Source: Solirubrobacter deserti
GTDB lineage: Bacteria; Actinomycetota; Thermoleophilia; Solirubrobacterales; Solirubrobacteraceae
Length of the DNA: 64,000 nucleotides
Direction: 5' to 3'
Assembly: GCF_027587175.1 (NCBI RefSeq)
Contig: NZ_JAPCID010000023.1
Span: forward strand, 1 to 64,000
Each line of letters begins with the position of its first letter. Within the stretch, counting starts at the first letter, position 1. Made by a program: the position numbers and the translations under genes. Below, in pieces: positions 1-64,000 of the stretch. Under the pieces are notes generated by a model. It saw nothing but the letters and a program-made list of their open reading frames with translations. It did not search any database and was not told the origin of the DNA.

Positions 1-1355
1 CCCGCACGCCCCCCAGGCCGGCCGGCGAGGCCGCCGCGTGACGCCCGGCGGCGCACCGCGGTGGGGGGGGCGGGCGTGCCGGCGGCGCCGCCGAGCGCGG
101 CCGACGGGCGGCCGACGAGCCCGGCGAGGGCGCGCACGCCGCGAGCCGGCAGCCCGGGCTTCGGCGTGTGGGCGTTCTCGCGCAGCGCGGCGACCGGCGC
201 GATCTTCGTCGCGCGCCGCGCCGGCAGCATGGCGGCCAGCGTCGTGGCGAGCGTGCCGACGAGGATCGAGACGACGATCGTGCGCGTGGCGACGACCATC
301 CCGGCCGTGGGGAGCTCGGCGCCGACGGCGGCGAAGAGCGCGTTCAGCGCTTCCGCCAGCACGATGCCGACACCGATGCCGACCGCGGACGCGAGCAGGC
401 CGACCGTCAGCGCCTCCAGCAGCACAGCGGTGCGGACCTGGCGGCGGGACGCGCCGACCATCCGCAGCAGCCCGAACTCCTTCGTGCGCTGGGCGACGGT
501 GATGGAGAGCGAGTTGAAGATCGTGAACGAGCCGACGAGCACGGCGACCGCCGCGAACGCCAGCAGGATCGCGCGCACGATGTCCACCAGCGTCGTGAGC
601 GAGTCGAAGTAGAAGCGGTCATCCTCGGCCGCGGTCCGGACTTCCGTGTTCGGACCGGCCGCGCCGGCGATGTCGGCGCGGCGGCCGGCGACGAGGATGC
701 GGTCGTAGCCGTCCTTGGCGAACAGCGTCCGTGCTGCCTCCAGGTCGAAGACGGCGGCGCTCGCCTTGCCCAGCGACTTGACGGTCGCGAAGTTGGCGAT
801 GCCGGTGAGCGTGAACGTCTGCGCCTCGCCGCGGGCGGAGACCTCGATCCGGTCACCCACCGCGTAGTCCTGCGCCTCGGCGGTGGCGCGGTCGATCACG
901 ACCTCGCCCGGGCCCTGTGCCCAGCGGCCGTCGTGCAGGCGGAACGGCGTGAGCTGCTCGGCGCCCGGGGTCTTGGCGTCGAAGCCGACGCCGAAGTACG
1001 GGCCGGTGCCGACCGGCTTGCCGTCTTTGCCCATCACCTGGGCGGTGTCGGTGATGTCGCCGACGGCGGCGGTCACGCCGGGCGCCTGGCGCACCTTGTC
1101 GAGGGTGGCCGCGGGGATGGTGGGCGCCTGCGCGCGGATCTCGGAGGTCGAGGAGCCCTTGAACGCGGTCTTCGTGACCACCACGGCGTCCGTGCCGTCG
1201 TAGGCGGCGTGCGTGAGGTTCTCCGCCGCGCCGGACATCGTGTCCGTGAGGGTGTAGGCCGCGCACACGAACGCGACGCCGACGACGATGGCGAGCGTCG
1301 TCAGGGCGGTGCGGACCGGCCGCGCCGCCAGGCCCTTCCAGGTGACCTTGATCAT
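1..1355 (-). CDS. FtsX/MacB-type ABC transporter permease, 3' end beyond window
   Basis: About 451 codons are visible; the frame is still open at the left edge, so the C-terminus is missing. The protein starts MIKVTWKGLAARPVRTALTT and has one membrane segment at about residues 15-35, a large extracytoplasmic region, then three membrane segments at about 255-370, which is the FtsX/MacB-periplasmic-core layout. The loop after the third-to-last helix carries the family pattern around QRTKEFGLLRMVGASRRQV. It lies directly behind its ATPase with an ATGA overlap (1352-1355). Role by family: permease subunit of an exporter for lipoprotein, peptide or drug substrates; the substrate cannot be told. 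A second FtsX half probably lies outside the window. Confidence 0.9.
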   Translation of the reverse strand, partial: MIKVTWKGLAARPVRTALTTLAIVVGVAFVCAAYTLTDTMSGAAENLTHAAYDGTDAVVVTKTAFKGSSTSEIRAQAPTIPAATLDKVRQAPGVTAAVGDITDTAQVMGKDGKPVGTGPYFGVGFDAKTPGAEQLTPFRLHDGRWAQGPGEVVIDRATAEAQDYAVGDRIEVSARGEAQTFTLTGIANFATVKSLGKASAAVFDLEAARTLFAKDGYDRILVAGRRADIAGAAGPNTEVRTAAEDDRFYFDSLTTLVDIVRAILLAFAAVAVLVGSFTIFNSLSITVAQRTKEFGLLRMVGASRRQVRTAVLLEALTVGLLASAVGIGVGIVLAEALNALFAAVGAELPTAGMVVATRTIVVSILVGTLATTLAAMLPARRATKIAPVAALRENAHTPKPGLPARGVRALAGLVGRPSAALGGAAGTPAPPTAVRRRASRGGLAGRPGGRA

Positions 1356-2122
1356 GCGCGCGCGGCGTCGCGCATGGCGGCGAGGATCGCGTCCTGGCTC
1401 GGGCCGGCGAGGTCCGCGACGACGCGGCCGTCGGCCATCAGCAGGACGCGGTCGGCGGACGCCGCGGCGCGCGCGTCGTGCGTGACCATGACGGTCGTCT
1501 GGCCGTCCTCGTCCACCGCGGCGCGCAGCAGCGCGAGCACGTCGGCGCCGGACGCGGAGTCCAGGTTGCCCGTCGGCTCGTCGGCGAACAGGACGGTCGG
1601 GGAGCAGATCAGCGCGCGCGCGACGGCGACGCGCTGCTGCTGGCCGCCGGACAGCTGCGCCGGCTTGTGGTCGCGGCGCTCGGTGAGACCCATGCGGTCG
1701 AGCAGGCGCTCGACGGCGCCCGCCTCCGGCTTGCGGCCCGCGATCGCGAGCGGCAGCGTGATGTTCTCCTCGGCGGAGAGCGTCGGGAGCAGGTTGAACG
1801 ACTGGAAGACGAAGCCGATGTGCTTGCGGCGCAGGCGGGTGAGGTCGCGGTCGGACATGCGCGTGATGTCCTCGCCCGCGATGTGGACGCTGCCCGCGTC
1901 CGGCGTGTCGAGGCCGGCCAGCAGGTGCATGAGCGTGGACTTGCCGGAGCCGGACGGGCCCATCACGGCGGTGAATTGGCCCTTGGGCACTTCGAGCGAG
2001 ACGCCGCGCAGCGCATGCACGGCGGAGCCGCCTTCACCGTACGTGCGGGTGAGGGCGGTCGCGGACACCGCGACGTGGTCGGTCTCGGGGAGGTCGAAGG
2101 GGACGGAGGCGAGAGCGGTCAT
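1352..2122 (-). CDS. ABC transporter ATP-binding protein (MacB/LolD type)
   Basis: 256 residues starting MTALASVPFDLPETDHV. Walker A (GPSGSGKST), Q-loop, the signature LSGGQQQR and Walker B (VLFADEPTGNLDS) are all present; the FADEPTGNLD wording is typical of the LolD/MacB/FtsE group that pairs with FtsX-like permeases. It overlaps the permease start by four bases, so the two are translationally coupled. I chose the ATG at 2122 because homologues begin near here and the upstream frame reads as low-complexity shadow of the next gene. Substrate unknown. Confidence 0.93.
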   Translation of the reverse strand: MTALASVPFDLPETDHVAVSATALTRTYGEGGSAVHALRGVSLEVPKGQFTAVMGPSGSGKSTLMHLLAGLDTPDAGSVHIAGEDITRMSDRDLTRLRRKHIGFVFQSFNLLPTLSAEENITLPLAIAGRKPEAGAVERLLDRMGLTERRDHKPAQLSGGQQQRVAVARALICSPTVLFADEPTGNLDSASGADVLALLRAAVDEDGQTTVMVTHDARAAASADRVLLMADGRVVADLAGPSQDAILAAMRDAARA

Positions 2123-2138
2123 CTGGGGCTTCCTTGCG

Positions 2139-2696
2139 TTAGACGGTCGCGGCCGCCTCGCGCGTGAGCCGCGGGCGACGACTCGGCCTGCGGCCTCGCG
2201 TCGCTGGGAGATCCGCCCAGAGGGCGGACTCCCGGGCCTCGTCCACGAGGCGTTGAAGGGTCTGATCGAGGGCGCCCGCGTTGAGCAGGGCGGTGGTCGC
2301 CTCGGCGAGGAGGCGACCGGCGAGGCCACGGGTGGGCCGCACGGACACGGAGGCGTGCACTTCAGAGCCGACGGCGTGGGGAGCGAGCGTGCCGTCAGGG
2401 AATCCCTCGGAAAGGGTTGTCCCGACGATCCGGTAGTCGACGTCGAAGCCGACGGGGCCGCGCGCGGTGAGCGCGAAGCCGTGGACGTCGGCGCTGTGGA
2501 CCAGCACGTCGAAGCCGACGCGCCGCCCCGCCAGCCGGCCGGACACGCGCACGGTGCGACCGGCGGTGAGCCGGCGGTCGTCCTCGACGTCGAACGGCAC
2601 GGGCGCCCAGCGAGCGGCGGCGTCCGGGTCGGTCAGGACGTCGAGCACGGCCGCGGGCTGAGCCTGGGCGGTCGCGGTGGCGGTCCACGTCTTCAT
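2139..2696 (-). CDS. SRPBCC (polyketide cyclase/START-like) family protein
   Basis: 185 residues starting MKTWTATATAQAQPAAVLDV. The pattern of an early 'P..V..VLTDPDAAARWAPVPF' followed by alternating strands (VRVSGRLAGRRVGFDV) is the SRPBCC/START-like helix-grip fold, which binds hydrophobic ligands. The last 25 residues are Arg-rich and outside the domain. It sits 16 bp upstream of the ABC ATPase on the same strand and probably starts that operon. The specific ligand is unknown. The ATG at 2696 is preferred over an upstream GTG that would add only Arg-rich residues. Confidence 0.75.
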   Translation of the reverse strand: MKTWTATATAQAQPAAVLDVLTDPDAAARWAPVPFDVEDDRRLTAGRTVRVSGRLAGRRVGFDVLVHSADVHGFALTARGPVGFDVDYRIVGTTLSEGFPDGTLAPHAVGSEVHASVSVRPTRGLAGRLLAEATTALLNAGALDQTLQRLVDEARESALWADLPATRGRRPSRRPRLTREAAATV

Positions 2697-2851
2697 GGAC
2701 CGAACTCTTCCGGGTCGCACGGCGCGCGTCGTCGGCCCGGGAGACGATTGTGGGTGCGCGTCCGGATGACGTCAGGTCATCCATAAGGAGTACGCCGGGA
2801 TCGTCCGCGCTTACGAGGACATACGGGTATCCGCACGTCAGAATCCGGCCG

Positions 2852-5383
2852 GTGACCGCCCGCCACCGCCTTCCCGCGCTGATCGGGCTCGCACTCGTCG
2901 CCGAGTTCCAGCTCGAGCTCGCGCTGCTGGTGCCGGCGGGCACGCCGTACCGCGCGCTCGCGTCGCTGATCCTGGTGGCGATGGCGGTCGCGCTCGTCGC
3001 CGGGCGCTGGTTCCCGCTCACCGGCGCGCTGACGATCTTCGCCGGCGCGGCGCTGCTGCCGCTGCTCTCGGAGACCTACTACCACGAGCTGCTGATCGCC
3101 TACGCGTCCCCGTTCGTGGGCGCGTACTGGCTGGGGCTGCGCGCGACCCGGTGGGAGCTGGCGGTCGGCATCCCGCTCACCGCCGCGCTGTGCCTGATCG
3201 CGACCACCCCGTACGACAACGACGCGGCGATCTCGAGCGGGTTCTTCACCGCCGTGATCTCGGTCGCCGCCCCGGTGCTCATCGGCCGGCTGCTGCGCTC
3301 GCGGGCGGCGCTCAACCGCGCGCTGCGTGAGAAGGCGCGCCAGCTCGAGCGCCACCGCGAGGACGCCGCCGGGCGCGCCGTGGTCGACGAGCGCGCGCGG
3401 ATCGCGGGCGAGCTGCACGACGTCGTCGCGCACGCGCTGTCGGCGATGACCGTGCAGGCGACGGGCGCCCGCCGGCTCACGCTGACGCGGCCGGATTCCG
3501 CCCGTGAGGCGTTCGCCGCGATCGAGACCACGGGCCGCGAAGCCCTGGACGAGCTGCGCCGCCTGCTCGGCGTGCTGCGCAACGAGGACGCCGGCGTGTC
3601 CCTGGCGCCGCAGCCGTCGCTGCGGCACCTGCGCTCGCTGGCGCGCCGGACGACCGCGGCCGGCCTGCCCGTCGCGCTGCGCGTGGAGGGCGACGCGCGC
3701 GAGATCTCCGCCGGGCTGGACGTCACCGCCTACCGCGTGATCCAGGAGGCCCTGTCCGCGGCGCGCGAGCAGGGCGGCGCCGGCCGCGCCGACGTCCGCG
3801 TCGTCCACCGCGGCGACCTGCTCGAGCTCGAGATCCGCGACGACGGCGCCTCGGTCGGCGCGCGCCCCCTGACGGGCGTGCGCGAGCGCGTCCTGCTCCA
3901 CGGCGGCCGCTTCTCCGCCGGCGCTCGCCGCACGGGCGGCCACACCGTCCGCGCGACGCTTGCCGTCGACGGCCGCAGCGTCAACCCACGCGAAGAAGCC
4001 GGCCCCGATTGCCCGGTCGACCGCCTCCTTAAAGGGGTCAGACCCCTTTATCTTCGCCGCCCGGGCAAAATGCCCGCGAACGAGCCGGTTTCGTCCGTCT
4101 CCGGCCCCGCTCCCACGGCCCGCCCGAACCTAAAGGGGTCAGACCCCTTTAGGTTGCTTTATGCGCGGCGATGGGTGGCGCGGCTGCGGCGGCCGACCAG
4201 CGTGGATCGGCTCGTGGCCGCGCTGTTCGCGGTCGCGGCGGTGGTCGAGGTGCTCGTCTCGCCCGACCGGACCGGGCCGGTCGCGGCCAACGTCGCGGTC
4301 GCGCTCGGGTACGCGAGCGCGTTGCTGTGGCGGCGGCGGTCACCGCTGCCGGCGCTCGGCATCGCGCTCGGCGCCGGGTTGCTGATGGACTTCGCGCTGA
4401 CGCCGATCCTGAACCTGTTCGTGCCGTTCGCGATCGTGCTGGTGAGCGCGTACGCGACCGGCGCGCACCGGGACGGGCTCGCGAGCTACGCCGGGCTCGC
4501 GCTGACCGTCGCGGGGTTGGAGGCGGTGCAGGCGGCGATGGGTCCGCGGGTCGCCGCCGACTTCTTCTTCGCGGGGCTGATCGGCGCGGTCGCGTGGGGC
4601 GCCGGGCGGATGATCCGTTCGCGCATGCGGCTCGCGGCCGAGCTGCACGAGGCCACCGTGCGGCTGGCCGAGGCGGGCGAGGACGAGCGGCGGCTCGCGG
4701 CCGTCGACGAGCGGCGCCGGATCGCGCGCGAGATGCACGACGTGGTCGCGCACTCGATCAGCGTCATGGTCGTCCAGGCCGGCGGCGCGCGGCGCATCCT
4801 GGAACGTGACGCGGGGCGCGCCGTTGAGGCCGCGACCCGGATCGAGCGCACCGGCCGCGAGGCGCTGGGCGAGATGCGCCACCTGCTCGGCATGCTCTCC
4901 GACGGCGCCGACCGCGCCGCGCTCGCCCCGCAGCCGACCCTCGCGGAGATCGGCGAGCTCGTCGCCCGCGCCCGCGCCGCCGGCCTGCCCGCCGCGCTCG
5001 ACGTGCGCGGGGAACGTCGCCCTCTGTCGGCAGGATTGGACCTTGCCGCGTACCGGATCGTCCAGGAAGGACTCACGAACGCCATGAAGCACGCACCCGG
5101 CGCCGTCACGACCGTCACGGTCTCGTGGGCGCCGCACGACCTCGCGCTGGAGATCCGCAACGCGGCCGGCGCCGCCGCGACCAAGAGTGGCGGGCACGGC
5201 CTGACGGGCATGGCCGAACGCGTGCGCATCTACGGCGGCGAGCTGCAGGCCGGCCCGGCCGAAGACGGCTGGTGCGTGAGCGCGCGCCTGCCGCTCGCAG
5301 GCGACGCTGGCCTGGCGGCTCCCGTCGCTGCGAGTACTCGCCCAAGAGGCTCGCACTCGCGCTCTGGGACGGTTCCGGCATGA
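2852..5383 (+). CDS. Two NarL-type sensor histidine kinases in one open frame
   Basis: 843 residues if started at the GTG at 2852. First half: four or more membrane segments (about 8-150), a HisKA_3 box with DERARIAGELHDVVAH (His near residue 189), then an ATPase-like domain. Residues about 374-441 are a non-domain linker encoded by what looks like intergenic DNA containing two perfect palindromes. Second half: another membrane region (about 445-600), DERRRIAREMHDVVAH (His near 629) and a HATPase_c domain with QEGLTNAMKHA and GGHGLTGMAERV. The first half's ATPase is degraded: its N-box reads QEALSAAREQ and the GHGL glycines are absent. An internal GTG at 4175 could start the second kinase as a separate protein. 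It overlaps the response regulator start by ATGA. Whether one or two polypeptides are made is open. Confidence 0.85.
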   Translation: MTARHRLPALIGLALVAEFQLELALLVPAGTPYRALASLILVAMAVALVAGRWFPLTGALTIFAGAALLPLLSETYYHELLIAYASPFVGAYWLGLRATRWELAVGIPLTAALCLIATTPYDNDAAISSGFFTAVISVAAPVLIGRLLRSRAALNRALREKARQLERHREDAAGRAVVDERARIAGELHDVVAHALSAMTVQATGARRLTLTRPDSAREAFAAIETTGREALDELRRLLGVLRNEDAGVSLAPQPSLRHLRSLARRTTAAGLPVALRVEGDAREISAGLDVTAYRVIQEALSAAREQGGAGRADVRVVHRGDLLELEIRDDGASVGARPLTGVRERVLLHGGRFSAGARRTGGHTVRATLAVDGRSVNPREEAGPDCPVDRLLKGVRPLYLRRPGKMPANEPVSSVSGPAPTARPNLKGSDPFRLLYARRWVARLRRPTSVDRLVAALFAVAAVVEVLVSPDRTGPVAANVAVALGYASALLWRRRSPLPALGIALGAGLLMDFALTPILNLFVPFAIVLVSAYATGAHRDGLASYAGLALTVAGLEAVQAAMGPRVAADFFFAGLIGAVAWGAGRMIRSRMRLAAELHEATVRLAEAGEDERRLAAVDERRRIAREMHDVVAHSISVMVVQAGGARRILERDAGRAVEAATRIERTGREALGEMRHLLGMLSDGADRAALAPQPTLAEIGELVARARAAGLPAALDVRGERRPLSAGLDLAAYRIVQEGLTNAMKHAPGAVTTVTVSWAPHDLALEIRNAAGAAATKSGGHGLTGMAERVRIYGGELQAGPAEDGWCVSARLPLAGDAGLAAPVAASTRPRGSHSRSGTVPA
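4030..4050. repeat. GGGGTC-centred palindromic repeat, copy 1
   Basis: A 21-bp palindrome with core AAAGGGGTCAGACCCCTTT. It lies inside the open frame that joins the two histidine kinases. The same core occurs at 4127-4155 and, decayed, at 56718-56763. It resembles the dispersed REP-like palindromes mobilised by REP-associated tyrosine transposases; no such transposase is in this window. Confidence 0.85.
4127..4155. repeat. GGGGTC-centred palindromic repeat, copy 2
   Basis: A 29-bp inverted repeat around a single central base; it extends copy 1 with AACC/GGTT arms. The flank GGTTGCTTTA matches, in reverse complement, the TAAAGCAACC flank of copy 3 at 56721, so the repeated unit is longer than the palindrome. 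It ends 19 bases before the GTG (4175) that could start the second kinase. Between copies 1 and 2 there is also a short hairpin (CGGGCA/TGCCCG, 4062-4076). Confidence 0.85.
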
Positions 5384-6048
5384 GCGTCCGGCTGCTGATC
5401 GCCGACGACCAGGCGCTCGTCCGCGCGGGCTTCCGCATGATCCTCGACGCCGAGGACGACCTCGAGGTCGTCGGCGAGGCCACGGACGGGCTCGACGCGG
5501 TCGAGCAGGCCAAGCGCCTGAAGCCCGATGTCGTGCTGATGGACATCCGCATGCCCGAGCTGGACGGCATCGAGGCCACGCGCCGCCTTCTGGCCGCCGC
5601 GGGCGAGCACCCCGTCCGGGTCCTGATGCTCACCACCTTCGACCTCAACGAGTACGTCTACGAGGCGCTGCGCGCCGGCGCGTCCGGCTTCCTGCTCAAG
5701 GACGTCCCGCCCGAGCAGCTCGCAGCGGGCATCCGCGTCGTCGCGCAGGGCGAGGCGCTGCTGGCGCCGAGCATCACGCGCCGGCTGATCTCCGAGTTCG
5801 CAGCCGCCGCCCCCGTCCGCCCGACGCCGCCCAAGGGCCTAAACGAGCTGACCGCGCGCGAGCTGGAAGTCTTCCGCTGCGTCGCGCGCGGCCTGTCCAA
5901 CGCCGAGATCGCCGCCGAGCTGATCGTGTCCGAGACGACCGTGAAGACCCACGTCGCCCGGCTGCTGATGAAGCTCGGCCTACGCGACCGCGTCCAGGCG
6001 GTCGTCCTCGCTTACGAGTCGGGCATCGCTGTCCCCGGTAAGGGCTAG
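5380..6048 (+). CDS. NarL/FixJ-family response regulator
   Basis: 222 residues starting [20 protein letters not shown]. An N-terminal receiver has the acidic pair ADD and the phosphoacceptor in [13 protein letters not shown] (Asp near residue 54), with a conserved Lys in FLLKD. The C-terminal LuxR-type HTH ([18 protein letters not shown] and [21 protein letters not shown]) binds DNA. Its ATG overlaps the stop of the double kinase, so it is the cognate regulator. The last 69 bases overlap the 3' end of the convergent cysA gene. Target genes are unknown. Confidence 0.95.
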
Positions 6049-6966
6049 CCACACGATGTCGCCCCCGGCCAGCTCGAGCTGAGCGGCCTCGTAGCGCGTC
6101 AGCTGGGCGAACACCGGCTTGCCGTCGGACAGCTCGAGGTCCACGCGCACCTCGAACCCCAGGTGCGAGACACGCATCACCTGGGCTTCGCGCGTGCCGG
6201 CGTCAGGCTGCGTGCGGAGCGCGATGTCGTGCGGCCGGACGAGCGTGCCGTCGACCTTCGCCACCGGGCCGAGGAAGCCCATCACGAACGGGTTCGCCGG
6301 CCGGTCGTAGAGCTCACGCGGGCCGCCGACCTGCTCGATGTGGGCGTTGTCCATGACCGCGATGTTGTCCGCGATCGACAGCGCCTCCTCCTGGTCGTGG
6401 GTGACGAGCAGCGTCGTCACGTGGACCTCGTCGTGCAGGCGGCGCAGCCACTCGCGCAGTTCCGTGCGCACCTTCGCGTCCAGCGCGCCGAACGGCTCGT
6501 CCAGCAGCAGCACCTTCGGCTCGACCGCCAGCGCGCGAGCGAGCGCCATCCGCTGGCGCTGGCCACCGGACAGCTGCGACGGGTAGCGCTTGGCGAACCC
6601 GCCCAGCCCGACGATGTTGAGCAGCTCGTCGACCCGCGCGTCGATCTTGTCCTTCGGCGTCTTGCGGATCTTGAGCCCGAAGCCGACGTTGTCGCGCACG
6701 GTCATGTGCTTGAACGCGGCGTAGTGCTGGAAGACGAAGCCGATCCCGCGCTTCTGGGGCGGCACGTTGGTGACGTCGTCGCCGTGGATGACGACCGAGC
6801 CGGCGTCGGCCCACTCGAGCCCGCCGATGATCCGCAGCAGCGTCGACTTGCCCGACCCGGACGGGCCGAGCAGCGCGGTCAGCGAGCCGTCTGGGACCTC
6901 CAGCGACACGTCGTCGAGGGCGGTGAAGTCGCCGAAGTGCTTGGACACGTTCGAGACGGTGATCAT
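5980..6966 (-). CDS. cysA: Sulfate/thiosulfate ABC transporter ATP-binding protein CysA
   Basis: 328 residues. Walker [10 protein letters not shown] (Lys near 40), [15 protein letters not shown] and Walker [12 protein letters not shown] are intact. The central region [27 protein letters not shown] and the C-terminal TOBE-like part (LVRPHDIAL) match CysA. It is the last gene of sbp-cysT-cysW-cysA, with an overlap with cysW (6963-6966). It powers import of sulfate or thiosulfate at the inner membrane. Its 3' end overlaps the convergent response regulator by 69 bases. The C-terminal domain is slightly short for the family but shows no break. Confidence 0.95.
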
Positions 6967-7742
6967 GCCTCCCGCCTCCTTTCGAGCAGGGCCATGAGGA
7001 CGAGGGTCACGAGCGCGAGCCCCATCAGGACGGTGGACGCGGCGTAGGCGCCGAAGGTGTTGTGGTCGTCGATGTAGCGGGCGTGGACGAGCAGCGTGAG
7101 CGTCTGCGACTCGCCGGCCACGCCGCCGGCGACGACGGTCAGCGCCCCGAACTCGCCGAGCGAGCGGGCGACGGTGAGGACGACGCCGTAGAAGACGCCG
7201 ACTTTGATCGCGGGCAGCGTGATGCGCCAGAACGTCTGCCAGCGCGAGGCGCCGAGCGTCGAGGCGGCCTCCTCCTGCTCGGTGCCGATCTCCCGCAGCA
7301 CGGGCTCGACCTCCCGCACCACGAACGGCAGCGTCACGAACACGGTCGCGAGCACCATGCCGGGCAGCGAGAAGATCACCGGCAGCGCGCCGCCGAGCCA
7401 GCCGTCGTTGCCCCAGAACAGGATCAGGGCGACGCCGACGATCACGGGTGAGACCGCGAACGGGAGGTCCACGACCGCCTGCAGGATGCCCTTGCCGGGG
7501 AAGTTGCCGCGGGCGAGCGCGAGCGCCGTCACGAGCCCGAACACGACGTTGAGCGGCACGACGATGGCGACGATCGTCAGCGACAGGCTGATGGCCGAGA
7601 TCGCCGCCGGGGTCGTGACGGACTGAAAGAACGCGACGAGGCCGTCCTCGAACGTGCGGTAGAGGATCATCGCCAGCGGGACGAGCACGAGCACGCCGAG
7701 GTAGCCGAGGGCGGCGGTGCGGAGCGCGATGCGGGTGCTCAT
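6963..7742 (-). CDS. cysW: Sulfate ABC transporter permease CysW
   Basis: 259 residues starting [19 protein letters not shown], with six predicted membrane helices. The permease EAA loop is [23 protein letters not shown]. It follows cysT with a 4-base overlap (7739-7742) and precedes cysA with another. It forms the heterodimeric channel with CysT. The ATG at 7742 was preferred to upstream in-frame sequence, which is only the shadow of cysT. Confidence 0.94.
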
Positions 7743-8566
7743 GCGACGCCCTTGCGCTTCGTGAACCAGCGGATCGCGAACAGCACCACGAACGAGATCG
7801 CCAGCAGCGTCACCGACACCGCCGCGGCGCTCGCCGGCCGGTCCGTCTCGATCTGCTTGGCGATGTACTGCGAGGCGACCTCGGTGTCGCGCGGGATGCC
7901 GCCGCCGATCAGCACGACCGAGCCGAACTCGCCGATGGCTCGCGCGAACGCCAGCCCGGCGCCGCCCAGCAGCGCCGGGTACAGCGCGGGCAGGATGATC
8001 GAGCGGAACGTCGTCCACCCGCTCGCGCCCAGGGACGCGGCGGCCTGCTCGGCCTCGCGGTCGACCTCCATCAGCACGGGCTGCACGGAGCGCACGACGA
8101 ACGGCAGCGTCACGAACGCCAGCGCGACGATCACGGCGGGCTTGGTGGCGTACAGATGGATGCCGACCGGGCTGCGCGGCCCGTACAGCGACAGCAGCAC
8201 GATCGAGGCGACGATCGTCGGCAGCGCGAACGGCAGGTCGATGATCGCGTTGACCAGCGACTTGCCGCGGAACTCGTCACGGACCAGGACCCACGCGATC
8301 AACGTGCCCGTGACGACGTTGATCAGCGCCACCAGCGCCGAGATCGCGGTGGTGAGCAGCAATGCGTAACGCGCCGACGGCGCCGTGATCGCGTCCCAGA
8401 ACTCCGCCGGCCCGGCCTCCAGCGACTTGGTGAAGACGGCCGCCAGCGGCAGCAGGACGATCAGGCTCAGCCACAGCGACGCGACGCCGAGCCCGATCGG
8501 GCCGACGCCGCCGCCGAGGTTGCGCCGGGTCCGGGCAGGCGGTTTGGGGACCGCGAGCGACGCCAT
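7739..8566 (-). CDS. cysT: Sulfate ABC transporter permease CysT (CysU)
   Basis: 275 residues, six membrane helices after a Pro/Arg-rich N-terminus. The EAA loop is [23 protein letters not shown], and [10 protein letters not shown] in the middle is characteristic of CysT. It sits six bases after the sbp stop and overlaps cysW. Inner-membrane channel half for sulfate/thiosulfate uptake. Confidence 0.94.
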
Positions 8567-8572
8567 CGCGAC

Positions 8573-9601
8573 CTAGCCCGTCGCCTCGTCGTAGATCTTG
8601 GCCACGGAACCGGTCTCCGGCTCGAACAGCTCGTCGTTGACCTTGCCCCAGCCGCCCAGGTCGTCGATCGTCCACAGCTTCTCGGGCGGCGGGAAGTCGG
8701 ACGCGAACTGCTGCGCGACGTCCGGGTCGACCGGGCGGAAGCCGGCCTCGGCCCACGCCGTCTGGCCTTCCTTGGTGTAGAGGAAGTCCACGAACGCCTG
8801 CGCCTTCTCCTTGTTCTTGGAGTCCTTGAGGACGGCGACGGGGTTGTCGATCCGGAACGTGACGGGCGGGTTGGTGTGCTCGACGTCCTCGCCGTTGCGC
8901 TCGGCGAACAGCGCCTCGTTCTCGTAGGAGAGCAGCACGTCGCCCGTGCCCTGCAGGAACGTCTCGGTCGCCTCGCGCCCGGACTTGGGCTGCACCTTGA
9001 CGTGCTCGCCGATCAGCTTCTCCAGGTAGGCGAGGCCCGCTTCCGGGTTCTGGCCGCCGCCTGACTTCTCGGCGTAGGGCGCCAGCAGATTCCACTTCGC
9101 AGAGCCGGACGAGAACGGGTTCGGCGTGACGACCTCGATGCCCGGCTTGAGCAGGTCGTCCCAGGTCTTGATGTTCTCGGGGTTGCCCTTGCGGGTCACG
9201 ATCGTGACGACCGAGCCGAACGGGACGCCCTTGTACTCGTTCTGGTTCCAGGTCTCCTCGACCTGGCCGGACTCGACGAGCCGCGTGATGTCCGGCTCGA
9301 CGGAGAAGTTGACCACGTCCGTCTCCAGCCCCGACTCGACCTTGCGCGACTGATCGCCGGACGCGCCATAGGACTGGCTGAACGTCACGCCCTTGCCCTC
9401 GGGCGTCGCGTTGAAGGCGGGGATCACCTTGTCGAAGCCGACCTTCGGGACAGCGTAGGCGACGAGCGAGAGCTTCGACGAGCCGCCGCCGCTCGCGGCC
9501 GCGGCGTTGCTTTCGGAACCGCCGCCGACCTCATCGCTGGCGCCGCCACAGGCCGCCACGACCAGCGCGAGCAGGGCGGCGACAAGGGCTGTGATCTTCA
9601 C
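8573..9601 (-). CDS. sbp: Sulfate-binding lipoprotein Sbp
   Basis: 342 residues from a GTG at 9601, with the GGAGCT ribosome site about 11 bases upstream. The signal peptide MKITALVAALLALVVAACGG has a lipobox with Cys18, so it is a lipoprotein anchored outside the membrane. The mature part carries the Sbp/CysP fold signatures SYGASGDQSRKVESG and NPFSSGSAKWNLLAPYAE. It delivers sulfate (possibly thiosulfate) to CysTWA. Its promoter region (9602-9729) is shared with the divergent nucleoside operon and contains the CCGATCGG palindrome at 9666-9681, about 65 bases from this start. Confidence 0.93.
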   Translation of the reverse strand: MKITALVAALLALVVAACGGASDEVGGGSESNAAAASGGGSSKLSLVAYAVPKVGFDKVIPAFNATPEGKGVTFSQSYGASGDQSRKVESGLETDVVNFSVEPDITRLVESGQVEETWNQNEYKGVPFGSVVTIVTRKGNPENIKTWDDLLKPGIEVVTPNPFSSGSAKWNLLAPYAEKSGGGQNPEAGLAYLEKLIGEHVKVQPKSGREATETFLQGTGDVLLSYENEALFAERNGEDVEHTNPPVTFRIDNPVAVLKDSKNKEKAQAFVDFLYTKEGQTAWAEAGFRPVDPDVAQQFASDFPPPEKLWTIDDLGGWGKVNDELFEPETGSVAKIYDEATG

Positions 9602-9665
9602 TGAAAACGAGCTCCTTCGAAATGGACCGAAGTCGACAGGGATTCGAGAGAATACAGAACCACAC

Positions 9666-9681
9666 AAACCCGATCGGCTTT
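9666..9681. promoter_or_regulatory. Candidate operator AAACCCGATCGGCTTT between sbp and the nucleoside operon
   Basis: A 16-bp near-palindrome (one mismatched pair) with core CCGATCGG in the 128-bp divergent gap. It differs by one base (T for C) from the site at 26519-26534 before the methylthioribose operon. It lies about 49 bases upstream of the nucleoside-binding protein start and 65 bases upstream of sbp, so one bound protein could control both directions. The likely binder, by inference, is the Rrf2 regulator at 26546-27007. Confidence 0.5.
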
Positions 9682-9729
9682 TTACACGGCTACTCTCACG
9701 AGCCGGAGTTCGAACTCGGAGGGTCTGAA

Positions 9730-10755
9730 GTGCGAAAGCTCGCGTTGGTGGTCGTCGCGGCGTTGACGATCGCGGCCTGTGGCGGCGAAGAGGAATCGGG
9801 TGGCACCGCCGGTGGCGGCGGTGGCGAGAAGAAGACGGCGATCTACGTCTCGACGAACCCACTGGGCACGAATCAGTTCTTGAACCTGATCGCCGACGGC
9901 GCCAAGGCCGGCGGTGAGCAGTGCGGGGTGGAGGTCAAGGTCGTGCAGTCCAACGACCCGAACCAGCTCGCGACGAACCTGCGCGCCGCCGCGCAGGCCA
10001 AGCCCGATCTGATCATCGCCAACTCGTTCGACTCCGTGCAGACGATCGAGCAGCTGGCCAAGCAGAACGCCGACCAGAAGTGGGCACTCGTGGACGCCAC
10101 GATCGAGAACACGCCCAACCTGCGCGGGATCCTGTTCAAGGAGAACGAGGGCATGTACCTGATCGGCGCCGCTTATGCCCTTCTCGCGAAGGACGGCGCG
10201 GGCGACTTCCCGGCCTCCAAGTCGGTCGGGTTCGTCGGCGCGATCGACAACGCGCTCGTACGCCGCTGGTACGCGGGCATGGAGCAGGGCGTCAAGGACA
10301 CGGCGCCCGAGCTCGAGGTCCTGCAGGGCTGGGGCAACAGCTACACCGACCCGGCGACCAGCAAGGAGCTCGCGCTCAGCCAGGCCCAGAAGGGCGCCAA
10401 GTACATCGCCGCCGTCGCCGCCGCGGGCAACTCGGGCGTCTTCGAGGCCGCGGCCGAACGCGACTTCTACACCAGCGGCGTGGACGTCGACGAGCGCCCG
10501 AAGGACCCGGACCACATCATCCTGTCGATGGTCAAGCGCTCCGACCAGGCCGTCCAGCAGGCCGTCTGCGACGTCGGCAAGGACACCTTCAAGGGCGGCG
10601 ACGTGGCGCTCGGCGTCAAGGACAACGCGGTCGGCCCCGACTTCCTGACGCTGCCCGAGCTCGAGATCCCCTCGCGCCTGCCGCAGGACGTGCAGGACGA
10701 GCTGAAGGCGCTCAAGGACCGGATCGTCTCGGGCGAGATCACCGTCAAGCAGTGA
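9730..10755 (+). CDS. BMP/PnrA-family nucleoside-binding lipoprotein
   Basis: 341 residues from a GTG at 9730 with GGAGGG at 9718-9723. The signal peptide MRKLALVVVAALTIAACGG ends in a lipobox with Cys17, followed by a Gly-rich linker. The mature protein has the BMP domain (type I periplasmic fold) with NPLGTNQFLNLIADGAK and VGFVGAIDNALVRRWYAGM. Members bind purine nucleosides or simple sugars. It overlaps the ATPase gene by GTGA and heads a five-gene operon ending in a nucleoside hydrolase. Placed next to sulfur genes, 5'-methylthioadenosine is a plausible ligand; that is inference. Confidence 0.9.
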   Translation: MRKLALVVVAALTIAACGGEEESGGTAGGGGGEKKTAIYVSTNPLGTNQFLNLIADGAKAGGEQCGVEVKVVQSNDPNQLATNLRAAAQAKPDLIIANSFDSVQTIEQLAKQNADQKWALVDATIENTPNLRGILFKENEGMYLIGAAYALLAKDGAGDFPASKSVGFVGAIDNALVRRWYAGMEQGVKDTAPELEVLQGWGNSYTDPATSKELALSQAQKGAKYIAAVAAAGNSGVFEAAAERDFYTSGVDVDERPKDPDHIILSMVKRSDQAVQQAVCDVGKDTFKGGDVALGVKDNAVGPDFLTLPELEIPSRLPQDVQDELKALKDRIVSGEITVKQ

Positions 10756-12206
10756 TCGCCCTCGAGGGCATCGTCAAGCGCTTCGGCGCGCTCACCGCGC
10801 TCGACGGGGTCGACCTGACCGTCGAGCGCGGGACCGTCCACGCCGTCGTGGGCGAGAACGGCGCGGGCAAGACGACCCTCATGGGCGTGCTGGGCGGGAT
10901 CGTCGCCGCCGACGCGGGCACGGTGTCCCTGGACGGCGAGCCGGTGCGGATCGCGTCGGTGGAGGACGCGTACGCGCACGGCATCGGCATGGTCCACCAG
11001 CACTTCCGGCTGTTCCGGCGGCTGACCGTCGCCGAGAACGTCGTGATGGGGCGCGAGCCGCGCCGGCGCGGCGGCTACGACCATGCCGCCGCCGAGGCAC
11101 TGGTGGACGAGCTCGGGCGCGCGCACGGGCTGCGCGTGGACCCGCGCGCCCGCGTCGGCGAGCTGTCGGTCGGCGACCAGCAGCGCGTGGAGCTGCTGCG
11201 CGCGCTGCACCGCGCCGCGGACGTGCTGATCCTCGACGAGCCGACGGCCGTGCTCACCCCGCAGGAGGCCGAAGGGCTGTTCGGCGTGATGCGCGAGCTC
11301 GCCGGGCAGGGTCGGACCGTGCTGTTCATCAGCCACAAGCTGCGCGAGGTGCTGACGGTCTCCGACACCGTGACCGTGCTGCGGCGCGGAAGCGTGACCG
11401 GCGTGCGCCGCGCTTCCGAGACCGACGAGCGCGAGCTGGCGGGCCTGATGGTCGGGCGGGCGATCGAGTCGGCCTATCAGGCGCCGGACACGCCGGCGGG
11501 CGAGCCCGTGCTGCGCCTGGAGGCCCTGACGGCGCGCGGGCTCAAGCCGCTCGACCTGGAGGTGAGCGCGGGCGAGATCGTCGGCGTCGCGGGCGTGGCC
11601 GGCAACGGGCAGACCGAGCTCGCCGAGGCGATCGCGGGGCTGCGGCCGCGCGAGGGCGGGACGCTGACGATCGCCGGCCGCGCGCTGAGCGACGCGACCG
11701 TCGCGCAGCGGCGGGAGGCGGGCCTCGCCCACATTCCCGAGGACCGCTACGCGCGCGGCCTGGCCCGCGAGGCGACGATCGCCGAGAACCTGCTGATGGG
11801 CACGCACCGGCGGCGCTTCCGCCTGGACCGGCGCGCCATGAACGCGCGTGCCCGCGAGCTGGTGGAGGCGTTCGACGTGCGCGCCGGCGACGTCGGGGAC
11901 CGCGCCGCGACGCTGTCCGGCGGCAACGCCCAGAAGCTCGTGATCGCGCGCGAGCTGGCGGGCGAGCCCGCGGTCGTGCTCGCGTGCCAGCCGACGCGCG
12001 GCGTGGACATCGGCGCGGCGGAGTTCGTGCACGCGCAGCTGCGCGCCGCGCGCGACCGCGGCGCGGGCGTGCTGCTGATCAGCGCCGACCTCGACGAGCT
12101 GCTCGCGCTCGCCGACCGCATCGTCGTGCTCTACGAGGGCGCGCTGGTCGGCGAGTCGCGCGACGAGGCCGAGCTCGGCCTGCTGATGGCCGGTGCGCAT
12201 GCGTGA
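10752..12206 (+). CDS. Nucleoside-type ABC transporter, double ATP-binding protein
   Basis: 484 residues from a GTG that overlaps the previous stop. Two ABC modules are present. The first has Walker [10 protein letters not shown], an [15 protein letters not shown] signature and [11 protein letters not shown]. The second has a degenerate Walker A (GVAGNGQTE), [16 protein letters not shown] and a degenerate Walker B ([12 protein letters not shown]), as usual in the RbsA/MglA/YufO family. It energises uptake through the two permeases that follow. The Cys in place of the usual Asp-Glu region of the second module suggests only the first module hydrolyses ATP efficiently. Confidence 0.93.
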
Positions 12207-13233
12207 CCGCGGCTTCGCCGTCGGCGAGGCGCTGCTGGCGGTGGCGATCGCGCTCGCGGTCGGCGCGCTGTTCGTGCTGATCGCCGACGATTCGCCCGCG
12301 ACGGCCTACGAGGCGCTGTGGACGAGCTCGGTCGGCTCCACCAACGCGCTCGCGCAGTCGATGACGACCGCGATCCCGATCATCGTCGTCGGACTCGGGA
12401 TGGGGCTCGCGTTCCGGGTCGGGTTGTTCAACCTCGGCGGCGAAGGGCAGATGATCCTCGGCGCGCTGACGACCGCCGTGGTCGGCCATGCGCTCGCTTC
12501 GCTGCCGGGGGCGATCACGTTCGTGCTCGCGGTGGTGTCCGGCTGTCTGGCGGGCGCGGCGTGGGCGGTCCTGCCCGCGTTGTGGGAGGTGTTCCTACGC
12601 GTGCCGCTCGTGGTCACGACGCTGCTGCTCAACTACGTCGGCGCGCTGCTGGCGACCTACCTCGCGGCGTACCCGCTGCGCGACGAGAGCGGCGGCTCGA
12701 CGCTGGCGCAGACGGCCGAGATCCCGAGCGCGCTGCAGCTGCCGATCATCGTCCCCAACACGCCGCTGCACGCCGGGCTGTTCGCCGCGGTCCTGGCACC
12801 GCTGGGCGTGCTGTGGCTGCTGCAGCGGACCTCGCTCGGTTACGCCATGCGCATGACCGGCCTCAACCGCGACTTCGCCGAGACCGGCGGCGTGCCCATG
12901 AAGCGCACGATCGTGACCACGATGGCGCTGTCGGGAGCGCTGTGCGGGCTCGCGGGCGCGCTGCTGGTGATGGGGCAGACCTACCGCTACCTCGACGACT
13001 CGATCGTCTCGCCGCAGACCGCGTGGAGCGGCCTCGCGGCGTCGATGCTGGCCGGCTTCCATCCGCTGTTCACGTTCGTGTCCGGGTTCTTCCTCGCTGC
13101 CCTGCAGACTGGCGGCAGCGGCCTGCAGCTGGCGACGAACGTGCCGCTGCAGCTGGTCAACGTCATCCAGGCCGTGATCATCGCGATGGTCGCTGTGCGG
13201 CTGTGGCTCGGCCGGAGGGTGCTGCGGCGATGA
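12199..13233 (+). CDS. Nucleoside-type ABC transporter permease 1
   Basis: 344 residues from the ATG at 12199; a GTG two codons upstream is an alternative. About eight to ten membrane helices and the BPD_transp_2 motif FRVGLFNLGGEGQMILGA identify it as a YufP/NupP-type permease. It overlaps the ATPase gene by eight bases and the second permease by ATGA. Partner of the permease at 13230. Confidence 0.9.
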   Translation: MRDRGFAVGEALLAVAIALAVGALFVLIADDSPATAYEALWTSSVGSTNALAQSMTTAIPIIVVGLGMGLAFRVGLFNLGGEGQMILGALTTAVVGHALASLPGAITFVLAVVSGCLAGAAWAVLPALWEVFLRVPLVVTTLLLNYVGALLATYLAAYPLRDESGGSTLAQTAEIPSALQLPIIVPNTPLHAGLFAAVLAPLGVLWLLQRTSLGYAMRMTGLNRDFAETGGVPMKRTIVTTMALSGALCGLAGALLVMGQTYRYLDDSIVSPQTAWSGLAASMLAGFHPLFTFVSGFFLAALQTGGSGLQLATNVPLQLVNVIQAVIIAMVAVRLWLGRRVLRR

Positions 13234-14099
13234 GCGACTTCTTCTCGATCTTCGACTTCGCGCTGATCCTCTCCGCGCTGCGGCTGACGAGCCCGATCCT
13301 GCTCGCCGCGCTCGGCGGGCTGCTCACCGACCGCGCCGGGATCTTCAACATCGGCCTCGAGGGCCAGATGCTCGTCGGCGCCTTCCTCGGCTTCGCCGGC
13401 CTGTACTGGACGGGCAGCGCCTGGCTGGGCCTGCTGCTGGGCGTTGCCGGCGCGACCGCCCTGTCGCTGCTGTTCGGGCTGTGGGTGATCCGCCTCAAGG
13501 GCGATCCGATCATCGTCGGCCTGGCCGTGAACCTGTTCGCGATCGGCCTCACCGCCTATCTGACGCTCCCGGTGTTCGGCGTGCAGGGCTCCTACGACGA
13601 CCCCGCGCTCGAAGGCCTCCCGCGGCTGTTCGGCTTCTCGCCGCTCGTGTACCTCGGCGCGCTGCTCGTCCCGGCGCTGTGGTGGCTGCTGTTCAAGCAC
13701 CCGTTCGGCGTGCGGCTGCGCGCGGTCGGCGAGGACGCCGAGGCCGCCTCCGAGGCCGCGGTGCACCCCGACCGGATCAAGTTCCTGGCCTGCGGGCTGT
13801 GCGGCGTGCTGTGCGGGCTCGCGGGCGCCCAGCTCGCGCTCTCGCTCGTCACTCAGTGGGTGCAGGGCATGACCGCGGGCCGCGGCTTCATCGCCCTGGT
13901 GGCGATCATGCTCGCCCGCTCGCACCCCGTCGGCGCGGCCGCGGCGGCACTGCTGTTCGGCCTGGCGTACGCGATGGCCGTGCGCCTGCAGGGCATCGGC
14001 ATCCCGCCGCAGTTCGTGTCGATGCTGCCCTACGTCCTGACCATCGCCGTGCTCGTGCTGCTCGCGCGCCGGCTCCGTAACCGCCCGGTGACCACATGA
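13230..14099 (+). CDS. Nucleoside-type ABC transporter permease 2
   Basis: 289 residues, about eight to nine membrane helices, starting MSDFFSIFDFALILSALRL. The conserved DRAGIFNIGLEGQMLVGAF segment marks the YufQ/NupQ-type permease of BMP-dependent transporters. It shares ATGA overlaps with both neighbours. It forms the heteromeric channel with permease 1. Confidence 0.92.
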   Translation: MSDFFSIFDFALILSALRLTSPILLAALGGLLTDRAGIFNIGLEGQMLVGAFLGFAGLYWTGSAWLGLLLGVAGATALSLLFGLWVIRLKGDPIIVGLAVNLFAIGLTAYLTLPVFGVQGSYDDPALEGLPRLFGFSPLVYLGALLVPALWWLLFKHPFGVRLRAVGEDAEAASEAAVHPDRIKFLACGLCGVLCGLAGAQLALSLVTQWVQGMTAGRGFIALVAIMLARSHPVGAAAAALLFGLAYAMAVRLQGIGIPPQFVSMLPYVLTIAVLVLLARRLRNRPVTT

Positions 14100-15046
14100 G
14101 ACGAGTGATCCTGGACATGGACGTCGGCATCGACGACGCCATCGCCATCCTCTACCTCGCCGCCCGCGAGGACGCCGAGATCGTCGCGCTCGGTGCGGTG
14201 CACGGCAACTGCACGGCCCACGACGCGGCGCGCAACGCACTGATCGTGTTCGAGACGCTCGGGCTGGACGTGCCGGTGGCTCTCGGCGCCGTGAAGCCGC
14301 TCGAGCAGGAGCTGAGCGTCGCTTCGTTCGTGCACGGCGCGGACGGGATGGGCGACGCCGGCTTCCCCGACCCGAAGGGCGCGGTCACGGGTGAGCACGC
14401 CGCCGACCAGCTGATCCGGCTCTCGCTCGAACACCCGGGCGAGCTCGACCTGCTCGCGGTGGGTCCGTTGACGAACCTCGGCGTGGCGCTGCGGAAGGAC
14501 CCTGAGGTATTGGCGCGTCTGCGCTCGGTCGTGATCATGGGCGGCTCCGGCGCCTACCCGCCGGCCGGCACGCTGCGCGAGGTCGACGCCAACATCGACC
14601 ACGACGCCGCCGCGGCCGCACTCGTGTTCGCCGCACCCCGGAATGAGCTCGTCATGGTTGGCGTCAACGTGACGTCGCCCGCGATCCTCGACGAGGAGGC
14701 CGCCGCCGCGCTCGCCGCCTCCGACACGCCGGCGGCCCGGCTGGCCTCGGCGATCCTCCCGTTCTACCTGGGCTTCTACCAGCACAAATGGGGCCGCCGG
14801 GTGTGCTCGATGCACGACCCGCTTGCGGCGGGCATCCTCGTCGACCCGACCTACGCGACGGCCTGGCGCCAGGGTCCGGTCAACGTCGTCAGCGACGGCT
14901 TCATGGCGCGCGCCTGGCTGATGGAGCGCGAAGACGGCGGCCCGGTGTCGCTGCCCGTCACCGAGGCACCGCCGACGCGGGTCGTCGACAGTGCCGACTG
15001 GCAGCGCTTCGGCGACGAGCTGGTGACACGGCTCACACAGGCCTGA
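14096..15046 (+). CDS. Nucleoside hydrolase (IunH/RihA family)
   Basis: 316 residues. The N-terminal calcium-binding motif reads DMDVGIDDA (family DxDxGxDD), and the C-terminal catalytic His lies in CSMHDPLAAG. The loop DANIDHDAAAAA replaces the more usual EFN-type motif, and Val replaces the usual Pro in the first motif, so specificity may differ from inosine/uridine enzymes. It hydrolyses the N-glycosidic bond of imported nucleosides in the cytoplasm. It is coupled (ATGA overlap) to the transporter genes, so substrate is delivered by them. Given the neighbouring mtnK/mtnA, methylthioadenosine giving adenine and methylthioribose is a reasonable hypothesis. Confidence 0.9.
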   Translation: MRRVILDMDVGIDDAIAILYLAAREDAEIVALGAVHGNCTAHDAARNALIVFETLGLDVPVALGAVKPLEQELSVASFVHGADGMGDAGFPDPKGAVTGEHAADQLIRLSLEHPGELDLLAVGPLTNLGVALRKDPEVLARLRSVVIMGGSGAYPPAGTLREVDANIDHDAAAAALVFAAPRNELVMVGVNVTSPAILDEEAAAALAASDTPAARLASAILPFYLGFYQHKWGRRVCSMHDPLAAGILVDPTYATAWRQGPVNVVSDGFMARAWLMEREDGGPVSLPVTEAPPTRVVDSADWQRFGDELVTRLTQA

Positions 15047-15086
15047 GTCGCGTTCGACGGGTCGTATAACGGAATACGACACCCGG

Positions 15087-15123
15087 TCCTAATAACTCTA
15101 AATCCGATCCGGGATTAGGAGTT
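15087..15123 (+). promoter_or_regulatory. metN leader with alternative hairpins over the GGAG
   Basis: Two overlapping pairings are possible: TCCTAAT (15087-15093) with ATTAGGA (15114-15120), or AACTC (15094-15098) plus ATCC (15102-15105) with GGAT (15112-15115) plus GAGTT (15119-15123). Both bury the AGGAG at 15117-15121. The ATG of metN is 20 bases further on, farther than normal for this Shine-Dalgarno sequence. This could be an RNA switch, or simply the symmetry of a DNA operator. Confidence 0.35.
15099..15117. promoter_or_regulatory. Weak CCGATC-type operator candidate before metN
   Basis: TAAATCCGATCCGGGATTA is a partly symmetric 19-mer sharing AAA(C/T)C(C/T)GATC with the sites at 9666-9681 and 26519-26534. 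It lies 24-42 bases before the metN ATG. Symmetry is poorer than at the other two sites. Confidence 0.35.
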
Positions 15124-15140
15124 TCTATTGTGAGCCGCCG

Positions 15141-16046
15141 ATGCTTGAGATCAGCGGCTTGCGCAAGGTCTTCCCGAACGGTGTCGTCGCCCTGGACGGC
15201 GTCGATCTTTCCGTACCGGCGGGCGAGATCGTCGGCGTCATCGGGCGCAGCGGCACGGGCAAGAGCACGCTCATCCGCTGCGTGAACCGGCTCGAGGAGC
15301 CGACCGCCGGCACGATCACGCTCGACGGCGCGGACATCACGCGCATGGGTGGCGCCGAGCTGCGGGCGACGCGCCGGCGGATCGGGATGATCTTCCAGCA
15401 GTTCAACCTGCTCACCTCGCGGACAGCCGCCGAGAACGTCGCGTTGCCGCTGGAGATCGCGGGCGTGGGGCGCGCCGAGCGAGGCCGCCGCGCGCACGAG
15501 CTGCTCGAGCTCGTCGGCCTCGGCGACCGCGGCGGCTCGTACCCGTCGCAGCTGTCCGGCGGCCAGAAGCAGCGCGTCGGGATCGCCCGCGCGCTCGCGT
15601 CCGAGCCGTCGCTGCTGCTGTCGGACGAGGCCACGTCCGCGCTGGACGCCGAGACCACGACCTCCGTGCTGGACCTGCTGCGGCGCATCAACGCCGAGCT
15701 CGGCTTGACGGTCCTGCTGATCACGCACGAGATGGACGTCGTGCGCGCGGCGTGCGACCGGGTCGCGCTGCTCGACGCAGGGCGGGTCGTGGAGGAAGGT
15801 CCGCTCGGCGAGGTCGTCGCGCGGCCCGGCTCCCGGCTCGCCTCCGGCCTGCTGCCGTCGCTCGGCCGGGTCGAGGTCGGCGGGCACGAGCACGCCGAGG
15901 AGGTCGTCCTGTTCGAGGACGCCGAGGAGCGGCTCGCGGCGGCGATCGCCGACGGCGCCCGGATCGAGGCCCGCTCCACCGAGCGGATCGGCGAGCGGCG
16001 CGTCACCCGCGCGCTGGTCGTGACCCCGAAGGAGGTCGCGGTATGA
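15141..16046 (+). CDS. metN: Methionine ABC transporter ATP-binding protein MetN
   Basis: 301 residues starting MLEISGLRKVFPNGVVALDG. Walker A GRSGTGKST, signature LSGGQKQRVGIARAL and Walker B LLLSDEATSALDAETT are clear; DEATSALD is typical of MetN. The C-terminal tail (about 60 residues after ITHEMDVVRAACDRV) is a shortened version of the regulatory region with no convincing NIL/ACT domain, so allosteric inhibition by methionine may be reduced. It overlaps metI by ATGA. It drives uptake of methionine and related thioethers. Confidence 0.92.
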   Translation: MLEISGLRKVFPNGVVALDGVDLSVPAGEIVGVIGRSGTGKSTLIRCVNRLEEPTAGTITLDGADITRMGGAELRATRRRIGMIFQQFNLLTSRTAAENVALPLEIAGVGRAERGRRAHELLELVGLGDRGGSYPSQLSGGQKQRVGIARALASEPSLLLSDEATSALDAETTTSVLDLLRRINAELGLTVLLITHEMDVVRAACDRVALLDAGRVVEEGPLGEVVARPGSRLASGLLPSLGRVEVGGHEHAEEVVLFEDAEERLAAAIADGARIEARSTERIGERRVTRALVVTPKEVAV

Positions 16047-16705
16047 ACGACGGCTGGAGCGAATGGGCCCCGCTGCTGTGGACGGCCACGCGCGAGACGC
16101 TCGTGATGGTCGGCGTGGCGATGCTCGTCACGATCCCGTTCGGGCTGCTGTTGGGCGTGCTGCTGCTGCTCACCGATCGCGGCGGGCAACTGGAGTCGCG
16201 CGTCGCCAATCGGGTCCTCGGCGCGATCGTCAACGTCGGGCGCTCGGTCCCCTTCATCATCCTGCTGGTCGCCGTGATCCCGCTCACGCGGGCGCTCGTC
16301 GGCACCACCATCGGCACCACGGCGGCGATCGTGCCGCTCGCACTGGCGACGATCCCGTTCTTCGCGAGGATCGTCGAGACGGCGCTGCGTGAGGTGCCGA
16401 ACGGCCTCGTCGAGGCCGCGCTGGCCTCGGGCGCGCGGCGCCGCGAGGTCGTGTCCAAGGTCCTGGTGCCGGAGGCGCTCCCCTCACTCGTCTCGGGCGT
16501 GACCATCACCACGATCGGCGTCATCGGCTACTCCGCCATGGCCGGCGCCGTCGGTGGCGGAGGCCTCGGCGACGTGGCCATCCGCTACGGCTACCAGCGC
16601 TACGAGACGGAGGTCACGATCGCGACCGTCGTCGTGCTCGTGCTGCTGGTGCAGCTTCTGCAGTTCGCCGGCGACCGCGTGTCCCGGCGCCTCTCTCACT
16701 CCTGA
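16043..16705 (+). CDS. metI: Methionine ABC transporter permease MetI
   Basis: 220 residues starting MNDGWSEWAPLLWTATRETL, five membrane helices. The EAA loop is LVEAALASGARRREVVSKVLVPEALPSLV and the motif YSAMAGAVGGGGLGDVAIRYGYQR is diagnostic for MetI. The ATG overlaps the metN stop; metQ starts 11 bases later. Homodimeric channel for methionine uptake. Confidence 0.95.
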   Translation: MNDGWSEWAPLLWTATRETLVMVGVAMLVTIPFGLLLGVLLLLTDRGGQLESRVANRVLGAIVNVGRSVPFIILLVAVIPLTRALVGTTIGTTAAIVPLALATIPFFARIVETALREVPNGLVEAALASGARRREVVSKVLVPEALPSLVSGVTITTIGVIGYSAMAGAVGGGGLGDVAIRYGYQRYETEVTIATVVVLVLLVQLLQFAGDRVSRRLSHS

Positions 16706-16716
16706 AAGGTCCCCCC

Positions 16717-17538
16717 ATGCGACGCATCGCTCTTGCCCTGGCCGCCGCCACCCTCGCCCTGGGTGCGGCCGCCTGCGGCGGCGAGGAGGAGACCGGCAGC
16801 GCCGCCGCGGCCGACAAGCCGCTCGTCGTCGGCGCCTCCCCCGTCCCCCACGCCGAGATCCTCAACTTCATCAAGGACAACCTCGCCGAGAAGAACGGCC
16901 TCGAGCTCGAGGTGAAGGAGTTCACGGACTACGTGCTCCCGAACACCGCGCTCGTCGACGGCCAGCTGGACGCCAACTACTTCCAGACGCCCGCCTACCT
17001 GGCCGACCAGGAGAAGGCACGCAACTTCAAGGCGACATCGATCGTCGGCGTGCATATCGAGCCGCTCGGCCTGTACTCGCGCGAGATCGAGGACGTCGCG
17101 TCGGTGCCGAACGGCGCGCAGGTCGCGATCCCGAACGACGCCACCAACGAGGCCCGCGCGCTGCGCCTGCTCGCCGCGAACAACCTGATCACGCTCAAGC
17201 CGGAAGCCACCGAGACGGCGACGATCCGCGACATCCAGGACAACCCGAAGAAGCTCGAGTTCGCCGAGGTCGAGGCCGCCCAGACGCCGCGTTCGCTCGA
17301 CGACGCCGACCTCGCCGTGATCAACGGCAACTACGCGCTCGAAGCCGACCTCACCCCGAGCGAGGACGCCCTCGCGCTCGAGCAGGCGCAGAACAACCCG
17401 AACGCCAACCTCCTCGTCACGCTGCCGGAGGAGCGCAACGATCCGCGCGTGAAGAAGCTCGCGCAGTTGCTCACCTCGCCCGAGGTCAAGCAGTTCATCG
17501 ACCAGCAGTACAAGGGCGCGGTGCTCCCCGCCTTCTAG
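16717..17538 (+). CDS. metQ: Methionine-binding lipoprotein MetQ
   Basis: 273 residues. Lipoprotein signal with lipobox Cys20 (LGAAACGG), then the NlpA/MetQ fold beginning KPLVVGASPVPHAEILNF. Typical family segments are LDANYFQTPAYL and VAIPNDATNEARALRLL. It captures methionine outside the membrane for MetNI. A GGTCC-rich spacer of 11 bases separates it from metI, and a cupin gene starts four bases after its stop. Confidence 0.95.
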   Translation: MRRIALALAAATLALGAAACGGEEETGSAAAADKPLVVGASPVPHAEILNFIKDNLAEKNGLELEVKEFTDYVLPNTALVDGQLDANYFQTPAYLADQEKARNFKATSIVGVHIEPLGLYSREIEDVASVPNGAQVAIPNDATNEARALRLLAANNLITLKPEATETATIRDIQDNPKKLEFAEVEAAQTPRSLDDADLAVINGNYALEADLTPSEDALALEQAQNNPNANLLVTLPEERNDPRVKKLAQLLTSPEVKQFIDQQYKGAVLPAF

Positions 17539-17542
17539 CCTG

Positions 17543-18007
17543 ATGACCGTGAGACGTGCCGCGTTCGACCCCACCGCCTTCCAATGGGCCGGCGTCACCG
17601 CCCGCGCCTACAAGGACGAGCCCGGCAGCGCCCGGGGCATGGCCTGGCAGGGCCTCTCGCGTCACACGCTGGTGCGGTCCGAGGAGGCGGGCGTGACGTT
17701 CGAAGTGCGCTACTTCGAGATCGCGCCCGGTGGGTTCTCGAGCCTGGAGAAGCACGAGCACGTCCACGTCGTCTTCACCGCCCGCGGGCGGGGCCAGGCG
17801 CTGATCGGCGACCAGGTGGTGGACCTCGACCACCTCGACCTGGTCGAGGTCCCGCCGTGGACGCCGCACCGCTGGATCAACGCGGGCGACGAGCCGTTCG
17901 GCTTCATCTGCACCGTCGAGGGCACGCGCGACAAGCCGCAGCCCGTCTCCGACGAGGAGTGGGAAGCGCTCCTCGCCGACCCGCGCACGGCGCCCTTCGC
18001 ACACTAG
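17543..18007 (+). CDS. Cupin-domain protein co-transcribed with metNIQ
   Basis: 154 residues starting MTVRRAAFDPTAFQWAGV. A single cupin barrel: motif 1 around KHEHVHVVFTARGRG supplies two or three His, motif 2 around PPWTPHRWINAG another. The metal is probably Fe, Mn or Zn. The start is four bases after the metQ stop, so it belongs to the met operon. Function unknown. In other bacteria a cupin cleaves methanethiol from a methylthio-sugar phosphate, but that needs a RuBisCO-like enzyme not found here; alternatives are a thiol dioxygenase-like or isomerase role. Confidence 0.75.
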   Translation: MTVRRAAFDPTAFQWAGVTARAYKDEPGSARGMAWQGLSRHTLVRSEEAGVTFEVRYFEIAPGGFSSLEKHEHVHVVFTARGRGQALIGDQVVDLDHLDLVEVPPWTPHRWINAGDEPFGFICTVEGTRDKPQPVSDEEWEALLADPRTAPFAH

Positions 18008-18017
18008 GCTGCCGCCC

Positions 18018-18775
18018 GTGCGGCGGCTCGTCCTCCTTCTCGCGCTCGTCCTCGCCGCGTGCGGTGGCGGCGAGCCGGGCGACGAGGAGGTCCTCCGCGA
18101 AGTCGAGCGCAGCTACGCGCAGGAGACACCGCCGCTGCCGGGGGACGCGGCCACCGAGGCGCCGGTCGATCAGCGGTCGGTCGAGGCGTTCGTGCGCGAC
18201 TACCAGCGGCTGGCTTCTTCGCTGACGAGCCCGCCGCGGGCGCCGCACGGCGGATCGAGACCGCCTACGAGCGCGAGTGGGAGGAGCCGGCCAAGGTCGC
18301 GACGCGCTACGACGAGCTCGAGCTGCTCGCGTACGACCGTGAACGAGTGTGGTTCTCCGACATCGAGCGCGACGTCCTCGAGGGCAACGACGTCTACGTG
18401 AGCGCGTTCGCGGAATGGGCGCGGATCTCGCGCGGCGCGTTCGAGCCGCGCAACGTGCGCGAGCGCTGGCGCGGCGAACGGGCGACGATCAGCTTCGAGC
18501 TCGACGGCACCGCGCACTCGGTCCGCGCCGCTCCGCAGGGCGACTTCCTCGACCTCTGCGTGCTCGACGGCATCAACCGGCTGATCGACGGCCGGCGCTT
18601 CGAGGTCCACCGCGCCGACGGGGCGCTCGGCCAGGTCGCGTTCGTCGTCGCGCTCACGGCGCGCGAGAAGCGCGCGCTCGAGCGGCGCGACTGGGCGTTC
18701 GCCACGCCCGCCCAGCTGCGTCAGACGTTCGGCTACGGCCAGACCACCGAGGGCGGCGCCCCGGCCCCCTGCTAG
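18018..18775 (+). pseudogene. Lipoprotein gene with a frameshift
   Basis: A GTG at 18018 opens a lipoprotein (MRRLVLLLALVLAACGGGE, lipobox Cys15) that reads sensibly to about residue 66 (VEAFVRDYQRLA). The sense then moves to another frame at about 18213, continuing FFADEPAAGAARRIETAYER to a stop at 18775. Adding one base near 18213 would restore a single protein of about 250 residues. The downstream part is charged and soluble with two or three strands; I do not recognise the family. Either a true inactivating indel or a sequencing error. Its stop overlaps the end of the convergent dehydrogenase by four bases. Confidence 0.65.
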
Positions 18776-19773
18776 AAGCGCACGCTGTACTTGGCGGGCT
18801 GCGGGTCGTGCAGGCGGCCGGCGAGCGCGTCGGGCAGCTGGTCGAGGGTGATCTCCGGGCCCACCAGGTCGGCCCACGGGTACTCGCCCGCGGCCAGCAC
18901 TTCCAGCGCCCGCGCGAGGTAGCGGGGCGCGTGGTGGTAAGTGCCCAGCAGCGTGACCTCCTCGTAGTGCACGCGCGCGGTGGGGACGGTGAACGTCGTG
19001 CCGCGCGCGCAGCCGCCGAACAGGTTCACCGTGCCGCCGGGCGCGGCCATCGCAACGGCGAGCTCCCACGCCTCGGGGCGCCCGACGGCCTCCAGCACGA
19101 GGTCGGCGTCGCCGCCCTGCTCGATGTCCTGCGGCCCGCGCGTGGCGATCACGGTCTTGGCGGCGCCGAAGCGCGTGGCCAGCTCCAGCCGTTCCGGGTG
19201 CGGGTCGAGCACCGTCGGCCTGGCGCCCGCGCTCGCCGCCAGCGCGCACAGCATCAGGCCGAGCGAGCCGCCGCCGAGGATCGTGACCCGCTCGGGCACC
19301 TCGACGACGTCCAGCGCGTGGACCGCGCAGGCCAGCGGCTCGGCGATCGGCGCCAGCGCGAGCGGCACGCCGTCCGGGATCGGGTGCAGGTTCTTCGCGA
19401 CCAGCCGCGCCGGCAGCAGCACCTTCTCCGCGAACCCGCCGAGCACGTACAGCAGGTCCTCGCACAGCGACTCGCGTCCGCGCCGGCACTGGCGGCACTC
19501 GCCGCACGGGGCGGAGTTGCCGCAGAAGACGACGTCGCCGACCTGCACCGTGTCGACGCCTTCGCCGACGGCCTCGATCGTGCCCGCGAACTCGTGGCCG
19601 AGCCGCGCCGGGAACGGGCCCAGCGACGGATGCCCGCGCAGCAGCGACTTGACGTCGGTGTGGCAGGACGCCGCCGCGCCGACTTGCAGCACCGCCTCGC
19701 CCGGACCCGCGACGGGATCGGCGACCTCCTCGACGCGCAGGTCGCCCGGCGCATGGACCAGCGCGGCCCTCAT
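18772..19773 (-). CDS. Zinc-dependent alcohol/polyol dehydrogenase (last gene of mtn operon)
   Basis: 333 residues of the medium-chain dehydrogenase family. Catalytic zinc ligands: Cys in SCHTD and His-Glu in RLGHEFAG. Structural zinc: CGECRQCRRGRESLC. NAD(P)-binding Gly motif ILGGGSLGLM. All key residues are present, so it should be active. It is the seventh gene of the operon starting at 26488 and overlaps the second dehydrogenase by four bases. Closest in style to sorbitol/threonine dehydrogenases. Position suggests it works on a methylthio-sugar phosphate or on a product such as methylthio-acetaldehyde; the sequence cannot decide this. Confidence 0.85.
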   Translation of the reverse strand: MRAALVHAPGDLRVEEVADPVAGPGEAVLQVGAAASCHTDVKSLLRGHPSLGPFPARLGHEFAGTIEAVGEGVDTVQVGDVVFCGNSAPCGECRQCRRGRESLCEDLLYVLGGFAEKVLLPARLVAKNLHPIPDGVPLALAPIAEPLACAVHALDVVEVPERVTILGGGSLGLMLCALAASAGARPTVLDPHPERLELATRFGAAKTVIATRGPQDIEQGGDADLVLEAVGRPEAWELAVAMAAPGGTVNLFGGCARGTTFTVPTARVHYEEVTLLGTYHHAPRYLARALEVLAAGEYPWADLVGPEITLDQLPDALAGRLHDPQPAKYSVRF

Positions 19774-20753
19774 GCGGCGGTCACGACGACCTTGATGCCC
19801 TCGCGGCTGCGCGCCGCGGCCAGCGCCGCCTCGGTCTCCTCCAGCGGGAACCGGTGCGTGATCAGCTTGTCGGCGGAGATCTTGCCGTCGGCGATCAGCT
19901 GCAGCGCGGCCCGCGTGTCGCGCGGCCCGGCCGAGTAGGACGCCTGGATCTCCAGCTCGCGGAAGAAGAGGTCGTCGACGCCGAAGTCACGCCGCTCCCC
20001 AGGGCCGCTGGGCGCGAACAGCTGGATGATCCCGCCGCGGTCAGCGCTCGCCACCGCCAGCTCCCACGCGGCCGCGGCGCCCGTCGCCAGCATGACGACC
20101 GTGGGCGAGCCGACCGCCCCGTGCACCGGCTCCACGCCGTGCGCGCCCAACTCGGTGGCCAGCGCGCGCCGGTCCTCGCGCGGCTCGGCCACCGTCACCT
20201 CCGCGCCACGCGCGAGCGCCGCCTGGGCGATCAGCAGACCCATCTGCCCGCCGCCGACCACGAGCAGCCGGGTGTCCGAGTCGACCCGCGCTCGGTCCAG
20301 CCCGCGCACGCAGCAGGCGAGCGGCTCGATCAGCGTCGCCGCCTCGTCTGAGACATGGTCCGGCAGCGGCAGCAGATCGAGGGACGCGTTCAGCGCCGGC
20401 ACGAGGATCAGCTCGCTGAACCCGCCGGGCTCGATCCGCGTCGCCTTGAACGTGTCGCACAGCGTCTCGTGCCCGCGGCGGCAGAACTCGCACTCGCCGC
20501 ACGGCACGTGGTGGTGCACGAACACGCGCGTGCCCGGCTGCGGCAGCTCCTCGCCCCGCGCGTCGACCACCACGCCGACGGGCTCGTGGCCGAGCACGAG
20601 CGGCGCGCGCGGGTCCTGGTACCACTGCATGAGGTCTGAGCCGCAGATGCCGCACGCGCGCATCGCGACGAGCACCTCGCCCGGTCCGGGCCGCGGCACC
20701 TCGCGCTCCTCGAGCCGCACCTCGCCCTGCCCGTAGTAGACGGCCGCCCTCAC
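19770..20753 (-). CDS. Zinc-dependent alcohol/polyol dehydrogenase (next to mtnA)
   Basis: 327 residues from a GTG overlapping the mtnA stop. Catalytic zinc: CGICGSD and VLGHEPVG. Structural zinc: CGECEFCRRGHETLC. Nucleotide-binding motif VVGGGQMGLL. The C-terminal DDLFFRELEIQASYSAGPRD resembles sorbitol and L-threonine dehydrogenases. It is a paralogue of the gene at 18772 but clearly diverged, suggesting two successive oxidoreductase steps. Tight coupling to mtnA makes a methylthioribulose-derived substrate the leading idea. Confidence 0.87.
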   Translation of the reverse strand: MRAAVYYGQGEVRLEEREVPRPGPGEVLVAMRACGICGSDLMQWYQDPRAPLVLGHEPVGVVVDARGEELPQPGTRVFVHHHVPCGECEFCRRGHETLCDTFKATRIEPGGFSELILVPALNASLDLLPLPDHVSDEAATLIEPLACCVRGLDRARVDSDTRLLVVGGGQMGLLIAQAALARGAEVTVAEPREDRRALATELGAHGVEPVHGAVGSPTVVMLATGAAAAWELAVASADRGGIIQLFAPSGPGERRDFGVDDLFFRELEIQASYSAGPRDTRAALQLIADGKISADKLITHRFPLEETEAALAAARSREGIKVVVTAA

Positions 20754-21706
20754 GCCACGACCCCCGCGATCGCCGGGCCGAACGGCGCGCGGAGCACGCC
20801 CGCGTCGGTGATCAGGCCGGTGATCAATGAGGACGGCGTCACGTCGAAGGCGGGATTCCACACGCGCGTGCTCTCTTGCAACCCGGCGATCGAGCGGACC
20901 TCGGACCCGTCGCGCTCCTCGATCTCGATCACGGCGCCGTGCGGCGTCGCGGGATCCAGGGTGGAGCGCGGCGCGGCAACGTAGAACGGCACCTCGTGGT
21001 GGCGCGCCGCGATCGCGAGCGCGTACGTCCCGATCTTGTTCGCGGTGTCGCCGTTGGCCGCGATCCGGTCGGCGCCGACGATCACGGCGTCGATCTGCCC
21101 GCTCGCCAGCAGCGCCGGCGCGGCGCCGTCCGGGAGCACGGTCACGGGGATGCCGGCGTCGTCGAGCTCCCACGCGGTCAGCCGCGCGCCCTGCAGCAGC
21201 GGGCGCGTCTCGCACGCGAACACCTCCACGGGCTCGCCCGCCTGCTGCTTGGCGTAGACGACGCCAAGCGCCGTTCCCCAGCCCGCGGTCGCGAGCCGGC
21301 CCGTGTTGCAGACCGTGAGGATCCGCGAGGCGTCCGACAACTCCGCACGCCCGAACTCGCCGATGGCTTCGCAGGCGGCGATGTCCTCGTGCAGGATCGC
21401 GAGCGCCTCGGCCTCGCGGTCCGGCGCCGCGAGCACGCGCTGCACCGCCCAGCGCAGGTTGACCGCCGTCGGCCGCGCGGACGCGATCCGCTCGATCGCC
21501 GCGTCGTCGTCCCCCGCCAGGAGCACGCCGAGCGCGCCCGTCACGCCGATCGCCGGCGCCCCGCGCACGGCCAGCCGCTGGATCGCCTCCACCACCTCGT
21601 CTGCCGTCTGGAGCCGGATCACCCGCTCCTGCGCGGGCAACAACGTCTGGTCGATGATCTCGATCGCGTCCCCGGTCCAGCCCACCGCGGTCCGCACAGC
21701 CATCAT
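20750..21706 (-). CDS. mtnA: S-methyl-5-thioribose-1-phosphate isomerase MtnA
   Basis: 318 residues starting MMAVRTAVGWTGDAIEIIDQ. Family marks: RGAPAIGVTGALGV, the catalytic Cys in RILTVCNTGRLATAGWGTAL, ACETRPLLQGARLTAWEL and the catalytic Asp in VIVGADRIAANGDTANKIGT. It converts methylthioribose-1-phosphate to methylthioribulose-1-phosphate in methionine salvage. Length is normal (family about 320-370). It overlaps mtnK by ATGA and the next dehydrogenase by GTGA. Annotation as eIF2B-like is ruled out by the full set of MtnA active-site motifs. Confidence 0.95.
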   Translation of the reverse strand: MMAVRTAVGWTGDAIEIIDQTLLPAQERVIRLQTADEVVEAIQRLAVRGAPAIGVTGALGVLLAGDDDAAIERIASARPTAVNLRWAVQRVLAAPDREAEALAILHEDIAACEAIGEFGRAELSDASRILTVCNTGRLATAGWGTALGVVYAKQQAGEPVEVFACETRPLLQGARLTAWELDDAGIPVTVLPDGAAPALLASGQIDAVIVGADRIAANGDTANKIGTYALAIAARHHEVPFYVAAPRSTLDPATPHGAVIEIEERDGSEVRSIAGLQESTRVWNPAFDVTPSSLITGLITDAGVLRAPFGPAIAGVVA

Positions 21707-22926
21707 CCTCGTGCCACCTCCTCGCGCGCGATGGCGCTCACTTCCCCGGCCGTCTCCGGCCGATCCAGCAGGAGCCGCTTGACCGTCTCGATCACGGCGC
21801 GCCCGGCGACCGCGCGCGGCTCGACATCCAACGTCTCGAGGTCCGGCACGTGCGCGAGCCCGACGATCCGGCGCGCGGCCTCGGTGGCCGCGAACGCCGC
21901 CGCGTCGCGCTGCGTCTGCGCCAGCCAGCGCTCCAGGAACGGCTCGTTGAACACGCGCGGGTCGACGACCCCCGGCCACAGCGCGCGGAACTCCGCCTCG
22001 AACGCGTCCCACAGCTGCTCGAACAGCGTCGCCGCCCAGGCGCCGTGCTCCTCGCGGCCGAGCACCGCGTCGCGCGCCATCGTGACGATGAAATTCGACC
22101 ACGGCAGCGCGAGGTCGAACGCGATCGGCCCGTAGAACGCGAACTCGGAGTCGAAGGCGCGCGTGGACCCGTCCTTGACCATCACGGAGCCGGTGTGGAG
22201 GTCGCCGTGCAGCAGCGCCTCGGCGCGGGTCATGAACGCGTACTTGAGCTCGCCCGCGGCGGCCTTGAGCTCGGGCGTCTGCAACGAGGCGGCCGCGTCC
22301 GCGAGCTCGTCCTGGAACCAGTTGCGGTCGGCGCCGCTGAACGGCTCGGTGAGCACGAGATCCTCGGTGATCTCGCACAGGTCCGGGTTGATCGCAGCGG
22401 CCGTGAGCCACTTGAGCTCCTTGGCCTCGACCCCGAACAGCGACGTGTGGAACGCGACCCGCGCGACGTAGCGGCCGACGTCGCCCGCCGCGCTGTCGTG
22501 ACGCTCACCGTCGGTCAGCGCGCCGCGCCACACGCGGTGGTCGGTCAGGTCCTCCATCGCGAGGATGTAGCGCTCGGCGTCGAAGCCGTAGAAGGCGGGC
22601 AGGTACTCGGCCGCGAAGCGCCCGTGCACCGCGTAGGCGCGCGCCTCGGCGACGGCGCGCTCGGGCGTGAACGGCCACGACGGACCGACCAGGCGCACGT
22701 ACGGCAGCGCCTGCTTGAGCACGATCCCGCGGCCGCCGCCGTCCTGGCAGACGAAGACGAGGTTGAGGTTGCCGTCACCGACCTCGGTGACGTCGAGGCT
22801 CGACGTGTCGACGCGGTCCGCCAGCTCGGGGCGCGCGTCGATGTACGCCGCGACCTTCTCCGGCTCGAGCAGCTCGTACGTAGTCGACCGGTGGGGCTGC
22901 CGCCCCCCCGAGACCCCCCCGCTCAC
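21703..22926 (-). CDS. mtnK: S-methyl-5-thioribose kinase MtnK
   Basis: 407 residues from a GTG at 22926 that overlaps the permease stop. APH/choline-kinase fold: DGNLNLVFVC then VLKQALPYVR for ATP binding, and the catalytic loop LLHGDLHTGSVMV with FDSEFAFYGPIAFD. These are diagnostic of MtnK. It phosphorylates methylthioribose to methylthioribose-1-phosphate. The first ten codons contain two G7 tracts, and no other start codon is available before the conserved TTYELLEPEKV. Following a sugar-type importer and preceding mtnA, it indicates uptake of external methylthioribose. Confidence 0.95.
   Translation of the reverse strand: MSGGVSGGRQPHRSTTYELLEPEKVAAYIDARPELADRVDTSSLDVTEVGDGNLNLVFVCQDGGGRGIVLKQALPYVRLVGPSWPFTPERAVAEARAYAVHGRFAAEYLPAFYGFDAERYILAMEDLTDHRVWRGALTDGERHDSAAGDVGRYVARVAFHTSLFGVEAKELKWLTAAAINPDLCEITEDLVLTEPFSGADRNWFQDELADAAASLQTPELKAAAGELKYAFMTRAEALLHGDLHTGSVMVKDGSTRAFDSEFAFYGPIAFDLALPWSNFIVTMARDAVLGREEHGAWAATLFEQLWDAFEAEFRALWPGVVDPRVFNEPFLERWLAQTQRDAAAFAATEAARRIVGLAHVPDLETLDVEPRAVAGRAVIETVKRLLLDRPETAGEVSAIAREEVARG
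22903..22920. repeat. Two seven-base homopolymer tracts at the mtnK start
   Basis: C7 at 22903-22909 and C7 at 22914-22920 on the plus strand, i.e. two G7 runs in codons 3-9 of mtnK. Loss or gain of one base in either would shift the whole kinase out of frame. The tracts are short for classical phase variation. Confidence 0.6.
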
Positions 22927-23945
22927 CGCAGCTTCCTGACGCCGAAGGTGAGCAGCAGCGCGACCATGAGGACGACCCCCTTGACGAAGTCCTGCGTGTA
23001 GTACGGGAAGTTCTTGATCGTGAGCCCGTTGAGCATGATCCCGAGGAACACTGCCCCGATCGTGGTGCCGAGGATGTTCGGGCGGTTGACCGCGAGGACG
23101 GCATACCCGACAAGGGCCGCGGCGACCGCGTCGAGCAGGAACGGGCTGCCCGCGCCGACGTCGCCCTCGCCGATCCGCGCGGCGAGGATGATGCCGCCGA
23201 GCGAGGCCAGCACGCCGCTGATGATGTAGGCGATCATCCGCACCCGGTCGACCCGGATGCCCGCCAGCCGTGCGGCCTCGAGGTTGCCGCCGACGGCGTA
23301 GAACTGCCGGCCCCAGCGCGTGCGCTCCATCACGACCCAGAGCACGATCGCCACGACGGCGAAGATGATGATCGGGAACGGGATCTCGCCGAACAGGCGC
23401 CCGCGGCCCAGGTACAGGAAGGCGTCGGTGAAGACGCCGGTGTACTCGGTGCCGTCCAGGACGAGGCCGGTCGAGATCGACTGGCCCTCGGACGGCAGCA
23501 GTTGCACGCCCTGGAGCACGAACAGCATGCCGAGCGTGGCCAGCAGGTCGGGCACTCGCAGCCGCACGATCAGCGCGCCGTTGAGCGCGCCGATCAGCAG
23601 GCCGCCGAGCAGCGCGACGGGCACGACGGCGATCGTCGGCCACGCGAACATCACCAGGCAGATCGCGCACAGCATCACGGTGAAGCCGGCGTTGGCGCCG
23701 ATCGAGAGGTCGAAGCCGCCGACCACCATCGAGATCGTCACGCCCAGCCCGATGATCCCGACGATCGAGATGGACTGGAGGATGGAAACGATGTTGTTGA
23801 ACGAGCGGAACGAAGGTTCTGTCACCGCGAAATAGACCGTCACACCGGCAAACAAGGCCAGCAGCCCATAACGCAAGATGAGTCGCTCGACGCCGGGGGC
23901 GGCGCCGACCTCGATCGGTCGCGCGGGCTGCTCTTGGGTGCTCAT
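22923..23945 (-). CDS. Sugar-type (RbsC-like) ABC permease, putative methylthioribose importer
   Basis: 340 residues, about ten membrane helices, starting MSTQEQPARPIEVGAAPGVE. The RbsC/MglC hallmarks GGFDLSIGANAGF and AVGGNLEAARLAGIRVDR are present. Between the ATPase (overlap ATGA at 23942) and mtnK (overlap GTGA at 22923). Forms the homodimeric channel of the operon's importer. Substrate assignment to methylthioribose rests on the adjacent kinase and isomerase. Confidence 0.92.
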   Translation of the reverse strand: MSTQEQPARPIEVGAAPGVERLILRYGLLALFAGVTVYFAVTEPSFRSFNNIVSILQSISIVGIIGLGVTISMVVGGFDLSIGANAGFTVMLCAICLVMFAWPTIAVVPVALLGGLLIGALNGALIVRLRVPDLLATLGMLFVLQGVQLLPSEGQSISTGLVLDGTEYTGVFTDAFLYLGRGRLFGEIPFPIIIFAVVAIVLWVVMERTRWGRQFYAVGGNLEAARLAGIRVDRVRMIAYIISGVLASLGGIILAARIGEGDVGAGSPFLLDAVAAALVGYAVLAVNRPNILGTTIGAVFLGIMLNGLTIKNFPYYTQDFVKGVVLMVALLLTFGVRKLR

Positions 23946-25417
23946 GCGTTCATCGCCAACGTCAGGGCCTCACGGCTCGCGTCGGCCGCGAGCACGTCCT
24001 GCACGACCGAGCCGTGCGAGAGGACCACGATACGATCGGCCACCTCGAGCACCTCGTCGACGTCCGCGCTGGCGACGACGATCGCCGCGCCCGCCGACAG
24101 CTCGCGCACCTTGGCCGCGATGTCGCGGCGGGCGCCGAGGTCGACACCGCGGAACGGCTCGTCGAGGGCCAGCACCCGCGCGGGCTTGAGCAGCCAGCGG
24201 CCGACGACGACCTTCTGCTGGTTGCCGCCCGACAGCGACTCGATCGGCGCCTCCGGGCCGGCCGTACGCACGCGCAGGTCGCGGATGAGGTCGATCACGC
24301 GGCGGCGCTCGTTGCCGGCCTGCGTGAAGAAGCGCCGGACGAGCGCGAGCGTCGCGTTGCCGCGTACGCTCCAGCCCGGGATCAGCGCCTGCGCGGCGCG
24401 GTCTTCGGGCACGAGGTGCACCCCGTGGCCGATCGCCTCGGCGGGGTGCTGCGGGCGGATCGGCCGGCCGTCGAGCGTGATCGTGCCCTCGGGCAGCGGG
24501 CTCAGGCCGAACAGCGCGCCCAGCAGCTCGGACTTGCCGGCGCCGATCAGCCCGGTGAGGCCGAGCACCTCGCCCTCTTTGAGGTCCAGGTCGAACGGCT
24601 CGCTGTGCGCGAACAGCCGCGCACCCTCGATCCGGACGATCGCCTCGCCGGCGACGTGCCCGGAGGGCCGCTGGATCTCCTCGGCCAGCTCGCCGAGCAT
24701 CGCGTTCACGACGTCCTCGCGCGTGAAGGGCTTGGCGAACGTCGCCACCAGCTGGCCGTCGCGCATCACCGCGACCCGGTCGGCCAGCGCGTCGACCTCG
24801 CCGAGCCGGTGCGAGACGTACAGGATCGCGACGCCCTGCTCACGGAGCTTGCGGACGACGTCGAACAGCCGCTCGGCCTCGGCGGTGGAGAGCGCGGACG
24901 TCGGCTCGTCGAGGATCAGCAGGCGCGGTTGCTGGGCGAGCGAGCGCGCGACCGCGATCAGCTGGCGTTCGGAGACGCCCAGCCGTGTGACGTCGTCGAG
25001 TAGCGTGGCGTCGCTCAGGTGCAGGCCGAGGCCCTCGGCCACCGCGCGGGCGCGCGGCAGCAGTCGGCGCGGCGAGGCCCACGCGCCGTCCTCCCCGCTC
25101 GCGAGCCGGTCCAGCGTGAGGTTCTCGGCGGTGCTCAGTCCGGGGATCGTCCACTCCGATGCGTGTTGGTGCACGGTCTCCACACCCGCGCGGCGGGCGT
25201 CGAGCGGCGAGTGGAAGCGGGTGGGCTCACCGTCGACGAGCACTTCGCCCGTGTCGGGCGCGAGCGCGCCCGACAGGATCTTGTTCAGCGTCGACTTGCC
25301 CGCCCCGTTGGCGCCGACGACGGCGAGCACCTCGCCCGCCGCCGGCTCCAGGCTCACCCCGCGCAGCGCCTGCGTGGAGCCGAACGACTTCGCGACTTCA
25401 CGCAGCGCAACGGTCAT
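23942..25417 (-). CDS. Sugar-type (RbsA-like) ABC double ATPase, putative methylthioribose importer
   Basis: 491 residues with two ABC modules. Module 1: Walker A GANGAGKST, signature LGVSERQLIAVARSLA, Walker B LLILDEPTSALS. Module 2: GLIGAGKSE, LSGGNQQKVVVGRWLL and VLALDEPFRGVDLG. This is the RbsA/MglA/XylG arrangement. It starts one base before the binding-protein stop's neighbour and overlaps the permease by four bases. Energises uptake through the 22923 permease. Confidence 0.94.
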   Translation of the reverse strand: MTVALREVAKSFGSTQALRGVSLEPAAGEVLAVVGANGAGKSTLNKILSGALAPDTGEVLVDGEPTRFHSPLDARRAGVETVHQHASEWTIPGLSTAENLTLDRLASGEDGAWASPRRLLPRARAVAEGLGLHLSDATLLDDVTRLGVSERQLIAVARSLAQQPRLLILDEPTSALSTAEAERLFDVVRKLREQGVAILYVSHRLGEVDALADRVAVMRDGQLVATFAKPFTREDVVNAMLGELAEEIQRPSGHVAGEAIVRIEGARLFAHSEPFDLDLKEGEVLGLTGLIGAGKSELLGALFGLSPLPEGTITLDGRPIRPQHPAEAIGHGVHLVPEDRAAQALIPGWSVRGNATLALVRRFFTQAGNERRRVIDLIRDLRVRTAGPEAPIESLSGGNQQKVVVGRWLLKPARVLALDEPFRGVDLGARRDIAAKVRELSAGAAIVVASADVDEVLEVADRIVVLSHGSVVQDVLAADASREALTLAMNA

Positions 25418-26488
25418 CTAGGACTTGGGAATCCAGTCGGCCGTGGCCGTGTCCTGCGTGTTGAGCTCGGGCAGCTTGGCGCGCAGATCCTCGAGCGTCT
25501 TGACCGAGTTCTCCCTGAGGAAGTCCTGTGTGATCAGCGACGGCGGGACGAGCACGTCGGTGTCGATCGGGTCGCCGTTGAGCTTGAGCGCGGCGGCGCG
25601 CACCGCGACGCGGCCGACGTTGGCCGGGTCGGTGGCGATCGTCGCCACCCACGGGCTGCCCTCCTTGGTCATCACGCCGATGTCCGGTGTGGAGATGTCG
25701 GCGCCGTAGACCTTCACGTCGGTCTTGTTGGCGGCCTCGAGCGCGTTCACGACGCCCTTGGCGAACTCGTCGTAGGGCGCGAGTACGGCCTTGAGCTCCG
25801 GGTTGGCGGTGATGACCGCGTTCGCCTGCTCCTGCGTGTCGTTGGCCGTGGAATCGGAGACCTCGCCGAACTGGGCGACCTCCTTGATGGCGGAGTTCGC
25901 CTTCTTGACCTCGTCCCAGCCGCGGTTGCGGCGGTCCAGCGGCGCGAAGCCCGGCACGTACACGTAGCCGACCTCGCCCTCGCCGCCGATGCCCTTGACG
26001 AGCTCCTCGCCGATGCGCGTGCCCGCTTCCTCGTCGGACTGCTGGATCTCGACGACCTCGGGGTTGTCGTTCTCGACGTCGAACACGACGACCGGGATGC
26101 CGGCTTTGACGGCGTCGTCGATCAGCGGGTTGACGGTGGTCGCGAGGCCGTGGTCGACGATGATCGCGTCCGGCTTGGAGTCGATCGCGCGCTGCAGGTC
26201 GGTCGCGTGCTGGTCGTTGTTGTTGCGCGCGTCGGAGATGCGCAGGTCGATGTTGAGCGCCTTCGCCTGCTCCTCGGCGCCCAGCAGCCACTGCTGGAAG
26301 AAGTCGCCCGACGCGAGCTGGCGCACGAGCGCGACCTCCACGCCCGCCTGGAACTTCTCGGGCAGCTGGGCGGCCTGCTCGGTGGCGGCCGGCGTGGCCG
26401 TGCCCTCGTCGGACGCCGTCGACGACGTGTTGTCGCCGCAGCCGGCGAGCATGAGCACCGCGGCGAGCGCGACGAGGGATTTACGCAT
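25418..26488 (-). CDS. Sugar-binding lipoprotein (RbsB-like), putative methylthioribose-binding
   Basis: 356 residues. Signal peptide MRKSLVALAAVLMLAGCGD with a textbook lipobox (LAGC, Cys17) and GGAGGT about ten bases before the ATG. The mature protein is a periplasmic-binding fold of the ribose/AI-2 group: DLQRAIDSKPDAIIVDHG and IPVVVFDVENDNPEVV. First gene of the operon through 18772. The ATPase gene begins directly after its stop. The candidate operator at 26519-26534 lies 31-46 bases before the start. Confidence 0.92.
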   Translation of the reverse strand: MRKSLVALAAVLMLAGCGDNTSSTASDEGTATPAATEQAAQLPEKFQAGVEVALVRQLASGDFFQQWLLGAEEQAKALNIDLRISDARNNNDQHATDLQRAIDSKPDAIIVDHGLATTVNPLIDDAVKAGIPVVVFDVENDNPEVVEIQQSDEEAGTRIGEELVKGIGGEGEVGYVYVPGFAPLDRRNRGWDEVKKANSAIKEVAQFGEVSDSTANDTQEQANAVITANPELKAVLAPYDEFAKGVVNALEAANKTDVKVYGADISTPDIGVMTKEGSPWVATIATDPANVGRVAVRAAALKLNGDPIDTDVLVPPSLITQDFLRENSVKTLEDLRAKLPELNTQDTATADWIPKS

Positions 26489-26518
26489 TGCGGTTGGGAC
26501 CTCCGAGAAAAAGGCGAG

Positions 26519-26534
26519 AAAGCCGATCAGGTTT
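26519..26534. promoter_or_regulatory. Candidate operator AAACCTGATCGGCTTT before the mtn operon
   Basis: Read on the minus strand, this 16-mer differs at one position from AAACCCGATCGGCTTT at 9666-9681. It is in the 57-bp gap between the Rrf2 regulator gene and the binding-protein gene, close enough to the start to block transcription. A TAGACT further upstream could be a -10 element but I could not place a convincing -35. Confidence 0.5.
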
Positions 26535-26545
26535 AGCGCGCCAGT

Positions 26546-27007
26546 CTATCTTGTGGTCCAAGCCTCAGGGTCGTCAGCGAGCGCGTTGACGTTGTCGGGG
26601 AGCGCGCCGGCGGCGAGATCGGCGAGGCTGACGTGCTCGACGACGTCGCGCAGGTTCTTGCGCAGCGCGATCCACACGCGCTGCAGCGGTTCGGCCGGGC
26701 CCTGGTAGGTGACGGACTCGGGGCGCTCCCCGCGCACGGCCGCGAGCGGGCCGTCGACGGCGCGGATGATGTCGGCGACGCTGATCTCGTCCGCGGGCTT
26801 GTTGAGCCGGTGCCCGCCCTCCGCGCCGCGCTGGCTCTGCACCAGCCCGGCGTGCCGCAGGTCGGACAGGATGTTCTCGAGGAAGCGCTGCGGGATGCCC
26901 TGAGCGGTCGCGATCGTCTCGGCGCGCACGAGCGAGCCGGTGTTCTGGGCGGCGGCGAGTTCGGCGGCGGCGCGGACCGCGTAATCGGCCTTGGCGGAGA
27001 CCTTCAC
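26546..27007 (-). CDS. Rrf2-family transcriptional regulator without cysteines (CymR-like)
   Basis: 153 residues from a GTG overlapping the kinase stop. Winged HTH: KADYAVRAAAELAAAQ, then IPQRFLENILSDLRHAGLVQ and RGAEGGHRLNKPADEISVAD, the Rrf2 consensus. There is not one Cys in the protein, so it cannot hold the Fe-S cluster of IscR/NsrR/RirA; this matches the CymR subgroup, which controls cysteine and methionine supply in Firmicutes through O-acetylserine and CysK. It sits directly upstream of the mtn operon and is translated with the two-component genes. Proposed regulator of the CCGATCGG sites; binding is inferred. Confidence 0.9.
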   Translation of the reverse strand: MKVSAKADYAVRAAAELAAAQNTGSLVRAETIATAQGIPQRFLENILSDLRHAGLVQSQRGAEGGHRLNKPADEISVADIIRAVDGPLAAVRGERPESVTYQGPAEPLQRVWIALRKNLRDVVEHVSLADLAAGALPDNVNALADDPEAWTTR

Positions 27008-28224
27008 GCGCGCATTGTGACGAGAACCCGCGCGCCGCCGAGCGGCGAGTCCTCGATCCGGGCCTCCCCGCCGTGCAGTTGCGCCTGCTGAGCGACGATC
27101 GCGAGGCCGAGCCCGGAGCCGCCCGCGCCGGCGTGCACGAAGCGCTCGAAGACGCGCTCGCGCCGGTCGGGTGGGATGCCGGGGCCGTCGTCGTCGACCG
27201 CGATGTGATGCGCGCCGAGCTCGATCCGCACGGTGCTGGCGCCGTGCCGCGCCGCATTTTCGAGCAGGTTGTCGAGGATCGCGCGGATGCCCGTCGCGTC
27301 GCCGGTGACCGTCAGCTCGTGCGCCTCGCCGAACGCGAAGTCCACCTCCGGGTGGCGCCGGCGGGCGTCGGCGAGCGCGGCGTCGGCGACATCCCCGACA
27401 TCGACGGGCTCGCGCGCGACCGCACCGGCGTCGCCGCGAGCGAGCGCCTGCAGCCCGTCGAGCAGCGCCGCGAGCCGCGCGACGTCGCGCTCGAGCTCCG
27501 CGAGGACCTTGTCGTCCGGGCCATGTCTGAGCGCGGCCAGGTTCGCCCGCACGCTCGTCAGCGGGGTGCGCAGCTCGTGGCCGGCGTCCGCCGTGAACCG
27601 CTCGGTCGCGGCGACCGACTCCTCCAGCCGGGCGAGCATCGCGTTGAGCGCGTGCGCGACCTCGCCGACCTCGGCCGGGCCGGACTCGTCCACCCGCGCG
27701 CGCGTCGTCGTGATGCCCGCCGCCTGCTCGCGCAGCGACGAGAGCGGCCGCAGCGAGCGCGCTGCCACCAGCCGCACCGCGATCGCCGTCACCACCAAGC
27801 CGAGCAGCGCGGCGAGCGCGATCGTGTTCTGCAGGTCGTCGATGCGGTCCTCGACGACCTGCAGCGGCCGCGCGACGATCAACCGCCCGCGGCGCAGCAC
27901 GCGCCAGCGGGAGCCGTCCGCGGCGGTGAGCGTCCGCAGGCCGGTGCGCGGCACCGGAAGCTCCGGCGCGCGGCCGTTGTCGTAGCTCACCCGGCCCTGC
28001 GTCAGCAGCCGCACGGAGGCGTCGCCCGCGAGCCGGTCGAGCTGCCCGGTGCGGTCGCGGCGCGCGGGCACGACCATTCGGTTCACGGTCGCGCGCAGCT
28101 CGCGGTCGAACGTCGCGCGCTCGCGCCGGCCGACCTCCGCCATCAGCAGCACGCCGACCACGACGAACACGACGGCCGCCGTGATCGTCACCAGCAGCGC
28201 GACGCGCCCCGCGAGCGACTTCAC
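27004..28224 (-). CDS. Sensor histidine kinase (EnvZ/BaeS-like)
   Basis: 406 residues: membrane helix at about 8-30, an extracytoplasmic sensor of about 100 residues, second helix about 135-157, HAMP, then HisKA with FTADAGHELRTPLTSV. The ATPase domain has LDNLLENAARHG (N-box), DDDGPGIPPDRRERVFERF and GGSGLGLAIVAQ, all intact. Overlaps its response regulator (28221-28224) and the Rrf2 gene (27004-27007). Signal unknown; the extracytoplasmic loop is Arg-rich with no recognised domain. Confidence 0.95.
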   Translation of the reverse strand: MKSLAGRVALLVTITAAVVFVVVGVLLMAEVGRRERATFDRELRATVNRMVVPARRDRTGQLDRLAGDASVRLLTQGRVSYDNGRAPELPVPRTGLRTLTAADGSRWRVLRRGRLIVARPLQVVEDRIDDLQNTIALAALLGLVVTAIAVRLVAARSLRPLSSLREQAAGITTTRARVDESGPAEVGEVAHALNAMLARLEESVAATERFTADAGHELRTPLTSVRANLAALRHGPDDKVLAELERDVARLAALLDGLQALARGDAGAVAREPVDVGDVADAALADARRRHPEVDFAFGEAHELTVTGDATGIRAILDNLLENAARHGASTVRIELGAHHIAVDDDGPGIPPDRRERVFERFVHAGAGGSGLGLAIVAQQAQLHGGEARIEDSPLGGARVLVTMRA

Positions 28225-28943
28225 CGCAGCACGAACCCCACGCCGCGGACCGTGTGGATCACGCGCGGCTCGCCGAGCTTGCGGCGCAGGTAGCCGACGA
28301 AGACGTCGACCACGTTGCCGTCGGCCTCCCAGTCATACCCCCACACCTGCTCGAGCAGTTGCGTGCGCGTGAGGACCATCCCCGGGTGGCGCAGGAACGC
28401 CTCGAGCAGGTCGAACTCACGCCGGGTGAGGTCGAGCTCGACGCCGCCACGGGCCGCGATCCGGCGCGCCGGGTCCAGGCGCACGTCAGCCGCCACGAGC
28501 ACGTCGCCGGTCGCGGCCGGCGCGCCGCGGCGCAGCAGCGCGTGCAGGCGCGCGACCAGCTCCTCCATCGCGAACGGCTTGACCAGATAGTCGTCCGCGC
28601 CCGCCTGCAGGCCGGCGACCCGGTCGGCGACCTCGTCGCGCGCGCTCAGGATGCAGATCGGCGTGTCCAACCCCCGGGCGCGCAGCCGGGTCGCCACCTC
28701 GCGCCCGTCGAGGTCGGGCAGGACGACGTCGAGCACGATCGCCGCCGGCGGCTCATCCATGGCCGCGGCCAGCGCGCCGGCGCCGTCCGCGGCCGTGCGC
28801 ACGGCGAAGCCCTCGAGGCGTAACGCGCGCTCGAGGGCCGTTCGAATCGCCGGCTCGTCGTCGACGACGAGGATCAGCGGACGCGCAGGAACGGAACCCA
28901 GAGCTTGTCCTCGCGCTTGGCGGCCTGCTCGGCCGTGAGCCAT
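28221..28943 (-). CDS. OmpR/PhoB-family response regulator
   Basis: 240 residues from the ATG at 28943, which would overlap the preceding gene by 70 bases; the receiver proper begins about 20 residues later (LILVVDDEPAIRTAL), and no closer ATG/GTG/TTG exists. Phosphoacceptor in AIVLDVVLPDLDG, Lys in YLVKPF. C-terminal winged helix: LTRREFDLLEAFLRHPGMVL and VDVFVGYLRRKLGEPRVIHT. Partner of the kinase at 27004. The start remains uncertain. Confidence 0.92.
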   Translation of the reverse strand: MAHGRAGRQARGQALGSVPARPLILVVDDEPAIRTALERALRLEGFAVRTAADGAGALAAAMDEPPAAIVLDVVLPDLDGREVATRLRARGLDTPICILSARDEVADRVAGLQAGADDYLVKPFAMEELVARLHALLRRGAPAATGDVLVAADVRLDPARRIAARGGVELDLTRREFDLLEAFLRHPGMVLTRTQLLEQVWGYDWEADGNVVDVFVGYLRRKLGEPRVIHTVRGVGFVLR

Positions 28944-29272
28944 CCGTCCTGGACCAGCGCGTCGAGGCGCTGCTTGACGAGCGCACGCACCGCGTCGCTG
29001 AGCTGCTTGGGCTCGACCTTCAGCGCCGCGGCGACCGTGTTCGTCCACACCTCCCGCTTGTTCCCCTTCTCGGCCGCCTTGACGTCCTTGCGGGACGCTT
29101 TGAGCGCCGCCTGCACGTCCTCGGCGGGTTTGTCCAGCTGCTCACCGAGCTTGTTCGCGAGCACCTGGTTGAAGGCGCCGGCCTTCTTCTCCTTGGACGG
29201 GGCGGCGGTGGCCGTGGCGACCAGTCCGGCTCCGGCGACGGCGACGATGGCGGCGACGATCCAGTTCTTCAT
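28874..29272 (-). CDS. Small secreted helical protein, unknown function
   Basis: 132 residues starting MKNWIVAAIVAVAGAGLVAT, a Sec signal peptide cleaved around ATA-APS. The mature part is Lys/Glu/Ala-rich and helical with two similar units (LANKLGEQLDKPAEDVQAAL and VAAALKVEPKQLSDAVRALV), reminiscent of small exported stress or metal-sensing partners of two-component systems. It is first in the operon with the response regulator, kinase and Rrf2 genes, so it may feed the kinase. A TTG at 29287 is an alternative start. No family recognised with confidence. Confidence 0.75.
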   Translation of the reverse strand: MKNWIVAAIVAVAGAGLVATATAAPSKEKKAGAFNQVLANKLGEQLDKPAEDVQAALKASRKDVKAAEKGNKREVWTNTVAAALKVEPKQLSDAVRALVKQRLDALVQDGWLTAEQAAKREDKLWVPFLRVR

Positions 29273-29314
29273 GGCCACCAGCTTCAACCCCGTTCTTGTG
29301 GAAACGCTGTGGTT

Positions 29315-29866
29315 TCAGGCGTTCCAACGCAGCAGGACGGGCGTCTCGCGCTCGTAGCCGAGCTCGCAGATCGCGGCGGTGTCGAGCTTGAGCGACCCGC
29401 CGTGTCCCGGCGGCAAGCCGATCCAGCGGGCGCCGAACACGCGCAGGATGTGGCCGTGGGCGAACAGCGCGACGTCGCCGCCCGCCTCGCGGGCGCGCGC
29501 CAGCACGCGGTCCGCCCGCGCGCCGGCGTCCGCCAGCGTCTCGCCGCCCGGTGAGCCGTCCGCCCACAGCGTCCAGCCCGGCCGGTCGACGCGGATCTCC
29601 TTCGTGGTCAGCCCCTCGTAGTCGCCGTAGGCGATCTCGACGAGGCCGTCCTCGGTCTCGGGCTCGAAGCCCGCGAGCCGCGCCGTGTCCTGCGCGCGCT
29701 GGCGGGGCGAGGCGAGCACGAGCGCGAACTCGCGGCCCGCGAGCCGGTCGCGCACGCCCACCGCCGCCTCCCGTCCGCGCTGGGTGAGCGGGACGTCGGT
29801 GGTCGACGTGTGCTTGCCCGACGCGCTCCACTCGGTCTCGCCGTGGCGCACCAGCACGATCCTCAT
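29315..29866 (-). CDS. Histidine phosphatase (phosphoglycerate mutase-like)
   Basis: 183 residues. N-terminal catalytic motif LVRHGETEWSASGKHTS and the second His in VALFAHGHILRVFGARW define the branch-2-like RHG phosphatase fold; YGDYEGLTTKEI is also conserved. Cytoplasmic phosphatase, possibly on sugar or nucleotide phosphates. It overlaps the upstream peptidase gene by four bases. Exact substrate unknown. Confidence 0.92.
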   Translation of the reverse strand: MRIVLVRHGETEWSASGKHTSTTDVPLTQRGREAAVGVRDRLAGREFALVLASPRQRAQDTARLAGFEPETEDGLVEIAYGDYEGLTTKEIRVDRPGWTLWADGSPGGETLADAGARADRVLARAREAGGDVALFAHGHILRVFGARWIGLPPGHGGSLKLDTAAICELGYERETPVLLRWNA

Positions 29867-30507
29867 TCGACGTAGCTCCTCGCTGCGGCGATCACCGCGT
29901 CCACATGGCGCTGCAGCGGCGCCGGGCCGGCCCGCAGCTCGACGACGAACGCCGTCCCGTCCTTGATCAGGTGGTTCTGCCAGCCGATCGCCGTGCCGTG
30001 GTAGTTCGGCAGCGACTTCAAGGGAAGGCCGGTGCGGCGCGCGTAGTCGCGCTGGACCCCCGCGTCCACCCCGCGCGCCCGCACGGTGATCCCCATGTGC
30101 TGGTGGTAGTAGACGCCGAGCTGCGGGCGCACGCGCCGGACCAGCCGCATCAGCGCCTTGGTCTCCGGCTCCGAGCCCGCCTTCGGCCCGGGGTAGTAGG
30201 TGCCGCGCGCGCCGGGTGCCCAGCGGTACGGGAAGTTGCGGTTGAGGTCGACGCCGCGGGCGTTCTGGCGCGTGTTCGCGGCGCGCCCGTCCGGGTTGCC
30301 GGTGCGGACCAGCCAGAACTGCACGCCGGCCACGCGCTCGCGCCGGAGCGCCGTGACGATCGCCTCCCCGGCCGGCTCGTTGCCGTGCACGTCGCCGACC
30401 ACGAGCACCTTCACGGGCGCGTCCTCGTCCCCCACGCGCGTGGCGCGGATCTCCCGGCCTTCGGCCGAGTGGCCGATCACCAACGTCGCGAGCGCAGCGG
30501 CGAGCAC
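29863..30507 (-). CDS. M14-family zinc carboxypeptidase-like protein
   Basis: 214 residues with a short hydrophobic N-terminus (MLAAALATLVIGHSAEG) that may be a signal peptide. Zinc ligands HGNE (VVGDVHGNEPAGE) and the His in YYHQH, the substrate-binding NARGVDLNRNFPYRW and a catalytic Glu in AFVVELRAG are all in family order. Probably a murein-peptide amidase or carboxypeptidase acting on the wall. Compact but complete. It diverges from the flavin oxidase with only 25 bases between starts. Confidence 0.87.
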   Translation of the reverse strand: MLAAALATLVIGHSAEGREIRATRVGDEDAPVKVLVVGDVHGNEPAGEAIVTALRRERVAGVQFWLVRTGNPDGRAANTRQNARGVDLNRNFPYRWAPGARGTYYPGPKAGSEPETKALMRLVRRVRPQLGVYYHQHMGITVRARGVDAGVQRDYARRTGLPLKSLPNYHGTAIGWQNHLIKDGTAFVVELRAGPAPLQRHVDAVIAAARSYVE

Positions 30508-30532
30508 GCCGTTCTTTGTACCGTCTGCGGCC

Positions 30533-31636
30533 GTGGCCAGGGTGGTGATCGTCGGCGCGGGGACCTTCGGAGCGTCGCTGGCCTGGCATCTGGCGGGCGG
30601 CGGGGACGACGTCGTGCTGATCGACCAGTTCGAGCCGGGCGACCCGCGCGCGACCTCCGGCGGCGAGACGCGGCTGATCCGCTGCGCCCACGGCCCGGAC
30701 GCGGACTACGCGGCGATGGCGCGCCGTGCGCGCACGCTGTGGCGCGAGCTCGAAGCCGAGACGGGCACCGACCTGCTGACCGAGTGCGGCGTCTCGTGGT
30801 TCGCGCACCGCGACGACGGCTGGGAGGCCGCGTCGGCACAGACCCTGCACGCCCTGGACATCCCCGCCGAACGCCAGGACGTCGCCGACGCCGCGCGCCG
30901 GTTCCCGTCCTTGAACGGCGCCGACCTGACCTGGGTGCTGCACGAGCCGGAGGCGGGCGTGCTGCGCGCGGCCCACGCCGTCCGCGCGCTCGCCCAGGCG
31001 GCGACGGAGCGCGGCGCGCGCATCGTCCACGGCCGCGCGGCGCCCGACGGCGACCGCGTCGTCCTCGAGGGCGACGTCTACGAGGCCGACCGCGTCGTGT
31101 GGAGCTGCGGCGGTTGGCTCGCCACGCTCTTCCCGGCGGTCGTGCAACTGCGCGTCACGCTCCAGCAGCTGTTCTTCTACGACGGCGGGCCGGGCTGGGA
31201 GCGCGCGCCGGCCTGGATCGACTACGACCGCGCCGTCTACGGCACCGGCGACCTGCACGACCTGGGCGTCAAGTGCGCCTGGGACGAGGAAGGCCCGCCG
31301 CTGGACCCCGACGCGCCGCTGCCGGACGCGACGCCGCAGACGGAGGCGCTGATGCGCGGATACGTCGCCGAGCGCTTCCCCGCGCTCGCCGCCGCGCCGC
31401 TGAAGGGCACCAGGACGTGCCGCTACGAGCTCACCGCCGACTCCGAGTTCCTGGCCGCCGAGCACGACGGCGTCTGGCTCGTCGGGGGCGGCTCCGGCCA
31501 CGGCTTCAAGCACGGCCCGGCGCTGGCCGAGCGCGTGATCGCCGCCTGGGACGGCGGCGAGCCGTTGCCCGCGCGCTTCGGCCTGCACCGGCGTGAGCGC
31601 GGCACCTCCCTGCGGACGGCCGGCTCGAACCTCTAA
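30533..31636 (+). CDS. FAD-dependent amine oxidase (sarcosine oxidase/DAO family)
   Basis: 367 residues from a GTG. The Rossmann motif VVIVGAGTFGASLAWHLA binds FAD, and TSGGETRLIRCAHG follows. Near the C-terminus TRTCRYELTADSEF and GGGSGHGFKHGP match the monomeric sarcosine oxidase pattern, where that Cys carries covalent FAD. It oxidises a secondary amine or N-methyl amino acid, producing peroxide; substrate unknown. Followed by a HAD hydrolase after 12 bases. Confidence 0.88.
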   Translation: MARVVIVGAGTFGASLAWHLAGGGDDVVLIDQFEPGDPRATSGGETRLIRCAHGPDADYAAMARRARTLWRELEAETGTDLLTECGVSWFAHRDDGWEAASAQTLHALDIPAERQDVADAARRFPSLNGADLTWVLHEPEAGVLRAAHAVRALAQAATERGARIVHGRAAPDGDRVVLEGDVYEADRVVWSCGGWLATLFPAVVQLRVTLQQLFFYDGGPGWERAPAWIDYDRAVYGTGDLHDLGVKCAWDEEGPPLDPDAPLPDATPQTEALMRGYVAERFPALAAAPLKGTRTCRYELTADSEFLAAEHDGVWLVGGGSGHGFKHGPALAERVIAAWDGGEPLPARFGLHRRERGTSLRTAGSNL

Positions 31637-31648
31637 CGTCAGTCGCCG

Positions 31649-32311
31649 ATGCCGGCCCTGATCTTCGACCTCGACGGCACGCTCGTCGACACCGTCTACG
31701 CCCACGTGTTTGCGTGGCAGAAGGCGCTGCACGAGAACGGGATGGCCGTCGACGGCTGGCGCATCCACCGCAAGATCGGGATGAGCGGCGGGCTCTTCAC
31801 CCGCGCGGTCGGCCGGGAGATCGGCCACGAGCTCACCGACGAGGAGGCCGAGCAGCTGCAGGTCACCCACGACCGCATCTTCCGCGAGCTGCTTCCGCTG
31901 GAGGAGCGCCGCCCGCTGCCAGGCGCCAAGGACCTGCTGGCGGAGCTGCGCGAGCGCGAGATCGTGCACGGGATCGCCACCTCGGGCCGGCGGCCGAGCA
32001 TCGACGCCTCGCTGGAGGCGCTCGGCATCCCGGACGCGACGGTCGTCGTCGAGCGTGGCGACGTCGCGCGGGCCAAGCCGGAGCCGGACCTGTTCCTCGA
32101 GTGCGCACGGCGCCTGGAGGCCGACGCCGAGGAGTGCTACGTGGTCGGCGACGCCGTCTGGGACCTTCTGGCCGCGCGCCGGGCGCGGATGCTCAGCATC
32201 GGCCTGCTCTCCGGTGGCTACGGCGCGGACGAGCTGCTCGGCGCGGGCGCCTTCCGCGTCTACCGCGACGCGGCCGAGCTCCACGCGTCTCTGGACGAGC
32301 TCGGCGTGTGA
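31649..32311 (+). CDS. HAD-superfamily hydrolase (phosphoglycolate phosphatase-like)
   Basis: 220 residues starting MPALIFDLDGTLVDTVYAHV. Motif I DLDGTLVD, motif II TSGRR, Lys in RAKPEPDLFL and motif IV VVGDAVWDLLAARRA are present, with a C1-type helical cap after motif I. The Ser usually in GDS is Ala here. Cytoplasmic phosphatase of small phosphorylated metabolites. Coupled to the next gene by a one-base overlap. Confidence 0.92.
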   Translation: MPALIFDLDGTLVDTVYAHVFAWQKALHENGMAVDGWRIHRKIGMSGGLFTRAVGREIGHELTDEEAEQLQVTHDRIFRELLPLEERRPLPGAKDLLAELREREIVHGIATSGRRPSIDASLEALGIPDATVVVERGDVARAKPEPDLFLECARRLEADAEECYVVGDAVWDLLAARRARMLSIGLLSGGYGADELLGAGAFRVYRDAAELHASLDELGV

Positions 32312-32652
32312 TGACGCCGAAGGCGGTCGTCGAGCGCTGGCTCGAGTTGTTCAACGCCGGCGACGCCGACGGGCTCGCCGCCCTCTACCGCGAGGACGCC
32401 GTCAACCACCAGGTCGCCGAGGACCCGGTCGAGGGCCGGGCGGCGATCCACGCGATGTTCGAGCGCGAGTTCGCGGCCGCCGAGATGGTCTGCATCCCCG
32501 AGGTCATCCACGAGGCCGGCGACGTCGCGATCCTCGAGTGGCGCGACCCGCTCGGGCTGCGCGGCTGCGGCTTCTTCACCGTCCGCGACGGCCTGATCGC
32601 GTTCCAGCGCGGCTACTGGGACAAGCTGTCGTTCCTGAAGCTCTACGGTTGA
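32311..32652 (+). CDS. SnoaL-like (NTF2 fold) protein
   Basis: 113 residues starting MTPKAVVERWLELFNAGDAD. The start (VERWLELFNAGDADGLAALY), the internal NHQVAEDPVEGRAAIHAMF and the C-terminal YWDKLSFLKLYG are typical of SnoaL-like small cone-shaped proteins. Possible isomerase or hydrolase, ligand unknown. A GTG three bases upstream is an alternative. Its end overlaps the convergent glycosylase gene by ten bases. Confidence 0.85.
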   Translation: MTPKAVVERWLELFNAGDADGLAALYREDAVNHQVAEDPVEGRAAIHAMFEREFAAAEMVCIPEVIHEAGDVAILEWRDPLGLRGCGFFTVRDGLIAFQRGYWDKLSFLKLYG

Positions 32653-33206
32653 GCCAGCAGCGCGCCGAGGGCGCGCGCGTCGTCGAACAGCGTCGACTTC
32701 AGCGTCTGGTTGTACATCGCCGCGGCCGGGTGGTAGAGCGGGAAGAGCCGCCCGTTGACCAGCGTGCCGTGCACCTCGCCGATCTTCGCCGCGGGCGCGA
32801 AGTGTTTGAGCGCGTGGCGGCCGAGCGGGACGATGAAGCGCGGCCGGATGAGCTCGATCTCGCGCTCGAGCACGGGCATCCAGTGCGCGATCTCCGGCGC
32901 CTTGGGGTCGCGGTTCTTGGGCGGGCGCGCCTTGACCACGTTCGTGATCCACACGTCGGAACGCTGCAACCCCGCCTCCGCGAGCAGCTCGTCGAGCAGC
33001 TTGCCGGCGCGACCCACGAACGGGCGCCCGAGCTCGTCCTCGGTCGCGCCGGGTGCCTCGCCCACGAACACGACGGCGGCCTCGGGGTTGCCCTCGCCGG
33101 GGACGGTCCGCGTGGCCGTCTCGCACGGCTCGTAGCCGCAGCCGGCGTGCGCGACGATCTCGTCGCGCAGGCCCGCTAGTCCACCAGCCGGCGCTGGACG
33201 GCCCAA
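32643..33206 (-). CDS. Family-4 uracil-DNA glycosylase lacking two cluster cysteines
   Basis: 187 residues from a TTG at 33206; the natural start is unclear since only this TTG or a CTG fits. Motifs: VPGEGNPEAAVVFVGEAPGA, RPFVGRAGKLLDELL, ITNVVKARPPKNRDP and the His motif LYHPAAAMYN. Two Cys near the N-terminus (CGYEPC) correspond to the first cluster pair. The other pair (Cys in VVKCRPP and about 16 residues on in ordinary members) is Ala and Trp here. It removes uracil from deaminated DNA. It overlaps the response regulator by 31 bases. Confidence 0.87.
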   Translation of the reverse strand: MGRPAPAGGLAGLRDEIVAHAGCGYEPCETATRTVPGEGNPEAAVVFVGEAPGATEDELGRPFVGRAGKLLDELLAEAGLQRSDVWITNVVKARPPKNRDPKAPEIAHWMPVLEREIELIRPRFIVPLGRHALKHFAPAAKIGEVHGTLVNGRLFPLYHPAAAMYNQTLKSTLFDDARALGALLAQP

Positions 33207-33820
33207 CGGGAGAGCTCGTGGCGGGAGGACAGCTGCAGCTTGCGCAGGACGGCGGACACGTGCGCCTCGACCGTCTTGGTGGAGATGTTCAGCCGCGCGG
33301 CGATCTCCTTGTACAGGTAGCCGCGGGCGATGTGGCGCAGGACCTCGCGCTCGCGCGCGGTCAGCTGCTCGAGCTCGGGGTCGTTGACCTCGACCGGTCC
33401 CGCCACGGAGGCGAACGCGTCCAGCACGAACCCCGCGAGCCGCGGCGAGAAGACGGCGTCGCCGTCGGCGATCCGCCGCACGGCGTCCGCGAGCTCCTCG
33501 CCGGAGATCGTCTTGGTGACGTAGCCGCGCGCGCCCGCCCGGATGATCGCGATCACATCCTCGGGCGCGTCGGACACGCTGAGCGCGAGAAACCGCTGCG
33601 CCGGCCGCTTCTCGGCCACCTGGCGCAGTACCTCCAGCCCGCCGCCGCCCGGCATGTGCACGTCCAGCAGGACGACGTCCGGTTCCAGGCGCACGACGCA
33701 CTCGACCGCCTCCTCGACGGAAGACGCGTCCCCGATCACGTCCACGAGCCCGTCCAGCTCGGCGCGCACGCCCGCGCGGAACAGCGAGTGGTCGTCGACG
33801 ATGACGACGCTCGCCTTCAC
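33176..33820 (-). CDS. LuxR-type response regulator of the PspC/LiaF operon
   Basis: 214 residues from a GTG. Receiver: VVIVDDHSLFRAGVRAEL, phosphoacceptor in VVLLDVHMPGGGG, Lys in GYVTKTI. LuxR HTH: LTAREREVLRHIARGYLYKE and STKTVEAHVSAVLRKLQL. It overlaps the kinase stop by GTGA. Equivalent to LiaR or EsrR in envelope-stress systems. The CCCTAGG repeats at 36184-36217 are candidate targets. Confidence 0.93.
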   Translation of the reverse strand: MKASVVIVDDHSLFRAGVRAELDGLVDVIGDASSVEEAVECVVRLEPDVVLLDVHMPGGGGLEVLRQVAEKRPAQRFLALSVSDAPEDVIAIIRAGARGYVTKTISGEELADAVRRIADGDAVFSPRLAGFVLDAFASVAGPVEVNDPELEQLTAREREVLRHIARGYLYKEIAARLNISTKTVEAHVSAVLRKLQLSSRHELSRWAVQRRLVD

Positions 33821-34992
33821 GGTTCGATCACCAGCTCGACTTCGGTTCCGTGGCCGGGGGTCGAGTGCACCGTCGCCCGGCCGCCATGGCGCTCCATGCG
33901 ACCGACAATAGAGTCACGGACGCCGCGCCGGTCGTGCGAAACGCTCTCGACGTCGAAACCGGGACCGCGATCGCGCACGAACACTTCGACGCGCCCGTCG
34001 GCGACCTCGGCGTAGAGCGAGATCGGCTCCGGCCCGGCGAACTTGGACGCGTTCACGAGCGCCTCGCGCGCGGCCGCGACCAGCGCGGCGGCGGGCTCTT
34101 CGAGCGGCGCGTCGCCCACGGTCACGACCTCGATCGGCACGTGATGGTCGGCCTCGACTTCCTCCGCCGCAGCTTCAAGCGCACCGGCCAGTGAGTTCTG
34201 GTCGTTCCGCGTGCCGTTCAGCCACGCCCGCAGCTCGCGCTCCTGCCGGCGCGCGAGCGCGGCGACCTCGCGCGGGTCGTCCGCGCGCTTCTGCACGAGC
34301 GCGAGCGTCTGCAGCACCGAGTCGTGCAGGTGCGCGGCCACCTCGGCACGCTCCTGCGAGCGGATACGCGCCGCGCGCTCGTCGTTGAGCCCGCGCACGA
34401 GCCGGATCCACCACGGCGCGAGGATGATCGTGAAGGCCACGAGCATCACCAGCACGGGCAGGACGACGTCCCGCGCCGGCGCCAGCGCGTCGTTGACATA
34501 CAGGAAGATCAGCGCGCCGCCGACCACCAATGCCGCGCCCGCGGTCGCCCGGTTGACGGTCTGGCGCGGGAGCCGCGCGCGCGAGGTGACCCGCTCGGGC
34601 GCCGTCTGCGACTGCCGCCAGATCAGCGCGCCGCCGGCCGCCGCGATCACCAGCGGCCACAGGAACTGGTCGCTCACGAACCAGAAGCCCCACGCCCGCA
34701 GCAGCAGCAGGCCGGAGGCCACCAGGCAGCCCATCCCGGCCGCGACGAGCCAGGTGTCGCTGCGGGTCAGCAGCCGCTGCACGGCCGGCTTCTCCGGGCC
34801 TTCGGCGGGGATCAGCACCCAGCCGAGCGCGTACAGCGGGATCGCCACGCCGCCGAGCGCGACCGCGGCGATGAAGCCGATCCGGATCAGGATCGGGTCG
34901 ATCCCGACGCGGTTGGCGAAGCCGGAGCAGACGCCGCCGAGGTACCCGTGCGACGGATCGCGGCGGACGGGGAGCGGAGCGGCGTCGCTCAT
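33817..34992 (-). CDS. PspC-domain sensor histidine kinase (LiaS/EsrS-like)
   Basis: 391 residues. N-terminal PspC domain (DPSHGYLGGVCSGFANRVGI) is followed by a membrane region of about four helices (to about residue 190), then HisKA_3 with AEVAAHLHDSVLQTLALVQ and a HATPase domain (AAREALVNASKFAG, VRDRGPGFDVESV, GGRATVHSTPGHGTEV). PspC-kinase fusions sense envelope stress in actinobacteria. Coupled by four-base overlaps to its regulator and to the small membrane protein upstream. Confidence 0.94.
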   Translation of the reverse strand: MSDAAPLPVRRDPSHGYLGGVCSGFANRVGIDPILIRIGFIAAVALGGVAIPLYALGWVLIPAEGPEKPAVQRLLTRSDTWLVAAGMGCLVASGLLLLRAWGFWFVSDQFLWPLVIAAAGGALIWRQSQTAPERVTSRARLPRQTVNRATAGAALVVGGALIFLYVNDALAPARDVVLPVLVMLVAFTIILAPWWIRLVRGLNDERAARIRSQERAEVAAHLHDSVLQTLALVQKRADDPREVAALARRQERELRAWLNGTRNDQNSLAGALEAAAEEVEADHHVPIEVVTVGDAPLEEPAAALVAAAREALVNASKFAGPEPISLYAEVADGRVEVFVRDRGPGFDVESVSHDRRGVRDSIVGRMERHGGRATVHSTPGHGTEVELVIEP

Positions 34993-35162
34993 GAGAGGCC
35001 CGCCGTGATGAGGACGACGCCGATCGCCGCCAGGACCGCCGGCGCCGCGTACTCGAAGCGCAGGTCGATCGAGCCGAGCCGGTCCAGCAACAGCAGCGTG
35101 CCGAGCGCGATCGTCGCGAGCCCCGCGACGATGAGCGTGCGATCGACACGACCGCGCCTCAT
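34989..35162 (-). CDS. Small two-helix membrane protein in the PspC operon
   Basis: 57 residues starting MRRGRVDRTLIVAGLATIAL, with two hydrophobic segments joined by LLDRLGSIDLRFEY. The arrangement resembles the membrane part of LiaF/PspC-associated DUF5668-like proteins. Overlaps at both ends (ATGA) show it is translated with the kinase and the PspC protein. Function unknown; probably an accessory of the stress sensor. Confidence 0.8.
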   Translation of the reverse strand: MRRGRVDRTLIVAGLATIALGTLLLLDRLGSIDLRFEYAAPAVLAAIGVVLITAGLS

Positions 35163-36142
35163 GCGCAGGCGTCGCGGTTTCGGTCGACCTGCAGGTGGCC
35201 CACGCCGATGTCGGCCTTGATCACGAGCTGCTTGCGCGCCTCGCGGATGGCGATGTCCGGGCCTTCCTTGAAACGGTTCGGGATGTCGGCCGCGCCGACG
35301 CCGATGTCGCCGTCGATCGACGCGCAGACGTCGTTGGGCACGAGCACGCGGGCCTCTCCGATCCCGACGTTCACCTTCACCTCGGTGCTGCCGGCGGGGA
35401 CGTTCAGGTCGCGCAGGTCCAGCTCCATCCGGCCGACGCCGACGCGGTACTCGGGGCGCAGGTCCGCCACCGCCAGCGGCGCGTGGCGCCGCTCGCCCAC
35501 GCCGCCTTCGAGATCGAGGTCGGCGGCGGAGACGACGGCGAGCGGGAGCACCAGCACGATGACGGGGAGGATGAGCCATCGCGGCCCGCCGAGCAGGCCG
35601 GCGGTGACCAGGCCAAGGCCGGCGACCATCGAGACGATGGCCACCGCGACGCCGCCGCCGAGCGCGACGACGAACCCGATGCCGACCGCGGCGGCGACCG
35701 CGGCCACGAGGCCGAGCATCGCCAGCACGCCCTTCGCGGCCAGCCGGGCGGGGTCATTGCGGATCTCCTGGCCGATCGCGCGATACCCGGCCACCGCCAG
35801 CAGCGTGAAGACGGCGATGCCGAACAGCCCGGGGCCGAGGATGAACCCTGGAGGCGACATCGTCGTCAGCCCGGCGACGGCGAGGCTGGCGATGATGACC
35901 AGGGAAGCCGCCCGCGGCTTGTCCGCCATCCAGGCCGGCCGGCCGTTGTCGGACGCCAGGAACGCCGCCAGCGCGAGGTAGGCGACGATGCCGATCCCGC
36001 CGAACACCACCGACACGCCGAACGCGACCCGGAACAGCATCGGGTCCACGCCGAAGTAGCGGCCCAGGCCGCCCGCCACGCCCCACACGTGCTTGTCGGA
36101 AGTCGAGAGGGTGAGTTGGCGAACGGGGGCGTCGGGTTCCAT
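35159..36142 (-). CDS. PspC/LiaF-like membrane protein
   Basis: 327 residues. An N-terminal PspC domain (LTLSTSDKHVWGVAGGLGRY) leads into about six membrane helices (to about 215), then a soluble C-terminal domain rich in strands (VGVGRMELDLRDLNVPAG, VKVNVGIGEARVLVP, IDGDIGVGAADIPNRF) like the LiaF/DUF2154 adhesin-like domain. Likely inhibitor or sensor partner of the kinase/regulator pair. First gene of the operon 36142-32643. Confidence 0.9.
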   Translation of the reverse strand: MEPDAPVRQLTLSTSDKHVWGVAGGLGRYFGVDPMLFRVAFGVSVVFGGIGIVAYLALAAFLASDNGRPAWMADKPRAASLVIIASLAVAGLTTMSPPGFILGPGLFGIAVFTLLAVAGYRAIGQEIRNDPARLAAKGVLAMLGLVAAVAAAVGIGFVVALGGGVAVAIVSMVAGLGLVTAGLLGGPRWLILPVIVLVLPLAVVSAADLDLEGGVGERRHAPLAVADLRPEYRVGVGRMELDLRDLNVPAGSTEVKVNVGIGEARVLVPNDVCASIDGDIGVGAADIPNRFKEGPDIAIREARKQLVIKADIGVGHLQVDRNRDACA

Positions 36143-36183
36143 GGCGCACAGGCTGCCGCCGGCGGGCCGATCCCGCCATTGGG

Positions 36184-36217
36184 GATCACCCTAGGGAACC
36201 CCGAGACGATCCCTAGG
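36184..36217. promoter_or_regulatory. GATC-CCTAGG direct repeats before the PspC/LiaF operon
   Basis: GATCACCCTAGG (36184-36195) and GATCCCTAGG (36208-36217) lie 42-75 bases upstream of the PspC/LiaF gene on its coding strand, spaced by about two helical turns. The first includes the palindrome CCCTAGGG. LiaR-type regulators often autoregulate from such repeats. The second copy overlaps the stop codon of the aldehyde dehydrogenase gene. Confidence 0.4.
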
Positions 36218-37478
36218 CGAGATGCACGACTTTGGTACGCGTCACGGCCGCGAGGAGCTCGGGCTCGGCGCCCGGGCGGGGCGTGCAGAAGACGGCGTCG
36301 ACGCTGACCGTGCGGGCCGGGAGCTCCCGCCAGGCGCGCTGGGCGTTCGCGTGCAGCGGCGTCAGGACCGAGGCGATCCCCATCCGGTCGTCGACGAGGA
36401 GGGCCTCGCCGAACGAGTCGACGGTGCGGACCGTCACGACCGGGCCGCGCGTCTCGCCGCAGATCACGAGCGCATTGGCGGGCGCGTCGGTCAGGACCGT
36501 GGGCGGATAGAAGTAGCCGGGCCCGTACAGGGGCTCGCCGCCCGCCAGCAGCTCCGCGCCCTCGTAGACGGCGTCCTGGACCTGGCGGTGCACCCACAAC
36601 CGCTGTTCCTCGTCGATCAGCGGGCCGAGCTCGGTGCCCGGCGCCAGGCCCGGCCCGCTCCGCAGCGCCCGCGCGTGCGCGACCAGCGCGTCGAGGAACG
36701 GCTCGGCCACGGAGCGGTGCACGTTCACGCGCTCAACCGACCCGCACGACTGGCCCGCGCCCGCGTACGCGCTGGCGGCGACCTGCTCGGCCGCCCACTC
36801 GGGGTCGGTGCCGGCGTCGATCACGACCAGGTGGCTGCCCGCGGCCTCCTCGCCCGGCCGGATCACGAGGTCCACGCCGGGATGCGTGCTCAAGGGACGG
36901 GCGGCGCGGTCGTCTCCGTGCAGCAACTGCAGCGCTTCACCGAGGTCGAGCAGCTCCACCACCCGCTGGGCGGCCAGCGGCGCCTTCTCCGACGGCTTGA
37001 GCACGACGGCGTTGCCGCTCACCAGCGCCGCCGCGAGCGCGCTGCAGGAGGCGGCCAGCGGGTCCGCCCACGGCATCAGGATCGCGACCACGCCGCGCGG
37101 TTCGCGCACGATCAGCCCGCCGCGCGGGCCGGCCGCGCTGTCGAGCGGCCCGAGCTCCGCGTACGCCTCGATCGCGGCGATCCCGCGCTCGACCCCGCCG
37201 AGGGAAGCGGCCAAGGGCGCGCCCGTCTCGCGCGTCTGCAGCTCGGCGAGCTCGCGCGCGTGCTCGCGCAGGCGCCGCGCCGCGGCCTTGAGCAGCGACC
37301 CGCGTGCCTCCGGCGTGCTGCGCGCCCACGCGCCCGCAGCCGAGCGCGCGGCGAGCACCGCGTCGTGCGCCTCCGGTGCGGCGCACGCCGGCACGTGGCC
37401 GATCGCCTCACCCGTGGCCGGATCGATCACCGCGAGCTCCGGCACACGGTGGAAGACGCCTACGTCGAGCATGCCCAT
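36213..37478 (-). CDS. Aldehyde dehydrogenase-family protein, shortened and degenerate
   Basis: 421 residues against about 480 for the family. The cofactor segment (VVAILMPWADPLAASCSALA, SGNAVVLKPSEKAPLA) and a Cys in the right place (YAGAGQSCGSVERVNV) are present. The stretch that should contain FTGS..G and the catalytic Glu in LELGGK is collapsed to VDLVIRPGEEAAGSHLVVID. Without that Glu hydrolysis of the thioester would be impaired, so it may be an esterase-like, acylating or non-catalytic relative. ATG at 37478 with AAGGGG upstream; ATG at 37472 is possible. Confidence 0.83.
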   Translation of the reverse strand: MGMLDVGVFHRVPELAVIDPATGEAIGHVPACAAPEAHDAVLAARSAAGAWARSTPEARGSLLKAAARRLREHARELAELQTRETGAPLAASLGGVERGIAAIEAYAELGPLDSAAGPRGGLIVREPRGVVAILMPWADPLAASCSALAAALVSGNAVVLKPSEKAPLAAQRVVELLDLGEALQLLHGDDRAARPLSTHPGVDLVIRPGEEAAGSHLVVIDAGTDPEWAAEQVAASAYAGAGQSCGSVERVNVHRSVAEPFLDALVAHARALRSGPGLAPGTELGPLIDEEQRLWVHRQVQDAVYEGAELLAGGEPLYGPGYFYPPTVLTDAPANALVICGETRGPVVTVRTVDSFGEALLVDDRMGIASVLTPLHANAQRAWRELPARTVSVDAVFCTPRPGAEPELLAAVTRTKVVHLA

Positions 37479-37608
37479 AACCCCTTGCGGGACGCGTACC
37501 CGCGCGCCGACGACTCGAACACTTGTCGGGTCCGGGAGTTGACGACCAGTTCCGCCCTTCAGGTTCGTTGCTGCAGTGACGAAGACTCCGGACAGGAGAC
37601 CACGTGTC

Positions 37609-37890
37609 ATGACCAACGAACGCACACAGGCCTACGGGCGCGTTGTACAGACACTCACCGAGCTGGGGCCCACGAAGCTCCTCGCCGGTGAGCAGGCTCG
37701 CATCCGCGACGCCGCCGACAACCTCATCTTCGCCGCGTCGCTCGACGAGGCCCGTGACTCGCTGCGCGACATGGGCGCGCTGGCCGAGCACCTGCTCAAG
37801 AGTGGCCGCTGGCTGGAGGAGCGCGTCGACACGCTGATCGCCGACATCCTCGCCTGCGGGCCGAGCGCGGTACCGCTCGCCGCGGCCTAA
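37609..37890 (+). CDS. Small helical protein of unknown function
   Basis: 93 residues starting MTNERTQAYGRVVQTLTELG, with AGGAG eight bases before the ATG. Entirely helical by pattern, acidic, with RIRDAADNLIFAASLDEAR and LLKSGRWLEERVDTLIADIL; no Cys cluster or signal, one Cys near the end. It stands alone in the plus direction after a 130-bp gap and meets the convergent MFS gene by four bases. Unrecognised; codon use and RBS make it a believable gene. Confidence 0.7.
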   Translation: MTNERTQAYGRVVQTLTELGPTKLLAGEQARIRDAADNLIFAASLDEARDSLRDMGALAEHLLKSGRWLEERVDTLIADILACGPSAVPLAAA

Positions 37891-39314
37891 CCAGCTTCCT
37901 GAGCCGACAGCGGTTCGGCGACGTCCTCGAGCGACTGCTGCTCGGCGTCGACGCCGAACACGATCTCGATGATCGCGGCGAAGGCCATCAGCCCCGCCGC
38001 GATCCAGTAGCCGACGGCGACGCCCGCGGGGTCGTCGCCGCCGAGCAGCCGGCCGAACAGCAGCGGCCCGACCGCGCCGCCGATGCCGGTGGAGATCGCG
38101 TAGAACAGCGCGATCGCCATCGCGCGGATCTCGAGCGGGAACGTCTCGCTGACGGTCAGGTAGCCCGCCGACGCGGCGGCGCTGGCGAAGAAGAACGCGC
38201 CGCACAGCAGCGCGATGTAGCCCCAGGTGCCGAGCGCGTCGCCGGCGAGCAGCGCCGCGAGCGCCGCCAGCCCGAGCGCCGCCACGAAGTAGGTGCCGGA
38301 GATCATCGGCCGCCGCCCGACCGTGTCGAACAGGCGGCCGAGGATCAGCACGCCGAGGAAGTTCGCGATCCCGAACGGGATCAGGTAGAGGCCGGCCACG
38401 CTGGAGTCGACGTCGAAGACGCCCGTCAGCACGAGCGAGAACGTGAAGATGACGGCGTTGTAGACGAACGCCTGCGTGGCGAGCAGCGTGAAGCCGAGCA
38501 GCGAGCGGCGCGGATAGTCGCGGAACAGCACGCGCGCGATCTCGACGAAGTTCGTCGATCGGCGTTGGACGATCTCCAGCTCGTCGTCGGCGCCGACCGG
38601 TTCCAGCGATTTCCAGGTCTTGCGCTCGATCTCGCGTTCGATCCCGTCGACCAGCTGCTCGGCCTCGTCGTTGCGGCCGTGGATCATCAGCCAGCGCGGT
38701 GATTCCGGCACGTGCCGGCGCACGAGCATGATCCCGATCGCGAGTACCGCGCCGAGAAAGAACGCGAGCCGCCAGCCGAGGTCGGCGCCGAACAGGTCCT
38801 TGTCGAGCAGCAGGCCGGAGAGCGCCGCGCCGAAGGCCGCGCCCAGCCAGTAGGAGCCGTTGATGATCAGCCCGACCCGACCGCGGTACTTGGCCGGGAT
38901 CAGCTCGTCGATGGCGGAGTTGATCGCCGCGTACTCGCCGCCGATGCCGAGGCCGGTCAGGAAGCGGAAGAACCAGAACGAGTACGCGCTCCAGGTGAAG
39001 CCGGTGAGCACGGTCGCGAGCAGGTACAGGCCGAGCGACGCGATGAACAGCTTCTTGCGGCCCAGCCGGTCGGTCAGATAGCCGAAGCCGAGCGCGCCGA
39101 CCGCCGCGCCCGCGATGTAGAAGGTGCCGCCGACCGCCACCTGGTACTCGCTGATGCCGAGCGCGTCCTGCTCGGACAGCCGGCTCGCGATCGCGCCCAC
39201 GATGGTGACCTCGAGCCCGTCGAGGATCCACACCGTCCCCAACCCGAGCACGACGAGCCAATGCCACGGGCTCCACGGCAGGCGGTCCATGCGGGCGGGA
39301 ATGCGGGTCTTCAC
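37887..39314 (-). CDS. MFS metabolite transporter (sugar/aromatic-acid symporter type)
   Basis: 475 residues with twelve predicted helices. Typical signatures: GYLTDRLGRKKLF after helix 2, RFLTGLGIGGEYAA, PESPRWLMIHGRNDEAEQLV between the halves and GRLFDTVGRRPMI in the second half. The PESPRWL motif places it in the sugar porter/metabolite:H+ symporter group. GTG at 39314 was chosen; ATG at about 39291 (MDRLPWSPWHW) is equally possible. Substrate unknown. Confidence 0.9.
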   Translation of the reverse strand: MKTRIPARMDRLPWSPWHWLVVLGLGTVWILDGLEVTIVGAIASRLSEQDALGISEYQVAVGGTFYIAGAAVGALGFGYLTDRLGRKKLFIASLGLYLLATVLTGFTWSAYSFWFFRFLTGLGIGGEYAAINSAIDELIPAKYRGRVGLIINGSYWLGAAFGAALSGLLLDKDLFGADLGWRLAFFLGAVLAIGIMLVRRHVPESPRWLMIHGRNDEAEQLVDGIEREIERKTWKSLEPVGADDELEIVQRRSTNFVEIARVLFRDYPRRSLLGFTLLATQAFVYNAVIFTFSLVLTGVFDVDSSVAGLYLIPFGIANFLGVLILGRLFDTVGRRPMISGTYFVAALGLAALAALLAGDALGTWGYIALLCGAFFFASAAASAGYLTVSETFPLEIRAMAIALFYAISTGIGGAVGPLLFGRLLGGDDPAGVAVGYWIAAGLMAFAAIIEIVFGVDAEQQSLEDVAEPLSAQEAG

Positions 39315-39355
39315 GGTCTCAGGCACGCCGCGCAACTACCCGTACCATCGAATCG

Positions 39356-39853
39356 GTGATCGACGAGCTCATCCGCACGCGCCGGACGCACAAGGCGTAC
39401 GGCCCCGACCCCGTCCCGCGCGAGACCCTGCTCGAGCTGTTCGAACTGGCGCGCTGGGCGCCCAATCACCACGTCACGAACCCCTGGCGGTTTCGCGTGA
39501 TCGGCCCGCGGGCGCTGGCCACGCTCAAGGCGGCGGCCGAGGCGCACAAGCCCGGCTCGGCGAGCAAGCTCGACCGCGCGCCGACGCTCGTCGCCGTGAG
39601 CGTCAAGCAGACAGGACAGGCCGAGCAGGACCACGAGGACCTGCTCGCGACCGCGGTCGCCGCGTACATCGTGCTGCTCGGCGCGCACGCGCGCGGGCTC
39701 GCCGCCTACTGGCGCACGGTGCCGGTGCTGGACGCGCTCGGCCTCCCCGACGACGAGACGCCGATCGGCCTGCTCTACCTCGGCACGCCGCGCCAGGAGC
39801 AGCGCGTGCCCGAGCGCGCGCCGGTCGAGGAGATCGCGTTCTTCCTCGATTGA
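39356..39853 (+). CDS. Nitroreductase-family flavoprotein
   Basis: 165 residues from a GTG. FMN-binding N-terminus MIDELIRTRRTHKAYGPDPV with LFELARWAPNHHVTNPWRFR, and the C-terminal GLLYLGTPRQEQRVPERAP. Shorter than NfsB-type enzymes, like the small YdjA-type single-domain members that work as dimers. Reduces nitro or quinone compounds with NAD(P)H. Sits 42 bases from the MFS start on the opposite strand and 20 bases before ku. Confidence 0.9.
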   Translation: MIDELIRTRRTHKAYGPDPVPRETLLELFELARWAPNHHVTNPWRFRVIGPRALATLKAAAEAHKPGSASKLDRAPTLVAVSVKQTGQAEQDHEDLLATAVAAYIVLLGAHARGLAAYWRTVPVLDALGLPDDETPIGLLYLGTPRQEQRVPERAPVEEIAFFLD

Positions 39854-39872
39854 CGGGGTAAGAGAGCGCTCA

Positions 39873-40637
39873 ATGGCCGCGCGCTCGATCTGGAACGGCA
39901 CGCTCACGTTCGGGCTCGTCAACGTGCCCGTGAAGGTGTTCACGGCGCAGGAGTCCAAGAGCATCCACTTCCACCAGGTCCACCTCAAGGACGAGGCGCG
40001 GATCGAGCACCGCAAGGTCTGCCCCAAGGAGGACAAGGAGGTCCCGAGCGACGAGATCGTCAAGGGCTACGAGCTCTCCGACGGCGGGATCGTCGTGCTC
40101 ACCAAGGAGGAGATCGCGGCCGCCGGGGGCGAGAACGCGAAGCTGATCGACGTCGAGCGCTTCGTACCCGGTGAGCAGATCGACCCGATCTTCTACGAGA
40201 AGACCTACTACCTCGGCGCGGGTGACAAGGGCGAGGACGCGTTCCGGCTGCTGCGCAAGGCGCTCGAGGAGACGGGCAAGGTCGCGATCGGCCGCTGGGT
40301 CTTCCACGACCGCGAGCGGCTCGTCGCCGTCCGCCCGCACGACGGCGTGCTCGCGATGGAGGTCATGAACTTCCACGACGAGGTCGTCGAGCCGGGCGAT
40401 CTCGACCTGCCGAGCCCGCAGAAGAACCCGACCGACCGCGAGCTCCAGATGGCGGGCAAGCTGGTCGACAGCCTGCAGGCGAAGTTCGAGCCGCACAAGT
40501 ACAAGGACACCCACCGCGAGGCCGTCCTGCAGGTGATCGAGCGCAAGCGCAGCGGCGAGGAGATCGAGGTCGAAGAGCCCGAGCCGCAGGAGGAGACCGA
40601 CGACCTCATGAAGGCGCTGGAGGCCAGCCTTGGCTAG
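39873..40637 (+). CDS. ku: Ku DNA end-binding protein, copy 1
   Basis: 254 residues starting MAARSIWNGTLTFGLVNVPV. The whole bacterial Ku core is present: IHFHQVHLKDEARIEHRKVC, the bridge segment and LADNELQMAGK-like RELQMAGKLVDSL. It ends in an acidic tail with DDLMKALEASLG. Ku rings bind DNA double-strand ends and recruit LigD for end joining; no ligD is in the window. The second ku overlaps it by eight bases. An RBS-like GGGGTAAGAG is upstream. Confidence 0.95.
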   Translation: MAARSIWNGTLTFGLVNVPVKVFTAQESKSIHFHQVHLKDEARIEHRKVCPKEDKEVPSDEIVKGYELSDGGIVVLTKEEIAAAGGENAKLIDVERFVPGEQIDPIFYEKTYYLGAGDKGEDAFRLLRKALEETGKVAIGRWVFHDRERLVAVRPHDGVLAMEVMNFHDEVVEPGDLDLPSPQKNPTDRELQMAGKLVDSLQAKFEPHKYKDTHREAVLQVIERKRSGEEIEVEEPEPQEETDDLMKALEASLG

Positions 40638-41394
40638 GGCGCTGTGGACCGGTTCGCTCTCGTTCGGGCTCGTCAACGTGCCCGTCCAGCTCGTCAGCGC
40701 CGTGCGCGACCTCGATCTGCACTTCCGCCAGATCCACGAGAAAGACGACACGCCGATCGAGACGCACCGCGTCTGCTCGAAGGAGGGCAAGGAGGTCCCC
40801 TACGAGGAGATCGGCAACGAGTACGACGGCGTCGTGGTCACCGACGACGAGCTGAGCGCCGCCGACCCGGTGAAGACGCGCACGATCGACATCGAGTCGT
40901 TCGTCAAGCTCGACGAGATCGACCCGATCTACTACGACCACCCGTACTACCTCGTCCCCGCCGGCGAGACCGACGGCACCATCCGCGCCTACCGGCTGCT
41001 CGCGGGCGTGATGGAGCGCAGCGAGCGCGTGGCGCTCGGCCGCTTCGTCATGCGCACGAAGGAGTACCTGGTCGCGATCCGCGTGCGCGAGAAGGCGCTC
41101 ACGCTCTCCACGCTGCGCTTCGCCGACGAGGTTCGCGACACCGACGGCGTCCCAGGCTCCGGCGGCCGCACCAAGCCCAAGGAGGTCAAGGAGGCTGTCA
41201 AGCTGATCGAGGCGCTCTCCGGCGACTGGGACCCCTCCGAGTACGAGGACGAGTACCGCAAGCGGCTGCAGGCGATCGTCCGCAAGAAGCGCAAGGGCGG
41301 CGACATCAAGCTCCCGGAGACCGACCCCGAGCGCATGGAGCCGGTGCCGGACCTGATGGCGGCGCTGGAGAAGTCCCTGGCGCTACACGGGTAG
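40630..41394 (+). CDS. ku: Ku DNA end-binding protein, copy 2
   Basis: 254 residues from a TTG at 40630 inside the end of copy 1. Same fold (MARALWTGSLSFGLVNVPVQ, HFRQIHEKDDTPIETHRVC) but clearly diverged, and ending PDLMAALEKSLALHG, again the short C-terminal helix. Both C-termini keep DLM.ALE.SL, which suggests a shared partner. Co-translation favours a heterodimer, as proposed for other multi-Ku bacteria; this is inference. Confidence 0.95.
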   Translation: MARALWTGSLSFGLVNVPVQLVSAVRDLDLHFRQIHEKDDTPIETHRVCSKEGKEVPYEEIGNEYDGVVVTDDELSAADPVKTRTIDIESFVKLDEIDPIYYDHPYYLVPAGETDGTIRAYRLLAGVMERSERVALGRFVMRTKEYLVAIRVREKALTLSTLRFADEVRDTDGVPGSGGRTKPKEVKEAVKLIEALSGDWDPSEYEDEYRKRLQAIVRKKRKGGDIKLPETDPERMEPVPDLMAALEKSLALHG

Positions 41395-42090
41395 GGCGTC
41401 CGCCACGGGGCGCTCGCCCGAGAGCACCCAGTGCCGGCCGGACCGCAGCAGGCGCCCGTCCTGGGCGAGCCGGGTCAGCGCGCCCGAGACCGAAGGCCGG
41501 CGCGCGCCCGCGAGGTGGCTGAGGACCTCGTGCGTGAGCGGCAGCTCGAGGTGGATGCCGTCGGGATGGACCTTGCCGTAGCGGTCGGCGAGCTCCCAGA
41601 ACAGCATCCACAGGCGGACGTCCAGCTTGGGCTGCTGGGCGATCGCCATCGAGGTGACCAGCCGCACGGCCCGTGACATCGCGCGGCCCGCGAGCTCGGC
41701 GCCGAGCTGCGGCCAGTGCGCGGCGCGGTGCATCCAGCGCGTGTCCAGCACGGCGATCCGCGTCGGCGCCACGACGCGCCACGTCCACTCGGCGTCGAGC
41801 GTCGTCTCCGAGTCGGCCTGCCACGGGCGCAGCAGGTCGCCCGGGCCGAGCAGCTCCGCCGCGTGGCGGCCGCCGACGCCGACGCGTCGCAGCAGCAAGC
41901 CGTCGACGACGAGCATGCCGTAGCCGCCGCGGGCACGCTCGATCGTCTCGGGTTCGGCCTCGCGCCACGGGCCCGTGCCGTAGCGCAGGATCGTGGCCCC
42001 GGTGGCCTGGCGGGCCTGTGGGCGTTGGTCGGCCGGGACCAGCTCCGCCAGCCCCGCATCCACGTCGAGCACGCTCACCTGGTCGTTCAC
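41383..42090 (-). CDS. Crp/Fnr-type transcriptional regulator
   Basis: 235 residues from a GTG. An N-terminal cyclic-nucleotide-binding-like barrel (LLRRVGVGGRHAAELLGPGD), a long dimer helix (AMSRAVRLVTSMAIAQQPKL), and a C-terminal winged HTH (LPLTHEVLSHLAGARRPSVS then LTRLAQDGRLLRSGRHWVL). The ligand pocket lacks an obvious cAMP Arg-Ser pair. It overlaps the convergent ku2 end by 12 bases and diverges from the EamA gene over a 33-bp gap, which it may regulate. Confidence 0.87.
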   Translation of the reverse strand: MNDQVSVLDVDAGLAELVPADQRPQARQATGATILRYGTGPWREAEPETIERARGGYGMLVVDGLLLRRVGVGGRHAAELLGPGDLLRPWQADSETTLDAEWTWRVVAPTRIAVLDTRWMHRAAHWPQLGAELAGRAMSRAVRLVTSMAIAQQPKLDVRLWMLFWELADRYGKVHPDGIHLELPLTHEVLSHLAGARRPSVSGALTRLAQDGRLLRSGRHWVLSGERPVADALPV

Positions 42091-42123
42091 AGAACACCGG
42101 TGATAGCAGGACACATCGCCACA

Positions 42124-43095
42124 ATGCCCGCCGTGCCCAATCCCCGTCTCGGCTACCTGCTGACCGTCCTGTCGGCCACCTGCTCGGCCCTGAACGGCTC
42201 GCTCTCGCGGTATCTGCTCGACGAGGGGATGTCTCCCGCGCGGCTCTCGGAGTTCCGCTCGGCCGTGTCCGCGCTGCTGCTGGTCGCCGCGCTCGCCGCC
42301 TTTTCCCCCGGCCGGCTGAGGATCGCCCGCCGCGACGTCCCGCAGCTCGCGTGGCTGGGCATCGCCGGCATCGCGCTCGTCCACGCGACCTACTACGCGG
42401 CGATCGCCCGGATGGACATCGGCGTGGCGCTCGTCATCCAGTACCTCGCGCCGGCGATGCTGCTGATCTGGGCGGCCGTGGTGCACCGCGTCCACGCGCC
42501 CAGGAGCCTGTGGGCGGCGGTCGCGCTGTCGGTCGCGGGCTGCGCACTCGTGGTCGACGCGCCCTCGGGCGCCGGCAACCTCGACGGCGTCGGGGTCGTC
42601 TTCGCGCTGTTGGCCGCGGTCACGCTCGCGATCTACCTCACCGCCTCGCAGAAGGCCGGCGAGCGCTACGACGCGTTCACCACGCTCACGTACGGCTTCG
42701 GCTTCGCGACCGTGTTCTGGCTCGTGGTGGCGCCCGTCTGGTCGTTCCCGTGGGAGCTGCTGGGCTCGCTCGAGAACCTGGCGGTCGCGCTCGGCGTGGC
42801 CACGATCGGCACGCTGATCCCGTTCCTGCTCCTGGTCACGGCGTTGCGGCACCTGCCGGCGGCGAAGGTCGCGGTGGTGGCGACGCTCGAGCCGGTCCTG
42901 GCTTCCGTGTTCGCCTGGTTTCTGCTCGACCAGTCGCTGTCGGCGGTCCAGATCGCGGGCGGCGTCGTGGTGCTCGCGGCCGTCACCTGGGTACGGCGCA
43001 CTCCATGGACGTCCTCATCGCCGGCGGACACGGGCAGATCGCCCGCCGGCTCATCCGAATCCTCGCCCGCAACGGTCACACCGCCCGCGGGCTGA
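42124..43095 (+). CDS. EamA/DMT-family transporter
   Basis: 323 residues, ten helices in two EamA repeats: LTVLSATCSALNGSLSRYLL begins the first and VGVVFALLAAVTLAIYLTAS the second. Ends VASVFAWFLLDQSLSAVQIA in a typical last helix pair; the final 30 residues after VTWVRR are outside the fold and are read through the start of the next gene (91-base overlap). Exports or imports a small metabolite, unknown. Confidence 0.88.
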   Translation: MPAVPNPRLGYLLTVLSATCSALNGSLSRYLLDEGMSPARLSEFRSAVSALLLVAALAAFSPGRLRIARRDVPQLAWLGIAGIALVHATYYAAIARMDIGVALVIQYLAPAMLLIWAAVVHRVHAPRSLWAAVALSVAGCALVVDAPSGAGNLDGVGVVFALLAAVTLAIYLTASQKAGERYDAFTTLTYGFGFATVFWLVVAPVWSFPWELLGSLENLAVALGVATIGTLIPFLLLVTALRHLPAAKVAVVATLEPVLASVFAWFLLDQSLSAVQIAGGVVVLAAVTWVRRTPWTSSSPADTGRSPAGSSESSPATVTPPAG

Positions 43096-43670
43096 TCCGC
43101 AACCCCGACCACGTCGCCGACCTCGAGGCCGACGGCGGCCACCCGGTCCTGTGCGACCTCGAGCACGACGACCTGCGCCCGCACATCGGCGGCGCGGAGG
43201 CGATCGTCTTCGCGGCCGGCGCCGGCCCCGGCAGTGGCCCGGAGCGCAAGCAGACCGTCGACCTCGGCGCGGCGGTGAAGTGCATCGAGGCCGCCCAGGC
43301 GCTCGGCGTCGACCGCTTCGTGATCGTGTCCTCGATCGGCACGCAGGATGCCGAGCACGCCGGACCGATGCGCGCCTACCTGGAGGCCAAGGCCGCCGCC
43401 GACGACGCACTGCGCACGAGCGGACTGAGCTGGACGATCGTCAAGCCGGGCATGCTCACCGACGAGCCGGGCAGCGGCACCGTGGACATCGCGACCGCGT
43501 TCGGGCGCCGGGACGCCGTCTCCCGCGACAACGTCGCGCTCGTCCTCTACCACGTCCTGCTGGCTGACAACACGATCCGGACGGAGTTCGAGCTCTTCGA
43601 CGGGCCGACGCCGGCCGACGTCGCGGTGCAATCGCTACAGCGCGGCGACGGCCCGGTTACCGTCTTGTAA
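43005..43670 (+). CDS. NAD(P)H-binding (atypical SDR) protein
   Basis: 221 residues starting MDVLIAGGHGQIARRLIRIL. Gly-rich nucleotide motif AGGHGQIAR, ARGLIRNPDHVADLEADGG, then FVIVSSIGTQD and YLEAKAAADDALRTSGLSWT, matching the NAD(P)-binding/YwnB-like atypical SDRs. Catalytic Tyr-Lys pair is reduced to YLEAK. Role unknown, possibly redox sensing or a reductase. The ATG lies 91 bases inside the EamA frame. Confidence 0.87.
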   Translation: MDVLIAGGHGQIARRLIRILARNGHTARGLIRNPDHVADLEADGGHPVLCDLEHDDLRPHIGGAEAIVFAAGAGPGSGPERKQTVDLGAAVKCIEAAQALGVDRFVIVSSIGTQDAEHAGPMRAYLEAKAAADDALRTSGLSWTIVKPGMLTDEPGSGTVDIATAFGRRDAVSRDNVALVLYHVLLADNTIRTEFELFDGPTPADVAVQSLQRGDGPVTVL

Positions 43671-44849
43671 ATGCGTTCGCCCATCGCCGGAATCGTCGCC
43701 GCGGCGTTCCTCTGCTTTGCAGGGACCCCCGCTTCCCAAGCGGCCGTTGACAAGGGGCCCGCCGGGCTCGCCTTCTACACGCCGCCGGAGACGCTGCCCA
43801 AGGGCACGCACGGCACGCCGATCTGGGTGCGCGGCCTCACCGGCAAGGCCAAGCTGACGAGCGCGAAGAGCAACCGGCTGCTGCTCTACCTGGGCCAGCA
43901 GACGAGCGGGCACGACACCGCGATCTCCGGGACGGTGCACGTCCCGAAGGGCAAGGCGCCCAGGGGTGGCTGGCCCATCGTCACGTGGGCGCACGGCACG
44001 ATCGGGATCGCGGACGCGTGCGCGCCCTCGCGCGTCGGCATGCCCGCGCAGTACGACCACAAGCTGCTCAACACGTGGCTGAAGGCCGGCTACGCCGTCG
44101 TGCGCACGGACTACGAGGGCCTCGGCACGCCCACCACGCACCCGTACCTGATCGGCGTCTCGGAGGGCCGCGCCGTCCTGGACATGGTCCGCGGCGCGCG
44201 CAAGCTGGACCGCAGCCTGGGCAAGCGGGTCGTGATCGCCGGCCACTCGCAGGGCGGCCACGCGGCGCTGTGGGCCGGCGCGCTGGCCGGCCGCTGGACG
44301 CCCGAGCTCGACGTGCGCGGGACGCTCGCGCTCGCACCCGCCAGCCACCTCGGCGAGCAGGCCGCGCTGCTCGGCGCGCTCACGGCGCCCGGCCCCCTCA
44401 CGGGCCTCGCGGCGATGATCGTGCGCGGCGTCGACGTCGACCGGCCCGCGCTCAACGCCGCCTCGCTGCTGTCCGACCGCGCCCGCGTGCTGTTCCCGCA
44501 GGTGGACGAGGTCTGCCTCAGCGACCTGACGGAGGGCGACTCGTTCGGCGGGCTCGCGCCGTCCGAGCTGCTGCGGCCGGACGGCAACCTCGCCCCGGTG
44601 ATCGGGGCCCTGAACGAGAACGACCCGGAGACGCTGAAGATCCGCTCCGGCCCGGTGCAGATCGAGCAGGGCACGACGGACACGACCGTGCTGCCGCTGT
44701 TCACCAACCAGCTCGTGCCCAAGCTCAAGGCCGGCGGGGCGAACGTGACCTACAAGACCTACACCGGCGTCGATCATGCGGGCGCGGTGCTGAACAGCCG
44801 GGCCGCGGCGGACGCGACGAAGTTCGTGCGTTCGCGCCTCAGCAGGTGA
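43671..44849 (+). CDS. Secreted lipase-like alpha/beta hydrolase
   Basis: 392 residues starting immediately after the previous stop. Signal peptide MRSPIAGIVAAAFLCFAGTP with cleavage near SQA-AVD. Nucleophile elbow VIAGHSQGGHAALWAG, oxyanion segment TWAHGTIGIADACAP and a late catalytic His in YTGVDHAGAVL. This pattern matches the LIP-type secretory lipase family (PF03583-like). Extracellular esterase or lipase. A 25-bp G-rich repeat starts at the base after its stop. Confidence 0.87.
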   Translation: MRSPIAGIVAAAFLCFAGTPASQAAVDKGPAGLAFYTPPETLPKGTHGTPIWVRGLTGKAKLTSAKSNRLLLYLGQQTSGHDTAISGTVHVPKGKAPRGGWPIVTWAHGTIGIADACAPSRVGMPAQYDHKLLNTWLKAGYAVVRTDYEGLGTPTTHPYLIGVSEGRAVLDMVRGARKLDRSLGKRVVIAGHSQGGHAALWAGALAGRWTPELDVRGTLALAPASHLGEQAALLGALTAPGPLTGLAAMIVRGVDVDRPALNAASLLSDRARVLFPQVDEVCLSDLTEGDSFGGLAPSELLRPDGNLAPVIGALNENDPETLKIRSGPVQIEQGTTDTTVLPLFTNQLVPKLKAGGANVTYKTYTGVDHAGAVLNSRAAADATKFVRSRLSR

Positions 44850-44874
44850 GGTCGGATGATCGGGGTGGGGCGGA
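44850..44874 (-). repeat. 25-bp G-quadruplex-prone convergent-gap repeat, copy A
   Basis: Identical 25-mer to 47992-48016 and 52270-52294, containing CCACCCCGATCATCCGACC on the minus strand and GGGGTGGGGCGGAGGGG on the plus strand. It begins one base after the lipase stop and lies 15 bases from the stop of the convergent kinase gene. Confidence 0.85.
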
Positions 44875-44889
44875 GGGGATGTCCCTACT

Positions 44890-45711
44890 TCAAATGCCAG
44901 CGGCCTTGCTGACGGCCTTGATGTAGCCGACCGCGGTGGCGGGGCGGTCTTCCGGCTCCTTCTCGAGGGCCCGGTTGATCGCCTTGCCGACCGCGGCCTC
45001 CTGGCCGGGGATCTCCGGCGGCGCCTCCTGCAGGTGCGCGAACAGCACGCGCATCGACGGGCGCCCGCCGAACGGCGGCGTGCCCGTGAGGCACTCGTGG
45101 ATGACGCAGCCGACCGCGTAGATGTCGGTCGCGGCGCTGACGTCCTCCCCGCGGATCTGCTCCGGGGCCATGTAGTCGAGCGAGCCGAGCGCCTGCCCGG
45201 GGCGGGTGAGGTTGGACGCCTGCGAGTCCTTGGCCAGCCCGAAGTCCGTCACGTAAGCGCGGTCGCCGTCCAGCAGGATGTTCGCGGGCTTGATGTCCCG
45301 GTGGACGAGGCCGGACGCGTGCAGCGCGTCGATGCCCTCGGCGGGACCGGTCAGCAGCCGGATCGTCGTCTCCAGGTCCAGGGTCCCCGCAGCGGCGATC
45401 CGCTCCTGCAGCGACCCGCCCGGGATCAGCTCCTGCACGAGGTAGGGCAGCCCGCCCGACTCGCCGGCGTCCAGGACGGGCACAACGTGGGGATGGGAGA
45501 TCTTCTGGGCGGCGGCGACCTCGCGCTGGAAGCGCCGGACGAAGACCTCGTCCTGGGAGAGCTCGGTGGTGACGACCTTCACCGCGACGGGCTTCCCGCC
45601 GTCGGCGACCCCTTCAAAGACGATGCCCATACGGCCGCGCCCGATGGTCCGCGTGATCCGGTAAGGACCGACGGAGTCGCCCGGCCTGGGCTCGAGTGCG
45701 ATCTCAGGCAT
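44890..45711 (-). CDS. Soluble Ser/Thr protein kinase 1
   Basis: 273 residues, kinase domain only. Gly loop IGRGRMGIVFEG, Lys in VAVKVVTTEL, catalytic HRDIKPANILL, DFGLAKDS and APEQIRG are intact; Hanks-type PknB-like. It has no membrane segment or extracellular PASTA region, so it is cytosolic. Its 5' end faces kinase 2 across a 115-bp divergent gap with direct repeats. Confidence 0.94.
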   Translation of the reverse strand: MPEIALEPRPGDSVGPYRITRTIGRGRMGIVFEGVADGGKPVAVKVVTTELSQDEVFVRRFQREVAAAQKISHPHVVPVLDAGESGGLPYLVQELIPGGSLQERIAAAGTLDLETTIRLLTGPAEGIDALHASGLVHRDIKPANILLDGDRAYVTDFGLAKDSQASNLTRPGQALGSLDYMAPEQIRGEDVSAATDIYAVGCVIHECLTGTPPFGGRPSMRVLFAHLQEAPPEIPGQEAAVGKAINRALEKEPEDRPATAVGYIKAVSKAAGI

Positions 45712-45762
45712 ACGAGCGCCGCAAGTCTATCGGCTCGACGGCGGGTCCAGCACCGCCACCCG

Positions 45763-45793
45763 ACTTCCGGTCAGCCGTCACTTGCGGTCAGCC
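45763..45793. promoter_or_regulatory. Direct repeat between two kinase genes
   Basis: ACTTCCGGTCAGCC (45763-45776) and ACTTGCGGTCAGCC (45780-45793) are direct repeats, 13 of 14 bases the same, spaced 17 bases start to start. They lie in the divergent promoter gap of kinases 1 and 2. A regulator-binding site is the simplest reading; none has been shown. Confidence 0.4.
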
Positions 45794-45826
45794 CGCGGAG
45801 CCGGGACACTAGGCGTCGATCTCGCT

Positions 45827-46660
45827 ATGGACAAGCCAAGGCTCGGTGACTACAGGATCGAGGGGATCGTCGGGGTGGGGCGCATGGGCGTCGTTTATCT
45901 TGCGATCGACCGCATCACGGGACGCGCTGTCGCGTTGAAGGTGCTGCGTGAGGATGTCGCCGCCGATCCCGTCTACCGCGCGCGCTTCCGGCGCGAGGGT
46001 GAACTGCTGGCCCAGCTCGAGCACCCGCACATCATCCCGATCCACGGGATGGGCGAGGTGGAAGGCGAGCTCTACATCGCCAGCCGGCTCGTCTCGAGCA
46101 CGCTGCGCAACCTCATCCTGGCCGGTCCACTCTCGATCGATGTGGCGATGAAGGTCCTGGTCTCCGTCGCGAGCGCGCTGGACGCGGCGCACGCCGCGGG
46201 CGTCGTCCACCGCGACGTCAAGCCCGCCAACGTCCTGCTCGACCCGGGTCCCGAGGTCTTCCTCGGCGACTTCGGCCTCGCGCGCGACAACGATGGCAGC
46301 CAGTTGACCGCCCCGGGGCAGGTCCTCGGCACCATCGACTACATGGCGCCCGAGCTGCTGGACGGCGAGCGCGTCGGCGCCGCGACCGACATCTACGGGC
46401 TCGCCTGTCTCGCCTGCGAGACGCTGACCGGTACCGTCCCCTACGTGCGCGAAACTGACGCCGCCACCATGTACGCCCACATCGTCGAGCCGCCGCCCAG
46501 CGTCAGCGAGCGCCGTCCGGAGCTGCCGCGCACGCTCGACGCCGTGCTCGCCGCGGGCATGGCCAAGGACCCGGAGGACCGCCCGGCGTCGGCGGGCACC
46601 CTCGTCATCGACATGCTCGGCGCGCTCGGGCGCCCGGCCCCGGCGTGTCTGGCCGCATAA
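45827..46660 (+). CDS. Soluble Ser/Thr protein kinase 2
   Basis: 277 residues starting MDKPRLGDYRIEGIVGVGRM. Gly loop VGVGRMGVVYLA, VALKVL, HRDVKPANVLL, DFGLARDN, APELLDG; complete Hanks-type kinase with no membrane helix. Divergent from kinase 1 and 12 bases upstream of kinase 3. Substrates unknown; cytosolic. Confidence 0.93.
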   Translation: MDKPRLGDYRIEGIVGVGRMGVVYLAIDRITGRAVALKVLREDVAADPVYRARFRREGELLAQLEHPHIIPIHGMGEVEGELYIASRLVSSTLRNLILAGPLSIDVAMKVLVSVASALDAAHAAGVVHRDVKPANVLLDPGPEVFLGDFGLARDNDGSQLTAPGQVLGTIDYMAPELLDGERVGAATDIYGLACLACETLTGTVPYVRETDAATMYAHIVEPPPSVSERRPELPRTLDAVLAAGMAKDPEDRPASAGTLVIDMLGALGRPAPACLAA

Positions 46661-46672
46661 GGAAGTGATGCA

Positions 46673-47980
46673 CTGACGCGGCCGGATCAGCAGGCAACAG
46701 CCGTCGGGGGGGAAGCGCTAAACGGGCGCTATGAGATCGTGGCACCCATCTCCAGTGGGGCGATGGGTGCGGTTTACCGTGCCACGGACCGGGAGACCGG
46801 GGCCGACGTCGCCGTCAAGCGCCTGCTGGACGTCCGCCACGCCGCCCGCTTCGAGATCGAGGCGCGGCTGCTGGCGAGCCTGAGCCACCCGCGCGTGGTC
46901 AAGGTGCTCGACCACTCCAGCGACGACCAGGGCCTGTACATCGTCATGGATCTCGTCCACGGCGTGGACCTGGGCGCGATCCTCAAGCGCAGCGGCAACC
47001 CGGGCCTGTCGTACGGCGACGCGATCGAGTACGTGCGCCACGGCTGCGAGGCGCTGTCCTACGTGCACTCGCAGCAGATCGTCCACCGCGACGTCAAGCC
47101 GCAGAACATGATCCACGGCGAGGACGGCGTCGTCCTGGTCGACTTCGGCGTGGCGCGCGCGCTGGGCGGCGACGAGGATCAGGGCACGATCGCGGTCGGC
47201 ACCCCGCGCTACATGGCGCCCGAGGTGTTCGCGGGCGGCACCGTCAGCGCGGCGTCGGACATCTTCAGCCTGGCGGCGACCCTGTGGACGCTGCTGATCG
47301 GCACGCCGCCGCGCTACGGCGACGTGCTCAAGCTCGACAAGCTCGCGCCGGGCCTGCCGCCCGAGCTACACACCGCACTGTCGGGCGGGCTCGAGATGCT
47401 GCCCGAGCAGCGGATCCCGTCGGCGGGCGCGTTCGCGGAGGCGATCGGCGTGCCGCTTACGGGCGACCGGGGCCACTCGCTGGCCCAGTCGCTCGGCCGG
47501 CCGACGACGCGCCGCAAGGTCATGGAGGCGATCGTCCGCACCGCCGCCGGCATGTTCGAGGCCGCCGCGTGCTCGATCGCGCTCACCGACCCGTCGAACG
47601 GCGAGCTGGTCTACGAGGCGGCGTGGGGGGCGGGCGCGAGCGAGGTCGTCGGCATGCGGCTCCCGCCGGGGGTCGGCATCGCGGGCGCGGTCGTGGCGAG
47701 CGGGGACGGCGTGTTCGTGCCCGAGTGCCGCAAGGACCCGCGCTTCGCCCGCCAGGTCGCGGCCGGCACGGGCTACGTGCCGTACACGATGGTCGTCGCG
47801 CCGCTCGTGCGCGAGGGCAAGACGATCGGCGTCCTCTCCGTGCTGGACCGCCGCGACGGCGGCCCGTACCTGCGCGAGGACCTCGGCAAGGTCGCGCTGT
47901 TCGCCGACCTCGCCGTCGTCGCGCTCGACCTGGACACGTTCCCGCTCAGCAGCTCGGGCGGCCGCACCCTATTGGCGTGA
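46673..47980 (+). CDS. Ser/Thr protein kinase 3 fused to a GAF domain
   Basis: 435 residues if started at a CTG at 46673 (MTRPDQQATAVGGEALNGRY), with AGGAAGTG seven bases upstream. The only later start before the Gly loop, GTG at 46739, would cut off the first kinase strand (LNGRYEIV). Kinase: SSGAMGAVYRA, VAVKRLL, HRDVKPQNMIH, DFGVARAL, APEVFAGG. Residues about 290-425 form a GAF domain (VMEAIVRTAAGMFEAAACSI, GVGIAGAVVASGDGVFVPEC, RPLREGKTIGVLSVLD-like). The GAF may bind a small ligand and switch the kinase. A 25-bp repeat follows 11 bases after the stop. Confidence 0.85.
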   Translation: MTRPDQQATAVGGEALNGRYEIVAPISSGAMGAVYRATDRETGADVAVKRLLDVRHAARFEIEARLLASLSHPRVVKVLDHSSDDQGLYIVMDLVHGVDLGAILKRSGNPGLSYGDAIEYVRHGCEALSYVHSQQIVHRDVKPQNMIHGEDGVVLVDFGVARALGGDEDQGTIAVGTPRYMAPEVFAGGTVSAASDIFSLAATLWTLLIGTPPRYGDVLKLDKLAPGLPPELHTALSGGLEMLPEQRIPSAGAFAEAIGVPLTGDRGHSLAQSLGRPTTRRKVMEAIVRTAAGMFEAAACSIALTDPSNGELVYEAAWGAGASEVVGMRLPPGVGIAGAVVASGDGVFVPECRKDPRFARQVAAGTGYVPYTMVVAPLVREGKTIGVLSVLDRRDGGPYLREDLGKVALFADLAVVALDLDTFPLSSSGGRTLLA

Positions 47981-47991
47981 GGCGCAGCCCT

Positions 47992-48016
47992 TCCGCCCCA
48001 CCCCGATCATCCGACC
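47992..48016 (+). repeat. 25-bp G-quadruplex-prone convergent-gap repeat, copy B
   Basis: Same 25-mer as copies A and C, filling the convergent gap between kinase 3 and the zinc-ribbon protein and touching the latter's stop codon. Minus strand reads GGGGTGGGGCGGAAGGG. Confidence 0.85.
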
Positions 48017-49125
48017 TAACGTGACTTGATCGACGCGGCGATCTCCTTCGCCGCGTCCAGCCGCTCGCCCCGGGTGGCGTTGACGGTGATCGCGATCCCG
48101 CCCCAGGCGGGATCGTTGAGCAGGAGGTCCGAGCAGTTGCGGTTCTCGCACTCGGGCGTGCCGAAGTTCTTGACGGTCGCCAGCTCGGATTCCTCCGCCT
48201 GCGTCTCCAACGGCTTGCGCTCCCCCGTCTCGAACGTCCCCGGGTTCGCCTGCTCGTTGGGCGTGTGGAAGATCCGGATGACGGTCTGCCCGTCGGTGAG
48301 CACGTGCACCCGAAGGTCGCCGCCGCCGGACCGGTCGAGCTCGAACGAGCGCGGGGCGCGGCCCTCCCAGCCCGGGCCGGTGATGCGCCGGAACGCATCC
48401 GCCGTGGGCTCCGCGCTGGCCTCGGCGGTGGCCGTCGGCGTCGGCTTGGGCCGGGCCGGCTCCTCTTCGTCGCGTGTCAGCAGCAGCACCGCCGCCACGA
48501 TCAGCAGCACGAGGAGCAACAGCAGCAACAGCAGCAACAGCAGGATGATCAGCTTCTTCTTGTTGCGCGGCGGCTTGGGGCCGATGTGGCGGCCGCACGA
48601 CGGGCAGAAGTCCGCGCCCTTCTCGACCTCTGCGAAGCAGTGCGGGCACTGCTCCATCTGCGGCGGCAGCACGGCGGTCGGCGCCTGGTCGCGCGCCTCC
48701 GGGCGCAGCTTGTCGGCGAAGCGCGTCGGGACGTCGAAGCTGCTGTCGTAGCGCTTGACGCGCACGTTGCGCGGCACGTCCGTGTCGATCCAGAGCGTGA
48801 CGGCGTCGGCCTGGACGTCGACTTCCGCCACGCCGCCCGGCCGCTTGCGCGGGACGAACTGGACCTGGACCTCCGTCCGGCCCCAGACGATCACGGCCCG
48901 GTCCTGCAGCACGAGCGCCGCGCCGGGCTCCCACTTGCCGAGCCACAGCTCCAGCGGGACGAACATCTCGCCGCTGTCGTAGCGGCCGACATGCGAGGCG
49001 AGGTCGGGCGCGAAGTACTCGAGCGCCTCGTCCACGTCCTGCGCGAAGCGCGGATCGGCGACCGCCGCACGCGTCCGATCGGCCGTCTCGTAGAGCGTCT
49101 GCGTCTGGTCTTGGCCCGTGGTCAT
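48016..49125 (-). CDS. Zinc-ribbon single-pass membrane protein
   Basis: 369 residues starting MTTGQDQTQTLYETADRTRA. Residues 1-150 are a soluble cytosolic domain of unknown type. A zinc ribbon follows (CPHCFAEVEKGADFCPSC), then a basic patch and one very Leu-rich helix (KKKLIILLLLLLLLLLLVL), then an outer Thr/Ala-rich linker and a C-terminal domain with two Cys (TPECENRNCSDLLL). Proteins of this build often sit beside Ser/Thr kinases in actinobacteria. Function unknown. GTG start 12 codons upstream possible. Confidence 0.82.
   Translation of the reverse strand: MTTGQDQTQTLYETADRTRAAVADPRFAQDVDEALEYFAPDLASHVGRYDSGEMFVPLELWLGKWEPGAALVLQDRAVIVWGRTEVQVQFVPRKRPGGVAEVDVQADAVTLWIDTDVPRNVRVKRYDSSFDVPTRFADKLRPEARDQAPTAVLPPQMEQCPHCFAEVEKGADFCPSCGRHIGPKPPRNKKKLIILLLLLLLLLLLVLLIVAAVLLLTRDEEEPARPKPTPTATAEASAEPTADAFRRITGPGWEGRAPRSFELDRSGGGDLRVHVLTDGQTVIRIFHTPNEQANPGTFETGERKPLETQAEESELATVKNFGTPECENRNCSDLLLNDPAWGGIAITVNATRGERLDAAKEIAASIKSR
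48517..48543. repeat. CAACAGCAG tandem repeat in the membrane helix
   Basis: Three near-perfect units of a 9-base repeat encode the poly-Leu core of the transmembrane helix in the zinc-ribbon protein. Gain or loss of units keeps frame and changes helix length by three residues. Confidence 0.7.
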
Positions 49126-49200
49126 GGCGGTGAGGGCGCAGCCTACCTGGACGCACGGTACTTGCCGCGGAAGTCCAACGGCGGTTAGCGTTGCACCACA

Positions 49201-50898
49201 TTGAGTCTTGACACGCATTACGACGCGATCGTCGTCGGCTCGGGGTTCGGCGGGTCGGTGACGGCCTTCCGGCTGGCCGAGGCCGGCAAGCGCGTCCTGA
49301 TCCTCGAACGCGGCCGCCCGTACCCGCCCGGCTCGTTCACCCGCAGCCCATACCGCGCGCGCGAGAGCTTCTGGGATCCGCCGCGCGGGCTGGTCGGCAT
49401 GTACCACTACTGGTCCTTTCGAGGGATCGACGCGCTGGTCTCGGCCGGGCTCGGCGGCGGCTCGCTGATCTACGCCAACGTCTTCATCCGCAAGGACGAG
49501 CGCTGGTTCGTGCAGGAGGACCTGGACCGCGGCGGCTACGAGTACTGGCCTGTCAACCGCGGCGACCTCGACCCGCACTACGACCGGGTCGAGCACATGG
49601 TCGGGCTGCAGGAGTTCCCGGTCGACCACGAGCCGTACGCGTCGACGCCGAAGACGATCGCGTTCAAAGAGGCGGCGACCGAGCTCGGGCTGCGCCACTT
49701 CCACCCCAAGCTGGCGGTGACGTTCGCCAACGAGGGGCGCGACCCGGTGCCGGGCGAGGCGATCGTGGAGAAGATCCCGAACCTGCACGGCCGCACGCGC
49801 ACCACCTGCCAGATGTCGGGCGAGTGCGATGTCGGGTGCAACTTCGGCTCCAAGAACACCCTCGACTACAACTACCTCACGCACGCCGCCCACCACGGGG
49901 CGGAGATCCGCACTTTGGCCGATGTGCGCCGCTTCGAGCCGCGTGAGAATGGCGGCTATGTGGTGCATTACGCGGACCTCGACGCCGGCGCGCCCGAGGC
50001 GCCGCCGACGGTGCGGGTGACCTGCGACCACCTGATCCTGAGCGCCGGCACGCTGGGTACGACGAACCTGCTGTTGCGCAACCGCGCCGTCCTGCCCGGG
50101 CTCTCGAGCCGGATCGGCACGCGCTTCTGCGGAAACGGGGACCTGTTGACGCTGATCCTCAACACGAGCCGCGTCACGGACGGCAAGCGCGAGTCACGGA
50201 TCGTCGACCCGGGCTACGGGCCGGTCATCACGACGACCGCGCACATCCCGGGCGCCGAGGACGGCGGCACGGGCCGTGGCTTCTACCTGCAGGACGCCGG
50301 CTACCCGCAGCACCTCGCGTGGATCCTCCACATCCTCAGCGCGCCGGTGCAGCTGTGGCGCTGGCGCGCGGGCGCGACGCACCTGGTCAAGAACTGGCTC
50401 AAGGGCTCGCCCGACACCGACGTCACCGCCCACATCGCCGACCTGATGCTGCCCAGTGAGCTGTCCGCGGGCGGGCTCCCGCTGCTGAGCATGGGCCGCG
50501 ACATCCCGGACGGGCGCATGTACCTCAAGAACGGCCGCCTGGACCTGGACTGGAACCGGCGCGCCTCCGAGGAGTACTTCGCGCGCGTGCGCGGCGTCTC
50601 GCGGGACATGGCGCGCGTGCTCGGCGGGCGCTTCGCCGACAATCCGCTCTGGTTCCTGCGGCGCGTGATCACGGTGCACCCGCTGGGCGGCGCGCCGATG
50701 GGACGCACCCGCGAGGAGGGCGTGGTCGACGCGTACGGGAACGTCTTCGGGCATCCTGGATTGCACATCGCGGACGGCTCCGTCATGCCCGGCCCCACCG
50801 GCCCCAACCCCAGCTTCACGATCGCGGCGCTGGCAGACCGCTTCGCCGACCAGATCATCGATCCCGACAGACGCGTCGCGGAGGCGGCGGCCAGATGA
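49201..50898 (+). CDS. GMC oxidoreductase (cholesterol oxidase-like)
   Basis: 565 residues from a TTG at 49201. FAD motif IVVGSGFGGSVTAFRLAEAG and ILERGRPYPPG; GLGGGSLIYANVFIR in the substrate region; C-terminal VHPLGGAPMGRTREEGVVD and MPGPTGPNPSFTIAALADRF carrying the catalytic His. The non-covalent ChoD-like cholesterol oxidase group is the best match. It oxidises a sterol or other alcohol. The next gene (overlap ATGA at 50895) encodes a domain that is fused to the oxidase in some homologues. Confidence 0.9.
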   Translation: MSLDTHYDAIVVGSGFGGSVTAFRLAEAGKRVLILERGRPYPPGSFTRSPYRARESFWDPPRGLVGMYHYWSFRGIDALVSAGLGGGSLIYANVFIRKDERWFVQEDLDRGGYEYWPVNRGDLDPHYDRVEHMVGLQEFPVDHEPYASTPKTIAFKEAATELGLRHFHPKLAVTFANEGRDPVPGEAIVEKIPNLHGRTRTTCQMSGECDVGCNFGSKNTLDYNYLTHAAHHGAEIRTLADVRRFEPRENGGYVVHYADLDAGAPEAPPTVRVTCDHLILSAGTLGTTNLLLRNRAVLPGLSSRIGTRFCGNGDLLTLILNTSRVTDGKRESRIVDPGYGPVITTTAHIPGAEDGGTGRGFYLQDAGYPQHLAWILHILSAPVQLWRWRAGATHLVKNWLKGSPDTDVTAHIADLMLPSELSAGGLPLLSMGRDIPDGRMYLKNGRLDLDWNRRASEEYFARVRGVSRDMARVLGGRFADNPLWFLRRVITVHPLGGAPMGRTREEGVVDAYGNVFGHPGLHIADGSVMPGPTGPNPSFTIAALADRFADQIIDPDRRVAEAAAR

Positions 50899-51536
50899 GC
50901 TCAAGCGTGCGCTTCACCGAGGAGATGCTCGGTCACATCACCTTCGGCGAGACCGACTTCGCCCGCGGAGCCCGGCCGGACGGCGAAGGCGCGGCCGCCT
51001 TCATGTTCCACCTCACGATCGAGGTGGCCGACGTGAATCACTTCGGGAACGATCCCCTGAGAGCCGCGGACGCTCGTGGCTGGGTGCATTGCGATGCACT
51101 GGGCGGCCAACTTCCCGTCGTCAACGGTTGGTTCAACCTGTTCGTCGACCAGGACGGGAAGCCGGGCGTCAAGCACATGCTCTATCGGCTGTGGTTCTAC
51201 GACGGCGTCGGGCACCCGCTGACGATGATCGGGCACAAGGTGGTCGCGAACGACGGCGGCTTCGACCTGTGGAAGGACACCACCACGCTCTTCACCCGCG
51301 TCCTGCGCGGGCACGTGCCCGAGGGCGCCGACGAGAGCGCGGAGATCGTCGGGTCCGGGATCATCATCATCCGGATGCGTGACTTCGCCAAGCAGCTCAC
51401 CACGTTCCGCGCCTCGGGCCCCGGCCTCGGCGCCCAGCTCGGTGCGCTCGTGAAGTTCGGCGTCATCTTCGTCCAGCAGCTGGCTCAGGTGTACCTACGC
51501 AGGGGGTCTCGCAAGCGTGTCGCCGCGCAAGGCTAA
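50895..51536 (+). CDS. GMC-oxidase-associated domain protein
   Basis: 213 residues starting MSSSVRFTEEMLGHITFGET. Strand-rich: AAFMFHLTIEVADVNHFGND, GWFNLFVDQDGKPGVKHMLY, TMIGHKVVANDGGFDLWKD. I recognise this as the middle domain of bifunctional GMC oxidase/hydrolase proteins, here free-standing. Biochemical role not known; perhaps lipid binding. Translated with the oxidase; the next gene overlaps its end by 20 bases. Confidence 0.75.
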   Translation: MSSSVRFTEEMLGHITFGETDFARGARPDGEGAAAFMFHLTIEVADVNHFGNDPLRAADARGWVHCDALGGQLPVVNGWFNLFVDQDGKPGVKHMLYRLWFYDGVGHPLTMIGHKVVANDGGFDLWKDTTTLFTRVLRGHVPEGADESAEIVGSGIIIIRMRDFAKQLTTFRASGPGLGAQLGALVKFGVIFVQQLAQVYLRRGSRKRVAAQG

Positions 51537-52254
51537 GCGCCTCAAGGCCGCCGAGGCGGCCAGAACCAAGTCCAGCGGCCGGACCCACGTCCTCGGCATC
51601 CTCGCCGGCGGCGCGGTGATCACGGTCTTCGGCGCGGAGCTGACCCGCGTCTGGCGGCTCGGGACGCTTCCGCGCTCGCGCCAGATCACGTCCGAGGACG
51701 ACCGCCGCTCCAGGCCGGTCGAGGCCGTGATGACGCTGCGCGAGGGCTACGCCGTCTCGCGCACGCGCGAGAACGCCCTGTTCAACATGCTCGCGTCCTT
51801 CACCGTCGCGTTCGGCATCACGCGCGCGATCACGTGGACGATCCGCGAGAAGGGCGGCTTCGGCCCGATCAAGGACGTCGTGGTCGGCGACACGCACATC
51901 CACCATTTCCTACCGGGCGGCATCCTGGCGCTGGCCGCCGGCGGCGTCGCGATCGGCACCAAGGGTGAGCACCTGGACAAGTACCTCGCGTTCCCGTTCG
52001 GCGTCGGCGTGGCGCTGGTCCTCGACGAGTCCGCGCTGCTGCTCGAGCTCGACGACGTCTACTGGACCGAGGAGGGCGTGCTGAGCATCCAGATCGCGTT
52101 CGCCGCGATCGCGCTGCTGTCCGCGCTCGCCTACCTGATCCGGATGATCCGGCACTCGGAGGCGCAGGACACCGAGTCCGACTGGGAGCTCGCGGCCAAG
52201 GCCTGGGACGACCTCCAGATGAGCTCTGGAGGCGTCCCGGGAATCGGACTTTGA
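51517..52254 (+). CDS. Multi-pass membrane protein, unknown function
   Basis: 245 residues from a GTG at 51517 overlapping the previous gene. Lys/Arg-rich N-terminus, then five helices (about 24-43, 88-107, 130-150, 155-175, 185-207). A conserved-looking VVGDTHIHHFLPGGILAL contains three His that could bind metal or be catalytic in the membrane; LVLDESALLLELDDVYW follows. I do not recognise the family. Context suggests lipid or sterol chemistry with the GMC oxidase. Confidence 0.75.
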   Translation: MSPRKAKRLKAAEAARTKSSGRTHVLGILAGGAVITVFGAELTRVWRLGTLPRSRQITSEDDRRSRPVEAVMTLREGYAVSRTRENALFNMLASFTVAFGITRAITWTIREKGGFGPIKDVVVGDTHIHHFLPGGILALAAGGVAIGTKGEHLDKYLAFPFGVGVALVLDESALLLELDDVYWTEEGVLSIQIAFAAIALLSALAYLIRMIRHSEAQDTESDWELAAKAWDDLQMSSGGVPGIGL

Positions 52255-52269
52255 AGGCAGGACATCCGC

Positions 52270-52294
52270 TCCGCCCCACCCCGATCATCCGACC
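52270..52294 (+). repeat. 25-bp G-quadruplex-prone convergent-gap repeat, copy C
   Basis: Same 25-mer as at 44850 and 47992, in the 45-bp convergent gap, five bases before the stop codon of the 52300 gene. Minus strand reads GGGGTGGGGCGGAGCGG. Confidence 0.85.
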
Positions 52295-52299
52295 TTAAG

Positions 52300-53484
52300 T
52301 CACCCGTCTGACGCGTCGACGAGGCGCGGGCCGTAGGCCGGCGGGGCGATCAGGAAGGCGACGCCGAAGCCGGCCATGATGCCGACCATCAGGGCGCCCA
52401 CCCACAGGGTGGGGTCCCAGCCGATGCCCTTGTCGAGGGCCAGGATCCCGTAGTAGGAGATCCACAGCACGGCGGCGGCGATCGGGCCCGCCGTGCGGAT
52501 GCCGCCGAGCGTGAGCCGGTCCTTGCCCGACCGGCTTTGTACGACGTCGATCGCCAGGCCCGCGAGCACGAGCGGGATGACCAGGACCCAGTCGCGGTAC
52601 TCGGTCATGATGCTCGCGAGCAGGCCGTATCCGGTGAACACCAGCGTCATGGCGCCGAACGGGACACGCCACCGGCGCAGCATCAGCAGCGCCGGGCCGA
52701 GCAGGATCAGCGTCGTGATGATCATCGACGCGATGCCGTGTGAGGCCGCGTAGTAGTAGAACGGCCACTGGTCGTCGCCGTAGCCGGTCAGGCCGGCGTT
52801 CAGCGAGACGGTCTGGTCGTCGAAGTCGTCCTTGAACTGCGCCTGGTAGTCGGCGACGAAGTCGCTGGTCGGCGTGACGTTGGTCATGAACGCCGACAGG
52901 TACATCGTGATGAAGCCCGAGACGCCGATGAACAGCGTCGCGGAGATCAGCACGGGCAGGAAGCCCTTGAGGTCGGGCGTGATGTCGGCCTTGGCCCACA
53001 TCGAGCGGATGCCGGTGGAGCTCACGAGCAGGCCGCCGAAGAACAGCAGCAGGTGCGGCGGGGAGTAGATCGCGTCCACGCCGACCTCGAAGCCGTAGGC
53101 GGCGTGCCAGATGAAGTCGGTCGGGCCGCCGAGGGCGAGCGTGAGCAGGCCGAGGATGGCGACGCCGTAGCCGACAGGGATCGCCTTCAGGTCCGGGATC
53201 AGCGACTTGCGGGGGTCAGCGCCGGCCGCGAGCTGGTACTTGGTCACGAGCAGGCCGATCCAGACGCCGATCGCGGTCATGCCGGCGTACAGGAACAGAT
53301 GCGGGAGCGACCAGAAGGACTCCTGGCCGGTCTCGTTGTTGTGGCCGCGCCCGTCGAAGAACATGGCGATGATCGGCCAGACGGTGAGGGAGGCCGTGAT
53401 GAGGTCCTCCTTGTAGGTGGTGACGGGGCGCTCACCTCGCGCCGCCGCGGGGGCGCTGCGCGCCATCTGGGTCAGACCCGACAT
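52300..53484 (-). CDS. Polytopic membrane protein, unknown function
   Basis: 394 residues, nine to ten predicted helices, starting MSGLTQMARSAPAAARGERP with AAGGAAAAGGG just upstream. FFDGRGHNNETGQESFWSLP near the first helix and YSPPHLLLFFGGLL are distinctive His-containing segments at the membrane surface. Not recognised. It begins 13 bases after the MMPL gene stop and is probably co-transcribed with it. Confidence 0.8.
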   Translation of the reverse strand: MSGLTQMARSAPAAARGERPVTTYKEDLITASLTVWPIIAMFFDGRGHNNETGQESFWSLPHLFLYAGMTAIGVWIGLLVTKYQLAAGADPRKSLIPDLKAIPVGYGVAILGLLTLALGGPTDFIWHAAYGFEVGVDAIYSPPHLLLFFGGLLVSSTGIRSMWAKADITPDLKGFLPVLISATLFIGVSGFITMYLSAFMTNVTPTSDFVADYQAQFKDDFDDQTVSLNAGLTGYGDDQWPFYYYAASHGIASMIITTLILLGPALLMLRRWRVPFGAMTLVFTGYGLLASIMTEYRDWVLVIPLVLAGLAIDVVQSRSGKDRLTLGGIRTAGPIAAAVLWISYYGILALDKGIGWDPTLWVGALMVGIMAGFGVAFLIAPPAYGPRLVDASDG

Positions 53485-53497
53485 CCCTTTTCCTTTC

Positions 53498-55666
53498 TCA
53501 GACGACCGCGGTCGCGGTCCGCTCCTCGTCAGCCAACTGGTCCGACTCGAAGTCGGCGTCCGGCAGATACTTCTCCAACCACTTGGGCACCCACCAGTTC
53601 CAGTCGCCCATCAGCTCCATCGTCGCCGGCACCAGGACGAGCCGGACGAGCGTCGCGTCCAGCGCGATCGCCACCGCCAGCCCGAGCCCGATCTCCTTCA
53701 CCTGCGGGACGCCGGTGGTGGCGAAGATGCCGAAGACGACGACCATGATCACGGCCGCGCTGGTGATCACCTTCGCGCTGCCCTGCAGGCCTTCGGCGAC
53801 GGCGCGGCGGTTGTCGCCCGTCGCCAGGTAGCGCTCGCGGATGCGCGAGAGCAGGAACACCTCGTAGTCCATGCTCAGCCCGAACACGATCGCGAGCAGC
53901 AGCGGCGGCGTGACGACGTTGACGTAGCCGCGCGCTTCGTACCCGGTCCAGTCGAACCAGCCGTACTGGAAGAACATGACGAGCACGCCATAGGCGGCCG
54001 CGACCGTCAGCAGGTTCATCAGCACGGCCTTCAGCGGCAGGATGACGCTGCGCAGGACCAGCAGCAGCACGAGGTAGCTGCAGATCATCACGAACAGGAA
54101 GATCTTCCACAGGTTCGCGGCGACGAGGTCGTTGAAGTCCTCCTGCTGGCCGGTGTAGCCGCCGATCTGGACGCTGCCCACGGTGCTCGGGCCGCCCTCG
54201 GCGCGCAGGCGGTCCAGCAGCGCCGTGGTCGACGGCGCCTCCGGGTCCTCGCGCGGCACGACCTTGTAGAGGACGGCGCGGTTGTCGGAGGAGAGGATCG
54301 GCCCCTCGACGCGGGTCACGCCTTCCGTGCCTTTGAGCTGCTCCGCGTAGGCGAGCAGCGCGTCCTCCCTGCCGGTGAGCTCGGAGCGGCTGTCGACGAC
54401 GACCAGCAGCGGCGCGGACTCGCCCGCCGGGATCTGCTGCGCGGCGAGCTCGAAGCCGACGCGTGTCTCGTGCCCCTCGGGGAACTGGCGCAGCGCGCCG
54501 TTGCCGAAGTCGAGTGAGAGCGCGGGGATGGCGAGCGCGAGCAGGATCGCCGCGGCGCCGACCGCGCTCAGCGTGCTGCGCTTCATCACCGCCGCGGTCC
54601 AGCGCCGCCAGAACTGGCGGGACGGCCGCTGCCCGAACAACAAGCCGGTGACGCTGACGATCTTCCCGCGGCCTTCCACGCGCGGGCCCGCCCACGCGAT
54701 CAGCGCGGGCAGCAGCGTGACGGCGGCGAGGACCGACAGCGCGACGACCGTGATCGCGCCGATCGCGAGCGAGCGCATCGCGGTCGAGTCGAGCAGGAAC
54801 AGCCCGGCGAGGCTGACGATCACGGTGACGCCGGAGAAGACGACGGTCGCGCCGGAGGTGCGCATGGCGATGTCGAGCGCCTGCGCCTGATCGTGGCCCG
54901 CCGCGACCTCCTCGCGGTAGCGGCTGAGCACGAACAGGCTGTAGTCCACGGCCACGCCGATGCCCAGCATCGACGTGATGTTGGTGACGAACACCGACAT
55001 CGTGAGCGCGAGGCTGAGCAGGTAGATGATCGCGCCGGTCACGACCACGGCGGCGACGGCGAGCGCGGCTGGGAGCAGCGCGGCGAGCACGGTGCCGAAG
55101 ACCGCGAGCAGGACGATCAGGATCGCGGGGAAGCCGGTCAGCTCCGCGTGCTCGAGGTCCTCCTGCTGGAGCTGCTGCATGCCGGCCCACAGCGCCTGCT
55201 GGCCGACGACGTAGTGCTGGACGCCGTCTTCGACCTCGTCCACCTTCAGCTCGGCGCGCAGGTCCTTGGCGGCCTGCAGGATGTCGTCGGCGACGCCGTC
55301 GACCACGAGCGGGAGGACGATCACGTCCCGCGTGGCGGCGGCCTGCTTGGCCGTGGCCGCCACCTGGGGGTCGACTTCGGCGTGTTCGATCGGCTTGGCG
55401 ACCGCGACGACGCGGTCGACGGCGGCGGCCAGGTCGCCTTCGCCCTTGTCCTCGAGCACGATGCCGAGGCCTTCGCCCTGCTCGTGGTGGAAGCGGCTGA
55501 GCGCTCGGTCGACCTCCGAGGAGCCGGAACCGGGGACGTCGAAGCCGCCGCTCGTGAGGTTGCTCGTCTGCTGCGCCATCAGCGGCACCGCCGCGACCAC
55601 CAGCACCAGCCATCCCAGCGCGACGAGCTTCCGGCGTGTCCGCACGAACGCTGAGAGTCGGTTCAT
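53498..55666 (-). CDS. MMPL-family RND transporter 1
   Basis: 722 residues with the RND duplicate layout: one helix, a loop of about 150-170 residues, six helices, then the same again. Typical motifs MLGIGVAVDYSLFVLSRYRE in the first half and IVFGLSMDYEVFLLSRIRER in the second carry the proton-relay Asp-Tyr pairs. MMPL proteins export lipids or related metabolites in actinobacteria. A TTG at 55678 is an alternative start. Paralogue of the gene at 61163. Confidence 0.93.
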   Translation of the reverse strand: MNRLSAFVRTRRKLVALGWLVLVVAAVPLMAQQTSNLTSGGFDVPGSGSSEVDRALSRFHHEQGEGLGIVLEDKGEGDLAAAVDRVVAVAKPIEHAEVDPQVAATAKQAAATRDVIVLPLVVDGVADDILQAAKDLRAELKVDEVEDGVQHYVVGQQALWAGMQQLQQEDLEHAELTGFPAILIVLLAVFGTVLAALLPAALAVAAVVVTGAIIYLLSLALTMSVFVTNITSMLGIGVAVDYSLFVLSRYREEVAAGHDQAQALDIAMRTSGATVVFSGVTVIVSLAGLFLLDSTAMRSLAIGAITVVALSVLAAVTLLPALIAWAGPRVEGRGKIVSVTGLLFGQRPSRQFWRRWTAAVMKRSTLSAVGAAAILLALAIPALSLDFGNGALRQFPEGHETRVGFELAAQQIPAGESAPLLVVVDSRSELTGREDALLAYAEQLKGTEGVTRVEGPILSSDNRAVLYKVVPREDPEAPSTTALLDRLRAEGGPSTVGSVQIGGYTGQQEDFNDLVAANLWKIFLFVMICSYLVLLLVLRSVILPLKAVLMNLLTVAAAYGVLVMFFQYGWFDWTGYEARGYVNVVTPPLLLAIVFGLSMDYEVFLLSRIRERYLATGDNRRAVAEGLQGSAKVITSAAVIMVVVFGIFATTGVPQVKEIGLGLAVAIALDATLVRLVLVPATMELMGDWNWWVPKWLEKYLPDADFESDQLADEERTATAVV

Positions 55667-55714
55667 GGCGGTCTGCAACAGAGCGCGAGCATAACCGCGC
55701 CCGATACCGGTGCG

Positions 55715-56719
55715 CTAGCCGTTCGACGAGATGTGCCGCGCGACGAGCGTGGCCGCGGCGGGCGCTCCCCGGACGAAGCCGAAGAACGGGCCGAAGTCCG
55801 CGGTCGCGGTGAAGCCGGGCAGGTAGAGACCGGGCCGCGCGACGGACTGCATGTGCTCGTCCAGCCCGGGCGTCGCGAGCGGCGGCAGGTACGGGACGCG
55901 GGCGAGATCGGCCTGGTAGCCCGTCGCGAGCACGATTCGGTCAGGGCGCAGACGTGTGTCATCACTTAGGCGGACCTCGCCATTGAGTGCGACGACGTCC
56001 GCTTCGGCGTGCACGTGCACGGCCTGGATGCGCGGCGCGAGCCAGGGTTCGAGCGTGAGCCGGCCGACCTCCCAGAAACGCCGCGCGATCGCCGCCTGCT
56101 CGGTCGCGGGCAGCCGGCGCCAGTAGCCCGGGACGTCGAGCGTCGCTTGCACGTGCTCGTTCACGAAGTCCCAGCTGGTCGGGGCAAAGCGCGGCTGCGG
56201 GTGGCGGTGCACGACGTCCACCCGGGCCGCGCTGTGCTCGAGCAGCAGCGCCGCGGTCTCGTAGGCGGACTGGCGGCCGCCGACGATCAGGTACTCGGCG
56301 CCCGCCGCGTCGCCGAAGTCGACGTAGTCGCAGGTGTGGACCTCGTCCGTCGCCCACTCGGGGCGGTGCTGGAAGTACGCGACGCCCGGTGCGGCGACGA
56401 CGATCCCGTCTGGCAGCTCGGTGATCTCCTCCGCGATAGGCTCGATGCCGGCCTGGTCCTGGAACCACTGCGCGTAGTCGAGGAACAGCCCGACCGGGAT
56501 CGGGTCCGGCGGGTCGGGGCAGAACGCGCGGAACGTCAGCTCGCCCGCCGGGTCCATGTGCCAGTCGGGCCCGCTGCGCAGCAGCATCCCGTCCGGCATG
56601 TGGTCGCGCCAGAACCCCATCGGCTTGCCGTAGACGGTCGCTGAGATCCCGCGGTCGCGCAGCGCCTTCGCCGTCGCCAACCCGTACGGGCCTGCACCGA
56701 TGACAACGACCTCGCTCAC
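55715..56719 (-). CDS. NAD(P)-binding flavoprotein monooxygenase-like
   Basis: 334 residues from a GTG. FAD motif VVVIGAGPYGLATAKALRDRG and NAD(P) motif EYLIVGGRQSAYETAALLLE, with LATGYQADLARVPYLP near the end; two-dinucleotide-binding flavoprotein of the N-hydroxylase/FMO-like class, shorter than typical Baeyer-Villiger enzymes. Substrate unknown. Its start codon lies in the left arm of the palindromic repeat. Confidence 0.85.
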   Translation of the reverse strand: MSEVVVIGAGPYGLATAKALRDRGISATVYGKPMGFWRDHMPDGMLLRSGPDWHMDPAGELTFRAFCPDPPDPIPVGLFLDYAQWFQDQAGIEPIAEEITELPDGIVVAAPGVAYFQHRPEWATDEVHTCDYVDFGDAAGAEYLIVGGRQSAYETAALLLEHSAARVDVVHRHPQPRFAPTSWDFVNEHVQATLDVPGYWRRLPATEQAAIARRFWEVGRLTLEPWLAPRIQAVHVHAEADVVALNGEVRLSDDTRLRPDRIVLATGYQADLARVPYLPPLATPGLDEHMQSVARPGLYLPGFTATADFGPFFGFVRGAPAAATLVARHISSNG

Positions 56720-56763
56720 CTAAAGCAACCTAAAGGGGTCAGACCCGTTAATGTTTCTTTAGG
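56718..56763. repeat. GGGGTC palindrome, copy 3, filling an intergenic gap
   Basis: Outer arms ACCTAAAGCAAC / GTTTCTTTAGGT (one mismatch) enclose CTAAAGGGGTCAGACCC, the same core as at 4030 and 4127 with a decayed right side (GTTAAT). The element spans the whole gap between the thiolase stop and the flavoprotein GTG and contributes bases to both. Confidence 0.75.
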
Positions 56764-57877
56764 TACGCAGGAGGATGGCTTCGCCCTGGCCGCCGCCGCC
56801 GCACAGGGTCGCGACGCCGAGCCCTCCTCCGCGCCGGCGCAGCTCGTACGCGAGCGTGAGGATGAGGCGTAGGCCCGAGCCCGCGAGCGGATGGCCGAGG
56901 GCGACCGCGCCGCCGTTCACGTTCACCGTGTCCAGGTCGAGCTCGAGCGCGTCGGCGGAGGCGAGCACGACGCCCGCGAACGCCTCGTTGATCTCCCACA
57001 GCGCGATGTCCGCCGGCGCGAGCCCGAAGCGCGCGAGCAGCTTCGTGCTCGCTTCGGCCGGGCGCAGGTGCAGCGTCGAGTCCGGGCCCGCGACGACCGC
57101 GCGGCCGACGACCTCGGCCAGGAACTCCGGCGCGCGGTCGGCGGTGGTGATCACGGCCGCCGCGGCGCCGTCGGACACCTGCGAAGCGTTGCCCGCCGTG
57201 ATCGTGCCGTCCGGCGTGAACGCGGGCTTGAGCGCCGCGAGCGCCTCATAGCTCGTCTCGCGCACGCCCTCGTCGCGCTCGAGCTCGGCGAGCGGCGCGA
57301 TCTCCTCCGCGAGCCGCTCACGCCCGGCCAGCGCCTTGGCGTGCGAAGCCTCCGCGAACCGGTCCTGCGCCTCGCGCGTGACGCCGAGCCGCGCGTTCTC
57401 GGCGTCGGACATGCCGCCCATGCCCTCGTCCGCGATCGAGCAGTAGAGCCCGTCGTGGACCATCACGTCGACCATCGCCGCGTCGCCCATCTTCACCTGC
57501 GGCCGCATCCGCACCGCGTGCGGTGCGCGGGTCATCGAGTCCAAGCCACCCGCCAGCACGGTCGTCGCCTCGCCCGAGCGCAGCATCGACGCCGCCAGCG
57601 CCACCGCGCTCATCGACGCCAGGCACACGTCGTTGAGGGTGATGCCGGGCACGGTCCGCTCCACGCCGCCCAGCAGCGCCGCCCGGCGCCCCGGGTTCTG
57701 CCCGTTCGCGGCCTGCAGCACGTTCCCGACCGCGACGTAGTCCGGCTTCAGGTCCGTGCGGGCGAGCGCCGCCCGCACGGCGTGCGCCCCGAGCTCCACC
57801 GCGTCCACCTTCGCGAGTGCACCGTTGAACTTTCCGATCGGCGTACGCGCTCCCGCCGCAATCACCACGCGCTCCAT
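56759..57877 (-). CDS. Acetyl-CoA acetyltransferase (thiolase)
   Basis: 372 residues starting MERVVIAAGARTPIGKFNGA. Nucleophile Cys in TLNDVCLASMSAVAL (about residue 88), NEAFAG, GGAVALGHPLAGSG (His) and the second Cys in CGGGGQGEA. The family's condensation/cleavage of acetoacetyl-CoA is expected. The family usually runs to about 390 residues, so it is slightly short. Its stop codon falls in the palindromic element at 56718-56763. Confidence 0.93.
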   Translation of the reverse strand: MERVVIAAGARTPIGKFNGALAKVDAVELGAHAVRAALARTDLKPDYVAVGNVLQAANGQNPGRRAALLGGVERTVPGITLNDVCLASMSAVALAASMLRSGEATTVLAGGLDSMTRAPHAVRMRPQVKMGDAAMVDVMVHDGLYCSIADEGMGGMSDAENARLGVTREAQDRFAEASHAKALAGRERLAEEIAPLAELERDEGVRETSYEALAALKPAFTPDGTITAGNASQVSDGAAAAVITTADRAPEFLAEVVGRAVVAGPDSTLHLRPAEASTKLLARFGLAPADIALWEINEAFAGVVLASADALELDLDTVNVNGGAVALGHPLAGSGLRLILTLAYELRRRGGGLGVATLCGGGGQGEAILLRT

Positions 57878-57898
57878 CACCGCGGATATGGTCGCAGC

Positions 57899-58774
57899 AT
57901 GAAGCGGCTCCTGATCCTGACCTGGCTGATGCTGTTCTCCCGCCGCGAGCCCGTCTCGCGCACCCCGGCGGAGGTGGGCCTGGACTTCGAGCCCGTCTCG
58001 TTCCCGGCCACCGACGGCGTGGACATCAAGGGCTGGTTCGTGCCGGCGAAGGGCGAGGGACCCAAGCCCGCGATCGTGTTCGTGCACGGCTGGATGTGGA
58101 ACCGGCTGGGCAACGTGGCGGGCAAGGCGCCGATCGACGACCGCGACGTGGACTTCCTGCCCGCCACCAAGGCCCTCGTGGACGCGGGCTACAGCGTGCT
58201 GATGTACGACATCCGCGGCCACGGGGAGAGCGCGCGGGGCCGGAGCCTGCTGTCGTTCGGGCCGGTCGAGAAGCGCGACTTCGTCGGCGCGGTCAACTAC
58301 CTGCGCACCCGCGCCGACGTCGACGGCGAGCGGATCGGCTCGATCGGCATCTCCATGGGCGGGACGATCGCGCTCTACGGCGCACCCGAGTGCCAGCCGG
58401 TCAAGGCCGTGCTCGCCGTGCAGCCGGCCAAGGTGACGACCTTCAACTACAACTTCGCGCTCGACCAGTGGGGCCCGCTCGGTCCGGCGATCGTCGCCCC
58501 GATCGAGCTCATCTACCGGATCGCGCGCACGCCGCCGCCGAGCGTGCAGGACCCGGGCGAGCCGGCCAAGCGGCTGGACGGGACCGTCGTCAGGTACGTG
58601 CAGGGCACGGGCGACCGCTGGGGCACGATGGTCGACGTGCTGCGGTTCGCGGAGGGCACGCCGACCCTCGACGGGCCGGTCGTGCACTACCCCTCCAGCG
58701 GCCGCTACGACGGCTACCGCTACGTGTCCGCGGAGACCGACGACATCGTCGACTTCTTCCGGCGCAACCTCTGA
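57899..58774 (+). CDS. Alpha/beta hydrolase, membrane-anchored
   Basis: 291 residues starting MKRLLILTWLMLFSRREPVS with a hydrophobic N-terminal anchor. FVHGWMWNRLG oxyanion loop, nucleophile elbow IGISMGGTIAL, and later Asp/His positions (DGPVVHYPSSGRYDGYRY). Likely esterase. Divergent from thiolase with a 21-base gap. Confidence 0.87.
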   Translation: MKRLLILTWLMLFSRREPVSRTPAEVGLDFEPVSFPATDGVDIKGWFVPAKGEGPKPAIVFVHGWMWNRLGNVAGKAPIDDRDVDFLPATKALVDAGYSVLMYDIRGHGESARGRSLLSFGPVEKRDFVGAVNYLRTRADVDGERIGSIGISMGGTIALYGAPECQPVKAVLAVQPAKVTTFNYNFALDQWGPLGPAIVAPIELIYRIARTPPPSVQDPGEPAKRLDGTVVRYVQGTGDRWGTMVDVLRFAEGTPTLDGPVVHYPSSGRYDGYRYVSAETDDIVDFFRRNL

Positions 58775-58802
58775 AGAAGTCCACGATAAGTGGCTTAGGA
58801 TG

Positions 58803-58870
58803 ATCTAGATAATGCTGTGCGGACGTTTACCCGTCACTCCAAATACAGCATTATCTCGATTACGATAATC
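58803..58870. repeat. AT-rich inverted repeat before the AAA ATPase gene
   Basis: AGATAATGCTGT (58807-58818) and ACAGCATTATCT (58845-58856) are perfect inverted arms 26 bases apart, extended by ATC/GAT with one mismatch; GATTACGATAATC (58858-58870) is a second small inverted repeat right after. The 107-bp gap is strikingly AT-rich for this genome. Could be an operator, attenuator or remnant of an insertion. Confidence 0.6.
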
Positions 58871-58881
58871 TTCCTAATGTC

Positions 58882-60345
58882 GTGCTTGAGCCGTTTGACT
58901 TTCCAGCTATCGAACGGTTCGTCAACCGCGAGACAGACTTAGCGCGCCTGGAAGAGTGGTGGAACGGCGACGATCCGAATGCGCTTGCACTCTTCGGTCG
59001 CCGTCGGGTCGGTAAGTCGTGGTTGTTTCGCCGCCTGGCGCATGGCAAGCCGGCGATCGTGTTGGTCGCAGAGCGGCGTGACACCCGTCCGCAGCTTCAG
59101 CGCCTGGCTGAACGCCTGTCTCCGGCGCTCGGATTCCGGCCGGACATCCCGGACCTGTCGTCCTTGTTCGAGGTGCTCTACCGGCTGGCCGCCGATGAGC
59201 GGCGCTTGGTCGTCATCGACGAGTTTCCATGGTTGCTCCCGAGCGGCGGCGCGGCGCAGCGGGAAGCGCTGACGAGCATCCAGGCGGTGATGGAGGAACG
59301 CGATGCCTCGCAGTTGCGGCTGGTGTTGTGTGGCTCCTACATCGGGCAGATGGAAAGCCTGCTTTCGGAGAGCAGCCCCCTGCGAGGCCGGTTGACGCCG
59401 CTGCGAATCCGGCCGCTGCGGTTCGACGGCGCCCGCCGGTTCATGCCTGACGCGCTCGACGTTCGCGAGCAGGTGGAACGGTACGCCGTTGCGGGCGGAA
59501 TGGCGATGTACCTGGACGAACTCGCTCGCGGCGAGTCACTGGCCGCGCAGGTCCAGCGAGCGGTGCTCTCGGATCGCGGGAAGCTGTTCGACGACCCGCG
59601 CGAAGTGCTGGAAGAGGAACTGCGTGCCCCGGGTGTCTACTTCTCCCTGCTGGAGGAGCTCGCGTTCCGGCGCCGCTCGCTCGGTGAACTCGCGGCCGCG
59701 CTCAATCGCGACAGTGGGACACTGGGCCCTTACCTGAACCGGTTGAGCGAAATGGAGATCATCCGTGGCATATCCCAAGTCGTCGGCGGCAGCGAACGCG
59801 ACCGACGCTGGGAGTGCCAGGATCCGTTCCTGCGGTTCTGGTTCAGATTCGTGTTCGGCATGCAGGACGACCTGGGCGCCGGACTCGAGCCGGCGGACTA
59901 TTGGGACGGCGCGATCGCGCCAGAGCTCGCCGACCATGCCGCGCCGGTGTTCGAGGACCTCTGCCGCGAGTGGGTGCGCAAGACGCACGGCCGCGTCGCC
60001 CCGCGAGTCGGCTCCTGGTGGGGACCAGCTCGGCATGACCTGCGCCGTACCCACGAGCGAGAAACCGACGAGATCGACATCGTCGGCGTCGCACGCAACC
60101 AGGTCACGCTCATCGGCGAGTGCAAATGGACGGCCAAGCCGCTCGACGGCGGCGTGCTCCGCGACCTGGACGACTACAAGCTCCCTGCACTGCGTCAGTC
60201 GAAGGCCAAGGTCGCCAAGCAGCCGCGGATCCTGCTGTTCTCGCGCAGCGGCTTTGAGCGCAGGCTCGTGGAGGATGCCGCCGAGCGGGGCGACGTCGAG
60301 CTCGTCGACGCCACCCAGGTCTGCGAGGACCTCGCGAGCGACTAG
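58882..60345 (+). CDS. AAA ATPase with C-terminal nuclease-like domain (DUF234 family)
   Basis: 487 residues from a GTG. P-loop ALFGRRRVGKSWLF (Lys near 49), Walker B LVVIDEFPWLL, sensor region LVLCGSYIGQMESLL, then a winged helix (LGELAAALNRDSGTLGPYLN). The C-terminus has DEIDIVGVARNQVTLIGECKW, which fits a PD-(D/E)xK nuclease core (Asp then E-x-K). Family common in archaea and on mobile DNA, with unclear function, perhaps genome defence. Lower GC and more mixed codon use than neighbours. Stop overlaps the convergent SDR gene by four bases. Confidence 0.88.
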   Translation: MLEPFDFPAIERFVNRETDLARLEEWWNGDDPNALALFGRRRVGKSWLFRRLAHGKPAIVLVAERRDTRPQLQRLAERLSPALGFRPDIPDLSSLFEVLYRLAADERRLVVIDEFPWLLPSGGAAQREALTSIQAVMEERDASQLRLVLCGSYIGQMESLLSESSPLRGRLTPLRIRPLRFDGARRFMPDALDVREQVERYAVAGGMAMYLDELARGESLAAQVQRAVLSDRGKLFDDPREVLEEELRAPGVYFSLLEELAFRRRSLGELAAALNRDSGTLGPYLNRLSEMEIIRGISQVVGGSERDRRWECQDPFLRFWFRFVFGMQDDLGAGLEPADYWDGAIAPELADHAAPVFEDLCREWVRKTHGRVAPRVGSWWGPARHDLRRTHERETDEIDIVGVARNQVTLIGECKWTAKPLDGGVLRDLDDYKLPALRQSKAKVAKQPRILLFSRSGFERRLVEDAAERGDVELVDATQVCEDLASD

Positions 60346-61166
60346 GCGCCGGGTTTAGGCATCTGCGAGCGCAGCATCGCGTCGAAGGCCGCGTCGGGCA
60401 GGACCTTGCGCGTGGCCATGAACATGTGCGCGGACGGCGCGACGCGGTAGCGCGCCTTCGGCTTGTCGGTCGAGAGCGCCTTGAGCACCGTCTCCCCCAC
60501 GGCCTCGGCGCTGCACGCCAGCATGCCGAGCGCGCCGGTGGTGTAGCTGGAGGTGACCTCGGCCACGCCGTCGTTGAAGCTCGCGTACGGCCCGTCCTCC
60601 TGCACGCGCCGGCCGACCGCGGTCTTGCCCAGCGGCGTCTTGACGAAGCCCGGCTCGATCAGCACGGTCTTGATCCCGAACGGCCGCGTCTCGTAGCGCA
60701 GCGCGTCGCTGATCGCCTCCAGCGCGTGCTTGGTGCCGCAGTAGTAGCCCGTGCCCGGCCAGGTGAACTTCCCGTTCATCGAGCCGACGGTGATGATGTG
60801 GCCGCGGCGGCGCTCACGCATCTGCGGGAGCACGAGCTGCGCGAGCCGCACCGGCCCGAAGACGTTGGTCTCGAACAGCGCCCGCACGCGGTCCATCGGC
60901 ACCGACTCGATCGCGCCGACCTCCTGGATGCCCGCGTTGTTGACGAGCGCGTCGATGCCCTCGCTCACGGCCTCCACGGCGGCGACCATCGAGTCCTCGC
61001 TGGTGACGTCGAGCGCCAGCGTCTTGCAGCCCTTGGCCTCCAGGTCGGCGATCGACTCGGTCCGGCGCGCCGTCGCGTACACGTTGTAGCCCTTGGCGGC
61101 GAGCACTTCGGCGGTCGCCCGCCCGATGCCCGAGGAGCATCCGGTGATCAGCACGGTCTGGCTCAT
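60342..61166 (-). CDS. Short-chain dehydrogenase/reductase
   Basis: 274 residues starting MSQTVLITGCSSGIGRATAE. TGCSSGIG cofactor motif, NNAG, catalytic Ser (VGSMNG) and YYCGTKHALEA with Tyr-x(3)-Lys. The classical SDR fold, complete. Overlaps the MMPL gene by ATGA, so probably co-translated with it and acting on the same lipid-like substrate class. Exact substrate unknown. Confidence 0.92.
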   Translation of the reverse strand: MSQTVLITGCSSGIGRATAEVLAAKGYNVYATARRTESIADLEAKGCKTLALDVTSEDSMVAAVEAVSEGIDALVNNAGIQEVGAIESVPMDRVRALFETNVFGPVRLAQLVLPQMRERRRGHIITVGSMNGKFTWPGTGYYCGTKHALEAISDALRYETRPFGIKTVLIEPGFVKTPLGKTAVGRRVQEDGPYASFNDGVAEVTSSYTTGALGMLACSAEAVGETVLKALSTDKPKARYRVAPSAHMFMATRKVLPDAAFDAMLRSQMPKPGA

Positions 61167-63316
61167 GCGGCAGTCACAACCTCTTCCTGCTTCGTCGGTG
61201 CGGACTCGAAGTCCATGTCGGGGAGCCGGCGATCCAGCCACTTGGGGATCCACCAGTTCAAGTCGCCCATCAGCTGCATCGTCGTCGGGACCAGCACGAG
61301 CCGCACGATCGTCGCGTCGAGCGCGATCGCCACCGCCAGCCCGACGCCGATCTCCTTGACCTGCGGCACACCCGTGCCGGCGAAGATCGCGAACACCGCG
61401 ACCATGATCAGCGCCGCGCTCGAGATCGTCTTCGCGCTCGCCGCCAGGCCCTGGGAGACCGCCTGCTGCGTGTCGCCGGTCGCGTGGAAGCGCTCCTTGA
61501 TGCGCGAGAGCATGAACACCTCGTAGTCCATGCTCAGCCCGAACACGACCGCGAGCAGCAGCGCGGGCGTGATCGCCTGCACGTAGCCGAGCGACTCGAA
61601 GCCGGTGACGGAGTCGAACCAGCCCCACTGGAAGACCATCACGAGCACGCCGTACGCCGCCGCGACCGAGAGCGCGTTCATCAGCACGGCCTTGATCGGC
61701 AGCACGACGCTGCGCAGCACCACGAGCAGCACGAGGAAGCTCAGCACCACCACGAACAGCGCCACCTTCCACAGCGAGCCGGAGATCACCGCCGTGTCGT
61801 CCTGGTTCTGCGCGGTGGCGCCGCCGATGTGCATGGGCACCGGCGGGTTCAGCGCCCGCAGCCGGTCGACGAGCGCGACCGTCGCGTCGCTCTCCGGCGA
61901 CTCCTGTGGCGTGACGACGACCAGCGTCTTGGTCCCGTCGCGCGAGCGCTGCGGCGGGGAGACCTGCGCCACGCCGGGCAGCGACTGGATGTCCGAGCGC
62001 ACGTAGTCGTCGACCTGGTTGCCCTCGAACACGAGCTGCACCGGGCCGAGCGAGCCCGGCCCGTACTGCACCGCCGCGATGTCGAACCCGACCCGGGTCT
62101 CGAAGTCCTCCGGGAACATGGCGATCGCCGCGGTGTTGGTCTTCATCACCAACGCCGGCGAGGCGATCAGCAGCATCACCGCGGTGGCGGCGAGCGCGAA
62201 CGGCAGCGGGCGGCGCATCAGCAGCGCCGTCCAGCGCTCCCAGAAGCCCGGGCCGGGCTTCGGCTCGCGCTTGACCCGCAGCCGCCCGATCAGCCTGCCC
62301 GGCCGCGCGACGCGGTGCCCGAGCGCCGCGATGAGCGCCGGCAGCAGCGTGATCGCGGCCATCACGGCGATGCCGACGACGACGATCGCGCCCACGGCCA
62401 TCGACTGCACGACCTTCGCGTCGATCAGGAACAGCCCGGCCAGCGCGACGATGACGGTCACGCCGGAGAACGCGACCGCCATGCCCGAGGTGCGCAGCGC
62501 GACCTCCCGCGCCTCGGACGGCTCGAGCCCGTTCCCGAGCTCCTCCCGGTAGCGGGCGAGAATGAACAGCGAGTAGTCCACCGCCACGCCGATGCCGAGC
62601 ATCGAGGCCATGTTGGTCACGAACGTCGACATCCCGTAGACCTGCGAGAGGAAGAAGACGATCGCGCCGGTCACGACCACCGACGCGATGCCGAGCGCCA
62701 GCGGCAGCGCCGCCGCGGCCAGCGAACCGAACACGAACAGCAGGATCAGCAACACGATCGGCAGGCCGACGATCTCCGCCTGCTCGAGGTCCTCCTTGGA
62801 CAGCTCCTGGATGCCCGCCCACAGCGCGCTCTGCCCGAGCAGGAAGACGGCGAGGTCATCGCCCTCCTCGCCGGTGTGCAGGTTCTCGCGCATCGTGGCG
62901 GCGGCGTCGACGGCCTCGTCGCGGTCGCCCTCGACCACGAGCGGCATGACCACCACGGGTTCGGTGGACGCGCGCGCGGCGGCGGCCGCCTCGGGGTTCA
63001 GGCGCACCGCCTCGACGTCCTCGAAGCCCTCCCGCTCGACGCGATCGACCGCCGCGGCGAGCTTGGCCGGATCGCGGTCCCGGTTGTCGAAGAGCACCGA
63101 CAGCGACTCGGCCGACGTGCCCTCGAACTCGCTCCCGAGCGCGTCCGCGACGAGCTGCGAGCCCGACCCCTGCGTCTCGAAGCCACCGCCCGTCAGGTTC
63201 TCCGTCTGGCGGCCCGCGAACGGCACCGACGCGACGACGATGACGAGCCAGACGATGAGGACGAGGCGACGCCGGCGAGCGACGAAGCGCTCGAGCCGGT
63301 CCATGACAGCTTGCAT
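61163..63316 (-). CDS. MMPL-family RND transporter 2
   Basis: 717 residues, same build as the protein at 53498: helix, outer loop, six helices, repeated. MLGIGVAVDYSLFILARYRE and VVFGLSMDYEVFMLSRIKER contain the key Asp-Tyr pairs. Starts MQAVMDRLERFVARRRRLVL; the ATG at 63304 is also possible. Upstream of the SDR gene with a four-base overlap. Confidence 0.93.
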   Translation of the reverse strand: MQAVMDRLERFVARRRRLVLIVWLVIVVASVPFAGRQTENLTGGGFETQGSGSQLVADALGSEFEGTSAESLSVLFDNRDRDPAKLAAAVDRVEREGFEDVEAVRLNPEAAAAARASTEPVVVMPLVVEGDRDEAVDAAATMRENLHTGEEGDDLAVFLLGQSALWAGIQELSKEDLEQAEIVGLPIVLLILLFVFGSLAAAALPLALGIASVVVTGAIVFFLSQVYGMSTFVTNMASMLGIGVAVDYSLFILARYREELGNGLEPSEAREVALRTSGMAVAFSGVTVIVALAGLFLIDAKVVQSMAVGAIVVVGIAVMAAITLLPALIAALGHRVARPGRLIGRLRVKREPKPGPGFWERWTALLMRRPLPFALAATAVMLLIASPALVMKTNTAAIAMFPEDFETRVGFDIAAVQYGPGSLGPVQLVFEGNQVDDYVRSDIQSLPGVAQVSPPQRSRDGTKTLVVVTPQESPESDATVALVDRLRALNPPVPMHIGGATAQNQDDTAVISGSLWKVALFVVVLSFLVLLVVLRSVVLPIKAVLMNALSVAAAYGVLVMVFQWGWFDSVTGFESLGYVQAITPALLLAVVFGLSMDYEVFMLSRIKERFHATGDTQQAVSQGLAASAKTISSAALIMVAVFAIFAGTGVPQVKEIGVGLAVAIALDATIVRLVLVPTTMQLMGDLNWWIPKWLDRRLPDMDFESAPTKQEEVVTAA

Positions 63317-63334
63317 AGCGCACTTCTAACGGCC

Positions 63335-64000
63335 ATGGACAGCGCTTGCAATCTGGTGCGTGGCGCGGATACAACACGCACTCTGACCGAGACACACTCC
63401 GTACGCACCTCAGACGGCACCGAGATCCGTCTCACCCGCCACCAGTTCGGGTCCAAGGGCCCACTCGTGCTGGCCCCCGGCTACGGCAACGCCGCCAGCG
63501 CGTTCGCCGTCGAGACCGTGCCCAAGAACTGGGTCCAGTACCTGGGAGAACACGGCTACGACGTGTGGCTGCTGGACTACCGGGCCAGCCCCGTGCTGGA
63601 CGCCAGCCGCACGCAGTTCACCGTCGACGACATCGCCACGCGCGACTGGCCCGCCGCGGTCGACACCGTGCGCGAGAAGACCGGGCAGTCGGACGTGCAG
63701 GTTTTCGGGCACTGCGTCGGCGGCCTGTCGCTGTTCATGGCGATGGGCGCCGGGATGGAAGGGGTGCGCAGCGCCACCTTCTCCAGCCTCGCCGGCAACC
63801 CGATCCCCACGCCCGGCAACCAGCTGCGTGCCCACGCCCGGATGGCGACGCTGTTCAAGCTGCTCGGGATCAAGTTCCTCGACGTCGCCTACGACCCGAA
63901 GCGCTGGGACGGCAAGCTGATCGAGACGGTGATGAAGGCCGTGCCGTTCCGGCACGTCTACGACAACCCGATCGCGCGCCGGATCTACTTCATCTACGGC
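63335..64000 (+). CDS. Alpha/beta hydrolase with Cys nucleophile, 3' end beyond window
   Basis: 222 codons visible, open at the right edge. Starts MDSACNLVRGADTTRTLTET. Cap-less hydrolase core: VLAPGYGNAASAFAVE and WLLDYRAS, then the elbow QVFGHCVGGLSLFMAMGAGM with Cys where Ser is usual (as in PHA synthases and dienelactone hydrolase). I recognise this as the hydrolase half of bifunctional GMC oxidase proteins; the oxidase here is at 49201. Divergent from MMPL 2 by an 18-base gap. Confidence 0.8.
   Translation, partial: MDSACNLVRGADTTRTLTETHSVRTSDGTEIRLTRHQFGSKGPLVLAPGYGNAASAFAVETVPKNWVQYLGEHGYDVWLLDYRASPVLDASRTQFTVDDIATRDWPAAVDTVREKTGQSDVQVFGHCVGGLSLFMAMGAGMEGVRSATFSSLAGNPIPTPGNQLRAHARMATLFKLLGIKFLDVAYDPKRWDGKLIETVMKAVPFRHVYDNPIARRIYFIYG

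Follow-up and report, generated by a model that had tools for sequence, protein, structure and literature searches.

An operon for a nucleoside importer and an altered nucleoside hydrolase beside methylthioribose genes in Solirubrobacter: possible uptake and cleavage of 5'-methylthioadenosine

Introduction

Which nucleoside is handled by an operon that joins an ABC importer to a nucleoside hydrolase (NH) in the 7.09-Mb genome of a Solirubrobacter? An initial annotation of the window (the whole stretch of 64,000 nucleotides analysed here) had proposed 5'-methylthioadenosine (MTA). Our own answer is tentative, with a chance that we put close to even: The operon would serve for uptake and hydrolysis of a 5'-modified purine nucleoside, most likely MTA, and would feed a neighbouring mtn operon. 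A BMP/PnrA-type ABC importer would bring in the nucleoside, and NH would hydrolyse MTA to adenine and methylthioribose (MTR). In the neighbouring operon, MtnK would phosphorylate MTR and MtnA would isomerise the product. The last step of sulfur recovery would probably be carried out by a cupin, which would set the methylthio group free.

Results

The importer and hydrolase operon

The genes present, their families and order, and the residues replaced in NH were determined directly. Five tightly packed genes occupy positions 9730-15046 of the + strand, and their ORF coordinates, with neighbours overlapping by 4-14 bp, correspond to one operon (Table 1). Such an importer and hydrolase operon had been annotated, and the overlapping reading frames and the matches to PF02608, PF02653 and PF01156 bear this out. 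The profile search places the importer in the BMP type, with a PF02608 binding protein accompanied by ABC partners. It resembles known BMP/PnrA nucleoside importers in this protein, in the double ATPase and in the two PF02653 permeases. It differs from them in that the genes overlap into the NH gene and lie inside a sulfur island; its substrate is a prediction.

NH belongs to the PF01156 family (cut-off 34 bits), its sole Pfam match; PF01048, the domain of MtnN nucleosidases, is not matched. No NCBIfam equivalog cut-off is reached, the top one being UriH with 152 bits against 450. A structure model from the single sequence has a pLDDT of 37. A second, identical NH is found in Solirubrobacter sp. 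CPCC 204708, the only match of one contig scan with two short patterns, which were probably over-specific. NH is most likely the last gene of its own operon, since the leader of metNIQ is conserved in a species which does not have NH.

Table 1. Features of the Solirubrobacter locus, in order of position in the window
Feature	Position	Strand	Evidence
Gap between sulfate importer and bmpA-NH operon, with palindrome AAACCCGATCGGCTTT at 9666-9681	9602..9729	.	sequence
bmpA, BMP/PnrA-family substrate-binding lipoprotein	9730..10755	+	PF02608, 123 bits; PDB relatives Lbp 7x0r, TmpC/PnrA 2fqw
Double ABC ATPase, BMP importer	10752..12206	+	nearest NCBIfam is 'putative B6 ABC' ATPase, under cut-off
Permease 1, BMP importer	12193..13233	+	PF02653
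Permease 2, BMP importer	13230..14099	+	PF02653
Nucleoside hydrolase NH, altered loop G158/D164/A165 at putative 5'-OH contacts	14096..15046	+	PF01156, 231 bits; alignment
MetN, MetI, MetQ (methionine importer), own leader	15141..17538	+	family matches
Cupin, candidate 1-methylthioxylulose-5-P methylsulfurylase	17543..18007	+	best PDB relative Rru_A2000, 3jzv, E 7e-28
adh1, zinc dehydrogenase	18772..19773	-	PF08240, PF00107; 4ej6
adh2, zinc dehydrogenase, ketose-reductase-like	19770..20753	-	4ej6; 1e3j ketose reductase; sorbitol dehydrogenases
mtnA, MTR-1-P isomerase	20750..21706	-	TIGR00512, 374 bits, cut-off 279
mtnK, MTR kinase; true start possibly up to 14 codons downstream	21703..22926	-	TIGR01767, 368 bits, cut-off 275
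RbsC-like permease and RbsA-like ATPase, candidate MTR importer	22923..25417	-	homologues beside mtnK elsewhere
RbsB-like binding protein, candidate MTR importer	25418..26488	-	best PDB relative 4ry8, E 3.7e-70

The altered loop of the hydrolase

NH was aligned with the Crithidia enzyme and with 67 relatives taken from their loci. Counts are based on 66 of them, excluding the ortholog of the sister species (G157); they refer mostly to the best matches of NH, not to a random sample of the family, and matches without a locus and second copies from the same species were omitted. D9, D13, D14, N38, H80, N166, H240 and D241 of NH occupy the conserved catalytic and metal positions, and the alignment confirms the annotated DxDxGxDD frame and HD. 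In Crithidia numbering, these motifs, N39 and N168 are retained, which means that the metal and 2'/3'-OH positions are kept. Both alpha8 tyrosines are also present (Y224 and Y228, aligned with Y225 and Y229).

The situation is different in the loop. G158, D164 and A165 of NH are aligned with N160, E166 and F167, followed by the conserved N168. N160 and E166, which we take to be 5'-OH contacts, with structural papers on the family as background, are thus replaced by Gly and Asp. Both are well conserved in the 66 relatives (N160 in 63, E166 in 61), as are the catalytic and metal positions: D10, D15 and N39 are found in all 66, D14, H82, N168 and D242 in 65, H241 in 62. Only NH, G157, a Mycolicibacterium plasmid enzyme (L042), a Rhizobium plasmid enzyme (L045) and L037 have both residues replaced. 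NH and G157 form the sister group of L042 in the tree (100/98), followed by two Streptomyces plasmid enzymes with E166D alone; these relatives suggest that E166 changed first and N160 later. The loop is identical in both Solirubrobacter species, at 86% overall identity.

The pocket had been called unusual because of DMDVGIDDA and of the NIDHD loop. Both are present, and the loop around NIDHD is informative. We have dropped DMDVG as evidence: Relatives vary at these positions (DCDPG, DTDTG, DVDTG, DLDLG). F167A was also dropped as a specific change, since 17 of the 66 relatives have Ala. Compared with other IUNHs (PF01156; Crithidia IU-NH, RihA/B/C, URH1p), NH agrees in family, in metal-binding and catalytic motifs and in the purine-type alpha8 tyrosines; it differs by Gly/Asp at N160/E166, Ala at F167, two additional loop residues and the lack of a curated equivalog.

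Published data on the 5'-OH bear on these changes. Asn165, Glu173 and Asn175 of URH1p are described as being among the residues with substrate-binding homologues, with Phe174 against the base (PMC11241417). In 19 of 19 NH ligand complexes the side chain is stated to be hydrogen-bonded; the same source mentions that the Crithidia enzyme does not accept 5'-deoxyinosine, that the 5'-OH aids catalysis, and that it contributes up to 5.4 kcal/mol in the T. vivax enzyme (PMC12648331). A T. vivax NH is reported to split 5'-fluoro-5'-deoxyadenosine (PMC7408626), so the fold tolerates a 5'-substituent. Another paper describes all NHs characterised to date as strict for unmodified ribose, and both alpha8 tyrosines as required for purine nucleosides (PMC8910321). 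The loss of contacts in NH would make sense if its substrate has no 5'-OH.

Sulfur genes downstream

Downstream of NH, the - strand carries a seven-gene operon with an RbsB/A/C-type importer, mtnK, mtnA and two zinc dehydrogenases. The distance from NH to this operon is 6.7 kb, with MetNIQ and the cupin in between, and mtnK, mtnA, the candidate MTR importer, MetNIQ and the methylsulfurylase-like cupin are all located within 12 kb. We take 4ry8, the best relative of the RbsB-like protein, to be an MTR-bound protein. The best relative of the cupin is Rru_A2000 of Rhodospirillum rubrum, presumably a 1-methylthioxylulose-5-P methylsulfurylase. A cupin-type enzyme with this activity is described in PMC5893883 and PMC6302742. 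The cupin and Rru_A2000 (E 7e-28) have His and DKPQ motifs in common, yet a relative with 42% identity lies in a pxp cluster. Relatives of the cupin are found on a Terrarubrum plasmid, beside a gene similar to those for RuBisCO-like proteins (RLP), and on a Thiodictyon plasmid, in a pxp cluster.

In all five rhizobial plasmid stretches we have read (of 103 plasmid records matching mtnK) and in G403, homologues of the candidate MTR importer are neighbours of mtnK. The rhizobial clusters share mtnK, mtnA and the importer genes (35-52% identity) with Solirubrobacter; the five stretches have neither NH nor a BMP importer, and RLP, transketolase or aldolase/SDR genes are located nearby. The island also shares mtnA and an Rru_A2000-like cupin with the MTA-isoprenoid shunt of R. 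rubrum, but it has MtnK and NH instead of MtnP alone, no RLP and two extra dehydrogenases. Of the shunt enzymes searched for, MtnA was found (374 bits against 279), while the RuBisCO-like 1,3-isomerase was not.

Other MTA and nucleoside enzymes

The profile search detects three PF01048 matches in the genome, none of them NH: a purine nucleoside phosphorylase over the cut-off, an MTAP-like protein which, with 158 bits, falls short of its cut-off of 275, and a fragment with a weak score. No MtnN-type MTA/SAH nucleosidase appears above the cut-off in the genome. MtnN catalyses the reaction we propose for NH, MTA to adenine and MTR, although the two families are unrelated. Two further PF01156 enzymes have canonical loops. 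Given these genes, MTA made within the cell may be handled by phosphorolysis, and the NH route may be used for imported MTA. MtnK does not depend on NH, as the candidate MTR importer of its operon could supply MTR.

The sulfate importer and regulation

Matches to CysA, CysW, CysT and Sbp confirm a sulfate importer, divergent from the bmpA-NH operon. The initial annotation had stressed the gap common to both. The gap is real, with 128 bp between the starts of Sbp (9601) and bmpA (9730), but it is not conserved: The space between sbp and bmpA in G157 is occupied by a metalloprotease-like gene with 76% identity to the G300 copy. The pattern MCYSATCGGSTTT, with at most one mismatch, occurs 5 times in the window, where 0.46 matches would be expected, and 0 of 100 shuffles reach 5, a count which overstates significance because the pattern was picked after the leaders concerned had been seen. 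A single palindrome in the gap between sulfate importer and bmpA, matched on both strands, accounts for two of the five; another match lies in the mtn operon leader. As for riboswitches, the window has no Rfam matches at gathering score; over 5500-27500, two Rfam matches (E 2.7 and 4.6) were taken as chance.

Distribution and gene order

The NH ortholog is found in three of the seven genomes of the genus: G000 and G299, which are the same species, and G157. Five of the seven have mtnK, including all three NH carriers (two species). An NH-like match at 1e-20 is found in 76 of the 299 genomes of the class, with at most 42% identity outside the genus. In the phylum, mtnK is present in only 2 of 396 genomes, the one studied here and G403.

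G157 preserves the whole gene order over the stretch read. G300 has the cys genes, metNIQ, the cupin, the dehydrogenases, mtnA, mtnK and the importer; exactly bmpA-ABC-NH is missing. The BMP-NH module is therefore an optional insert beside an older mtn operon. In G301, mtnK is found without NH, in a stretch which spans the cupin to the importer only. A single ancestral placement explains both species with NH, so the co-location of NH and mtn genes counts as one event.

When the 396 genomes of the phylum are compared, the closest NH relatives from other genera belong to G600, G549 and G403 (42-45%), and all keep N160 and E166. The G403 relative adjoins the same importer type; two amidohydrolases and subunits of a molybdopterin dehydrogenase are also there, and we read this setting as purine catabolism. 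A different contig of G403 carries an mtnK-mtnA-importer cluster. Intact 5'-OH residues would thus accompany purine catabolism, and altered ones the mtn setting, in a single comparison with no statistic. No mtn genes were seen beside L042 and L045 in the stretches read. Other BMP-ABC and NH modules are found in Rhizobium, with RpiB, a ribokinase-like kinase and an aldolase, and in Palleronia.

Discussion

From these results we infer the substrate, its uptake, the reaction and the connection between the NH and mtn operons. Several observations argue for MTA: mtnK and mtnA score above curated cut-offs close to NH, although mtnK is rare in the phylum; all NH-bearing genomes of the genus have mtnK, with the order conserved in G157; and the island contains a candidate MTR-binding protein and a methylsulfurylase-like cupin. 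The two putative 5'-OH contacts are replaced in an enzyme which keeps its metal and 2'/3'-OH positions and its alpha8 tyrosines, while the nearest importer-linked relative, with both contacts intact, lies in a purine catabolism setting. The substrate proposed in the initial annotation fits all this, but its own arguments were weak, since DMDVG is at variable positions and the common gap is missing in the sister species. Other observations argue against MTA. Characterised NHs are described as strict for unmodified ribose, the 5'-OH aids catalysis, G300 and G301 carry mtnK without NH, and the genome has an MTAP-like gene. The doubly altered L042 and L045 are away from mtn genes in the stretches read, the common gap is not conserved and the co-location is one evolutionary event. 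We found no literature on MTA, nucleoside hydrolase and methylthioribose kinase together, and no IUNH-type MTA hydrolase is apparent in the titles and abstract openings of the papers listed on MTA and nucleoside hydrolases.

An operon for ordinary purine ribonucleosides, used for salvage of base, ribose or nitrogen and placed among sulfur genes by chance, is somewhat doubtful in our opinion. BMP-ABC and NH modules do occur in G403 purine catabolism, Rhizobium and Palleronia, NH has kept both purine-activating tyrosines, and sister species keep the mtn operon without NH. This alternative has to account for the loss in NH of two residues which G403, G600 and G549 maintain, for a module lying within a methionine and MTR island, and for a genome already provided with two canonical-loop PF01156 enzymes and a purine nucleoside phosphorylase. 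The residue changes point to a lost 5'-OH contact, not to sulfur itself, and other 5'-modified nucleosides might be considered (5'-deoxyadenosine, methylthioinosine, S-adenosylhomocysteine), with MtnK and MtnA processing a 5-deoxyribose-type sugar; the DHAP shunt of E. coli is described as taking both MTA and 5'-deoxyadenosine (PMC12632272). The neighbours are sulfur-specific, being importers of sulfate and of methionine together with the methylsulfurylase-like cupin, which makes these substrates quite unlikely. Finally, NH might be catalytically impaired or act on an unrelated riboside, the loop having changed under relaxed constraint: Two contact residues are gone, and we know of no characterised enzyme with this double change. 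We consider this highly improbable, given a loop which is constant across two species at 86% identity and metal and catalytic positions which are all kept.

If MTA is the substrate, one step of the route deserves attention. The cupin, as a candidate methylsulfurylase, would require 1-methylthioxylulose-5-P, which in R. rubrum is the product of an RLP. PF00016 is absent from the genome studied and from all five mtnK-bearing genomes of the genus; its sole match in the seven genomes is in G302, which has no mtnK. The paired dehydrogenases near the cupin suggest an RLP-free variant of salvage. Adh1 and adh2 are 34% identical, the nearest solved relatives of adh2 include a ketose reductase and sorbitol dehydrogenases, and both enzymes could conceivably form a reduction-oxidation pair which moves the carbonyl in place of RLP. 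MtnK and MtnA would yield 5-methylthioribulose-1-P, adh1/adh2 would replace the 1,3-isomerase via a methylthiopentitol phosphate, and the cupin would free the methylthio group and deoxyxylulose-5-P. That the whole chain operates, from BMP import and a first IUNH-fold MTA hydrolase through MtnK/MtnA and the carbonyl shift to the cupin, is unlikely at present. The single Aldolase_II match in the genome was set aside as a downstream aldolase, since it adjoins an ORF which we read from the sequence as rhamnose-isomerase-like.

In case NH does hydrolyse MTA, the IUNH fold would have evolved towards a 5'-modified substrate through the loss of two contact residues, giving a third type of MTA-cleaving enzyme besides MtnN and MtnP. 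Solirubrobacter would scavenge MTA directly from soil, and it would become clear how an MTR kinase pathway can function without MtnN. The dehydrogenase pair adjoining mtnA is a candidate, testable substitute for the RuBisCO-like isomerase.

Leaders and neighbouring genes

CCNGATCGGCTTT-like elements are found in two leaders, a possible shared operator; the search pattern was picked only after these leaders had been inspected. The metN leader contains a GTATAACGG...CGACACCCGGTCCTAATA stretch kept across three species, with no Rfam match. A metalloprotease-like gene, present in two other Solirubrobacter genomes (G157 and G300), is missing from the corresponding place in the window. A single frame of 877 amino acids has two HisKA_3 stretches and apparently represents a pair of histidine kinases joined by fusion or by read-through.

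Location of the features
Feature	Positions	Context
CCNGATCGGCTTT-like element	9666-9681	sulfate/bmpA gap
CCNGATCGGCTTT-like element	26519-26531 (-)	mtn-operon leader
metN leader	15047-15140	
Histidine kinase frame	2750-5383	
Methylsulfurylase-like cupin	17543-18007	adjoining mtnA-mtnK region
Two ketose-reductase-like dehydrogenases	18772-20753	adjoining mtnA-mtnK
Metalloprotease-like gene, G157	L038 2736-4577	between sulfate importer and metN/bmpA side
Metalloprotease-like gene, G300	L060+L061 29806-31647	between sulfate importer and metN/bmpA side

Catabolic and salvage clusters

On plasmid p_3 of Rhizobium lusitanum (L045), BMP-ABC-nucleoside hydrolase genes adjoin a class II aldolase, RpiB and a ribokinase-like kinase, a putative nucleoside catabolic cluster. 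This hydrolase has Val and Asp at the N160 and E166 positions (Crithidia numbering), respectively. A second mtnK-mtnA-importer cluster in actinobacteria (L065, G403:C73) is followed by an aldolase/dehydrogenase-like ORF and by another which, from its sequence, looks LsrF-like.

No RuBisCO-like protein is found in the S. deserti genome or in the remaining mtnK-bearing genomes of the genus. The cupin and the dehydrogenase pair may thus represent a salvage free of this protein.
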